From Patiria pectinifera (taxonomy: Eukaryota > Echinodermata > Asteroidea > Valvatida > Asterinidae): a stretch of DNA of 64,000 bases. The DNA lies in the NCBI GenBank assembly GCA_029964075.1, contig CM057144.1:16515281-16579280 (forward strand), read 5' to 3'. The translations under genes and the position numbers were made by a program. A model generated the notes under the pieces. That model was not told the origin of the DNA and searched no databases. It worked only from the letters and a program-made list of their open reading frames with translations. This document shows positions 1 through 64,000 of the stretch, in pieces. The stretch's first letter is position 1. The number at the start of each line of letters is the position of its first letter.

Positions 1-1903
1 AAGTTGGAGGCACTTCGATAGAGTGGGCATTATAACGTAAAGCCCTGATTCGGACAATATATCAAATTCAGTCGCAGCTTTATGAAGTTTTCTTCGAATC
101 AACCAAATTAGCTGGCCGGATGTTTCGCTCTTAACAAGACATGCTTCAGAGGCAGATGACGGAGGTACAAGAAACAAACAATGTTCTTTTGAAGCAGGTC
201 TTGTTACGACCGAAACATCGGGCCAACTAATTTTGTTGATTTGTATATTTCAGATCAATCCGGTCAGTAAGCAAGCAGTTCAATTCATTTTCATGAAATG
301 TTCTTCGTTAAGAACTTAAACGAGACCAGGTGTTTCGTTGTAAAAGAATTACTGTTAGTGTGTTTTGCTGCATTTGAAGTTAGCTTGGGGGACACTTGTT
401 TATATGTCATTACTTGAATTTCTCGGGAGGAAAAAAAAACCTAGCTGAAGAACCAATTAAGTTGTTTTCTAATAATCAGAGCAAGCTTCGAGACCCGTAA
501 TTGTTATCCATCCTGACGTTATCGCACACAAAAAGTATGAATTATATACGCCTAAATAGCCAGAGGGCCCCTTCCTTCCAAAATTAAGGAAACGGAGAAA
601 AGTTGTCACGCTCAAATCTCGTGTGGCATTCCTAATTTAGTTTGTTTCCAAATTGTATCTGATTAGGGATGTTTTTTTAAGTGAGCAGCTGTTTTGGTTT
701 CTTTGTGTGGTTCACTGAAATGGCAGGCATTAAGTACAGTACTGCACCATTCAAACAACCAACTATCATTTAAAAATTGTCCAGTTTTTCATGATTCCTA
801 ACCAAAGTTTTAGGATTTGTACAATCGGCGTGCCTAAAATAGTAACAAAGATTGAAAATTAGTGGTGTCCAAATTTCAAATGTCATTCAAATCTGGTAAG
901 TTTTAACGTCTTGCAGTACACATATTTTTGGTGTGTTGATTAGGAGTGTTTGGAAGTATTTTGCTTGCAAACAAGTTCAATTGAGAACCAATAAAGTTAT
1001 GCAAGAACTGAACGTTCCTGTTTTAATATTTGGTAGATTTTGACTTGATTGATTTTTTAGTTTGCAGCAGTTTTAGGGTTTCGATAAAGGGTAACTTTTA
1101 ATTTGTGGCTTTTTAATTAATTTCATAATTTGAAATTTTTTTATTTTTTTTTCAGTAGCAAATTTTGATGAAATTCTAGCTGTCAGATGGCATTAATAAG
1201 AACAATCTGTAATAATCAGATACCACAGTAACACAATTAAAATCTGAAAAATTCTTTAAAAAATACCTTTCAAAAACGCTTTTTCCAAAATGATCAAGGC
1301 AAGAAAAATTTGACTTTTTTCAATTTTTATTCAAATTCTGGATTCAGTGTCTCAAATTTCACAACAAAACTACTGTACAACTATTCTGTGCTCAAGCCCC
1401 TTGACATTTGAATGCTCGAAGCACACTTCCTTTTTTCAGTAATCCACTTATAAAAGAGATGTTCTTTGTTTTCAAGGCTATGGGGGGGGGGGGGTGTCGT
1501 GTCAAAGCAAAATTGACTGAATTGACTGAAAGCAAAATTGACTTCAACAATTTGTAACTTTCGTATAGCGATTTGACATGCAACTTGGACTGCCTTTCTG
1601 GGCAGATTTATTCCATCAATTTTGTTCCATCCAATTTCAGATGAGATGACACCTCAAAACTCAAAAAATTCCCATCAACAATATAGGTTCCGTGCGCTTG
1701 CACTTCACGTAATTGGAGACAAGGTTCTTAAATATTCATTGGTGTATTGATTCAATTCTGTGGAATAAATTCATCAACATATCCATCTGTGCAGGGTTAG
1801 CTGTACTTGTTACAATCAAAGAAATGTGCAGGTGCATTCTTGGCTGTGACTGCTTTTAAATTTTCGCCGCAGGTGTATCTACAATTCTGGGAAATTTCTT
1901 CAG
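1..1903. other. AT-rich DNA, no gene recognised
   Basis: I see no supported gene here. The stretch is AT-rich with short homopolymer runs, including a run of 13 G at 1482-1494. On the + strand, positions 36-230 read as a coherent frame broken by one TAA at 132-134, but nothing identifies it. Upstream exons of the possible gene ending at 2179 could lie here or to the left. Confidence 0.5.
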
Positions 1904-2179
1904 GGCACTGACGTAAATGTAATTCGTTTTTTTTGTAAAGAATTTCTAAGAAAAGGTGTTCCAAGTTTGGTTTGTGAACTAAAGAAGGTTGTTCTTGATT
2001 TTGAGAGACCGTTCGTTTTGATAGCGCTGCCAGACTCTTCATTATCAGAAACATACAAAAAACTGAGACATCAATACAATATTAAAATCTTCGATTACAA
2101 AGCAATAACAAAGGAATTTATAAATATTCAAAAAGGCTTCTTGTTTTTATTGGCAACTGCCACTAGCAGTAAGAAGTGA
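1904..2179 (+). CDS. possible terminal coding exon, unidentified protein
   Basis: A pyrimidine-rich acceptor (TTTCTTCAG) ends at 1903 and is followed by an open frame of about 91 codons to a TGA at 2177-2179. The peptide is compositionally protein-like (GTDVNVIRFF..., then LVCELKKVVLDFERP and FVLIALPDSSLSETYKK) and lysine-rich at the end. An AATAAA lies 245 bp downstream. There is no ATG near the acceptor, so this would be the last exon of a gene coming from the left. I do not recognise the family. The convergent MMGT1 gene ends at 2565, so the two 3' ends would face each other. The alternative is a chance open frame in AT-rich DNA. Confidence 0.3.
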   Translation, partial: GTDVNVIRFFCKEFLRKGVPSLVCELKKVVLDFERPFVLIALPDSSLSETYKKLRHQYNIKIFDYKAITKEFINIQKGFLFLLATATSSKK

Positions 2180-2423
2180 TTATAGAAACGATTTCAGCAA
2201 ATCATAAATTGCTAACAAATGGTTGGTGTTTTCTCTTTCATTTGCTGCCCTGTTTTTCACCTCCAAATACATGTATTCAAAGATTATTCATATATTATAC
2301 ATGTACATGTATTTGACAACAATTTTAAAAAAAATTCTCTGGATTGTTTAATAGCAATAGCTGTCTGCGCCCACTTTGTTTTCTACAGCAAGTATTGCTT
2401 AATCAAATCTGAAATGCAAATTC

Positions 2424-2429
2424 AATAAA
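2424..2429 (+). terminator. candidate poly(A) signal AATAAA
   Basis: AATAAA occurs in the context TTCAATAAATAAATG, 245 bp downstream of the stop of the possible + strand exon at 1904-2179. It gives weak support to a + strand transcript end here. Confidence 0.3.
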
Positions 2430-2564
2430 TAAATGAATCAAATCCTACTAAATGGCTTTCCTATTGTTGCCGCATGCAGCCAATGTGAGTCTGCACAGTT
2501 TTGTTTGGGGGCCATGATGTATGAAGTATTCTTGACAAACAAGCTCGTTATCCTTCTTTGTCCA

Positions 2565-5500
2565 TCACGTGGCTGGCTCTAACGTTTCCACGTTTTTGTT
2601 GCTGGTTGGGTCCAGGCCAAACATGGCCTGGCCGCGGTGCCGGAACATGAAGAAAGATGGTCTGTTGCCCACGGTGTCAAAAGATCTGATTAAACAACCA
2701 AAAAAAAGAAATTAATCAAAGTTACCAGGACCCATGTGCATGGAATGGAAATATTTTATAAGCAATCTTTGAAATGAACCTTTGTGTTCAAGTTTTAATT
2801 TATTTTTAATCCTCCAATTGCCATTTTAAGGGCGGTTTGGTGCCTTTTTGGTTTTAATGCTAATGTAAATCTCCATATTCATGAGCAAAACTGTGATGTT
2901 AATTCAAGGCAGAACCTTCAGTTTCACATCTGCTTCAGCACAAAAAGTCACCGAAAATTGAGGGGTTTGCTATGATTACTGTTCTGCCTTACGTGATTCA
3001 CTGTTTCAGTACATGACAGTAAGAGGATAAGAAAACTTTTCTATGAGCAGAATTTTGGGTTTAAAATTTGAAGAGAAAAACCCTAATCCAAAGAGTGTAT
3101 TCCTAAAAAGTGACACCACATGACCACAGCAACAGCACCCTCAGTTGTCAGGAATAGCACGCAACATTTTCAATGTGTAGAAGAGTGCACTTTGCAACGT
3201 TTTTACCAAAAAGGGATGTCTCATAGTTTGTATACATTATTGGGGAATAGATATTTGCTACAAATATGCTCCAGTGTAAAATTCATTTTCCAACAAATTG
3301 AGGCTCAAGCCAATGTGCAAATAAAGAGCATTTTAATCTCAAGGTTTTGTCATGCTTTCCAAACGCTGCTGTTTTCTTAGAGTTTCGATCATCATGTTCT
3401 GCGGATTACATGGGTTCAATCAATGAGCCTTGGGGATAGGATAAACAGCTGAGCCCCACTGTCGTCAGACAATCGATTTAATTCTGTTTACTTGCAGTGC
3501 GTCTTGTATATTAGGAAGTAGTAATCTAATCCAGCACGGGTTTTGCAACATTTGAGTGAATCATCGAAATTGGTGTAATATTTAGTCTTTTAAAATTAGA
3601 AGTAATTTCAGCCGATGAAATAAAATTGCGTGTGTACAAATCTCTGCATTGCTAAAAAATATCAATCAAACTTTTAAAACCGTCGGAATAAATTACTCAA
3701 ATGAAATATAATACGCAGATCCAAGACTAGGTTTTACTAAAAAACGATGACAAAATTTGTTCCTGTGTTGTTCTAAATATCACTCCCTTAGAATTTTTTT
3801 TAAACTTCTAATCTCGATTTATCGAGAACATCAAGAAACTTGCTTTGACTTTAGTCAATTAATGATTGATCACTTACTTCTTTTCCATGTCAGCCATTGC
3901 TTTGATTCCACGGAACTGCCCAGCTATGTTCAACACGCCGTATATGGTGATCAGAAGACTAACCAGACCCTGGCAAACTATCTGTGATTTGAAACAATTT
4001 TTTAAAAGGTTCAACCATGTCCCATTTCATGATCAGCTCATAATATTTATGAAATACAGTACATTCATGTGCATATGTATGAATTACAACCTCAGGCATT
4101 TTTTTCTTTGAATTTCAGTGCATCCTCCAAGATTCTCCACTGTAAAAGAACACCAATCATTCATTTGGCAAAATAATTTCTGTTCACAAAAAACTCGGTC
4201 CTCAATTGTTGGATTTTGAAAGATCTGGGACTGGAAGGATGAAGGTTGACAAAAGAATGAGGCCGTTGTACTCACATCAATGGGTAATCTGGTGAACTCC
4301 TGCTCTGTTAACCGCAAATACGTTCTGTCTGAAATGAGACAAGCGTATTTATAAGTCAAAATGTGCACACTGGAAATTAATATGGCCAAAAAACGTGCAT
4401 TATTAAAATCATGAACATCTGTTACAGTTCTGAAGACTTTTCGATAATGGACTCCGTCGACCTCCAGGAACAGAATATGGCGCCTTTTGTGAGAGAGAAC
4501 TCAATTGGCAATGGACAGCACACAGTACCACGACACATGCACATACTGGTTTGCAAGCGTATGGGCTGATGGGGCCAAGTATGCACGACTAAGTTTACTC
4601 TGAATGTGCACAAAGCCATAGCGCTTGACATGAGCGTCAAGTGTCGTCGGCAATGGGTCCGAATGTCCCTAGCAAACCTAAACAGTCCCAGTGATTTAAA
4701 GGGAATATACAACATTTGCAAACGTCGAAAAATAAAACTACCAAGTTTTTACGAAATACCTTACTAGGATATTGGTAAATTACAGTCTAAAGCATCCTGT
4801 AACATTATTGCACCTGGTGTGAAGTCATTTTCAAGAAAATTGTATTTTTGTATACATTTCCAACGGTGGTCGGCCGACCACCGTTAGAAATACCTAACTG
4901 TTTTTCAACTACTGCTCCAAACCAAATTTACCTTTTTTCAGTCCAAATTTTGTTTGCTATTGGTTACATGTTCATGAACGGGTGCAGGCCAGCTAGACTG
5001 GTTCCCTTACCTTACAATTTTCCAGCATCTATAAAGTGATCCATTTTATCTTTAGTGGAGTCAGGGAGCCAGACTACTTAGTACTTGAACATTTTTTGTT
5101 TTTCTTGGTTTTTCCAGCATTTTCGAACACAAAACTTCAAACATGTAAGTGTAACAATATTTGATCTATTATACTAACCCCTCAAATAGTTCATTTCTGA
5201 AAATTACAGCAAAAGCCAATGTTGTACATTCCCTTTAAGAAGTTATTAAGAATGTCATTATGTTAGGTCAAAAATTCAAAATACAGTTGAAAATCTTGAA
5301 AACCTAGCAACGGAAGATTGTTTAATTTAGGTTGTAGAAGTCATTTTGAAACGATAAAAGCCATTTTTAACAGGGATCAATGTTATTTTGTTAGGATTTA
5401 AGAGATAGGTGACTGCTCTATGTTCCGACACCCCTATGTTCCGACAACCCGCGCATAAGATTGTGTTACTCCCGGTTAGGGTTAGGGTTAGGTTTAGGGT

Positions 5501-5900
5501 TAGGAATAGGAGTACGTGCAGTCGGAACATAGGGGTGTCGGAACATAGAGGTGTAACCATGGAGGAAGTCCTCCATGGTGTAACCAAGAGATTCCTCCAT
5601 GCTATTACTGGGCTCCAAAGAAAGTCCATAAAAACATGCCACTCAAAACGTTAGAGGGCGTTTTCATATTGTGCAAAAGAATGATTATGATGCATGCTCT
5701 CGTCAGGTCGTACACAATGAAAGAAAACGATTTATTTTTACACTATCCCATCGACAAACCATAACGCTTTTCAAACGAGCAATGCTATACAGCTTGAAGG
5801 ACGGGGTGGTGATGTTTAACTTACGCTGGGCAGCGGAATAACCGGCATGTGCAAGTCCCAAAAACCCAACTGCGAGGATAAAGCCACTGAACGTCGCCAT
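2565..5900 (-). CDS. MMGT1: ER membrane protein complex subunit 5 (membrane magnesium transporter 1)
   Basis: EMC5/MMGT1 is a small two-helix subunit of the ER membrane protein complex, which inserts multi-pass and tail-anchored proteins; it has also been described as a Mg2+ transporter. The four coding exons on the minus strand are 5900-5825, 4328-4276, 3981-3878 and 2685-2565, all with GT-AG borders and phases 1, 0 and 2. They give 117 aa. Helix 1 is at about residues 5-22 (FLGLAHAGYSAAQ), followed by the family block HRTYLRLTEQEF-TRLPID. Helix 2 is at about 44-63 (LLITIYGVLNIAGQFRG), and the cytosolic tail has SFDTVGNRPSFFMFRHRG. These blocks match animal MMGT1 along its whole length, and the size fits (vertebrate MMGT1 is about 131 aa). 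The start is the ATG at 5900-5898, the only one before the conserved helix. Intron 1 (1.5 kb) carries two repeat elements. No frame damage is seen. Confidence 0.93.
4700..5234. mobile_element. MITE with TTAA duplication, Kolobok-like
   Basis: The element is 535 bp. Its ends begin AGGGAATATACAACATT and, inverted on the right, AGGGAATGTACAACATT, so the terminal inverted repeat is about 17 bp with one mismatch. TTAA flanks both sides (4696-4699 and 5235-5238). A TTAA target plus termini starting AGGG fits Kolobok-type DNA transposons; piggyBac also uses TTAA but usually starts CCC. A 24-bp perfect palindrome lies at 4862-4885 around CGGCCG. No transposase frame is present. It sits in MMGT1 intron 1. 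A diverged inverted copy lies at about 13080-13640. Confidence 0.7.
5418..5548. repeat. foldback repeat enclosing telomere-type hexamers
   Basis: Two perfect 28-bp inverted arms (5418-5445 and 5521-5548) each contain the motif TATGTTCCGACA/C twice. Between them, at about 5474-5505, is GGTTAGGGTTAGGGTTAGG and variants, i.e. TTAGGG-type telomeric hexamers. A second small hairpin (10-bp arms, 2-nt loop) follows at 5557-5578. The whole lies in MMGT1 intron 1. It resembles a short foldback mobile repeat; no target-site duplication was resolved. Confidence 0.75.
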
Positions 5901-6380
5901 TTTGGTTTAGCGGTCGACGGCTGTTTTATGGCTGAAAATAATTGACCTATACGTAAGTGCGTTTCAATTCAACTTGATTGCAAGACAAGTAGGTTGAGTT
6001 AAAGTTACGCTGTTTTGTTTGTTTCAAGGAATGCAAAAAAATAGTGTAGGCCTAGGCCCATTTGTTGGAGGAAAGTGTGTATGAAATGGCCTTGGCCAGT
6101 ATACGACTTTTTACACCTAGATGAACATCATGACTTTTTCGGTGTTTTTCTACTACATTTTTCAAAAATAAAAAATAATAAAAAATCCAGGCGGCCTCCA
6201 AAAAGGAAGCGGGCGGGGACGAGAAACTTTTTTTACTTTGCCTTAGCAATAATATTTATTTTGCATAAGTGACAGTACAGCTAGGCAAAATGCCTGGATT
6301 TTTTTTTCTTTTCAAATTATCAGGCATGAAACATGCTCAAACTCTAAACCAGCTGTTAACCACATTTGATGAGTCTGGAG

Positions 6381-6693
6381 CAGTGGTGCACCACCATGAT
6401 TAGGTTGAGGGGGGGGGGCCCTCATAATTTGTATTTATTTTTTTCAACTTTTTTAGAAGTTAAAAGTTTTCAAAATGTTTTGCCCACATTTTTTGGCAGC
6501 AGAAAAAAAATGGGGTTTGTTTTTTTTCGGGGGGGGGGGGTTGACTATTTTGACGTTGGTGGCGCCACTTACACCCCTTTATTCTACTCGAAAATAGGCC
6601 ACATACATATCACCAAAGTCAAATCGTGAGACTGAAAAGAAACAAAACAAAGCAAAAAATGACAAGCGCCCCCCCCCCCCGGATGCGCCACTG
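6381..6693. mobile_element. MITE with CAGTGG(C/T)GCA ends and G/C homopolymers
   Basis: The left end reads CAGTGGTGCA and the right end, inverted, CAGTGGCGCA. Next to the ends are long G runs (left, and internally near 6530) and a C run (right), as in common invertebrate CAGTGGCGTA...GGGGG MITEs. The flanking octamers share five of eight bases (..TGGAG), so an eroded 8-bp hAT-like duplication is possible. There is no coding capacity. Confidence 0.5.
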
Positions 6694-7098
6694 ACGTGGA
6701 GCTGGTACCGCCATTGTGTAGAAACACCGTCCACCGTGAATAATTATCCACCTGAAATAATACATAAGGCCTAGGCATATTGTGCTCTATTATTAGGCCT
6801 AATTGCCCTCAGCTGAATTGTTTGTTCTTAGTCCTCTAGGGCGCCGACATTTTCTCAGTAACTTCCCAAATATCCCAAGTGACTTTCGTTCAAATCGAAG
6901 CTATTTTCGTTTTTTCGACACTTATTATGGTCAGAACTTTCTCTTCTTCTTATATTACCGCTGCGTTTTCTTTCTGTCTTTTTTTGTGTTTTAGTCATCG
7001 AAGGGAACGCATGATAAAACACAATTAGTCAAAATGTCAAAAACTTTAGGCTTGAGTGTTACGCAACTGAAACTGGATTGTAATCGAACTCCAATTAC

Positions 7099-7188
7099 CT
7101 CAATTTTGTTCCAGGAATTTTGGAAAACAATATCGCCGCAGGCCGCAGTCCCTGCTGTGATGGTTGAGAGCAAGAAGATTGCGGTCAT
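7099..7188 (-). CDS. orphan exon resembling MPV17/PMP22 family N-terminus
   Basis: On the minus strand an ATG at 7188-7186 opens a frame with FLLSTITAGTAACGDIVFQ followed by NSWNKIE, ending at a GTAATT donor (7098 downwards). The pattern T-T-x-x-x-G-x-x-x-x-G-D-x-V-x-Q-x-SW resembles the first conserved block of MPV17-like membrane proteins of mitochondria and peroxisomes. I could not find the expected following exons between here and the MMGT1 start at 5900. It may therefore be a gene fragment, part of a gene nested over MMGT1, or a chance match. Confidence 0.25.
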
Positions 7189-7272
7189 AAGGTCACATTT
7201 TACGTCAACGACATCTCTGACGCTTCTATCCAAGAACGCAAAACTGTCCCTGTTGTTTTGAACCCAACTCAC

Positions 7273-10200
7273 CCACCCAAAAACAAAAATGCATGAATTA
7301 AAAATACTATTTTAAAAACTGGTTAAGGTCCCCTCCCCACAACTACAAATCTTTTAAAAAGCCGACATAATGAGAAAATAACCTTTTTGAGAATAAAATT
7401 ATATTCCAACGACTTCCCTTTACCAAAACCCCGTAAGATTTGAAATCGGGTCGAGATCGATGGATTCGGAGTTTCGGACAACAAATTATGGCAGGTGCAC
7501 TGATCCTCAAGTCCATTGATATAAACATACATTAACATTCAAGTTAATGTTAATATATTAACAAATATATTCATATTGTCGTGGCTATTTTTCTTTGTTA
7601 AGCTCCATACCTCGTGCTTTAAAAAAAAAAGATTCTTTTGGGCCCTAAATCAGAAAATTTTCTGATTTAATGTTTTGCAAGATTCGAATTATTCTCTGGC
7701 AGCCAATAATTCGAATTTTGTGAAGAAATAGTTCAATAACTAAACGTCGGTAGATTTTGTTTGATATCTCATTCAAAAGTGAATATTTTTCACATTGCTA
7801 GGATAATTGCCATTGGAACTAAAAGCAAATGAATTTATTTTCGATGTGTCGAAACACGGAAAGGCATGGGGGACCCTGTGTTTATCCCTTTGGCCCGTCA
7901 TCGGATGATCGTTATACTTAACCAGATATAAAATACTAATCATTTCCCAGATGACGAATTACGCCTTCGCACGTCGCCATCAGTGACGCACTTATATTCG
8001 TTGCCTACGCAATATAAATGACCTAGCTTGCACCATTAATTGTTTGGTTCAAGTGACAGAAAAATCACTTTTCAAAAAGGTTACGAGTAATGTTAAACTT
8101 TTGAATTGAACGCTTGGTGGCAGCACACACACTATTATTTGCGCCCTTTTGAACGCGCACACATTGGTTAACACATGACGCAAACATGTATTGAAAAGGA
8201 CGGGCGTGTTTGCTGCCACCATTGACAGATCTCCATTATCCGGACACAATGGCTGCCACCAAAGATCTCAAAAGTCTCCCATTTCAACGCGGCTCTGCTT
8301 GCTTGTTAGCCTCGGCGAGTTAGTGGATCCGGCCCAATTAATTGCGAAAGTTATTATTCTGTAGTGCTATTGCAACTCTGTTTACTGTCAATCGTGAAGG
8401 TCCACAACTTCTGCATCTGCAACCATAGGCGGCAGAAATGTGGGAGGGGAAAGAGGGGGAGTATTACCCCTTCAAACGTAAACGTTTTGAACCCATATAT
8501 TTGTCCCCACCTACTTACTTGCAGATCCTCATGAGGACAAACTTAGGTCTAGAAATAGATGAGAGGGGGAAAAGAGCAACAACAACAAAAGAAACTTAGG
8601 AAATGTTCCAGCGTTGTCAACAGCAAAAAAAAGCTAGGGCAATTGAAAGTTTAACGATAAATCTGACTCCCTACTCGGTTGCAACACACAGACTTACTTT
8701 AAAATGCAGATTGGTTTTGCATTTATGCACCTCAAGCTTGCAGCGTTAATCAGAACAAATCTTCCGATACGTGAAAAACATCTTGCAAGCAAACTCTTGC
8801 AAGCAAAAAACTTCAATTGCTTTCTGTTGTTCTGGCTGGCCGAAATGCAGAAGATGCCCGACTTTCTTCGCCTTTGCTCGGGGCGACGGCAGAGCATAAC
8901 AAGGCCATTTCGGTTTACCATTCCCTTCAGCTTACAAGTCGGCTTTGAGCCATTCAACAATTGACGCACGACGTCGGTTTGTGCATGATTTTTGTTATGC
9001 GTCGAAAAAATGTCAAGTATCGATCAGCAATAGCTGACACAGAAACGGGGAAAGGGAGTTTTGTTGCGACTGGCCCCTTTTCTTGTGTGTATAAGCACAA
9101 ATCCTGAGAAGACACAGGTTGAAAGCGCTGCTGTCATATAGAGCATGGGTTGAGCCAAATAGCCCTTTTTGAGTTACGGCGTACAAAAAACCCAAATCAA
9201 CCAAACAACCCAACAACCTTGAAACAAAAACAGAAACAAATCAACAGTAAATCAAGCTTTAATTTCATGTATATCTTGAACACCTGTGACAATAATTGTG
9301 GGTATTTTCCCTGATTTTTTTAAAAGTACATAGGGTATTTATAATCGGTGTCTATGGGAATCAATTTACTGGTCTGCTGCCCTAACGAGACCTCTGGTTA
9401 CACGAGCACATGAAACACAATTTTTAGTGTATAATCTGAAAATCCTCAATTCAAGTATATACGATTGTTACTGGGGTTTTAGTTTGTATTGTTAGGAGGA
9501 ACTTAGAGGGAACGAAAATAGAGACGGCCTCGGCGGATTTGTAATCTTAAGCCACAAAAGCAGTCTTAATATGCCGCATGCTTTTTCACCATTTTTGTCC
9601 ATATGTGCAGTCGGCAAGATCAGACGAACTATTTTGCAAAGACACATTTTTACAGTCTGTGGCGTCGTACAGACTTCAGTGCATATAATCAATAGACTGC
9701 TTTCAGTCTGAACTCAGACTCAAAACAAACGCCAAAAAAATGTTTTTTATGGTATACAGAATTTAAAAATGTCTTAGGCTTTTTAAACTAGCATAATAAC
9801 AGATTTGAAATATCAAATTGGACTTATGTAGTTATCACAAAATATCGCTGTGTTCATGCATGGCTGTGTTTCCAAGTCAGTGTATAAATGCATAACGTGC
9901 AATCGGTCGAGTGACTTGCCCGCAGACATACTAGAGTTTGTGCGTACGGTTTTACACGGACGAGTTTTGCCGTGTTTATTGAGAACTACGGTTGTGACAT
10001 TTTAAGATGTTACCGACAACGATGTACGTCAATAATTGGGATTTGGGCCGTGACACACTCAACTACTGACAAGAAGGGTTGTCCGGTTCTTTGAAATCAG
10101 ATATAGCTTTTACGAGATATGCATACAGGCCTATTATATTAAAGTAATATCAGGAAAAAACTATTCGATCGGATGTTATTAAAACGACGTTAAGAAAGCA

Positions 10201-10805
10201 TACAACAAAATTTCCTTAATACAACAGATGCATTCGCAATGTCCTTCAACCAATGCAGTTTTTTTCCGAACGAATTTTCAATACTTGAGTGCGGTTTCTT
10301 CGGTTTGGGGGCTTCCGAGTCTAGATATAGAATGCTCTGATAAAAGGCTTTTAATTTGGCTTGCTTTAGGTCTCGAATGCACAAAAGGAACGTCCGGGTT
10401 ATTGTGAGGCTGTATCAAATAATTCGAAATAATTGAACGTAGCGGATCTTATCCTCTGATGTCTCTTTCAAAAGAACATGAACAACTTTTGTATTGCTGT
10501 AAATATACAAATTGAAAAAAAACCCACATGCATTATATAATTTTATATTCATCGCAAACGGACGTCGTCATTAATACAGATCGTTCTTGTTAATACTCCG
10601 ATTTGTTAATGGTCATTAGCGAGACATCATGACGACGTTATCTTGCGTACATCGCTGTCTAATGACCATACATGATAAATTACTGACAGAACAGCCTGAT
10701 TTGACAGAACAGCATCCCGTTGGCGAATAGGCTATATCCAACCCAAACCCTCAAAAAAGGCCTTTGAAAAAATTCAAAATTAATGTTTAATACATGCGTC
10801 TTCAT
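7273..10805. other. intergenic, no gene recognised
   Basis: I find no supportable gene in this 3.5 kb. It contains short unassigned open frames, a palindromic stretch around 10610-10672 (TGGTCATTAG and its inverse) and a short direct repeat GACAGAACAGC near 10685 and 10700. Confidence 0.5.
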
Positions 10806-10810
10806 TTCAA

Positions 10811-11083
10811 AGGGATAGCGCTGTGGTCCAGTGGTACGGTGTTCAACTCACGTGCCGTGGTACGTGAGTTCGAACTCGGACGGGGAACATGGTGCTTGTG
10901 TTCTTGGGCAAGACCCTTTGCTACAATTACCTATCTCTATCCGGGAGTATAAATGGGTACCTGTGAAGGTAGAGACCAGAATGCGCTGATCTCAAGCTGC
11001 TGCCAAAAGGCCTGATGAGGTTATAATAATGTGAAGCGCTTTGAGACCTTTGGTATAAAGCGTACACACCAAATTATTATACT
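10811..11083 (+). mobile_element. tRNA-derived SINE
   Basis: The head carries pol III internal promoter motifs: an A-box-like TGGTCCAGTGGT and, about 35 bp later, a B-box-like AGTTCGAACTC. The body continues into a 3' part with GTGAAGCGCTTTGAGACC and a following TATAAAGCG. This 3' motif is common in invertebrate SINEs and the LINEs that mobilise them. The ends are approximate and the target-site duplication was not resolved. Confidence 0.7.
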
Positions 11084-11415
11084 AATGAAATTAAAAAAAA
11101 GCCTTTTCACAAATAAATTGGTTTTAGTCACAGTATATAGAATTTGCCGTACATAACTTATTTCCCATAGTAACATGGTTATGTCGTCGCGTAAAATGTT
11201 TTCATGTGCGGGCGCAATAGTTTACGGTGATCGATCCTGTGCGCCTGTTTCTTATTACATGTACATATAGGTAGCTAGGTCTGTGCGCAAACTCGTTTGG
11301 TATTCGGCTGAAGTACGCATTTACAGTGACCCCAGTCCTGACGACAATGAATATTCATATCAAGCAGGCCTCGTAGACAGTGTTTTAAGAATAGCATGAT
11401 GTAGTTTTCTTGAGA

Positions 11416-11423
11416 TATATAAA
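11416..11423 (+). promoter_or_regulatory. candidate TATA box upstream of GPCR 1
   Basis: TATATAAA lies 149 bp upstream of the first receptor's ATG in otherwise unremarkable sequence. It is a plausible core promoter for a single-exon gene if the 5' UTR is about 120 nt. Confidence 0.3.
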
Positions 11424-11571
11424 CTGCTAGCTGTGACTTGAAACCAAATGATTTTGCATAGATTGATACCTATCTCGACGATCTCCGCTGGCAAGACCGG
11501 CGGCCTGCTGTGTAAGCCAGAACGTTCTGAACTCAGAGATTAAACTCACTGGTGAACCGGGAGCAAAAAGC

Positions 11572-12582
11572 ATGGCAGAGCCTCTGCTGATCCTCCGCAT
11601 TATCAAGACACTCGTTGGGCTGCTTGGCTTGATTGGCAACACCGTCGTGGCTACGGTTATTTACAAAGTGGAGTTCATGCACACCCTGACCAATGCTTTC
11701 ATCTGCAACCAGGCTGTGGTAGATTTCCTGGGCTCGCTCTTCCTGATACTGAGCAGCAACATTGCGGCTCCCGACCCCCTACCGGACACCCTGGGTTATC
11801 ACGTAGTCTGTCACATCTGGCTATCTAATCTGTTCATGTGGGCTTGTTTCACCTCCTCCACCGTCAACCTGCTCTCGCTGACATGCGAGCGCTACGTGGC
11901 CATAGTCTACCCTTTCCGATACGCTCGTCTCTATACCAATAAAACCGTAGTTCTGATGCTGGTCATCATCTGGCTATCGGGACTGATTCTGGACGGCGCC
12001 TACACGGCAGCAGTCAACACCTTCGAAGATGGTAAATGTTTCTACTCCTCCGCGATCGGCTCTCGAGCCCTGGGCATCGTCTTCATCATGTTCAAGTTCT
12101 TCATCCCAGCGATCTTTATGGTGTTCGTCTACTCCCACATAACGGTGGAGCTGAAGCGAAGCGCCACTCGTATCGGCAACATCGCCCCGACCGTATCAGC
12201 TACCGTCCATTCGGGAGCGAGCACGGCGGCCTCGAGCGTCGAGGCCCCAGAGCAGTCCCTGCTGCGAGCCCGCCGTAACGTCTTCAAGACCCTCCTGATG
12301 GTATTCGCTACTTTCCTGGTGTGCTGGACCCCGAACCAGGTCATCTTTTTCATGTTCAACTTCGGCTGGAGTCTGGACTTCTCCGGGGCCATTTACATCA
12401 TTTCCGTCTCTCTGGTGGCCATCAATTCTTGCGTCAATCCTTTCATCTATGCCTTCAAGTACAAGCAGTTCCGACGTGGGTTCCGGTCCCTAATTGGGCG
12501 GGGAGGCCAGGCTGAGGAGGACTCGCTCCAGACCTCCGAGGCAGCCACTCGCCAGTGGAATCCTAGAAACGGAGCTTCCTGA
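11572..12582 (+). CDS. orphan rhodopsin-like (class A) GPCR, intronless
   Basis: A 336-aa seven-helix receptor in one exon; the ATG has A at -3 and G at +4. The N-terminus is only about seven residues. Helices lie at about 8-30, 41-63, 80-102, 124-146, 166-190, 236-260 and 271-294. Class A hallmarks are present: GN (22-23) in helix 1, D51 in helix 2, C80 paired with C156 in loop 2, the DRY variant ERY (106-108), CWTP (251-254) in helix 6 and NPFIY (289-293) in helix 7. The third loop is Ser/Ala-rich and basic near helix 6, as expected for G-protein coupling. The ligand is not inferable; the ends resemble lineage-expanded echinoderm orphan receptors. A paralog lies 5.8 kb downstream on the same strand. 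Confidence 0.93.
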   Translation: MAEPLLILRIIKTLVGLLGLIGNTVVATVIYKVEFMHTLTNAFICNQAVVDFLGSLFLILSSNIAAPDPLPDTLGYHVVCHIWLSNLFMWACFTSSTVNLLSLTCERYVAIVYPFRYARLYTNKTVVLMLVIIWLSGLILDGAYTAAVNTFEDGKCFYSSAIGSRALGIVFIMFKFFIPAIFMVFVYSHITVELKRSATRIGNIAPTVSATVHSGASTAASSVEAPEQSLLRARRNVFKTLLMVFATFLVCWTPNQVIFFMFNFGWSLDFSGAIYIISVSLVAINSCVNPFIYAFKYKQFRRGFRSLIGRGGQAEEDSLQTSEAATRQWNPRNGAS

Positions 12583-13079
12583 GCTTTCCTGTGCGGGACA
12601 TTTGCGAGTTCCAGACCAACAGGGAATTTGGGGATGGGTGTTCTCATCAAGAACCACAGGCTCAATCCTCGAACCGGTCATGTATTAGAATTGCGGCTCT
12701 AATCTGTTTGAGCACCATTCAAATTCTATCAAGCACAAATGTTACCAACGGTCAAAGTCATCAGATGGGGCAGAAACCGAAACTCTGAAGACACTTAGGC
12801 CTATGTGAGCCCGAATTGCTTTAATTTTAAAGTCCTGTTATATAGGAGTAGTTAACCCATTATTAGATGTATTTTACCGTGCATTATCTACCAAAACTGA
12901 TTTTTGGCACAGTGCTATATTGGACAAAATGTCTGACAATGCACCAATCTATCTTCTTGCACAATATAAACAAATGCTTATAACGGCCTGCATTGTGTTG
13001 GTCATTCAAGGACCAGGAGGGGGACCAGTGCCAGTTCCCTCAAGGTTTCTCACAAATATCGCATTACTTTAGGTTTCAA
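12583..13079. other. 3' flank of GPCR 1
   Basis: About 500 bp of AT-rich DNA with no further gene. It probably contains the 3' UTR of the first receptor. No clean AATAAA was seen close to the stop. Confidence 0.4.
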
Positions 13080-13640
13080 TGCAATTTACTTTATATATAA
13101 CTTGCTTTCGCTGTAATTTTCAGAAAAATTAATGGATTTGGCAAGTGGGTGTTGTACTTTATAGCAAATATATTGTTGCACTGACCTGTGTAATGTTTTG
13201 TGTTCATAATGTTGGAAAAACCAAGAAAAAAAATGCTGTTCCTGCTGTCTGGTTCCCTGGCCCTACTTTACGAAACGGAGCAATTTGTAGACGTCAGTGA
13301 ATTTTCAGGTCAGGCAACCAGACTATAGCTGGCTTGCACCCATTCACAGATTGTGTATCCGATTGCAAACAAAATATGGACTAACTAACTTTGGTAAATT
13401 GGGGGCAGTATTCGCAAAACGTCAGGGTTTTTTCCAAGGATGGTCGACCGACCATAGTTGGTAATTGATACAAAAATTCCACTTTTCATGACAATGACAG
13501 CACACCAGGTGCCATGATTTCACAGGATGCTTGAGACTGTCATTCACTTACAGTCAAGTATAAAGTATTTCATAATAATTTGATATTTTTGCTTTTGATG
13601 TTTGTAAAACAATGTTGTATATTACATTTAATTTCACTTT
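13080..13640 (-). mobile_element. diverged inverted copy of the TTAA-flanked MITE
   Basis: Read on the minus strand this matches the element at 4700-5234 across most of its length. Shared landmarks are GCATCCTGT, GCACCTGGTGTG, a GGTCGGTCGACC-type centre, CTTGGTTTTTCCA and TTTCTGAAAATTACAGC. The termini and the central palindrome are eroded, so this copy is older. The ends are approximate. Confidence 0.65.
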
Positions 13641-16404
13641 ACTTTTTTTGTGCACCACAAACATGAAGGAGTACACACTGTGAGAATGGGCGTAAAATGT
13701 ATACATACGTGTTGGAAGAGCGCAGTCCTTTCCTTCATTAACTTATTCACACATGAAAACGGTTATTGAATTCAGTACACAAATTGAGTAAAAACAAAAT
13801 GAGCACCCGCACTTTTCGCACTATTGTTATTATCCTTGAAAAATATCCCGTTAAACCTACACAAGAATAAAAAATAAAGTTGGATAAAAGTTGAAGTATA
13901 CGATCCGAGCATTAATCATCACGAAAAAAAATTATATAAATATCGTCATTTATATATAGAAAAAAAAAAGTTTGACAGCCGTGGATTAACGATTGACAGC
14001 AGCTTGTTAAATGTACCATAGCTTCAACTTGTCTAGACGTCGGATTGGGTAAGTGATGATGCCAGCAAACGTTTGCCGAATAATGATGTTCTCTTATAGT
14101 CTAGGGTCTATATAAATTTGTTGCCATCGCAACTGTTAATGACATTTTTGAGTGAGACGTTTTTCCAGTGTGGCACCTGTTTATCAAATCACTTAAACTG
14201 CCACCTAAGTGTCTTTGCGTAATTTGTTGTTTTCAAGCGTGAATTGTACGCGTCTGTCGTTTTTAATGGTGGGGGGAATTGTTTTTGTAAGCAGTTGAAA
14301 ACTCCATTTACTCGAAGCGAAATTTTAAATACAATGTACCGTTGTATTGCACGGGGAATCAATTTTAAAACCAAAAACTCGTAGATACTTTTATAGCTTA
14401 CGTGTCAAAAAAATGAAGTTATCAATAAAGTGACTTTGAATTTCATTTTTGACCACCGATTTCATGGTACAGAGAGCAAAGATGGTGATCTTCCAGCATT
14501 GCTGTTGGGCAGGTCAGTGGCGTATATGTAACTTGATGTGTTTTGAATTATTATTCGTTCAATAAAATGAGGCACCTTGAAGCGTAAAATTTGAGTTATT
14601 TTGTTAGAGCTGTAATTAGTGTGAAATCATCGTAAAAATATGCTGCCAACACCATGACATGTTTATATTTATTTTCTGTTTGAATAAGTGACGTAGCTAC
14701 AACGACCAGGGGATTGATTGAACCATAATTGCGCAAGCACTGCAAATTGCTGTGCTCGCCGTACCCCAGCGTCACATCTCGATTAGTCCATTTCGACGCG
14801 GTGGGGCTCCCGGACATGTTGGTAATTGTTGCCGGAGAAAACCCAAAACGCCATGGGAGAACAATCTGCCTCTTGTCAACCTCTTGTCCCGCTTTGTTTG
14901 AGTGGAAATGTTACTTGGTCGAGTAAAGATTAGTGAGGGTTTTATTCAGGGAGGGAATTCGAGATAGAAATCGTTAGGGAAAAGACAATTGTATTCTGAC
15001 AAATAATATTATACATTGTTCCTGCTTACTTGCATAATCAGTTGTCATTCACAGTACGCAAAGATAGGCATTATGCGCCTTATAGCTGTTACATTTTTAT
15101 TAAAGACTTGTTTATAAGGCATAATCCGAAAGGCCGAAACTATTTTGTTTAACAAAAATATGACTCCTTCAGGGACAAGTTCAGACAAAATTAGATGGGA
15201 AAAATGAAAACGTATTGCAAAATTATGACTTTTCCAATAGATATGACTGTACATGGCTGAAAGGGTGCACATCGCATCGGTCAATAGGCCGTAATCCATC
15301 CGCCGAGCTCATGAATAAAAAGTTATACCCTCAAAATATTCTATATCAGAGAGTTCTGAGAGCCATAAAATTGGGGAATTAAAGAGATATGGCCATGAAC
15401 CCCTGGCCCGGACTTGCATGAGCTTCCAATTCTGAGCATTTTGGATGCAACTGGGCTCGAAAGTGGCACTATTTTCATTTTGCTGTGTTGTGGAGGGATT
15501 GTTTTTCAAGATGGCTACTTTTCCGCTTGGGGGAAAATAGGGGTCGTCTTGAGAATATCTCGAAAATTCAATGGTCAACCTACCATAAAATGAAACAAAA
15601 TGAAAGATGACATGTTGATCATCATTTTTCTGTGCAGCTTAAATACCTGTGAGAGTTCTGAGTATTTTTAAAAGAATTTTGAAGTATGGGCATTTAGCAC
15701 TAGTGACTATGGGAATTTTAATACAGGGTTACACCCTTAATAATCGTCGTGTCACAGACAGAAATCAGGGCGACCTCTTTTGTTCACGCACACGCACGTT
15801 ACGTTAAATGTCAGTAAAGCGTTAGATTTCCCCCCCCCCCCCCGAGACCTCAACGAGACGTGGCAAAATGGTTTTATTGTACTTTCTGGCGCTTGGGGGC
15901 GCTGTAGCCTTTCTCAGCTCATTGGCGCTTCGGGGCGCTGCAGCATTTCTGAGCTCTCTTAACTCTTCCACTTTGCGTTTTGAGCAAAAAGGCACAAAGT
16001 AAACACGTTGTACCTAAGAAATGGGAATTGGGACAAAAAGAAACTTAATGAAAAAAAATGCTGTAAACTTCTTACTGACTGGATTAACATAGTTTCGATC
16101 CTATCAGCGGGATCATCTCTAAACAAAACGCATCCGAGAAAGATCCTGTAAGAATCAAAACGACTTGTTTATATGTTTTGCATGAGACTGATGAAATCGA
16201 AATCGAGTGGTGGCAGTGTACCGGTCCTAAAAGCTGTACCTACAGGGGCGCTTTTTCAAACCGAGTGTAAGTCTTGTGTGGTCTAAGTTTCAGATAGCGT
16301 CTTTCCCATAAACACCAATTTTAGGAACAAAGTAAGAGCTTATGGTGTACTCGTATGCTTTTGATAAGAATCGAAGTGGAATTATGTCCTCAGGCTAATA
16401 GACA
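13641..16404. other. intergenic between GPCR paralogs, left part
   Basis: No gene is recognised. A run of C at about 15830-15843 and the 36-bp direct repeat at 15888-15959 are the only distinct structures I see. Confidence 0.45.
15888..15959. repeat. two-copy 36-bp tandem repeat
   Basis: Positions 15888-15923 and 15924-15959 are adjacent 36-bp copies starting GGCGCTT and containing GGGGCGCTG and TTTCT-AGCTC, differing at a few bases. Confidence 0.8.
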
Positions 16405-16752
16405 TTTTAATAATAATAATAATAATTTGGGAGGCTAATCATCCTTACTCGCAGCTGGGATGCTGAATTGCGAAGGACGCGGCTACAACGTGATCGGGCC
16501 GCTGGCACGTAAAGGCGCCTCTGGCTGCCGGCCACATCGACCCATATAAGACCACAGAGCACAGCCTGAGATCGAAAGTGTTTGATTTTTCCGGAGGGAG
16601 GACAACCGGAGGGCCCGGAGAAAAACCCTCGTGGCACAGGAGAGAACCAACGCACAACTCTACTCACATGCGATCCGCGGCCAGGATTCGAACCGTGGTC
16701 ACCTTGGTGAGAGACGAGCGCTTTACGCACAAGCCACCCGTGCCACCTAAAT
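16405..16752 (-). mobile_element. tRNA-derived SINE, minus strand
   Basis: On the minus strand the head reads GGTGGCACGGGTGGCTTGTG and carries a perfect B box GGTTCGAATCC about 50 bp in. The tail (low coordinates) is an (ATT)n run seen as (AAT)n at about 16410-16423. A 3' fragment of the same family occurs at 24424-24515. Confidence 0.75.
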
Positions 16753-18427
16753 TTGAATAGGTATATTGGTCTTCATTAAAAACTTAGCCAAGGAATTTAG
16801 TGAGATGTTAGAATTACAGAATAGGACTGCATGCATATGCCTACTGCACTGACAAAGGAAATTAGACATCCTTGTCGCATTGCTTAGCAGGGACAAACCT
16901 ACAAAACAAGACTCGAAAAAAAGAGGCGAGGCGAAAATGGACTCTATTTTTCATTACGCTTTGTCCGTGAGATGTAATAACTTTGTCAGCTTGGCTAATT
17001 TGATAAGCTGGAGATTTCTCGCCCCCACGTTAATATTTAATATTGCTGTGAGGACAATGTGCTGCGAGCACCAGAAGTAATTTCTCACGTCCGCTAATGA
17101 AGATAAAACTGATGGCGTAGTTTGTATTTTTACTGTTTTGTCCCATTGTGTTTCTCATACACTTCTAAAAAACCACGCTGCCTTTATGAGTTGATTATCG
17201 GGTTTTTTTTAATGACCTTCTTCATCGTACACAAACAAGATGTCCTCTATCCGCCGGTGTCATCAGTGACGTACTTTTTGCAGATTTCGGTACCTCCGTT
17301 GCCCACTTTTTTTTTTTTTTAGATTTAACGTTTCATTTCAGTCTTTATACTCCCATCTAAATGTCCAAGGCCGCTTAAGTCTTGACTTCTTTGTAGTTAT
17401 AGGCACGTAGGGACATCTGTAATTGTCCAGTCACGTGCCTACGAAAATCCTGCTCAAATTGAAGATAGGATTGGCACCAAATACCCTGTGAACTTATTCC
17501 ACCTGAAATTGTATTATTTAAAAGAAAACAATCATTTAAGGTTAACGAAAATGTGCCCGCGTGCACAGTTTTTTAGCGAATGGAATCCAGTTGCGAGACC
17601 CAAGGAACGTTTTCTCTGTTTTCTCAAAAATGTATATAGTTTCCCATGAGCTGAAACGTCAACAAGTTAGTTCTTATGCACCCTTCTTAAGATTTTTAGC
17701 AATTTTGTTGCTTCAAACGAAAGATGTTCTATGTTTCTATATATTATACCTTTAGTGTTGAATTTATATAACTATAACGTTTGTTTGTCACACGTGGCCA
17801 AATTGTTTTGCTAATCAATAATGTTTCCCACGCATGTCTTCCAACACTGCCTTATCGGCGACCACCCTTAGAAACGAGTACCCTCCTTATTAACAAAACT
17901 TAAGCATTTTGTTTCTGGTGCCCATGCATGTTTTAATCAGGTATTAAGTCTGTCACGACTTTATTATGGTAACCACAACTGGGAACATGAACAGCAAAGA
18001 GAAACGTATCACAGTGTTTTAATTAAAAGTGGTCATCGGTCAGGCTATAGGAGTACGTGTTAATGAATGGCTACAGCAAACGAGTTGTAGCATCGTGACG
18101 TACAAAAGCAGACACCTTTTAGTAGGCCTACCCATGCAGAAAACCTCATCAGCTAATCTTCTTGTCATAAGCTTTACGCCCTCCGGCCTATCATGTTCAA
18201 GCGAACATGATTGGCTGTTGCGGGCGAATGCGCTCAAGTTGACGCCAGATTGATGAGCCATTGATAATAAGGATGCTGCGTGGTTATAATGATCTAATCA
18301 GAGGGTTCAAGTGGTTCTCTCGGCATTGTTCACACAAGCAAAGTAGACTCAATACTTTCAACAGGCTTTTACCGAAGCAGGTAGTTTGGGGCTCGTCGAT
18401 CAGTCACAGTTTTCATCTGTCGAGGCA
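16753..18427. other. upstream flank of GPCR 2
   Basis: No gene is recognised in this 1.7 kb. A poly-T run is at about 17309-17322. The promoter of the second receptor should lie near the right end; I see no convincing TATA box. Confidence 0.4.
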
Positions 18428-19480
18428 ATGGCGGAACCAATACTGGCTCTCCGCATCATTAAGACCATCATAGGTATCCTAGGCATTTTGGACAACGGTC
18501 TAGTCATCCTAGTCATAGCCAAAGTCAAGTTTATGCACTCCTTGACTAATGCCTTCATCTGCCACCAAGCTGCCATCGATCTGATCGGTTCCCTCCTGCT
18601 GCTCCTAGGTAGCAACATCCCAGACCCAGACCCCGCATCCAGCACCGCGGCAGGCGAGGTGCTGTGCCGGCTTTGGACCGGAGATGCGCTACTATGGCTT
18701 TTCTTCGTCGTCTCCACCTTCAATCTGCTCGGGCTGACGCTGGAGCGGTACTTCGCCATCGTCTACCCCCTGCGTTACCTGGCGTTCTTCGGTCGCCGGG
18801 CGGCTGCCGGTATCATGCTGACCGCCTGGGGTGTCGGCATTGCGCTCAAGTCTTACTCCTTCCTAATCTACACCGTGGTGGACGGAGCCTGTAGGTTTCA
18901 GCGCATCTCGGTGTCCCACGTCATGGGGCCTCTCCTGATCTGCCTCCAGTACTTCCTCCCGGCTGGCGTGATGTTGTTCTGCTACAGCCACATCACTGTG
19001 TCGCTGAAGCGCAGCGCCCTGAGGTTGGCCCCGGCCCCGGCGCCTATCATCAAGCCCCGAGCCAAAGACGACCAGTCACCGGACGAGCCTGCCCAACGCC
19101 CCGCCAACGCCGCCGTCTACGACCCGCAAGACGCGCTCTACCGTGCCCGTCGCAACACCTTCAAGACCCTGGTTATCGTCTTCGTCGTCTTCTTGATATG
19201 CTGGAGCCCCAGCCAGATCACCTTCTTTATGTTCAACGTGGGCTGGCTTCAGCTGGAGTTCACCAGCCCATTAAATGTCTTCAGTACGTCCATGGTAGCT
19301 GCCAACTGCTGCATCAACCCCATCATCTACAGCTTCAAGTACAACCAGTTTCAGCGCGGTATCAAACGCTTCTTTCTTGGCGAGAGAGCAGACCAAACCA
19401 TCTCCGGCTCCGGAACTTCCAACACCAAGCAACAAACATCCAAGAATCAGAACAATACAAATTCGACTGTAACCAACTGA
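18428..19480 (+). CDS. orphan rhodopsin-like (class A) GPCR, intronless paralog
   Basis: A 350-aa single-exon receptor. The ATG at 18428 aligns with the MAEP start of the first receptor and is the first ATG of the frame. Helices fall at the same places; C80 pairs with C155, the ionic-lock motif is ERY (106-108), helix 6 has CWSP (258-261) and helix 7 NPIIY (297-301). Shared blocks such as KFMHSLTNAFIC, RYFAIVYPLRY and RARRNTFKTL show common descent with the gene at 11572. Odd point: helix 1 has LDN where most class A receptors have GN. Loop 3 is longer and Pro/Ala-rich, and the C-tail is Asn/Ser/Thr-rich. The exon is GC-richer than its surroundings. The ligand is unknown. Confidence 0.93.
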   Translation: MAEPILALRIIKTIIGILGILDNGLVILVIAKVKFMHSLTNAFICHQAAIDLIGSLLLLLGSNIPDPDPASSTAAGEVLCRLWTGDALLWLFFVVSTFNLLGLTLERYFAIVYPLRYLAFFGRRAAAGIMLTAWGVGIALKSYSFLIYTVVDGACRFQRISVSHVMGPLLICLQYFLPAGVMLFCYSHITVSLKRSALRLAPAPAPIIKPRAKDDQSPDEPAQRPANAAVYDPQDALYRARRNTFKTLVIVFVVFLICWSPSQITFFMFNVGWLQLEFTSPLNVFSTSMVAANCCINPIIYSFKYNQFQRGIKRFFLGERADQTISGSGTSNTKQQTSKNQNNTNSTVTN

Positions 19481-19563
19481 GTGATGAAACGCCGATTACA
19501 TGTACTGTTCATGCCCAATCTTAAATGTAAAGTTTACACGTTTGCATATGGTTGTGATTTTTG

Positions 19564-19569
19564 ATTAAA
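19564..19569 (+). terminator. candidate poly(A) signal ATTAAA
   Basis: ATTAAA 84 bp after the stop of the second receptor is the nearest plausible polyadenylation signal. Confidence 0.3.
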
Positions 19570-19792
19570 TACATGGAACCACCAGAGTAAAATTTCAACA
19601 CATGAATGGACATGCAGCTTTTTGCAAAAGATAGTTTGAGTTTATTATTTATATTGCTTTTTGACATTATCCTCAAATGTTCATCAAATAGTGGACGGAC
19701 AACTTAGGTAACTTTTCCGTCCATTTTGATGGAGTTTTGAGGGTGATTGTAAAAAATATAAAGAAAGAAAGAAATGATTCAACACATAATTA

Positions 19793-20770
19793 CATGTATT
19801 TTAAGCCTACATGTCCATTCACATTATTTTCAAAAACTTTTTGGGTGGTTTCAGGTACTGTAAAAAACAAATTACAACCATTGGAAAAACTGTCGTGACG
19901 GTAGCATAAGTGGCCCTCGTTATTGTGTTACTTGTCATAATTATGTCCACAATTGACATTGCAATTTTCTGTAACTCAAATCTTTCTTTCAATCAATCCT
20001 TTCTTTCTTTCAATCAACTCATGTCACAGAAAATGTGGCGGGTTAAGTAAGTTTTGGAAATTCAGCGAATAGTTTAAATGTACTTTTGCCACATTGTGCA
20101 CGTTCAATAACTGTACATCACGAAAGACAAATAATGCAAAAAGAAACGACTGAAGAAATTTGTCATTAACATCGAGTTTTGCATTGAAACTTTCTCATTT
20201 TGATTTATGTATGAAATCTTGTGTGTGCTCTTATTCTGCAGTGGCTGTAAGAACTTAATATTTTAAATATTCTAATACAAAATGTGAACTTGGATAAAAT
20301 TTGGACTACACTCTAAAGAATAATATGTGCATGTATTGTGATAATAATATTAAATTATTGTGTTTATTTTATTTATTATTGTATTTATTTAATTTATTAT
20401 ATCATGTATTTTAAGCCTACATGTCCATTCACATTTCAAAAACTTTTTGGGTGGTTTCAGGTACTGTTAAAAAAAATTACAACCATTGGAAAAACTGTCG
20501 TGACGGTAGCAAAGTGGCCCTCGTTATTGTGTTTCTTGTCAAATATTGCAAAAAGAAACGACTGGATAAATTTGTCATTAACATCGAGTTCCGCTTTGAA
20601 ACTTTCTCATTTTGATTAATGTGTGAAATCTTGTGTGTGCTCTTATATGCTGTAAGAACTTAATAATTTAAATATTCTAATACAAAATGTGGACTTGGAC
20701 AAAATTTGGACTATACTCGCAAGAATAATTATGTACATGTATTGTGATAACAGTATTAACTTATTGTAAT
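19793..20770. repeat. non-identical tandem duplication downstream of GPCR 2
   Basis: Unit 1 (about 19793-20352) and unit 2 (about 20402-20770) share long blocks, e.g. CATGTATTTTAAGCCTACAT, CTTTTTGGGTGGTTTCAGGT and AACTGTCGTGACGGTAGCA, in the same order. Unit 1 holds about 190 extra bases in the middle, including a CTTTCTTT-rich stretch. No coding potential is evident. Confidence 0.8.
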
Positions 20771-23148
20771 GTATACTTTAAATTCACAATATGGTTGTTT
20801 TTTTCATGTCACATATAATCTCGCTCACAATTTTGCACATTCGTTAAGTAACTAATGAGTCACTTCACTGTTAACGTCTTTAAAAATAAAAGTATGTTGC
20901 GGATCTAAAATAACTCTTGTGAGTCAATAACTTGATGAAGCTTGCTCTGAAACGCCTGTGCGTGCCGTTTTCTAGGGCAGCCCCCCTCTAAAAAAGAAAG
21001 CATTCTTTAATATTTAAACCAGAAGTGAATTGCAGCGGATAGTTCTTGAATCGATGCCACCCTTTTCCCCTACGAATTAGGATCAATGAAATATTAAAGT
21101 TGCATGCCCCATTTTCTTCCCAATTTTTTTTAGCTTTGCTTTTACGGAATAAAACTATTATATTCCGATTTTGAGCGTCTGCAACCCCTCCCCCCTAACT
21201 CATTCAACCGCTGACTCATACTGTGATACTTAATGGGGCTAATTGCCTTAGAATATAGGAGAAAGCATCGTAGAATCTTCCGGCGGGAGGATGCCCCGGA
21301 CACCCCGCCCCCAGCAGGGCGTGTATTTAATATACATGTTTATTTCTAGGAAATTAGAAATTGAGAAGAAAAAAACCCAAATATTTTTTCGAAGTGGAAC
21401 TGCTCCCCCCGGCGCGGCCCCCCTCCCCCACACACACCCGCCGAAAATGTGGTTCTGGGCCACCTTTGACTTCGATTCAAACAGGATGTTGCTCTGTCGA
21501 ATTTTAAAATGTACATGTATAGTGCTTTCGCGAGTTTGGGTTTTATGTGAAGTGCTAACAAATCTTCCATTCACATTCATAGACTTGTTGCCGAGGGCGA
21601 AGCTGTGATTTAATGAAATTTCTCGCCTGGAAATAATTGATCTCAGGTGTTAGGCTGAAGGTGTAATAATGTCTGGAAGACCTTGCTTCTAATCCATTAT
21701 GGTTAACCTCGAGGATCCGGAGATAATATCTCATTACAATAAGATTGCAATCATGACTAGCTGACACCGTAGACGACGATCATCCCAGCTCCATGATCAA
21801 ACGGACTCGGCCAGGCGTGATCGATTTGCATTGTGTCACACATAATATTTCGGCCTGCAATCGTGCGGATTCGCAGAAATCAACTTTTCTTTACTTAACT
21901 TTTCTTTATAAAATTAAGCCGCCTCAGAGTTTAATACCACGCCTTCCCCTGCGCTTTAGCGCCCTCTAGTCGTTCAGACAAAAACGGGGATTCCCCAAAA
22001 GCACGCAATATACAGCCGGGCAATAATTTCATTCCGGAAAATGGGTTTCACCCCCTACTACATACATAGCAGCAGACGGGAGACTTTTCTCGGTTGAGGG
22101 GATTCCCAAGGCAAGGAAACAAGTTTTAAGAATTCGTTTTAGTTTTGGCACATTACATTTTGTTAGTGGCGCGGTGGACTCAAGTGGTAGCTCCGGTGGT
22201 ATGTCGCGATTCTTAATCTTAAATTGGTGTGTTTAGTTTTAACTATTAATACTAGGGCTTTGAACGTGGCGTTGTGTATAGCCTTTCACTGGTCTGGAGT
22301 GTACAGTGCATGCAGTGTGTGCAACAATTCCGGGGGAACATTTCATGGGGGCGTCATGTAGATCATCAATGATAATTTTTTTAGAAACTCAAAATCTCAG
22401 TGGGGGCGACTGGGGCGACAAGGTGTGTCCAACAAAGATGCACAGACGCACCGTAGGAAAATTTAAATTAGTAGTTCGTTTTGTTTTTCGGCGCAGCGTG
22501 CGCAAGCATTGGCACGACGCACAGGCGCGCGCGGTTGCTGTAATTCGTCGGATCAGTGTGCGACATCGCGTATAGCTGCAATTCAAAACAATTCAAAACA
22601 TGATTCAGCAACTTTTGATTTGAAATTGAGATCCTAGAATGCTGTTTTTCTGGGAATATACAGCTAAAGCTGAGCTGAAACTTCATCAGGTTAGTTGTTC
22701 AGTATCCTTCATTAGATTTTGAACACTTTTGTTGCTTCAAACGAACAAAATGCACAAATTACAAATGATGGACTATATCTTTAACTGTTGCAGTAACAGT
22801 ACCAACATGACAAACGTAAACATTCCAGTATAAAAGTAGTCAGGCTGTTATTGTTTAATATTTGTGTTGTTTTTATCAGCAAAATAAAAATGAATTTATG
22901 AATGAATCCTTGATATCGAAATTATTGTGATAACTGCCCATTTCTTCAACCATTTTGTCAACTGTCAACAAAATTATATTACATTTTAGCGAGTCATGTT
23001 AGTAGAAGTGTTAATCTCGATGGTTTGTGTATCATCTGTGATGGTCTGTCCCTTTAAAAGTACGTGGTGGCTGTTGAGTTTTGTTACGGCAGCTGTAACA
23101 TGATTTTGAACGGCTATCTTTTCAGTTGAAAATAGACTCAATAGCAAA

Positions 23149-23164
23149 GAAAGTCGAAAGAAAC
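23149..23164 (+). promoter_or_regulatory. candidate IRF-type element upstream of PARP copy A
   Basis: GAAAGTCGAAAGAAAC, about 355 bp upstream of the ATG, contains repeated GAAA half-sites of the kind bound by interferon-regulatory factors. The spacing is 3 and 0 rather than the classical 2. Copy B keeps it at 33671-33686 with one substitution. The function is inference. Confidence 0.2.
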
Positions 23165-23518
23165 ATTTGGTACCCGGTCTCTGTTCCTATACATTCCCTC
23201 CACATGCTATTGTAGTCAATCTTTTTCAGAAAGTTAGACACAAGTACATTAGACATGTACCAGTCTAGTCAAATTCAAATCACTTGGCTTTCTCTCAATT
23301 TCAATGTTGAAGAAAAGTCAGCTTTAAAAATTGAATTGAGACCTCGAACTTGGCTGGTGAAATACTGGGGACCTTATCTTCGCTTTTTTTAATGGACATT
23401 TTGGAGAATGTTGTCGGCTAAAGAGTGAGTAGAGCTGGCCTGATTTGATTTTGCTTGTTTTTCTGCACTAGGGTCCCAGTCTGCCAAATTACAGGCTTCG
23501 TCACAATCAGCATAGACC

Positions 23519-26500
23519 ATGGCTGAGCTGGGCAAGAAGGCTCAACGTAGGAGAAGAGGCAGACCCAACAGGAGTAACAACAAAATGCCTTCCAAAGATG
23601 AGCTGAAGCTTTGCACAGCGTATCTGTACCGCAAAGACGGCTGTAGCAGAGAGGATGACTGTAACTCTCTCCATATCTGCCGGTAATCTATCCAGTACTT
23701 TTTTATATAAAAAAAACAGTATAATTTAGCCCCATGTCATTTACAGGGGGACTCTTACGGGCTCTCATTTTCTCGAGGGGTTACTTGACAGGTTTTCAAC
23801 AACTTATAAAAAGTCTTATCTTCCCTCCCCAAACTCTGAGCAGGAACACAAGTCGGGGGAGGGAGGGCCTCAAGCTTTGAGTTGGGGGAACCATGATGTC
23901 CCCCCCCCTGCACATTTCCCTGGTGTATGCCACTGATAACAACATAGAATGCTCACAATGTTCACTTCTGATATGCGCATCCAGTTTGTTAATCCAGCTT
24001 CAAGGCTAGCTCCTTACTGAGATATCGTAAACCTTTATTTTCTAGTTTTCTGCTATATAATCATATTAATAATAATTTGGGAAGATAAGGCCAAAAAAAA
24101 AAAATACTTGGTCTCTGGTCAGCGCGCGCGTCGATTTTAATCATACGCGTCAACCTTTTTTAAATTAACACGGAAGCTACAACAGCGCCCTCTATTGCTC
24201 AATTTTTGTACCAAGGAGCACCAAGGAATGGGGAAATTGCACCAAGGCAAATGATAAAGGGCACCAAGGCAAATTATGGAGGACACCAATGTATAATGAG
24301 GACACAAAAAAGCAAAATAGTACCCACCTTGTCTGTACAATACAAGCTTGGAAAAAAACAACGCGTCGCCCATTGAATTCCGGAACTTCAGTCTGACCAG
24401 AGACCGACTATTTTGGGGGGGGGCCTAATCATCCTTAAGTGAAGCTGAGAAGCTGAATTGTGAAGGACGCTGCTAAAATGTGGTCGAGTCGCTGGCATGT
24501 AAAAGTGAAATAATGCTGCATGATATTATACAGATGAGGCTTCTCCCACTTTTAGAAATATCCCGCCCTGATTGTGAAAAATCAGTGCAAACAGAAAAAA
24601 ATAGAGACGTTGCGTACCAAACTAAAGGGGGGGGGAGGGACATTGTGCACCACCCCACCCCTTTTCAGAACTTTTGAGCAGAAAAATACTTTGTGTTGTT
24701 TGAAATTGTGCACAAATCATGAGGCCTCCCACTGGCCAAGTTACATGTACATGTATGCTAAGTACTTTTTTTTTTAAACAGGAGTAAGATGTAAAATGGC
24801 ACCTAGGTGGATGTTCCATTCAATTCCGACTGAATTTTTTATCTTATATCTTCCTGACAGCCACTACATACTGCAGTCTTGCCGAGCTGGGAGTGCCTGC
24901 AAATTCTCCCACGACCTCAGTGGCAGGCAACCAAGAGCCTTGTTCCGCAGACGATTTGGGATTGAGCACCTAGACGGACAATCACTGCATAAATTCAGGG
25001 AGCTTTTTGCTGCAACTCTGAGAAAGCAGCCCACGGGAACGTCAGACCAGGAAGAGCGCGGGGACAGTGGGATAGAGCCCCAGGAAAAGTTGATGAACTT
25101 CCTGCTGAGCTTCGAGAATGCTGATGAAACATCTTCACAAGATAATTATTATGATGACAACGAAGATTGCTCGAAGGGGAAGGAGCCATACGGACAGACA
25201 ACCCAACAAGCTAGGCCGTGGCAGAACAAACAACCCAAGATCTGCTCCTTCTTTGTGGGCGGGGTCTGCAAATTCACCTCCCACTTGGGTTTCAGGCACT
25301 GCTCCAGTCCATACCAGTGGCAGATTCGAGATGGAAGGCGCTCTGACTGGCTGGACCTCACACGGCAGCCAAATGACGCAATCGAGAAACATTTCTGCGA
25401 TGTCAAAAATGGAGAGTTCAGTGGAGCCATTCTTGCTTGGTGAGTTTCCTTCAAAATGTGGCAGTCACTTTTAAACCTGAACTAATATGCTGCTCAGTCT
25501 CCTCTTGTGTAGCATCATTAAGCGGACATGCATGCATGGTCGTAAAATGTAGTATGGCATTGAAGAAGTGCACTTGTTGCCCAATTACTCATTAGGCAGG
25601 GCAGAGTAGATTGGTCTACAATTGGTATTATTACAGTTTACAAATGCTTCCTGGCCTCTTTGCTTTCGAGTGTTGTTCCCCAGCATATGCCTCAGAAGGG
25701 ACGCTGTTGCATACTCTCATAGTTATTATTTCTGTTTTTAACCAGACACTTACTTAGGAGACGTTTTCTTTACTTGTCTCTTGCAGTTCTGAGGAAAACA
25801 AGAACAGTGTTTTCTACAAAGTGACGATAACATTCGGCGTGGAGTCTTTCAGCGTCAGTAGTGACAGGATTGACAGAGTCTTGGATGTGCGACGTCTTTC
25901 CACAGTGTCTGAAGCACAACCAGCGCGTCCTCGGAAGGGTCATAGCACTCTGTGGACGTGGTACTGGCAGGACACCAACCAAAACTGGATCAAGTTCCCG
26001 GTATAAAGTCACATTTTGTACCCGTTCCTGTCTGTTATTATGAAAGCAAAAAACACGCAAATATCTAAAGATATCCACTTGACAACATTACATGTCTTCA
26101 AGATGTACTCAACAACAGATTTAAAAACTATTTACTAGCGAATTAGACATTGAACCAAACAATCCACTGCCGGTAATATGTTGAATTACATTTGAATTAT
26201 TTGGGGCTTGACATTAATTCGGCTCTTGCCAGGCGGGTTCATTTGTGTGCAAAATTAAAGTTTTTTCTAAATATCGGACAAAAACGAGCAATTTCATTTA
26301 ATTAAAACAAATCATAAATATTCAAAATTCAAGAAGAAAAAAATCTACTTTTTCCTTTTTAATCTCCTTCCACTAAAATATTGATTATTTTGTATTGTTT
26401 TAAAAAAAAAAATGACATTTTACCTATTATGGCTACATCCACTAAAATCATTTTTTCCATCACAGAATTCAGATTCCTGTTCCCCCTTGTCAAGCAGCCT

Positions 26501-29500
26501 TGAAATCGAAAGGAAATATCTGAACTTCAAGATTCAGAAAGGATCGCCTCAGCTTGACGTCACTACAAGGCTTGGGGAATGCCAGATTGACTTCTCCCAA
26601 ATGGAATTGACGAGTCCAGCACTGGACTACACTCATCCCCTGGCACGAAGACCCAAGTGGAAGCCATCATCAGAACAAGGATCTTGTGATGGACAAAGGT
26701 ATGTATATAAAGTGGCGTATCCTCTCCGCAAAATTGAACACTTTTTCCCTCAAGGGTTGTGGAAATTTCCGAAATTCCCCCCCCCAAAAGAACACCCTGT
26801 TCAGCCTGATATTGTACATTTACTGATATGATGATATACATATGATGATTTACATTCACACTCCCAATTTTTTGTCCATTTTCCTGATCATATTTTCAAT
26901 TTGTTTTTTAATTTTGGTTTTCCCCAATACTCAAAAGGGGAGAGGTCCCTCAGTCCTTTTCTTAAACCCTCCCCCACACTTTATGGTCAGGACTGAGAAT
27001 TTATTTTCAGGATAACCACATCTTTGTATTAACAAGAATTTGATTTAATGACAGTCAGTGGTATAACCAGCAGAAGCCGTACCAGGCTTAGGTATATACC
27101 CTTTCGCTTATCCTGTTCAAGTCCAAACCCATCATGCATTAATTTGTTGACTCCCATAGCTAGTCGATTGAAATGCCTGGAAAACATTGTTATTTGTACC
27201 TTTTTTATTTAGTCTGTTTTTTTTGGGGGGGGGGTCTTGTTCTTATCCTGAAGTGATCCTGTGGGCAGTCTAGATAACCAGTCCTCTGCTGTGACACAGC
27301 AGAAGGGGCCAAAATCAAGGGTTCGCACCCGAAAAGTATCCCATGGGGGTCTGCAAGATGCTGAAGCTGCTGCAGAAAGTATGGGACTCCAGAGGGAATC
27401 AGAAATGCCTCCTCCAAAGAAAGCCTCCTCCAAAAAACCAGGAGCCATCCACTCTAAAACATCATTGGACAGCAAAGTTTCTGGAGATGCTGATAAGCCA
27501 CAGAAAGAGGGACAGAAAACAAAACACCCAAAACTTGCGGCGAAGTTTGCTGGAGCTTCCCAGCCCATTGAACCAGAAGTAGGATTACACTCATGCAAGG
27601 AGGTCCCATTTGGGGAGCAGTTAGCCAGCTTTCTAAAAGCGCAAGCCAGTGATCTAGGTGATGGTGAGGAACCAGCGTTGCAAGAAAGCTCCTCGAAGCC
27701 GCAAGAAAGTACCCAAGTTGTCCGACCCAAGACCAGGAACCCATCAGGTCCATCCCAGATCCTTCCACTGATCTCTTCCACCTCTGAAACCATGACGACA
27801 AAAGACAGCCAGCCGACCCGTCGTCCAAACCAGAGGGAGTTTACCTACATCTGCCCGTACTTTCTACGGGGCAGGTGCATACACCAGGATGATAAGTACA
27901 CTCACAAGCGTCACTTCCCTACCCCGTACCAGTGGCAGTTCCTAGACACGATGGTTCACGGAGCAGACTGGCAGGATTTTCCCTCCGCTGAGAACGATCG
28001 TGTGGAGAAGTCATTTTGTGATGTGGAATGCGGCACCCATTCCAGTTTAAGGTGAGTTTACATTCTTTTCACACACATCTTATAATCAAACTATAATTAT
28101 CAAGTTAATTTTTGATTATTTCTGGGTAGTAATTTAATGTCCCACATATCTGCATTGGTTTGATTCACTAATGGTCATTAGAAATCAAAGATCTCAAGAA
28201 ACACAAGTTTGTGGGTTGCATGTCTGCCCATAAAAACAAGCCTCACTTCGTGTACATGTAGTACATTTGATTGTTGTGACAAAGGCATAATTTTCCCTGC
28301 AACGTATGTTGTAGGTGCACACAATATCAGCTAGTCACTCTTAATATTTTTTAACCTGTGTCTCTATTTTTCATCGATTTGTGATGGCCATAATCTAGTT
28401 TGACTTGTGATGGACTTGATTTGTAATTAAGTATCACACTGGGAATGGCCACTGAATGTTTGTGCATTCCTCTTAGTAAAGAAACCCTGTTTAACGGTTT
28501 TACACTTGTTTTTTTTTTCAGTTGCGCACCTGCATCTATATGGGACATCTTTTTTGAAGGAACTCGTATGCATGGATCGACGATTCTGATCCACATCCGC
28601 CGCTTGTCCACCTCGTCCAGTGTCTTGAAGAGCAACTGGGAGAAGGCGTTCTGCACCGAGTGGATCTGGTATTGGCAGGACGAGACAGAAAAATGGATCG
28701 TGTACTCTGAACAGGTCTGCATTACACTTAATATTTTGTAATATCTATCATGTTTACAATACAAATTTGACATTGACATACCAGAGAACTGCCAACTATA
28801 GGCTAACTGTGACAATCGCAAACTTGCAAAAACTTTTTTTGTTTTTTTGTCTTGAAATTGAATGGTTTAAATATTTCTTTTAAACTAGACTTCGCTATTT
28901 CTGACAATTACTTGTGCTAAGTATTATCGCCAAACCTTTTTTATTCCTTTCTCTCCCTTTTTTTCCCTCAGAATTCCAAAGGCATACATGCAGGCATCGA
29001 CAGTGCCGCCATCGAGGAGAAGTTCCTGGTCTATGAAAGCAAAAATGGGGAGTCAGTTGTCAACTTTACGGCTGGGAATCAACAATACACATTGGACTTT
29101 ACTGCAATGGAGCAGACTAATGTTCATTACAGAACACGCCGAGAAGTCCGGCGAAGACCGAAGTTTGTTGCCATGGACGAGCGCAAGATACTGGCAAAGT
29201 GAGCAATTCTGGGTTTTTTCTTTAGATAATTAGGAAACAAACTTTTCAGTTGAAATTCAATAGTTTTTATGTGTGTGTTAGTATTCAAATTAAGTCAATT
29301 TAAATTCATTAAATGTACAGGGAGCTATCTAAAGCGCAAGCAGGCGGTGTTGTCGTGCCAACCACCTGGGATAATCGAGGCACACAGACAGAAATGAAAC
29401 TGGTGAGGCTAACGGATTACACCAGCCCAGAATACACCATCATCGCCAACTTGTTCTGGGACACCATGGATAACAAGGGAACCATCGTCTCCATCAAGAG

Positions 29501-30991
29501 AATACAAAACCTGGAACTCTGGGAAGACTTCTACAAGTAAGTATCACTTTTTATTTTGTCAGTAGCTACGTGTATTAGCAATGCTAATAGTTGCTGGAAT
29601 CATAAGCGTTGAAGTCGTCAACATCGGCAGTTATGCGAAGTTTTTGGGCGAACATGGTATTCCCATATTTCAAAATGTCAACAGTATTCGAACCGGCATA
29701 CAGAACACAGCTTTCTTAAGAGCTGGTTTTAATACATGCAATATTTGAAAGGGCAGAATTATGTCATTTATGCGTGTACAAACAAAAACAAATGAAGCAT
29801 CGTTATACGATTAGCATGCCTTTATGATTTTCTTTTATCATGGCATTTTTTCAAAATAGCAAAATTGAGTTCATGATATCAGCTGAGTGAATGTTTGAGT
29901 GGAAAATAACAGTTAAAATTCATTTTAAATTGTTACAAGGATTATTAAGGATTTTTTATACCTCTTATTGAAATGTAAATATTAGGATTAGGTATGTTGT
30001 AAGTATTAGCATGTAAGTTCGTTCACAGGCTTGAAAAAGAAAAAGAAATCCTAGACTTCTTCAGATAACAGTAGAACATGCTTGCTTGCAAATATCTCAC
30101 CTCAATGATTGTTGGTTCATTTTTACACATCTTTCTGTTACTCACAGAAAGGGTGAACGAATGAAGAAGAAAAATGGTAGCAAAGTTGTCTCTACCAAGC
30201 AGCTATTTCACGGAACGACGTCAGAAAAATATGCTAGCGCCATCTGCAGTCAGAACTTTGACTGGCGACTCAGCGGAAGTAACGTTGGTACTCGGTATGG
30301 CAAAGGCAGCTACTTTGCCCGCGACGCTGTCTTCGCCCATAGCTACACCAAGTCCGACGATCTGAACCACCGCTATATGTTCGTTGCAAAAGTTCTGGTA
30401 GGCGCCTATTCAACCGGCCAATCAGAATATACAAGGCCGCCACCCAAAGACCCGCGGAAGCCACTAGAAGACCTGTATGATTCCTGCGTGAACGACACGG
30501 CAGATCCCAAGATATATGTCATCTTTGAAAAAACCCAGGTGTACCCTGAATATCTGATCAAGTACAGCGAGGTCTCCAGGTACCAGCCAGCACCAACACC
30601 TGCACCACGAAGCAGAGTTCCTCCAACCACAGCCCAGCGAGTACCAGTTGGGAACCCATATACCACCTCTAGTTCCAGAACCCAAAGCCAATATGCCACA
30701 TCTAGTTTCGCAGCCCAAAACCCATATGCCACATCTAGTTCTAGAACCCAAAACCCATATGCCACATCTAGTTCCACAGCCCAAAACCCATATGCCGCAT
30801 CTAGTTCCGCAGCCCCAAACCCATATGCCACATCTAGTTCTAGAACCCAAAGCCAATACACATCCTCCAGTTCCGGGACCCAAAGCCCAACCACTACCCC
30901 TTCAACTTCTGCCAACTCACAGAGCGGATACACCCGTGCATCTTCTAATCAGTCCCAACAAAAACAACAAAACAAGTGTACCATACAATAA
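23519..30991 (+). CDS. PARP12-like: PARP12/ZAP-like CCCH-WWE-PARP mono-ADP-ribosyltransferase, copy A (intact)
   Basis: The nine coding exons are 23519-23682, 24861-25439, 25787-26000, 26466-26698, 27269-28051, 28522-28714, 28972-29198, 29321-29536 and 30148-30991. All borders are GT-AG and the frame is continuous for 1150 aa. Domains: two N-terminal CCCH fingers (C-x9-C-x5-C-x3-H, then C-x7-C-x5-C-x3-H ending CKFSH); a finger ending RHCSSPYQWQ, then WWE 1 (WTWYWQDTNQNWIKF) at about 250-395; a Ser/Lys-rich linker; a second finger (YICPYFLRGRC...H) and WWE 2 (WIWYWQDETEKWIVY) at about 600-795; a PARP domain at about 870-1010. The triad is H890 (HGT), Y924 (GKGSYFA) and I991 (KIYVIF), i.e. the H-Y-I type of mono-ADP-ribosylating PARPs. 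A Ser/Tyr-rich repetitive tail ends the protein. Vertebrate relatives are RNA-binding antiviral or stress factors. An acceptor-like TTTTTCTGCACTAG about 50 bp before the ATG suggests an additional 5' non-coding exon. Confidence 0.9.
24101..24415. mobile_element. MITE inserted in intron 1 of PARP copy A
   Basis: Inverted termini include a perfect 13-bp core GGTCTCTGGTCAG (24110-24122 and inverted at 24393-24405), extending with mismatches to about 22 bp (AAAATA...). The element interrupts a SINE 3' end: AATAATAATTTGGGA lies just left and the SINE body (CTAATCATCCTTA) just right. It is absent from the corresponding intron of copy B, so it is a post-duplication insertion or was lost from B. Confidence 0.6.
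24424..24515 (-). mobile_element. SINE 3' fragment
   Basis: CTAATCATCCTTA, GCTGAATTG-GAAGGACGC and GCTGGCA-GTAAA match the 3' half of the minus-strand SINE at 16405-16752. The pol III head is missing. Confidence 0.65.
30653..30883 (+). repeat. coding 33-bp minisatellite in PARP copy A tail
   Basis: Seven in-frame 33-bp units encode 11-residue repeats of the form NPYATSSSRTQ / SQYATSSFAAQ. The tail is Ser/Thr/Tyr/Gln-rich and probably disordered, after the catalytic domain. Copy B also has seven units (44115-44345) but with different unit variants. Confidence 0.9.
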
Positions 30992-32119
30992 CACAAATGC
31001 AAGTACCTTAAGTAAAACGCCAGAAGGTTTAACCCTTGGTTTGTTTGTTTCCAGAACTTTGTACAAGTATCCCCTCATCAATGTGCACAGAGAGGAGGGA
31101 CATGTTCCTGCTGTAGACTTGCTGTTTGTGTAAAGACGCTATGGGTTTTGGACATTCTTGATATGAAAGAGGGGACCAACTATCAACAAAAATTGCCCTG
31201 TGACGCACGTAGATTTTACCCACAAACCTAATAGCGCCCTCCTATTGTGTCCACCATATCTCAGAGAGGCTAATGTATAGTAAAACAGTATCTTTCAATC
31301 CTATAACAGATTGTTAAAAAACCCAACATATTTTGGAGTATGTTGGAAGGTTAGGTTCTAAATGAAAAATATCATGATTGTATTTAAGCATGTACTTATA
31401 TCTACTTGAAGTGTTAAGTTCCTTTGTTCAATTTGACTGTACATTACAACAGAATGATGAAATAGTTAATTGTTCAAATGTAAAATTACTTTCACTTATT
31501 TACAGTTACAATGACATCATTTCATTCTCTTTTCTGTGTGGATTTGTTATATCCATGAAATAATGGAGTGCTAGTAGACTAAATTTGGTCCAAACATGAA
31601 ACATGTGGTCAAAACATGATACCAGTAAAAATGAATTTTGGATGTTTTAATATTAATCATATTCATGAGCTTAGGCCCAATGTGCTATTATATTGATGCA
31701 GGTTTATAGTGACGTGCAACCAGTAGTAAAATTTTGAGCTAATTTTATTGTCAATATGACTCTCTTATTTGGACAAAGAAATTAAGGCATCCACTAGTGA
31801 TGGAGGGGCAGCCTTATCGCAATATTGTCATAAATGGAATAGTTGTAATCTAAAACTTCTGTAATATTACCTACGTATGTTAGACTATAGGTGTAGCCAT
31901 GGCTAGTAAATGTAGTTTAGCACATTAGTGTAGTTACAAGTAGAAATCTATTATTTTTTGAGATCTTATGAAAGTTTCATTTTAGTTGGAATCAATTTAC
32001 AAACATTGAAATGTATATTGTGGAAATAAGTGTATTTGATTTAATTTTTAGGCAGTTTGTACTTTATGCCAGTTTAATGAAAAACAATTTGCAATATTAC
32101 TTTTTTGGAAATTATCAAT
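30992..32119. other. 3' flank of PARP copy A
   Basis: Probably the 3' UTR plus duplicated flank. It aligns with the flank of copy B (landmarks GACGCTATG, ACGTAGATTT, GGCTAATGTATAG, CATATTTTGGAG, GGGGCAGCCTTATCGCAATA). No standard AATAAA was found within several hundred bases of the stop. Nothing else is recognised. Confidence 0.5.
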
Positions 32120-32778
32120 GGTAAAGGGCTAACTGTGCATTTGAATGAAAATTTGCTGAAGTTTAACATTTCTTGAAACTTTAAAACTGTAAGGGGTTAA
32201 CCTTATATTTGAATCAAACTTTGATGAAATTTTGTTTTTGTCAGAAACTTAAAAATGTAAGGGGTTAACCTTGCATTTTGATTAAAATAAGGCAAAATTT
32301 CATTTTTCTGAAAAATTAAAATTTCTAAGAGATTACCCTTGCCTTTTATTCAAAATTGGGCAAAATTTGATTTTCGAGTAAAATTAAACATTTCTAAGAG
32401 ATTAACCTTGCCTTTTATTTAAAATTGGGCGAAATTTGATTTTCGAGTAAAATTAAACATTTATAAGGGGTTAACCTTGAATTTTGATTAAAATTTGGCA
32501 AAATTTCATTTTTCTGAAAAATTGACATTTCTAAGGGATTTACCTTGCCATTTATTCAAAATTGTGCAAAATTTGATTTTGAGTAAAATGAAACATTTGT
32601 AAGGGGTTAACCTTGCATTTTGACTGAAATAGGGCACAATTTCATGTTTCTGAAAAATTGAGATTTCTAAGGGATTAACCTTGCCATTTATTCAAAATTG
32701 GGCAAAATTTGATTTTCGAGTAAAATTAAACATTTGTTGGGGGTTAACCTTGCATTTTGATTGAAATAGGCAAAATTT
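32120..32778. repeat. 68-bp satellite, short array at the duplication junction
   Basis: About ten units of the repeat whose core is AAGGGGTTAACCTTGC. The first two or three units are strongly diverged (e.g. GTAAAGGGCTAACTGTGC), then units become regular. The array stops abruptly at about 32778 and unit B of the segmental duplication starts at 32797. Confidence 0.9.
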
Positions 32779-33670
32779 CAGTTCCGAAAGGTTTGCAATT
32801 GCCTTAGAATATAGAAGAAAGCATCGTAGATTTCAAATCTTCCGGTAGGAGGATGCCCCAGACGCCCCACCCCTAGCAGGGCGTGTATTTAATATGATAC
32901 ATGTTTATTTCTAGGAAATTAGAAATTGAGAAGAAAAAAAAACAAATATTTTTTTGAGATGGAACTGCACCCCCACCCCCTCTGAAAATTTGGTTCTTTA
33001 ATCCATTATGTAATAACCTCGAGGATCCGGAGACAATATCAATAAGATTGCAATCATACTGACACCGTAGACGGTGATCATCCCAGCTCCATGATCAGAT
33101 ACGGACTCGGCCAGGCGTGATCGATTTGCATTTTCTTATAAACTTAACCTTTCTTTATAAAATTAAGCCTCCTCGGAGTTACCACGCCTTCCCCTGTGCT
33201 TTGTGTACAGCGCCCTCTAGACATCATTCAGACAAAAACGGGGATTCCCCAAAGCACGCAATATTTCATTCCGGAAAATGGGTTCCACCTATTCCTTCCT
33301 CCATGTTCCACCCTAGGCGCAAGACTTTTCTCGGTTATGAGGGGATGATTTCGTCTTAGTTTTGGCACATTAAATGTTGTTATTGCAAAGGCGCAGTGGA
33401 GTTAAGTGGTAGCTCCGGTGGTATGTCGCGATTCTTCTTAAATTGTGTGTGCTTTTAACCCGCGTAATAAGCATTAAGCATGTCTGTAAAAAAATGTATC
33501 AGTCCACGTAATTAAAACGACGAGGATCTATTTCGACGCATTCGCATTCAATTTGCGTTGGACAACGCACGCGCTGTCCCTTTAAAAGTACGTAGTGGCT
33601 GTTTAGGGTCGACAGCTGTAACACGATTTTAACGGCTATCTTTACAGTTGAAAATTGACTCAATAGCAAA

Positions 33671-33686
33671 GAAAGTCAAAAGAAAC
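33671..33686 (+). promoter_or_regulatory. candidate IRF-type element upstream of PARP copy B
   Basis: GAAAGTCAAAAGAAAC is the counterpart of 23149-23164. One base change weakens the middle GAAA half-site. Confidence 0.15.
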
Positions 33687-33978
33687 ATTTGGTACCCGCT
33701 CTCTGTTCCTATACATTCCCTCCACATGCTATTGTAGTCAGTCTTCTTCAGAAAGTTAGGCACGCGTACATTTATTGGACATGTACCAGTCTAGTCTTGG
33801 GCTTCCAATTCAAATCACTTGGCTTAATTCTCTTTCAATGTTGAAGAAAAGTCAGCTTTAAAAATTGAATTGAGACCTCGAACTTGGCTGTTGAAAGACG
33901 GGGGACCTTTCCTTCGGTTTTTTTTTTATGGACCTTTTGGAGAATGTGGCAGCTAAAAAAAAAGTGAGTAGAGTTGGC

Positions 33979-34067
33979 TAGCTGGAGTTACCCAGCCCTG
34001 AGTTTTATCATTGGGTTGCCTCATAGACAACCCAATGATAAAACTCAGGGCTGGGTAACTCCAGCTA
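33979..34067. mobile_element. 89-bp perfect foldback MITE upstream of PARP copy B
   Basis: Two perfect 40-bp inverted arms (33979-34018 and 34028-34067, starting TAGCTGGAGTTACCC) are separated by a 9-nt loop (CCTCATAGA). The element is flanked by a 9-bp direct repeat AGAGTTGGC (33970-33978 and 34068-34076). Copy A has the uninterrupted sequence here, so this is a clean insertion about 100 bp upstream of the coding start. A 9-bp duplication fits Mutator-like elements. Confidence 0.85.
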
Positions 34068-37000
34068 AGAGTTGGCCTGATTTGATTTTGCTTGTTTTTT
34101 TCTGCACTATACTAGGGCCTCAGTCTGCCAAATTACAGGCTTCATCATAATCAGCATAGATCACGGCTGAGCCGGGCAAGAAGGCTCAACGTAGGAGAAG
34201 AGGCAGACCCAACAGGAGTAACAACATCAAAATGCCCTCCAATGATGAGCTGAAGCTTTGCACAGCATATCTGTACTACAAAGACGGCTGTAGCAGAGAG
34301 GATGACTGTAACTCTCTCCATATCTGCCGGTAATCTATAAAGTACTTGGCAATAAAAAACTGGGACATATATTTGGCCTGCTTTGTCTGTGCATTGTCTG
34401 TTGACTGACATATGACCAGTCTCGGGGCTTGCTAGACACACTGGTTTGATCTGACTGTTTGTGAAATTCTTTTTGAATGTGACTGTTTAAATAGTTGGAG
34501 GGTTAATGACTTTAAAGTTTGTGCACTGTGGCCCCTCCCACTTTCAGAAATATCCCGCCCTGATTGTGAAAAATCAGTGCAGACATTTTATAGTTGCGTA
34601 CCAAACTAAGGGGGGAATAGGGACACGGCCTCACTCCAAGTAATCATATTTTTTAAATCCTGTTTGTACATGACAGCCACTACATCCTGCAGTGTTGCCG
34701 AGCTGGGAGTGCCTGCAAATTCTCCCACGACCTCAGTTGCAGGCAACCGCAAGCCTTGTTCCGCAGACAGTTCAGGATTAAGCACCTAAATGGTCAGTCA
34801 CTGCATAAATTCAGGGAGCTTTTTGCTGCAACTCTGAGAAAGCCACCCACGGGAAAGTCAGACCAGGAAGAGCGGGGGGACAGTGGGATAGAACCCCAGG
34901 AAAAGTTGATGAATTTCCTGCTGAGTTTCAAGCATTCTGATAAAACATCTTCACAAGATAATTATCGTGATTGTGATGACAGTGAAGACCACTCAAGGGG
35001 AAAGGAGCCTTACCGACGGACAACCCAACAAGCTTGGCCCTGGCTGGACAAATATCTTAAGATCTGCTCCTTCTATGTGGGCGGGGGCTGCAAGTTCACC
35101 TCCTCCCACCGGGGTTTCAGGCACTGCTCCAGTCCATACCAGTGGCAGATTCAAGATGGAAGGCGCTCTGACTGGCTGGACTTCACACGGCAGCCAAATG
35201 ACGCAATCGAGGAACATTTCTGCGATGTCAAAAATGGAGAGTTTAGTGGAGCCATTCTTGCTTGGTGAGTCTTGCTTTCAATTGTTGTTCCCTAGCTGCT
35301 TTAGGAGTGTCGCTGTCGCATACTTTCATGGTTATTATTTCAGTTTTTATCAGACACTTTCTCAGGAGACATTTTCTTTACTTCTTGCAGTTCTGAGAAA
35401 AACATGAAAAGAGTTTTCTACAAAGTAACGATAACATTTGGCGTGGAGTCTTTCAGTGTCAGTAATGACAGGAATGACAGAGACTTGGACGTGCGACGAC
35501 TTTCCACAGTGTCTGAAGCACAACCAGGGCGTCCTCGGAATGGTCATAGCACTCTGTGGACGTGGTACTGGCAGGACACCAACCAAAACTGGATCAAGTT
35601 CCCGGTATAAGATACATTTTGTGCGCAATTTGTGTCTAAAATTTAAAAAAATTCAGAGGGGTGCAGACACCCAATATCGGACAAAAAGTTGTTTTTTCTT
35701 TTAATTTAAACAAATCATAGATATTCAAAATTCAAGAAGAAAAAAATCTACTTTTTCAAGAGCACCACTGATCTTTAATCCCAAACCATCTATCCGCCTT
35801 TTCTTTTAAATCTCCTTTGACTAAAATATTGATTATTTTGTATTGTTTAAAAAAGAAGAATGACATTTTACCTGTTATGGCTACATCCACTAAAATCATT
35901 TTTTCTTTCACAGAAGTCAGATTCCTGTTCCCCCTCGTCAAGCAGCCTTGAAATCGAAAGGAAATATCTGAACTTTGTGATTCAGAAAGGATCACCTCAG
36001 CTTGATGTCACTACAAAGCTGGGGGAATGCCAGATTGACTTCTCCCAAATGGAACTGACGAGTCCAGCACTGGACTACACTCATCCCCTGGCACGAAGAC
36101 CCAAGTGGAAGCCATCATCAGAGCAAGGATCTTGTGATGGACAAAGGTATTGGCAGTTCTCTATCCCAAGGTTTAATCCGCAAAGATTATAAACTTTTTT
36201 CCTCAAGGGTTGCTGAAATTTCCTTACTTTAACGAGAAAAGAAACTGTTGAGCCTGAAATTGTTCATCTCCTGACATTCACAAGGGTTGGTGCAATTCAC
36301 TCCCATTGTGTGTGTCTATTTTCCTGATCATATTTTTTATTTATTTTTTTATTTTTCATTTTTCCCCAAAATTCAAATGGGGAGAGGTCCCTCAGTGCTT
36401 TTTTAAGGCCCTTCTCCCACTTTTTGGTTAATTAATGAGAGTCAGTGTTGTAACTAGTAGCCATGCAAGGCTTTAGTAGATCTTGCCCTTTTGCTTATCC
36501 TGTCAAAGTCGAACCCATCATAAAATAATTTGTTGACTCCCATAACTATGGAAAATATTGTTATTTACATTTTTTCTACTTAGTCTGTTCTTTTTCATCC
36601 TGTTATTATCCTGAAGTGATCCTGTGGGCAGAAAGGGGCCAAACGAATCCGGCACTCCTAAAAAATCAAGCATTCGCACCCGAAAACTATCCCGTGGGGG
36701 TCTTCAAGATACTCAAGCTGCTTACAACTCTGAAGTGGGTAAGGGTACGGAAAGCTTACTGGGCGTGCCCAGGGAAACAGACATGCCTCCTTCAAAGAAA
36801 GCCTCGTCTGTGCAAAAGGATTTGTTCGTCAAAACAAAGACGGCTGAATCCTTGGCCCATCCCTCAGCATCGTCAGACACTGGAGCTTCTCTTTCCTCTG
36901 AAGAGGGAAGGAAAACAAAATTCCCAAAAGCTGCAGAGAGGCTGTCCAAAGCTCGCCAGCCTGTTGAACCGGGAGCGCAGTTACTCTCTTCAAAGAAGCG

Positions 37001-38000
37001 TGAAGTCCTATCTGGGGAGCAGTTAGCCAGCTTTCTTAAAACACGAGCCAGTGATCTAGATGATCGTGAGGAACCAGCATGGAAAACCTATTTGAAGCCT
37101 CAAGAAAGTGTCCAAGTTGTCCGACCCAAGACCAGGAACCCATCAGGTCCATCCCAGATCCTTCCACCAGTCTCTTCTACCTCTGAAACCATGACGAGGA
37201 AAGACAGCCAGCCGACCCGTCGTCCAGACCAGAAGGAGTTCACCTACATCTGCCCGTACTTTCTACGGGGCAGGTGCATATACCAGGACGATAAGTATAC
37301 TCACAAGCGTCACTTTCCTACCCCGTACCAGTGGCAGTTCCTAGACACGATGGTTCACGGAGCAGACTGGCAGGATTTTCCTTCCACTGAGAATGATCGT
37401 GTGGAGAGGTCATTTTGTGATGTGGAATGCATCGAGCATTACAGTTTCAGGTATGTTCATATGCTTTTCAGTATTTAGAGTTTGAAAGTGTAGGAAGCAC
37501 ATCTGCTGTGACCAAAACTTGCATGCCAATACACTATTTATGTACATAATCTATTTGTTTTTCTTTTCTTTAATTAACGTACAGAAGCTGTAACTTGGTT
37601 TCAGAAATCAGTTCCTGAGTTCCTAAAATAGAATAAGTTTGAGGGTTGGAGCACTGCCTTGAATGAAGCCTAAGTAGTGCAGCTGATTGTTACGTGAACC
37701 TTTGGATAATGAATATTTGCCTGCAGAGTTGTAGTCAGGTGCACACAGATCTATCAAAATTCATCTGATCTCAAGTCAAGTTGCAAAATATTGAAGAAAG
37801 TATTCTTTTGTTATTGTTCATCCTCCGATACTTGTGACCCAACTTTTGATTGACTTGTGATGGACTTGACTACAATTCTGTCACCCGGAGAAAAGTTTCT
37901 TCCAATTATCACATTGAAGGGTGATATTATATTCTTTTCACAGTGGTGTGCCATCGTCTATAATGTACATCTATTTTGATGGAACTCGCATGCATGGTAA

Positions 38001-41000
38001 GGCCCCATCTCGATAATGAATGCCCGTTATTTCCCGTTCTGTCTGCGTTCCGGACGATCAGTCTGCAGTTGTCAAGGAGGGCGAGAATCTGCAGACTGGA
38101 CGGGTGTGTGCGTTCAAGCACGGCAACTTTAATGAGCTAGACCAGCCGTGCGCTTTTGTTATCTCAACAATGATTCAATGAATAAACATGAGTCACCGTA
38201 GACCTCATGAATACACACGGTCGGTACGCAGAAAGACGTTCCGTTTTGTTATCAAACAAAACATTGTACATTATGATTGTGTGAGCGGGAACCGGCCTTT
38301 TAAATACAAGTGAATATAATAGCGGAGCGAAGATCGAAGCGAATTCGTCATCTGCAAACGTTTCCAGAAAGGTTTCTGTAATAAATATAATAATTTATTT
38401 CATGGCGAGAATATGAACTGGCCGTATATGAACGTTAATTTCACGGAAACCTTTAGGCTTTGAACCGAGTTTTCTTACAAAGATCGTAACAAAAGCCAAT
38501 GGTACATGGAACATAATCACTGCGTAAGATAACTGCCAGGATAACCCCTCTTTTTTGTCATTCTAACAAAATATCTCACTGCATTTTGCTCCGAGATTGC
38601 CGTTTTTCAATGCAAATTAATGTTTTGGAAGTTCTCCACTTCATCGCAATGAAATAAAAAACGATGTGTCACGTAAGTTTGCCGCGAAATTCTGAAGATT
38701 TGAGAAGTTTTATGCTTCTATAAGAATTACCATTTGAAAATTTGAATGAACACAAATTGAGATGGGCAACATTCCGGGTTGTAAATCACTGCTTAACGCT
38801 TGGAAAGAATTGTGAGGGTCTAAAAGGATGCGATTCAATTCTTATTTTTTTTTGACGTACATAAAAGGCCAAGTAGTAAAATGTTTTAAGAAAAGAATAC
38901 ATGAAACAGCCGTTTTGCTGGCGGGGATTTCCCCACAGCACGCAACGCAAATAGTCAGCTCCCAAATACAATTGCGTACTAATTCAAGTGGCTGTGATCC
39001 TGGTAACACGACGCGTCGACGACACATCCAAAACGGTATGCATTTTAGTTTGCCGACCGCACATGCAAGACGCAGAAGGACCTGACGCACAGACTTCGTG
39101 CACATTTCACCAAGTTAGTGACAAAAGGGGACATTTTGCTGCGTCGTACTACTGCAAGTAGTGGTACAGCTTCAACACCTTGGACAAATGGAATTTCCTT
39201 CTCCAAGTTGCACATTTAATTCGAATCCCGATGGTCATGACAGTTTGGTATTCGACTAGTGAGGATCCGACGTTGACTCCATCTAATCTATGATCTAGAC
39301 CACATGCTCCATCGCTTTGCAGGATTATTAGTATTAACAGAATCGTTTGAAATCATATTAACCTAAAGTGTTTTATAACTGGATAGTAAACTTTTTGGAT
39401 TAAAAACGGACTGATTTTGAGTAGGAGAGTGCAGTTAGATAGATTGATAAAATAATGGGGCATAATATTATAGTCACGTCACCATGCATGGTCACTCTAA
39501 TTTATATAAAAACGCATGGTTTTTTATTAAATATAAAATATCAATATTTATGATTGTATAACAATAAAACGATTTCAAAAATTAGGCATGTGAACAACCT
39601 CATCAAATGCAAAATGTAATGAACTAAGTTCGGGGTAAATATTTTCGAGAAATGAACATCGCACTGGTTAAAAATTGTATTCCCCGGCCGGGCCATGCCG
39701 CACCGGTACGTAGGCACAGCTGTCTAATAATAAACTCCCCAGCCCTACTCATACGCCTGCACGGTAAACAGCCGTTGACAACTCCAATCTATCCTGGCCT
39801 TTGTGGGAAAGGTTGGCTCATTGCCAAACAGAGCGTGGGAAACAAGACAAACATGTATATCGTCATGGCTACGAAATTCTGCCACCAATGAGAAGACCCG
39901 ATGCCAACATCCGAGCAAAACAGTTTCAGTCGACATGGCTGATAGGTCATAAAAAGCGGCACAGCTAGGACCGCCCAAAACTCATCACAGTTGAAATTCA
40001 TGCGGATTTCTCAAACACTTCCATCATAGCAACATAATTGTCAAGGAAACCAGTGACGTGCAGTGAAGGCCCTCGTAAATATTCATGAGTCAGTTTCTAC
40101 CAAAAAGTCTTCCATAATGATATTGGGTGATTTAAGTTCATCTACTCGTGCTCTTTTGTCTGCACTAGATATTGGTATACTCCTAAAACTGTGCAATAGG
40201 CCTACACGACCAAGTGGTTTTCTTGTGCATAGTCATTTTCTACCCTCTGAAAATTAGTTTTTATTCTTTTAATATTTTTTTGCTCCCATCAAAAAAAATT
40301 GTTCGGCCGCAGTAAAACAAACTTTATTATTCGTTGATTTCGATGTCACATTCAGAAGTGAATGACACCATATTATTTCATAAAGAACACAATATATATT
40401 TTTAAAAGCATAGAGACTAACTTTATGCTGTATTTTCTAAAGATACTACATGTACGTTGTTTAGTTTTCAATATTTCTTACATATTCATTACACGATAGA
40501 GCAAGGAACATGATTAGCCTACACTCATCATTTTTCTTACATTCTAGATTGCGGAAATGAACTCTCTAATACCTCGCACAGTCAAATTAAATTAATGAAA
40601 ATGACAATGCATAATTATGGAACTTCGGTAGGATAATTACTATTTTGGGGGTGTGGGGCATTAATTCTTCGAATGCTTTATTACTCCACATTAATTACAA
40701 ATAATTATATTATAATGAATACCGAAGGGTCTCTTGATGAAGTCTAAATATTTTTAACAACATTTCATATCATTGCCATGACGTGGTAACTTGTGATGGT
40801 CTCCCCGTCTCGTCAAGTAAATGGTGGCTTCTTGAGTACCTACTCAGAAATCGACAAGGAAATGTTAATACACATGTATATTATATATATTAGGCCAAGC
40901 AAATTTTCAATACATAGCAGAATGTTTGATGTCCAAGGAATCCTCATTTAATTAACAATAAGTTGATTTTTAAGTCAGGTTTGTACCAATCATAACAACA

Positions 41001-42191
41001 AAGTTGCGATTTTATTCCCTGGACCTTTATTCTGTCCGGACGCGCAGAGAAAACACCGCGATGCGGCCAGACACAATGCCACACAGCCCACCGCTCGCTA
41101 CGCGTTTGGCACGGTCAAAGTATAGTTCAGATCCCGCTCCACACTGCACAACACAGCAACAGGGATAATGCGTGCACATTACCACGTGTCAAACAAGTCT
41201 GACAACGGCCGATCCCGCTCCACACAAAGGTAGTAGACTATCAGTCTGGTTCCAACTCTCGCGACCGTTGTCAGCCACAATTTGCTCGTTTCGCCTCTGT
41301 TGTACCGGGGAGTTATTTCTCCGTGGTTACTTGTACTTGTGCCTCTCTATTATTACAATCGAAACCGTCGGATCGAACACGTACGTATTGTACGAAAACT
41401 GGCGTTAAACCACCATGTTTTTTTAAAATAATACCAGAAAAAATTACTTGCTGAAAAGGCTTATACTAGGCCCCCTTCATTTTTGGATTTTGCATTTGAC
41501 CATTTTTTGTTTTGAAGTCGGTATCGTATTTTTTTTTTCCATCCAAACCAAGACAATTTTGTGGGGTCGCTTTTTTAGCGCTTTTAAAAGGGGCCGTCGC
41601 GCAGTTGACTAAACCAAAAGTATTTTTTTTATATCGTGACAAATGTTTTTACTTATTAACTCCTCTCGTTGTTTAGGTTCTGGTAAGAGAATTCGTGAAT
41701 GCCGGTGAAAAAAAAATCGTGAATAAGGCCGGTCTCACTAGCGCGAAAGCCAACGCCAATTTTTGGCGCATATTTAATTTAGTTTGCAGGGTGAGCAAAA
41801 TGAAGACGTAATTTTGACTTCGCTTTGCGTGAGTTAGGTTAAACCGTTGAACCCGTGTACATGTACATTACCGCACAAGTATAATACTAGTCACATTACA
41901 TTCCTTCATGTGCTCACGAGGCGAGGCTCACAACATGGCTATAGTAGTTGCGGTTTTGCAGGTCGGTATTCTGCAGACTGACCGGCCATTCATATTTAAA
42001 TGATCTCTCTGGCACTGAGCCTGGCCCGGCGGGTCTGCAGAAGATCGGGCATATTCACACCTTTTGTTATTTAAATGAATCGTTCTGGACCGTGCCAGGA
42101 CGGGTTGTCAAGGGCTCTTTTGTTCAAAAAGTCTGCAGGATCCTTCAGAAAGAACGGGGTACCGACGCCCATTCATTATCGAGATGGGGCC
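38001..42191. mobile_element. 4.19-kb non-autonomous PIF/Harbinger-like transposon in PARP copy B exon 6
   Basis: The ends are perfect 22-bp inverted repeats (38001-38022 and 42170-42191) beginning GGCCCCATCTCGATAATG. The flanking TAA is duplicated (37998-38000 and 42192-42194). A TWA 3-bp duplication and G-rich termini are typical of PIF/Harbinger. Subterminal CTGCAG-centred motifs (AGTCTGCAG, ATCTGCAGACT) recur near both ends. No transposase or Myb-like frame is visible; only short frames occur. The left junction creates a donor-like ATGGTAAGG, and an AATAAA lies at 38181-38186. Confidence 0.85.
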
Positions 42192-44114
42192 TAACACGAT
42201 TGACACTGCCCTCCGTCGCTTGTCCACCTCGTCCAGTGTCTTGAAGAGCAACTGGGAGAACGCGTTCTGCACCGAGTGGATCTGGTATTGGCGTGATGAG
42301 ACAGGAAAATGGATTGTATACTCTGAACAGGTCTGCCTTACAATGAATGAGTTGTAAAGATACTGATAACAGGGAACTGCAAAGTTAAGGCTTGACCGAT
42401 CAGAAACAAGCTATTTAAATGAACGGTGGCAACAGCATACTCCTAAACTCACTCGTTATTTGTCTTGAAATTAACCGTGTTTTAACTGTTTCTTTTAAAC
42501 TGGACTTTTATTTTTGCCAAGTATTATTTCAAAATCTTTTTTGTTCGTTTCTTTTTTATTTTTCAGAATGCTAAAGGCTTACAGGCGGGCATCGACAGTG
42601 CCACCATCGAGGAGAAGTTTGTGGACTATGAGAGGAAAAATGGGGAGTCGGTCATCAACTTTACGGCTGGGACTCAACGATACACACTGGACTTCACTGC
42701 AATGGAGCAGACTAATGTCCGATACGGTACACGCAGAGAAGTCCGGCGAAGACCCAAATTTGTTGCCATGGACGAACGCAAGATACTGGCAAAGTGAGAC
42801 ATTTTTTTCTTTTTGAGTTCGAAGTTTTGAACAAAAAAACGATCATTTTAATTGTCGACTGCTGTGAAAGGACATTGTGTTTTTGTACACCGGAGGGACA
42901 CATGGAACCCAAGGTGCATCCTTGCAGGGTGGGTAAAAACAAAGAACAGAACAAATGGAGAAAAAAAACATGTCCAACATCACACAGTCAACAGTTGTTG
43001 TGTTTTATATTACAATCAAAACAACAAAGGCTTAGGCTAGTTCATGCTTGGTATTAAAGTGAACATGTATATTTACATAATGGCAAGTACTTTTGCAGGA
43101 TAAGAAATTTGATGTTAAGCTTTTTTAAAATTACAAAAAAATGTTTTTTAAATTGAAGTTTTTGTGTGTGTTAGTATTCACTGGTATCAATTCGAATTCA
43201 ATTTTGAAAATGTACAGGGAGCTTTCTAAAGCACAAACAGGCGGTGTTGTCGTGCCAACCACCTGGGATAATCGAGGCACACAGACAGAAATGAAACTGG
43301 TCAGGCTGACGGATTACACCAGCCCAGAATACACCATCATCGCCAACTTGTTCAGGGACACCATGGCTAACAAGGGAACCATCGTCTCCATCAAGAGAAT
43401 ACAAAACCTAGAGCTGTGGGAAGACTTCTACAAGTAAGTATTGATTTCATCAGTAGCTCAGGCAGTATGACGCGTATGAGTTGCTGGAACCATAGGTATT
43501 GAAGTCGGCAACATCTGCAGTGATCTATGCAAAGATTGAACTTGGGGGCACATGGTATTTCCAAATTTCTGTTCGTTTTTCTACACATAATCAATGGTCT
43601 TATTACTCACAGAATTAGTGAACGAATGAAGAAGAAAAATGGCGGCAAAGCTGTCCGTACTGAGCAGCTGTTTCACGGAACGACATCTAAAAAATACGCC
43701 AGTGCCATCTGCAGTCAGAACTTTGACTGGCGACTCAGCGGAAGTAACGTTGGTACTCGGTATGGCAAAGGCAGCTACTTTGCCCGCGACGCTGTCTTCG
43801 CCCATAGCTACACCAAGCCCGACGATCTCAACCACCGCTATATGTTCGTCGCAAAAGTTCTGGTGGGCACCTATACAACCGGCCAATCAGAATATACGAG
43901 GCCGCCACCCAAAGACCCGCAGAAGCCACTAGAAGACCTGTATGATTCCTGCGTGAACGACATGGCATATCCCAAGATATATGTCATCTTTGAAAAAAAC
44001 CAGGTGTACCCCGAATATCTGATCAAGTACAACGAGGTCTCCGGGTACCAGCCAGCACCCACACCTGCACCACGAAGCAGAGTTCCTCCAACCACAGCCC
44101 AAGTACCATTTGGG

Positions 44115-44345
44115 AACCCATATACCACCTCTAGTTCCAGAACCCGAAGCCAATATGCCACATCTAGTTCTAGAACCCAAAGCTCATATGCCACATCTAG
44201 TGCCACATCCCAAAACCCATATGCCACATCTAGTTCTAGAACCCAAAACCCATATGCCACATCTAGTTCCACAGCCCAAAACCCATATGCCACATCTATT
44301 TTTAGAACCCAAAGCCAATACACATCCTCCAGTTCTGGGACCCAA
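44115..44345 (+). repeat. coding 33-bp minisatellite in PARP copy B tail
   Basis: Seven 33-bp units in frame, same 11-residue pattern as copy A but with units such as SSYATSSATSQ and NPYATSIFRTQ not seen there. Confidence 0.9.
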
Positions 44346-44639
44346 AGCCCAACCACTACCCCTTCAACTTCCGCCAACTCACAGAGCGGATACACCCGTG
44401 CATCTTCTAATCAGTCCCAACCAAAACAACAAAACAAGTGTACCATACAATAACACAAATGCAAGTACCCTCAAGTGGAAGACCAGATGAAGGTTGAACC
44501 CTTGGTATGTTGTTTCCAGCCTGAGAACTGTGCACAAATACCGCGTCAATGGTTACAATGAGAGGAGGGATGTATTACTGCTATACAGACTTGCTGTTAA
44601 TGTCAAGATGCTATGTGTTTTGGGCATTCTTAATATGAA

Positions 44640-45950
44640 AATTAATCATGCTTACTTCTACAATAAATCCTTGAACAGAGCAAGCAATTCAATTTAATTG
44701 AAATAGACATTTATTTCCACATACAGCCAATACACAATAGATAATGATTATTCATAATCATACAAAAACTAGAAAATAATTAGAGACCTAAAACAAAGCA
44801 CATATAAGGCCAGGTTCATGCAAGAACTATTGGTACATGTATATATAACCATAGTTTGACTATGTTAGCCCGAACTCTGTCTAGTCGACGATGGGTGGAC
44901 TACTCTAGTCAATATTGTAACAAAATTTGATTTTATTATTGTCCCAATTGCACCTTTAAACTATAGAGAGTGCTTTGGCCACAGTGATCTATGGTAGTCA
45001 TGTATTACACCTGTTTTTAAGTCAGATTAATGACACAAAACTATTTCTGAGCTTAGTTTGTCCAACTTAACCTACTTTAAACCACAATAGATAGTATTTG
45101 GGCTGCAGTCAAACCACAGATGGAGCTCTCATTGTAGTCTTTATTATTTACTCTCACAGTGCTAGGGATATCAGTTCCTTGCCCCCATACACCTCTGCAC
45201 TTTGTGTTTATGCAAATATCTCCAAGCAAGAAAGACACACGTACTGCATCAGCATTCGTGAAATTCTTCGTGCATATTTTGACCCAGCACTATCAAACTC
45301 CTTTGAAAGCCCAGAAGGGCGTGGACTTAATTGTGACTGGGGCATGGTAGTGTGCATAGTTCCTTATTTTCTAAGTGCCTGTACATGTATGGCTAGTTTA
45401 ACCTTTTTTTGTGCAAGACGCAGTGTTCTTTAATTTGCATCACCACCACCACCATTACACCAATGGGTTCAGTGGTCTGCATAGTCTTGTGAGTATGTTC
45501 CAATTTTACCCCCCTTGCACCCAGTAGTTTTTTTACATGGCCTAGTAGACTACGGTGTCCCATCGTAGTGGTCCCAAGTCTGAGTTCTTAGCTCTGTCAG
45601 TAACTAGTCATTTAAATTATATTATTCATATTTGCATGCTCTCCCCTGGGTAATTATTTTGTAAGCAAAGAAGCACTAATTCAATTTGCATTATTTGTCT
45701 TTTCTGATATTGCACATACTTTTCCCTTTGTCTGTTACTTTGTGATCAACATCCATGTATTTTTGATCAATTAGTTAATCCTCCAACTCGGACGGTCGGC
45801 CTCTTTGGGTCGCCATTGTGTGACTGCCATTTTCTGATGGTCAGGACATGACACTAGTTTGTCGTTTGCACTTCAAGTTCAGTGCGCATGTGCTAGGTAG
45901 GTCATGAAACAACCACTAGTTAACCACTGGTCCTTGCTCGAACTTGCCCT
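44640..45950. other. block present only in unit B
   Basis: The flanks align with unit A on both sides (ATATGAAA on the left, TTGCCCT and ACGTAGATTT on the right), but these 1.3 kb have only about 30 bp opposite them in A. An AATAAA at 44662-44667 would serve copy B transcripts. No terminal repeats were resolved and no gene is recognised. It is either an insertion in B or a deletion in A. Confidence 0.6.
44662..44667 (+). terminator. candidate poly(A) signal of PARP copy B
   Basis: AATAAA 209 bp after the stop codon of copy B, at the left edge of the block unique to unit B. Confidence 0.4.
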
Positions 45951-46619
45951 ATGGTTCATGCACGTAGATTTACCCAAATCAAATAGCTCCTTCTTGAGGG
46001 GCTAATGTATAGTAACCTTTCAATCCTATAAAAGATCGTTAAAAATCCAACATATTTTGGAGAGTATCTGTTGGAAGGTTTAGGTTCTAAATGAAAAATA
46101 TCATGATTGTGTTTAAGCATGTACTTGAATTTACCTTGAAGTGTTAGTTCCTTTGTTCAATTCGACTGCAAAGGTAAAATTGATTTCACTTATTAGTCAC
46201 GATGACATCATTTATTCTGTTTTCTGTATGGATTTGTTAATCTTAATCTTATTGTCAAATTGACTCTAATGTTTTGATAAAAGAAATTAAGGCAATCCAC
46301 TAGTGATAGAGGGGCAGCCTTATCGCAATATTGTCACAAAAAGAATAGTTGTAATCTAAAGCAATTAAATACAGTGCAAAGTGCAGTTTTCATTTTGACT
46401 TCTGTAATATTACCTTAGTATGTTAGAACAGAGCAGAGTAGTTATATAGGCGCAGCCATCTATTGAATGTAGTTTAGCCATTTTTTGTAGTTTCAAGTAG
46501 AAATCAATCATTTTTCGGAGATCTTAAAAAGTTTTATTTTAGTTTGAATAAATTTACAAACATTGAAATTGTACTTGATTTAATTTAAAGGTAGTTTCTA
46601 CTTTATGCCAGTTTTTCGT

Positions 46620-49600
46620 GTGAAATTAAATATTTGTAAGGGTTAACCTTGCCTTTTATTCAAAATTAGGCAAAATTTGATTTTCGAGTAAAATTAATTA
46701 TTGTAAGGGGTTAACCTTGCATTTTGATCGAAATTGGGCAAAATTTCATTTTTCTGAAAGATTTACATTTCTAAGGGGTTCACCTTGCCTTTTATTCAAA
46801 AATTGGGCAAAATGTGATTTTCGAGTAAGATTAAATATTTGTAAGGGGTTAACCTTGCCTTTTATTCAAAATTGGGCAAAATTTGATTATCGAGTAAAAT
46901 TAATTATTGTAAGGGGTTAACCTTGAATTTGGATCGAAATTGGGCAAAATTTCATTTTTCTGAAAATTTACGTTTGTAAGGGGTAAACCTTGCCTTTCAT
47001 TCAAAATTGGGCAAAATTTGATTTTTCTGAAAAATTTAATATTTGTAAGGGGTTAACCTTGCATTTTGATCGAAGTTGGGAAAAATTTGATTTTTCTGAA
47101 AAAATTACATTTGTAAGGGGTCAACCTTGCATTTTGATCTAAATTGGGCAAAATTTGATTTTTTTGAAAAATTTACATTTGTAAGGGGTAAACCTTGCAT
47201 TTTGATGAAAATTGGCCAAAATTTCATTTTTCTGAAAAAAATTACATTTGTAAGGGGTTAACCTTGCATTTTGATCAAAATTGGGCAAAATTTTATTTTT
47301 CTGAAAAACTTACATTTGTAAGGGGTTAACCTTGCCTTTCATTCAAAATTGGGCTAAATTTGATTTTTCTGAAAAATGAAATATTTGTAAGGGGCTAACC
47401 TTGCATTTTGATGAAAAATGGCCAAAATTTCATTTTTCTGAAAAAAAATTACATTTGTAAGGGGTTAACCTTGCCTTTCATTCAAAATTGGGCAAATTTG
47501 CTTTTTGAGTAAAATTAATTATTTGTAAGGGGTTAACCTTGCATTTTATTCAAAATTGGGCAAAGTTTGAATTTTCTGAAAAATTTCCATTTCGAAGGGG
47601 TTAACCTTGCCTTTTATTCAAAATTGGGCAAAATTGGATTTTTCTGAAAAAATTACATTTGTAAGGGGTTAACCTTGCATTTTGATCGAATTTGGGCAAA
47701 ATTTGATTTTTCTGAAAAATTTACATTTGTAAAGGGTTAACCTTGCATTTTGATAAAAAAATTGGCCAAAATTTCATTTTTTTGAAAAAAATTACATTTG
47801 TAAGGGGTTAACCTTGCATTTTGATCAAAATTGGGCAAAATTAGATTTTTCTGAAAAATTTACATTTGTAAGGGGTTAACCTTGCCTTTCATTCAAAATT
47901 GGGCTAAATTTGATTTTTCTGCAAAATTAAATATTTGTAAGGGGTTTAACCTTGCATTTTGATGAAAATTGGCCAAAATTTCATTTTTGCGAAAAAAAAT
48001 TACATTTGTAAGGGGTTAACCTTGCCTTTCATTCAAAATTGGGCAAATTTGCTTTTCGAGTAAAATTAATTATTTGTTAGGGGTTAACCTTGCATTTTAT
48101 TCAAAATTGGGCAAAGTTTGAATTTTCTGAAAAATTTCCATTTCGAAGGGGTTAACCTTGCCTTTTATTCAAAATTGGGCAAAATTGGATTTTTCTGAAA
48201 AATTTACATTTGTAAGGGGTTAACCTTGCATTTTGATCGAAATTGGGCAAAATTTGATTTTTCTGAAAAATTGACATTTGTAAGGGGTTAACCTTGCATT
48301 TTGATCGAAATTGGGCAGAATTTGATTTTTCTTAAAAATGTTACATTGGTAAGGGGTTAACCTTGCTTTTTATTCAAAATTGGGCTAAATTTGAATTTTC
48401 TGAAAAATTTCCATTTCGAAGGGGTTAACCTTGCCTTTTATTCAAAATTGGGCAAAATTCGATTTTTCTGAAAAATTTACATTTGTAAGGGGTTAACCTT
48501 GCATTTTGATTTAAATTGGGCAAAATTAGATTTTTCTGAAAAATTTACATTTGTAAGGGGTTAACCTTGCATTTTGATGAAAATTGGCCAAGATTTCATT
48601 TTTCTGAAAAAATTACATTTGTAAGGGGTTAACCTTGCATTTTGATCGAAGTTGGGCAAAATTGGATTTTTCTGAAAAATTTACATTTGTAAGGGGTTAA
48701 CCTTGCCTTTCATTCAAAATTGGGCAAAATTTGATTTTTCTGGAAAAAAAATTACATTTGTAAAGGGTCAACCTTGCATTTTGATCTAAATTGGGCAAAA
48801 TTTGATTTTTCTGAAAAATTTACATTTGTAAGGGGCTAACCTTGCATTTTGATGAAAATTGGCCAAAATTTCATTTTTCTGAAAAAATTTACATTTGTAA
48901 GGGGTTAACCTTGCATTTTGATCAAAATTGGGCAAAATTAGATTTTTCTGAAAAATTTACATTTGTAAGGGGTTAACCTTGCCTTTCATTCAAAATTGGG
49001 CTAAATTTGATTTTTCTGCAAAATTAAATATTTGTAAGGGGTTTAACCTTGCATTTTGATTGAAATAGGGCAAAATTTCATTTCAAGTACAATTAAACGT
49101 TTGTAAGGGGTTAACCTTGCATTTTGATTGAAATTGGGCAAAATTTCATTTTTCTGAAAAATTAAAATTTCTAAGGGGTTAACCTTGCCTTTTATTCAAA
49201 ATTGGGCAAAATTTGATTTTCGAGTAAAATTAAACATTTGTAAGGGGTTAACCTTGCATTTTGATTGAAATAGGGCAAAATTTCATTTCAAGTAAAATTA
49301 AACATTTGTAAGGGGTTAACCTTGCATTTTGATTGAAATTGGGCAAAATTTCATTTTTCTGAAAAATTAAAATTTCTAAGGGGTTAACCTTGCCTTTTAT
49401 TCAAAATTGGGCAAAATTTCATTTTGAGTAAAATTAAACATTTGTAAGGGGTTAACCTTGTATTTTGATTGAAATTGGGCAAAATTTTATTTCGAGTAAA
49501 ATTTAACATTTGTTATGGGTTAACCTTGCATGTTGATTGAAATAGGGCAATATGTCATTTTTCTGAAAAATTAAAATTTCTAAGGGGTTAACCTTGCCTT

Positions 49601-51945
49601 TCATTCAAAATTGGGCAAAATTTGATTTTCGAGTAAAATTAAACATTTGTAAGGGGTTAACCTTGCATTTTGATTGAAATTGGGCAAAAATTTTTTTTTC
49701 TGAAAAAATTACATTTGTAAGGGGTCAACCTTGCATTTTGATCTAAATTGGGCAAAATTGGATTTTTCTGAAAAATTTACATTTGTAAGGGGTTAACCCT
49801 GCCTTTCATTCAAAATTGGGCTAAATTTGATTTTTCTGCAAAATTAAATATTTGTAAGGGGTTTAACCTTGCATTTTGATGAAAATTTCATTTTTGTGAA
49901 AAAAAATTACATTTGTAAGGGGTTAACCTTGCCTTTCATTCAAAATTGGGCAAATTTGCTTTTCGAGTAAAATTAATTATTTTTAAGGGGTTAACCTTGC
50001 ATTTTATTCAAAATTTGGCAAAGTTTGAATTTTCTGAAAACTTTACATTTGTAAGGGGTTTACCTTGCATTTTGATCGAAATTGGGCAAAATTTGATTTT
50101 TCTGAAAAATTTACATTTGTAAGGGGTTAACCTTGCATTTTGATCGAAATTGGGCAGAATTTGATTTTTCTTAAAAATGTTACATTGGTAAGGGGTTAAC
50201 CTTGCTTTTTATTCAAAATTGGGCTAAATTTGAATTTTCTGAAAAATTTCCATTTCGAAGGGGTTAACCTTGCTTTTTATTCAAAATTGGGCAAAATTTG
50301 ATTTTTCTGAAAAATTTACATTTGTAAGGGGTCAACCTTGCATTTTGATCTAAATTGGGCAAAATTTGATTTTTCTGAAAAATTTACATTTGTAAGGGGT
50401 TAACCTTGCATTTTGATCGAAGTTGGCCAAAATTTCATTTTTCTGAAAAAAATTACATTCGTAAGGGGTTAACCTTGCATTTTGATCAAAATTGGGCAAA
50501 ATTAGATTTTTCTGAAAAATTTACATTTGTAAGGGGTTAACCTTGCATTTTGATTGAAATAGGGCAAAATTTCATTTCAAGTAAAATTAAACTTTTGTAA
50601 GGGGTTAACCTTGCATTTTGATTGAAATTGGGCAAAATTTCATTTTTCATAAAAATTAAAATTTCTAAGGGGTAAACCTTGCCTTTTATTCAAAATTGGG
50701 CAAAATTTAATTTCAGTAAAATTAAACATTTGTAAGGGGTTAACCTTGCATTTTGATTGAAATAGGGCAAAATTTCTTTTTTCTGAAAAAATAAAATTTC
50801 TAAGGGGTTAACCTTGCCTTTTATTCAAAATTGGGCAAAATTTCATTTTGAGTAAAATTAAAAATTTGTAAGGGGTTAACCTTGCATTTTGATCGAAATT
50901 GGGCAAAATTTAATTTTGAGTAAAATTAAACATTTGTAAGGGGTTAACCTTGCATTTTGATTGAAATAGGGCAAAATTTCTTTTTTCTGAAAAATTAAAA
51001 TTTCTAAGGGGTTAACCTTGCCTTTTATTCAAAATTGGGCAAAATTTCATTTTGAGTAAAATTAAACATTTGTAAGGGGTTAACCTTACATTTTGATTGA
51101 AATTGGGCAAATTTTCATTTCGAGTAAAATTAAACATTTGTAAGGGGTTAACCTTGCATTTTGATTGATATAGGGCAAAATATCATTTTTCTGAAAAATT
51201 AAAATTTCTAAGGGGTTAACCTTACCTTTTATTCAAAATTGGGCAAAATTTCATTTTGAGTAAAATTAAACATTTGTAAGGGGTTAACCTTGTATTTTGA
51301 TTGAAATTGGGCAAAATTTTATTTCGAGTAAAATTTAACATTTGTTATGGGTTAACCTTGCATGTTGATTGAAATAGGGAAATATGTCATTTTTCTGAAA
51401 AATTAAAATTTCTAAGGGGTTAACCTTGCCTTTTATTCAAAATTGGGCAAAATTTGATTTTCGAGTAAAATTAAACATTTGTAAGGGGTTAACCTTGCAT
51501 TTTGATTGAAATTGGGCAAAATTTCATTTTTCTGAAAAATTTACGTTTCTTGGGGGTTAACCTTGCCTTTCATTCAAAATTGGGCAAGAATCAGTTTGCG
51601 AGTAAATTTAACATTTCTAAGGGGTTAACCTTGCATTTTATTCAAAATTGGGCAAAATTCCATTTTTCTGAAGAATTATATTTCTAAGGGGGTTAACCTT
51701 GCCTTTTATTCAACATTGGGCAAAATTTGATTTTCGAGTAAAATTAAACATTTGTAAGGGGTTAACCTTGCATTTTGATTGAAATGGGGCAAAATTTCAT
51801 TTTTCTGAAAAATCAAAATTTCTAAGGGTTAACCTTGCCTTTCATTCAAAATTGGGCAAGAATCGGTTTCCAAGTAAATTTAACATTTGTAAGGGGTTAA
51901 CCTGATCGAAATTAGACACAATTTCACTTTTCTGAAAAAGTAACA
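46620..51945. repeat. 68-bp satellite, long array (about 78 units)
   Basis: Direct tandem units of about 68 bp, each with the conserved core AAGGGGTTAACCTTGC, which contains the 8-bp palindrome GGTTAACC. The rest of the unit is AT-rich and variable (ATTTTGATCGAAATTGGGC, AAAATTTGATTTTTCTGAAA and variants). Blocks of variants recur: the run at about 47330-47700 is repeated about 545 bp later (eight units), and a run near 49425 recurs near 51260 (27 units), so local block duplications built the array. 68 is not a multiple of three and frames are not conserved, so it is not coding. Confidence 0.95.
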
Positions 51946-54722
51946 CAGCTACCTTGCCTGTTATTCAAATGGGCAAGATTTATTTGTTGTGTGAAAAAAA
52001 ACCCAAAGAGACCATAAACTTATTTCAAGATGGTGACATCTCTGAAACAGTCTAATGTAACAAATGACAAGTAAATGACACACCAAAACTGAATCCCAGT
52101 GAACACTATTTCTCCAGGTGTGTGTGATTGCCGGCAGCCCCACACATTTACTGATCTGACTTTTCAATACATCACTTACAACTCCATTCTTACCTCCAAT
52201 ACAAGGCCCAACTGGCATCTTTCAGCCAAATACATTCATATGGTTTGCAAATGTACAATGTACAAAAACGAGCATTATAAGATAATAAATAATGATGACA
52301 AATTAAAAAAAGACACGCTTTACTCCTCATTATGATTTGTAATATTATCCAGACGACCTAAAGTTGTTTTTCAAATTCGACCAGTTCCCGGTATATAATT
52401 CATACAGAATACAGATATTATCACCGAAAGATTACTTTTACTATTTTTGCATCCAAAACAAGGCCATCATAAAAAAAAGTTTGTATTTTATGGGTCACTT
52501 CCATGCATTATCCAAAACTTCAGTCCATGTCCACACTTTGCTAAATGTTGGTCTTCCTTTGTCCAGTTTTATCCATGGACTGTGAGCTATGCATGATGAG
52601 AAATTGATAAAAAAAATATGCATTATTGTCCTTGTAAAAGACCTAATTTGGTTTTTCATGAGGGGGACAATTTATATGAGCCTGGGTATGAAATTGTGGA
52701 CATTTTTTTCTTGTAAGTTTAATAAATAAAGATATTTACACGACATGATTACAATTTGTATACATCTGTTGGAAATCTCTTGTTTACATGCTGCGACAAT
52801 TTCTTAGTATTTCTTCTAAGATTTTAATACGTTTTTCCCCTTCGCTATTTCGATCTCAAAACGATATTTCACAGGATTATCTTTTATCAATTTAATGATT
52901 TACTGCAAAGAAATAACACAAATCCTGTGAAAGACACAATTTTTCATTGATCCAGAAATAGTGAAGTTTTTTTTGTTAATTAATAAATCATGCAATACTA
53001 TGTCCTCAAAAAGAGAAAGTCCATGTTGATTTTTCCTGCAGTTGTTTTGGACTTCATGATTCTATCTTGTCGTTAGATTGTGCTCCCAGAATTTATTAGT
53101 GCTCAAATTTCGAATTGGGCGTGTTTTCTCGGCTCATTGTCACTTTCAGCCTCTGATATTCCCAAAAAAAATATCGAATAGAAAAACCAAAAACGTTGCT
53201 TCTTTGAGCAAAAAAAAAGATTAGTTGATACAATGAGGGGTCAAAGGTTACTTTAGTCTGACAATGTTCCATTGCAATCGACAAGGCTTGTATGAGTCAA
53301 ATTAATATTTATAAATAAAAAGCAAGTAACAGGATGCTAATGAAAATAAGTAATTTATGCATACATGTATATTCAAGGTCAATATGCAAATATTCAAAAT
53401 CAGTGTGAGCACATTTTATGGATATTGGCAGTGATGACTCCGCCCACAATCAGGCACCTAATTTACATAACAATTACGGGTTCACAACCCTTGAAATGCT
53501 GCGACAGACGACTTTGGAAAATTGCAGTTGACATGAGACACCAAACACAAATTGAAAGTGTGCACACACTTATTTAAGGCTCGTGTTTTTTCAGTATTAA
53601 AACCATATTTACAAACATTTACATATCTTTATCTTTTGTACAACCACGGGATGAAATGAACAAAAATGCAGATAATATTCTCGTATGTGTGTGATATACA
53701 TGATATATACATCACAGGAAAAAACAACAACAGCATATACAGGTATAAATATGCCTTGACAGCACCTATAAACAAAAACAAAATATTATCATGCTACATT
53801 GTACAAGGTTTGTGCAATATGTACACTTTACAAATAAGAACCTCAGATTTTCAGAGAACATCAAACAAAAATTTAAAATCTTCCCCGGGAAATAAAAACC
53901 AAAATAAATAAGTTCAGACAAAGCCACAAATGAGAAAAAATAACACATATCTTGAAGATAAACTGTCCAAATACATTTGGAGATTTCGGTGACAATTATC
54001 AACCAAGTCTCAAGAAAGAAATGGATAAAAATAGTTTAAAAATTGAGCTCTGTTAATTTTGCGAACAAATTTTGCCAGTAAATTCATAATTTGATTCATC
54101 ATTGCATAATATATACTTGGAGAAGAACATTTCAATTGCTTCGTGAGAAAATGGGACAAAAAATACAGAATGTTGTAGTGGCTGCATAAGTTTTCAAACT
54201 TGCTACTGGTCCCAGAATTGAAATTAATAACACAAACAAACAATTGGGAAATTATACACACAAAAAACATAAAATTAATTTCAGAGTACGAAATTTCAAC
54301 CAAAGACAGATACCAACATTACTGGCAATGCCAATGGGATTTCCACTTTTTTTCCAGAATTCGCAAAAGGTTTGGAATAACCACACAAAAAATGCAGATT
54401 TATAAAATATGGCTTTCAGGAGCAATTTGTCAAAGGCCAAAATCTTCCTATTAATAACAACACTCTGGGTTTTCTGTATAGCTGCCATATAATCAAGTTC
54501 AAAAGCTCCTTATATGCAATTTCGCAAAAAAAAATTGTGAAGGTTGGCAAACCCTGAAAAGTCTAGCCCATGAGTAATAACAAGATTTGTTTTGACGGAG
54601 AAAAATCCAACTATCAGGTAAATGTGCAGCGTAGTTACTTTAAAAATTAATGGAGAAAATTTGAAATAAACTTGGCACAACTTCAGATGATTTTCTTTAA
54701 AAAAAAAGTGTCTTGACAAGGA
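51946..54722 (-). other. probable 3' UTR and flank of LRCH
   Basis: AT-rich sequence downstream of the LRCH stop with no recognised gene. Minus-strand AATAAA motifs occur at 53092-53097 and near 51979-51984; either could end a long 3' UTR. Confidence 0.35.
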
Positions 54723-57700
54723 TCATACAGCGGATGACAATTTGTGTTGTAATGGGTTATTGGTGAGTAGGGACTGTACCGTTCCTGCTACTTTGACTAG
54801 TCCCTTGCCTTCAAGGATATCAGCTGACGTACACAGCTTTTCCTGAGGAGAAAGAAGACAAGTGTAGTCAGTGTTATGGACATGTTACTAATTGTGGATT
54901 TATAATGGGTTAGGAGACTGGGTACAAATGATGGATCAAGCCAGTGTTTTAGTCGAATCCATCACAAGTCTTCACAAGTCCTCACAAGTCCTCACACGTC
55001 CCTGCAAGTCCTCACAAGTCCCTGCAAGTCCTCAAAAGTCTCTGTAAGTCCTCACAAGTCCCTGCAAGTCCCTGCAAGTCCCTGCAAGTCCCTGCAAGTC
55101 CTCGCAAGTCCTCACAAGTCCTCACAAGTCCCCGCAAGTCCTCACAAGTCCCTGCAAGTCCTCACAAGTCCCTGCAAGTCCTCATAAGTCCCCACAAGTC
55201 CATGCGAGTCCCTGCAAGTCCTCGCAAGTCCTCACAAGTCACCCAGTTCCAATTCAAATCACAAGCCACTTCCCATAGAAACCTGTAACTGTCGATTTGA
55301 ACTGGTTCCATTGACTGTCTAGTTACCAGACTCCTCGTGGCATGCACTTGAATAAGTACATACAGCAAAGACTCTGAGGTTATGAACATGGTGACCATAC
55401 TAATCCTTTTTGTGAACTTACCACTGGGACTCCCGATGTGGCGCAAGCCTTCAGGAAATTCTCAACATTCCTCCGACATTTTGCTGACGACAGTTTAGGC
55501 TGCAAGACCAAAAATATTTCTATTTATTAAGGATTTGGTTGTAGATGAACACGCAATTTAAAATGCATGATAAATCTGACATGCGTATTGACATTTGTGT
55601 GGTTTTGAATAATTCTGCTTTGTCAATGTTCATGTTTCATTCAGAATTTTTTGCAAAAATAGACTGATCAAAAGGAATTTTACTTTTTTATCACCTTATA
55701 AAAAAGAACGCAGAATTCTGAAGCTTTTTGAACTAGTTATGCCATCTAACTTTTTCACTCTAAAACCAAATATTCCATTTCGGTGACAAAAAATGCGTAC
55801 ATTGCTACCAAAGTAAAGCTAATTCCATCCTCTTTTTAATAGGAAAAAATGACCTCAAAAACTAAGCAACTCACTTCAAGGCAGAAGAGAAGTATTTAAT
55901 GTTTGTTGTGCAAACCCTCTTCTGTCCCGGTAGGTTTTGTCCCCAATTTCATAATATTTTATGGCCAAAGCAAAGTGGAATTTCAAGCGCAGCATTTTGT
56001 GGTGGAGGATAACATACCACAGCAGGTGACGGTACATGGATGGTAGGCACAGCGTGGGGGAACACATTATTCATGAAATGGCACAGCACGACACCATCCT
56101 CCAACGCCGCCGGGATGTCATCAGGCAGGTTGACCTTTAACCTGGCCTCAATGCACTGTGGGATACATAGAAACAGACAGACTAGCTATGATCAACTGGG
56201 CGCAAATTCAGGCGAGGACCATTTGTTGAAAAGTGGTTGTTTTGGGACGTAACTTACGCCTGCGCACTAATAAGCAAGGCACCATTGTCTCTATTAAACA
56301 GTGTCATAACGTCATCACAAAGTTTCTTGATCCTGGCTCCCTGCTGTGTTTTATGATGCGCACAGCTATTGGTAACCAGTGATGCAACAGTGTCCTGTGG
56401 TCTGGTTCCTAATAGTCAACTATAGTAGTCCAACCGTTCTGCTTTTCAAGCAAACTATGGCTACCTATAGTTCACGACTGAACTTGCTCTAAGCTTTTTG
56501 ATCATTCAGCAGCATTGCTGTCACTAATGCCGTCAAACGGATGATGGTATGAACTCGTGTACAAGAAAGAGTTAGACACATAGGCCTGGCGCTCATGCAT
56601 CGATGCCATGGGTTTGAACATCATCAGAGTAAAATGTGCCAACTGGCAGACCAGTGAGTGCATGCACTGTGTCTCGCACACTGAGAAGCAGTCAAGAAAT
56701 ACACATGTAGCAACAGGACCAGAATCCATCAAAGCATACGCTCAAATGATATTATAGCTTTTTAATAAAGCCATCCAATCCATTGTTTTAGTGTTTAATG
56801 AGCCAATGCATCGGTCCAAATACATTTGGTTGAAACTGCAATAAACTGTTAACAATCACAGATAATAGCTCATTTTGAGTCTGAACAATTTGATTAAAGC
56901 AGGTTCTTCCTTACGGCAGAAGTTTCGATCTACAGTTTAAAAAATACATGCATCATCAACCATGAAGGACACTGCCAAACTGTACGCGTATTAGTTGTCA
57001 AAATCAAAATACATGTAGAACTAAAAGGAAACAAATAAACTAAAATCATATTAATTCATCTGGGGAATAGCTAACTCCAGGTTAAGTATAACTACAACAA
57101 CAAATTCACAAATTTTTTACTGTCGACTGACACAATTAGACTTGGAGCAAAAAGAAGTTCTGGAAATTAAAGCATGGCGCACCGCTGAATACAAGAACAT
57201 ATGTAAAATGTGAAAAGGAGACAACCAAATTAAAATAAATTATAATGGCAGACCAAAAAAAATCATCACAGTAACATGTACACTGAAATTTAGCAAAGAA
57301 TCCTGAAAAACACAAGCTACTTTTCCTGGAATTAATCGTTTGTCATTACTTGTTTATGTGTGGTATTACACAGACACAATAAATAAACTCTGAAGTCTTG
57401 CATTTAAAAAAAAATTAAAGTACGCAGAAAAAACTTCGAACTTAAAGCATGCAGGTAAAAAACACCAGTAAAACCTGCAGAGTTCAAGTCACATATCGCA
57501 CAATGATTACCATTTGGCAGTGGATGTCGACTGTAAGCGGAATTTGACAGCTTTTCTATAATGTAAATCACCCATATTAACATGGAGCCTTACTTGAAGT
57601 ACGGTTTGTATCAAGGTAAAAGAAAAAAACGCTGAAAGGCCGTCTTTTCGAGGAAGGTCAGTTTCTACCACACAATCTCGCCAATCCACAACCCTAGCTC

Positions 57701-60700
57701 ATGCTGAGTGTCAATGACTAGCTCTTTCGCCACAACATTTCATGCACGTCCGAGACAAAGCGCCAAGACATTCCGGCTTCTTGGAGGACTCACCTTCCGC
57801 ATTTGATCTATTGTGTTTATATCCGACACCGACCGGTAACTGCTCATCCAATTGGGTTTCAACTAAACATTTAACGGACAAATAAAAAAAACACCAAACC
57901 CGACAGAGGAAACACATATTTTACCCAGGAACAAAGGAAAGATACAAGGGAAGAAGAGGTAGGGAATAAGTGGGGTTATTAGAAATGAAGAATAGTTAAC
58001 GAGTGTACATGCGTATACGAAAACAATCGCAATATTCCATTTGATGGGCTGCCTTGCAGCAGGCGATTTTGATTTTTCTTTTATGAACCAAGTTTAAAGT
58101 AAAAATCCTTGATTAAAAAAAAATTATTTTAGTGATATCACAATTTCTTCTTTAAATTCATAAAATCCTCAATTAATGGTTAGTGGGGGAATTACAGACA
58201 AAAAATGCTGAAGAAAAATTTGACAAGTTTTTGCCCCCAGACATTGAAGGGTGTTACAGGGTGGATAAAGAACCAACTTATCTGTGGAGATTTATTGAAA
58301 GTTAAGAATGGTGTGCTGGGAAACTCTGTGCTGTTGGAGCATTAAGGGGTAACTGACAGAGATATGTGGCAGAGGATCCAAAACAATTATGGAGCTAGAG
58401 ATGTGGCCAAATCTGGTGACAAAACCGTGCTTAGGCAAAACTCTCGGTTTCAGACGCCCCAAGAGCTGAATTTTGGTGACTGACCTTTCTGAGCTGCTCG
58501 ATCCGATCCATCTCCTCCCGATATTTGGTCATCTCTCGCTTGACCGTGAAGTTGGGCTGGACCTCCCCCTGTGGTTTACCACCGCCTATGCTGAAGGCTG
58601 CAGTGTGTGGTGGGGGAAGGGTAAGCAAAGCATTTATTAACCTCAAACCCCCTAAGCATATTTAGATGTGTGAAGTCCAAAAATTAAAAAAAGGCCAAAT
58701 AATTTTCCCTGTTTCTGTTTTTAAAGGGACTGGACTGGATTTTCATTTTCCACAAATAAACCCATGAATAAGTCTGGGATGGAAAGGCCATTGAGGTAAA
58801 GCACCGTGCTCAGAAACAGAGAAGATAAAATCCAGAGTTCTCTCCCCTGAGAGAGAATGGTATGGTCCACAAAACTCACCAGATCTTGGCTTGATACTGC
58901 CAAAGGCCGATGCACTATAAGTGGCAGGGGGTGGTGGGGGTGACTTTGCACTGCCTGGGCTCAGTTCCATCTGGAAATCCTTCTCTTCGAGGCCGGGCGA
59001 GTGAAGTGATGATGTGGAATTCCGACTCTGGGGAGGATCAAAATATATGCAATGTACGTTTTTATTGCTAAGCAAAGCCATTAAATTAGACCCAGGTTGC
59101 AGGCCACACATATCGATAAAATATTTGCTTGTACAAATAAAAAAAAAATCAGTTAGCAAATTTTCTAAGCAAAATTCTTAACAAAAGTCTAACAAAAGTC
59201 TAGGCAAATTGTTGAAGTAAATTTATGAAAAAAATTCTAAGCAAAATATCCGAGCAAACTTATTTTTTTAGAAGCAAAATTTCTAGGCAAAATTTCTAAG
59301 CCAAATGTCTAACCTGCACAAAGTTCCTGAGTGCATCTTTCTGTATCTGCTTATTCCTTGCTTTCTCTTCCTCCTGCCGCCTCCTGGCCAGCTGGGCTTC
59401 GTGTCGGCTCTGCGATATCCCGCCGTCACGTGATGAGGACAGCGCTGACGATGACGATGACGTCACCTTGTCGCTTCGCTTCAGCTGCCGATGGCCGTCA
59501 TCGGTGGACGAAGGTAGCCGGCCGTTGGGGAGGTTACTGGCATGACCAGCCGATGACCTACTATGAGGACCAAGGAATCATGGCAAAAATGGTTTGTTGG
59601 AAAAATATAGTTTTTTGAGAGAAAATATCCAAATTAACCTTAAACCTGCCGAGTTCAACACGATCCAACATCAAAATGGATATTTGTGGGCAACAAAATA
59701 AGCTGTTGTTCTAATTGTTGCATTCTCAGCACGCCTCACACTTCAATGGCGGTTGGATATTGACAAGAAGGGGTTAACGATATTTGATATAGTACAGGGT
59801 AACAACATTTAAAATACAAATGCTATTTGAGTTATTCAGCGTGGAAAAAAGAAGTCAGCTTTGAGATTTTTTTCGCAGAAACTTTTTTTTTTAATTAATA
59901 TAAAATTATGATTGTAGCAATAATTTTGTAAAGAGATTTGCCATGCATAATCATCAAAATGCACAAGATTTCATTCTGAATTTTGATGAATTGGTGGTTG
60001 TAAGATGGACCTTTATTGCAAGTTTTTTTTCTGTTTTCTTTTCATCCAGGTCCAAAGATACAGCTGTAATTAATAGTGAAAAGAAAAGCTGGGGATATGT
60101 TGGGATGATGAGACTGTGATGTCTTCAGGGCACCAGACCAAAATAACTGCAGCATGACAAAGGCATTCATCCTGGCACCTGTTTATTTTATTTCCCAAAC
60201 TGAACCCTTCACCCATTTTCCGTCATATTACCTTGTCCCAAGTTCAATCTAGAAGATCAGGAACCATACAATTATACAGAATTATTTTTTTTTGGTAATT
60301 AATTGTCATTACCACAGTTACTTCACACTTCTACTCCCATGCAAATAGGCGAAAAGTTCAAGGATCATTCTAAATTTTATTTTATCTCAGACCACCAAAA
60401 AAACAGAGGTGAAAGCATGTTACAGGGCCTTTATGGACTATACACATTCTATGTGTTACCATCAGATTCAAGCCACCAACACCAGTGAAAAGCAAAAGGT
60501 CAGTGGGCGGAGTTAGAGTATTAAGAAGGGGGGGGATAGAAGAAGGGGAAAGCATGCTTACTTGTAGGAATTTCTGTCTACACTGCTGGACCTGATATTG
60601 TCTGTTACGGTAACCGTGGCCCTCCTTTGTTGTCTCTTTTGCCGGGCGCTGAAAGATGACGTGACAATTGTTCTTACAGAATTTGTAACTTGTGGTTCTT

Positions 60701-63583
60701 TTTTCTGGTTCTTTTTCAAACAAGAGGCACGTGTAACAGTTGACATTGTAAAAGCCGCAACATTGTTAATTGGCAAAAAAAAAAACATCTGAAATGACTT
60801 TTTATTAAAAATAAACGCTTTTCTGCATACAATTATGATTGCATATTTAAATTTTTCAAGCAAACTTTTTCATACTGTTTTTGAATTGTTTCAAAACCTC
60901 TGAAAGAAAATTTAAACAATTATGCAATGGTAAGCATTTCATTTTCAAGTTTTTTGACCCTTTTTTTTCAAACAAATATTCAGATAGAGTGTCAAAGTAA
61001 CACTTCAAAACTTTCCTGCGTAAAACAGTATTTGTTCAATTTATTTGGACAGTGGTGGTCCTTCACACTACTACACATACAATGCTGAAAACAGTAAGGT
61101 ACATTTTGGTCAGAAAAGCTCTCCTAACTCTAAATTAGTCTCAAAAGGGGGTGAGCAAACAATATAAAAGGGACCATTAGAAATAGAATGGGGATAAAAT
61201 ATTCCATAACATGTTAAAGCTGACAAACAAGAGCACTCACTACCCTCAATTTGGAGAAAAATATTATAATAATAAGCCATACAAAGATGTGAGCTGAAGG
61301 GATGGGCGGAGTCGGTGAGATTGGGGGGAGGTGCAAAGTACTTATAATAATAAATTCTGGAAATTGGGTCACAAAAACAGCAACAAAAGTCCCAAGAAAC
61401 TCTGGTGCTCCTTTTAAAGGGTTGAAAACCCAGTTTGAAGAGGAAACATAGAATTTGACATTTAAACCGATTCTACTCTGTGCAAAAAGTATAGAAAGTA
61501 CATGCAAATGCATTCTAAGACGTGGGAAAAAGTGCAGAAAATAGGGGGGGAAAAATGTAAATTCTGGTCTGAAAAGATGTTCAAGAAATTACAAATATCA
61601 ACAAATGAATGTAAGAAGAATCAGATTTTTTTTTGAAAGCAGAACCATTCAAATGATTTGAACTGAAATTCCAACCTGACTTTTTAAAACATCTAATGTG
61701 TTCAACTTTTAGTTTTTAATTTTAATTTAATAGTTTTGAAAAAACCTCGGAAAATTCTTTCTTCACTAAATTGTTCAAAAGTCTAAATTTGTTCTCATTT
61801 GCAGTGCTCGCCCACAGCAACTTCTGCTAACTACTCAATAAGTTCTGCACTCTTTCCTGAAGAAATACCACAGCAAGAACCAAAAGGGGAGGGGTTTGTG
61901 GGGGAGGGGAAGGGGGAGTCGGCAAAAAAACACAAGAATGATGCGGGTACAACTTACATCTCCAAAGTGGTCGGTCTCTGTAGACTCTCACTAAATGAGG
62001 AAGACGATAGAGGTCTAGGGTTCTGGCTCCTAGAGGCACGGGAAAAGGGGGAGGCGGGCAAGGAAGGCAAGAGAGACAAGCAGACAAACAAACAAGCATG
62101 CAGACAATTCAGTTATCAAATAGGCACAGTCATGGACAGATCCGGGGGTTGTAAGAGAAGAATGCAAAATTCAAAAGGCGCTTATCTAAGATTTATCTTG
62201 AGGTTTCTCAAGGTTTTATGAGGTGTTACGGGGTACTTCAACATTCAACCTCCAGTTACTGCTCGTTTAATTTTGCATTCTATCCTAAAATAAAGTCCGT
62301 TTAAATGTACACTTCTAAAACAGGGAAAGGACTCCAACTATGCACTGAAAGTAAAACATTGAAATTGATGAAAACAAAACTTTACATGTATACATGTGTA
62401 GGAGCTTGTTGCACTTTTGTGAGCTTGTTGCACTTTTGTGAGGTACAATCAAATTTGAAATCATCTCTTTTGTTTTCCCAACAAATTCAGACAACAAATC
62501 TCTGACGATTGAAAAAAGTACACTAAAAATCAAGATGTGTTTTAATAGGGATTGATTGGAACAATTTCTGGGTGGGGCGCCAAACCAGGATCTGTCAACA
62601 GTCACATTGCAGACAGGCAAGCAAAACAAGTCAAAAAAGTCAACAGAACAATTCTGAACATAAACTCACAATGCACACAGGCAATAAGCACTTTCTGCTG
62701 TACATACACTAAATAAAAAGCTCAGCTCTAGAAAAAGTCAAAACTCAGGATAATGCTTAAATGAAGATGGTTAGACAAAAAGTGTGTTTGTAAACTTGAG
62801 TTTTGGCAAGAAGAGCTTTGCCAGATTTAGAAACTTATCAGGAACTATGGTTTAAGTTGGGCTAACAGGCGGCCAAAAAATATTTTGTAAACTCTTTTTT
62901 TTATACAAAGAATCAATAAGAAGGTAGTACCAATAACAAGGTACACTGATCATACCACAATCATACACCCATGCACTGATAGTCCGGCAGGTCTCTTAAC
63001 CCTAGCCCTCCTAAATCCTTCACAATCAATCCAGAGATTTTGTAGGATTTTGCAAGACTGAGGAATGTACAGCATCAGGCCAAATTTCGTCGTGCTTAGC
63101 AGAAAACTTTGCTTATCGAATCTGTGTGCTAAGCATGGATCAGTCGAGTACCAGTCACAAGCAATATACATTGCATGACACTTTGGCTGGTTACGTGAGT
63201 TTGTGTGCTTAGCAATTCCTGCACTTAGCGGATCCATGAATTTGGCTCCAGCTCTGCCACTGGTTTCTGTCAAGTGCAGGATTTTGGAGGATTCAGGAAG
63301 GACCTCGGCCAAAAAGGGAGTTATGGTTACAAAGACTGTAAAACTCAAGGAAATCTCACCTTTCTGCTCCCCTGCTGTTGACGGTCCCGTTGGCATGGAC
63401 CGACAGCAGGCTTCCCGATGGGGACGATCGCCGGTATCTGTCTTGCTCTGCTTCCCGCCTCCTTTCCACTTTCCATCGTTCCTCCTCCTGCTGCCACCGT
63501 TGCTCTTCTTGTTGCTGCCGGACTCGCTCCTCCTTTGCCTTCAACTTCTGATCCTCGTAGATGGCTTTTTGTCTCGTCAGTGC
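54723..63583 (-). CDS. LRCH: LRCH (leucine-rich repeat and calponin-homology protein), C-terminal ten exons
   Basis: LRCH proteins are cortical scaffolds; vertebrate members bind DOCK-family GEFs and Drosophila LRCH supports cell division. The minus-strand coding exons are 63583-63360, 62029-61958, 60648-60562, 59557-59314, 59027-58880, 58597-58485, 57862-57794, 56155-56018, 55499-55422 and 54842-54723. All have GT-AG borders and the frame is continuous for 430 aa to the TGA at 54725-54723. First comes a charged coiled-coil stretch (QQQEEQRWQQEEERWKVERR), then a Ser/Pro-rich linker with PPPPP, then the CH domain over the last three exons. Its blocks LPDDIPAALEDGVVLCHFMN, IHVPSPAV, PKLSSAKCRRNVENFL and ILEGKGLVKVAGTVQSL match the LRCH-type CH domain. 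The N-terminal leucine-rich repeats are missing because the gene runs off the right edge; which vertebrate LRCH1-4 it corresponds to cannot be said. Confidence 0.93.
54961..55240. repeat. 10-bp minisatellite in the last LRCH intron
   Basis: Exactly 28 uninterrupted units of 10 bp, of two main kinds, CTCACAAGTC and CCTGCAAGTC, partly alternating. It lies about 120 bp upstream (in gene direction) of the last exon's acceptor. Confidence 0.97.
59160..59312. repeat. degenerate AAATTTCTAAGCA tandem repeat next to an LRCH splice donor
   Basis: Irregular repeats of the type AAATTTCTAAGCAAAA / AACAAAAGTCTAGGC fill the intron right up to the donor side of the exon 59557-59314. Confidence 0.6.
62403..62440. 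repeat. two-copy 19-bp tandem repeat in an LRCH intron
   Basis: GAGCTTGTTGCACTTTTGT occurs twice in direct succession (62403-62421 and 62422-62440), identical. Confidence 0.95.
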
Positions 63584-64000
63584 CTGGGTTTTGCCAAAGG
63601 GAGGGGGTATTAGGGAAGGGTATTTATTTATAAGTTGTAAGAAGTTTTACGGAAGGTAGATATGCGGGAAGGGGGTGAAAAGTGGGAGGCAAGCTGAGGA
63701 TAACACGATCATGCCGGATAAGATATTTAGAGGGACATTCTTGAAGAACTTAGATAGTTTTAGACTCCATGAATATGATTGCATGATTACATATTTGTCT
63801 ATAATTTTGATTACATAATGATTACATATAATTGAACATTGGGGTCCACTGTTTTCCTGTCCCTGTTACATCTGACATCTATGATTGTATAATTCTGGTG
63901 CACTCCTTAATGCAGTCAGCGTCCGAGAGTGATTATGAATAGCAAACTACCTACCCAACAAATAAAAAAAAATAGTTTGAAGTCATTCTTAACGATACTT
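63584..64000 (-). other. LRCH intron running off the window
   Basis: No further LRCH exon is visible in these 417 bases. The acceptor for the exon at 63583 (AAAACCCAG on the minus strand) starts here, so this is intron. Confidence 0.6.

Follow-up and report, generated by a model that had tools for sequence, protein, structure and literature searches.

The window (the whole 64,000-nucleotide stretch of Patiria pectinifera DNA that we analyzed) contains two tandem PARP12-like genes, copy A and copy B, and a DNA transposon that splits exon 6 of copy B. The relevant features are listed below; splice-site scores, here and throughout, rest on consensus frequencies.

23519-30991, forward strand: copy A gene, nine modelled exons, uninterrupted (PDB match to PARP12, 1.1e-50)
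28522-28714, forward strand: copy A exon 6, uninterrupted, 193 bp
34163-44453, forward strand: copy B gene, nine modelled exons, with Pfam domains
34163-34165, forward strand: ACG in copy B, at the place of the inferred ATG start (23519) of copy A
34163-34329, 34677-35264, 35391-35604, 35914-36146 and 36617-37450, forward strand: copy B exons 1-5
37944-38000, forward strand: copy B exon 6, left piece, 57 bp
37994-38002, forward strand: 5' splice site at the junction, ATG/GTAAGG (exon, target site duplication and terminal inverted repeat), score 9.25
37998-38000, forward strand: left target site duplication (TSD), TAA
38001-42191, forward strand: non-autonomous DNA transposon, 4191 bp (longest internal stop-to-stop frame, 90 amino acids)
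38001-38022, forward strand: left terminal inverted repeat (TIR), 22 bp, perfect
38014-38016, forward strand: in-frame TAA stop within the left TIR, on read-through
38181-38186, forward strand: AATAAA, which may act as a poly(A) signal, some 165 bases past that stop
42129-42151, forward strand: weak 3' splice site, CTTCAG/AAA, with exon start at 42149, score 2.73
42170-42191, reverse strand: right TIR, 22 bp, perfect
42192-42194, forward strand: right TSD, TAA
42195-42330, forward strand: copy B exon 6, right piece, 136 bp
42567-42793, 43218-43433 and 43613-44453, forward strand: copy B exons 7-9

In copy B, Pfam identifies a WWE domain (PF02825) and a PARP domain above the cut-off, with WWE_4 slightly below it, and the WWE and PARP domains are arranged in the order of PARP12, as in the antiviral-type PARP12/ZAP-like genes. 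Among solved structures, the best match is human PARP12 (1.1e-50), whose PARP domain is the nearest to that of these genes, and the central ZnF5-WWE part matches ZAP/PARP13 (ZC3HAV1; 2.5e-24). The C-terminal CTIQ of these genes resembles the CVIS box that is given for ZAP-L in PMC8568172. These genes differ from human PARP12 and ZAP in that there are two tandem copies, of which copy B is interrupted, and in that a Ser/Thr-rich tail precedes the CTIQ.

The initial annotation had described a 4191-bp element, flanked by a duplicated TAA and ending in perfect 22-bp inverted repeats, that interrupts exon 6 in the second PARP12-like gene, and our analysis supports this description: the coordinates are exact, and the structural matches agree with the gene type. 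The two pieces of exon 6 add up to 193 bp (57 + 136), the same length as exon 6 of copy A, and the joined exon stays in frame as claimed (it reads ...YFDGTRMHGNTIDTALRRLSTSSSVLKSNWENAF...) and can be aligned with copy A. The open exons were also described correctly: once the element is removed, all nine exons modelled for copy B stay open, and they have GT-AG ends. Two observations that the initial annotation did not include are the loss of the start ATG in copy B and the 5' splice site at the junction.

The insertion in copy B is a DNA transposon with a TSD and with relatives elsewhere in the genome: it has perfect TIRs and identical TSDs, and copies are found at unrelated sites. The element is non-autonomous because it contains no wholly internal frame of more than 90 amino acids. 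The insertion of a transposon into an exon is ordinary in kind. In the 613.5-Mb assembly, the 22-mer end occurs 18 times with up to 2 mismatches (counting the two ends in the window), and the control, which was the same pattern read backwards, occurs 0 times, so the element end is not a chance sequence. All 18 of these termini adjoin TWA. The left 300 bp of the element has 15 matches in the genome and the right 301 bp has 16 (each including the window), with two of the right-end matches adjacent to each other on contig C15. Further copies with these termini had been anticipated, and three other copies do have both ends. One of these is full-length (4214 bp, on C14) and is 98.7% identical to the window copy, with 54 substitutions across 4165 aligned bases. 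The flanking triplets are identical to each other in all four two-ended copies (TAA in the window, TAA on C1, TTA on C14, and TAA on C7). Reading by eye, we saw no transposase-like long frame in these four copies. We rejected another candidate relative (L037, on C13), which has only the TIR and four bases in common with the element.

When six copies were compared, the window copy had 7 private substitutions in 1009 gap-free columns. For comparison, genes A and B differ by dN = 0.097 and dS = 0.212. This implies that the gene duplication long predates the insertion, and it is in this relative sense that the event is recent, as the initial annotation had claimed. A search of the assembly with the joined site found no empty allele: the only matches were the site's own two flanks and copy A (85%).

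Overall, the best explanation is that a non-autonomous element, whose family is most likely Zator, truncates copy B (we put the probability at about 0.78). The element, its TSD, its relatives and its relative age show that it entered copy B at a TAA within exon 6, long after the PARP12-like gene had been duplicated; we propose that a transposase from elsewhere moved it in trans. As read from the sequence, transcripts that keep the insert would continue for five codons beyond the split Gly codon, reaching a stop in the left TIR. The exons for PF02825 (WWE) and PARP lie downstream of this stop, and the enzyme half of the copy B protein is predicted to be cut off, probably. The product, if made, would have about 680-700 residues and would keep the N-terminal CCCH-type fingers, without the remaining WWE region, the PARP domain, or the C-terminal CTIQ box. 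The effect would be a loss-of-function-like allele of copy B. Alternatively, polyadenylation within the element (which contains 5 AATAAA sequences, versus 3.1 expected from composition) might yield an enzyme-less short isoform, as in ZAP-S. In either case, copy A is intact and could cover for copy B. The locus offers a clean, datable transposon break in one member of a tandem pair of PARP12/ZAP-like genes, and its exact junctions make loss, truncation, or splicing-out testable in RNA or long reads.

We also consider it plausible, if unlikely, that copy B was already dying and that the element landed as a passenger in a pseudogene. Because its first ATG is lost (ATG to ACG at 34163), copy B may have been defective even before the element arrived, and its exon 4 donor is weaker than that of copy A (4.83 versus 9.53). 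However, the next in-frame Met of copy B, at codon 24, precedes the first finger, and the open exons and their intact GT-AG ends also argue against decay. Furthermore, dN/dS between copies A and B is 0.46 overall, falling to 0.37 for exons 6-9, as computed by NG86, which with two copies cannot assign the constraint to a branch.

The family of the truncating element most likely belongs with Zator rather than with PIF/Harbinger, judging from its coding relatives. Two loci, L018 and L019, start precisely with the 22-bp TIR of the window element and share 245 bp with it (91.8% identity for L018 and 90.6% for L019), after which the similarity ends abruptly. The first 600 bp of L018 has 15 matches in the genome, and only L018 and L019 extend past position 245; beyond it these two are 93-98% alike, save for insertions in either, into a DDE-type gene (which is frameshifted in L019). 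They are the only coding relatives that we found with the element's left end. The best matches of this DDE gene family are to ISAzo13, all below the curated cut-offs: NF033519 with E = 0.001 for L054 and 0.016 for a piece of L018, and PF07592 with E = 0.026 for L054. In both L054 and L018, the second D and the E are 43 residues apart. DD43E is a label for Zator; we did not find this label applied to Zator in the literature passages that our search returned.

Other comparisons of these transposases gave little more. A search of the genome with PF07592 at E = 0.001 found nothing, as was also true for the control genomes. Two pieces of L018 had only chance matches to solved structures, as did the L018 and L054 transposases when compared to plasmids by tblastn. 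For the core of the L054 transposase, a structure prediction based on six sequences failed, with a mean pLDDT of 38. Across the 17 kb that we read, the left ends of L018 and L019 had no partner right end when up to 6 mismatches were allowed; the one 6-mismatch match in L019 does not adjoin TWA. Because we did not find a two-ended copy with a transposase between intact ends, the link from these ends to the DDE gene rests on two copies.

Zator has a TSD of 3 bp, according to PMC10045372, and all four two-ended copies of the window element have one as well. The literature excerpts place Zator near TP36/IS630, and do not state TWA as the sequence of its TSD. The window element differs from Zator and ISAzo13 elements in that it lacks a gene, and a complete coding copy was not found.

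The initial annotation had instead assigned the element to Harbinger, which we consider doubtful. PMC4482050 describes a TWA TSD and a short TIR beginning with G as features of PIF/Harbinger, and the window element shares both (TWA is the TSD in all four two-ended copies as well as the flank of every terminus). Also, this genome is rich in PF13359 transposases, with at least 152 matches when 150 of 343 candidates were scored. In contrast, the two coding relatives that share this 22-bp end contain a DDE gene of another kind, and PF13359 did not match the L018 pieces (Pfam scans with E up to 1 or 10) or L054. Nor did we see, by eye, any PF13359 match within 20 kb of these ends among the matches listed. 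Autonomous PIF/Harbinger members pair a PF13359 transposase with a Myb/SANT protein, and we noticed no Myb-like partner alongside these ends. TWA duplications alone may not suffice to name an element Harbinger.

A quite improbable alternative to truncation is that the insert is a nascent intron, which would be spliced out from ATG/GTAAGG to CTTCAG/AAAGAAC at 42148, so that the gene would still work. This would add 14 net in-frame residues to an indel-tolerant loop in the WWE region; in the alignment with ZAP, there is a four-residue gap at the place of the insertion. The junction donor ranks sixth of 17 when placed alongside 16 native donors (the site scored 4.83 before the insertion), and its score is matched by none of the 9-mers within the element. 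Because this donor is strong, there is room for partial rescue via splicing. A left-junction donor with a score of at least 9.2 would be possible at 1 of the 39 TWA sites counted in the exons of copy B, namely the insertion site itself, and at 0 of 28 in copy A, a count that was examined after the fact. The candidate acceptor at 42148 lies 43 bases inside the element's right end, yields an open frame, and is the only such acceptor above 2.5 among those listed for 41850-42345. However, its score (2.73) is below those of all 16 native acceptors (the lowest is 4.19), and the remaining in-frame open acceptors listed (42112 and 42304) score lower still. A stronger acceptor at 42138 (6.23) is just 10 bases upstream, and 11 acceptors with scores of at least 6 lie farther inside the element. 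We rejected 42138 and 41961 as alternative acceptors for a working gene: both are stronger than 42148, and both break the frame.

Introners with a 5' splice site derived from the TSD, some of which add codons, are described in PMC9860276. The window element likewise has TIRs and a TSD that forms part of a 5' splice site, and it would likewise add codons if spliced as proposed. Unlike introners, which form introns in many genes, it has a weak acceptor, and none of the three other two-ended copies sits in a frame that is open across 52 codons, so the family does not resemble introners. Given these sequence features, splicing-out of the insert is possible but unlikely.

Finally, it is extremely improbable that the element was misjoined into the exon during assembly: the locus is known from one assembly, but a misjoin would not create exact TIRs, an exact TSD, and a restored exon, and the other copies of the element have their own TSDs and different flanks.

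The two neighbouring PARP12-like genes, copy A and copy B, differ by a DNA transposon in exon 6 of copy B. Its extent and ends agree exactly with the initial annotation:

38001-42191: window element, 4191 bp, with perfect 22-bp inverted ends (GGCCCCATCTCGATAATGAATG) and TAA on either side
28522-28714: exon 6 of copy A

Once the element and one TAA are removed, 57 and 136 bp join into an exon of 193 bp, which is the length and frame of exon 6 in copy A, as had been claimed. We modelled each gene with nine exons, GT-AG ends and matching phases; copy A is open throughout, and copy B is open from end to end only if the element is omitted, in accord with the open exons that had been noted downstream. 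A search of the assembly (613.5 Mb, 1020 contigs) with the joined empty site gave three matches, namely copy A (85%) and the two flanks of the site itself, and no empty allele. Insertion of a transposon into an exon is an ordinary and well-documented type of event, here in an interesting gene. The longest stop-to-stop frame entirely within the element is 90 amino acids; frames of 98 and 92 amino acids exit it into exon 6, and an opposite-strand frame of 100 amino acids enters it.

The 22-mer has 18 occurrences in the genome with up to 2 mismatches (including the window's own two ends), all 18 of which adjoin TWA, and the reversed pattern has none. Searches with the left and the right end gave at least 15 and at least 16 matches, the window among each. 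The initial annotation had called for a search for other copies with the same termini, and four two-ended copies were found:

Two-ended copies of the element, with length and flanking duplicated triplet (TSD)
Window: 4191 bp, TAA
Contig C14: 4214 bp, TTA
Contig C1: 2466 bp, TAA, internal deletions
Contig C7: 2172 bp, TAA, internal deletions

The C14 and window copies have 54 differences in 4165 aligned bases (indels not counted). In a fifth copy (L014, on C16), the left end is damaged and the right end is 8.7 kb off. Two diverged left-end copies, L016 and L017 (C2:19897739-19906739 and 19960585-19969585), lie about 63 kb apart, are 97% alike, and have the same ten bases preceding the end; a segmental duplication, not two separate insertions, is their probable origin. 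At another locus (L013, 1712-2137 in reverse-complement numbering), a copy lies within an open frame that looks retroelement-endonuclease-like by eye.

We propose that the family is Zator (probability roughly 70%), based on two coding relatives, L018 (on C11) and L019 (on C7), that begin with the same 22-bp inverted end beside TAA and TTA, respectively. The window element shares 245 bp with them (91.8% and 90.6%), after which the sequences differ. This border is sharp: when bases 1-600 of L018 serve as the query, only L018 itself and L019 span all 600 bp, and the other 13 of 15 matches end at 245 or earlier. L018 and L019 align in five blocks (93-98% alike) that run from base 1 of the inverted end into a gene in three pieces; between the blocks, one copy or the other has insertions. 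This gene has no Pfam match by itself. An intron-less relative (L054, 621 amino acids, stopped by the end of the stretch) best matches ISAzo13 transposases (NF033519 of NCBIfam, E = 0.001; PF07592 of Pfam, E = 0.026), below the curated cut-offs. Of the L018 pieces, 5857-6507 matches NF033519 alone (E = 0.016, below the curated cut-off) in the same part of the model as L054, and 4851-5327 has no match to NF033519 or to anything else. Zator is described as ISAzo13-like in a passage of PMC10045372, which gives both 3-bp TSDs, as in the window's family; passages of PMC7386202 and PMC8533490 put Zator beside TP36 and IS630.

Several results weigh against Zator: a search of the genome with the PF07592 profile (E threshold 0.001) gave no match, no complete coding copy was found in the genome, prediction of the transposase fold was unsuccessful, and PF13359 is common in the genome (at least 152 matches, with 150 of 343 candidates scored). 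The element had been called a Harbinger, and section 5 of PMC4482050 does describe TWA duplications and inverted ends beginning with G for PIF/Harbinger, which fit this family. But among the PF13359 matches listed, none is within 20 kb of these ends (by eye), and the gene family of the same-end relatives is nearest, if weakly, to ISAzo13. PIF/Harbinger is unlikely, and the label probably needs changing. Contig C7 (about 7% of the assembly) holds 24 of the 38 genome matches listed for one exon of the L018/L019 gene, as well as many of the PF13359 matches listed, and may be an unusual, transposon-rich chromosome.

The insertion had been judged recent, and divergence bears this out relative to the gene duplication. 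Across 1009 gap-free columns from the left part of six copies (a set without L016 and L017, although both were aligned), 7 substitutions (0.7%) are private to the window copy, against 6 to 15 for each of the remaining five. Between copies A and B, dN is 0.097 and dS 0.212 (NG86, 1143 codons; 0.068 and 0.182 for exons 6-9 alone). Comparing 0.7% to half of this dS, the insertion is about 1/15 as old as the gene duplication, which is rather an upper bound because private changes may include some from the source copy. Divergence of this size falls within the heterozygosity of some animals, which makes polymorphism of the insertion plausible.

The PARP domain of copy A is nearest to human PARP12 (E = 1.1e-50), which supports the gene type originally assigned. 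WWE (PF02825) and PARP domains score above the Pfam cut-offs and WWE_4 just below its own; the central part of copy A gives a match (E = 2.5e-24) to the central domain of ZAP (7kzh), and N-terminal CCCH-type fingers were identified by eye rather than by a model. The last four residues of both proteins are CTIQ (30977-30991 and 44439-44453), by eye a CaaX-type box, resembling the terminal CVIS of ZAP-L, which is farnesylated and required for full activity according to a passage of PMC8568172. Where copy A has its inferred start ATG, copy B has ACG (34163-34165), and its next in-frame methionine is codon 24.

Read into the insert, copy B continues with KAPSR after the split glycine codon and stops at 38014-38016. 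The remainder of the WWE region would be missing from the predicted product, as would the PARP domain and CTIQ box. An AATAAA at 38181 is no evidence by itself, because the element has five such motifs versus 3.1 expected.

The insertion does bring one specific and testable surprise, a splice signal at its left junction. Exon, TSD and inverted end together form ATG/GTAAGG, which scores 9.25 as a donor (consensus matrix), up from 4.83 before insertion; it ranks 6th when placed among the 16 native donors (17 in all) and is equalled by nothing inside the element. Among the TWA sites counted in exons, a left-junction donor of at least 9.2 would arise at 1 of 39 in copy B (this one) and 0 of 28 in copy A, which is just a hint because it was examined after the fact. 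From sequence, it is unlikely that the insert would be spliced out of copy B RNA. The acceptor at 42148 is in frame and would replace one glycine by 15 residues, which would land in a gap of the alignment to ZAP, but its score (2.73) is below all 16 native acceptors and below an out-of-frame acceptor 10 bases upstream; the other in-frame open acceptors, 42112 and 42304, score -1.13 and 1.96. Over a span of 52 codons, none of the three other two-ended copies lies in an open frame.

Elsewhere in the window, 11467-12582 and 18347-19480 hold long open frames (371 and 377 amino acids) that look like seven-helix receptors by eye, and 54906-55288 is repetitive (SSQVLTSPHKS-like), with more than one frame open.
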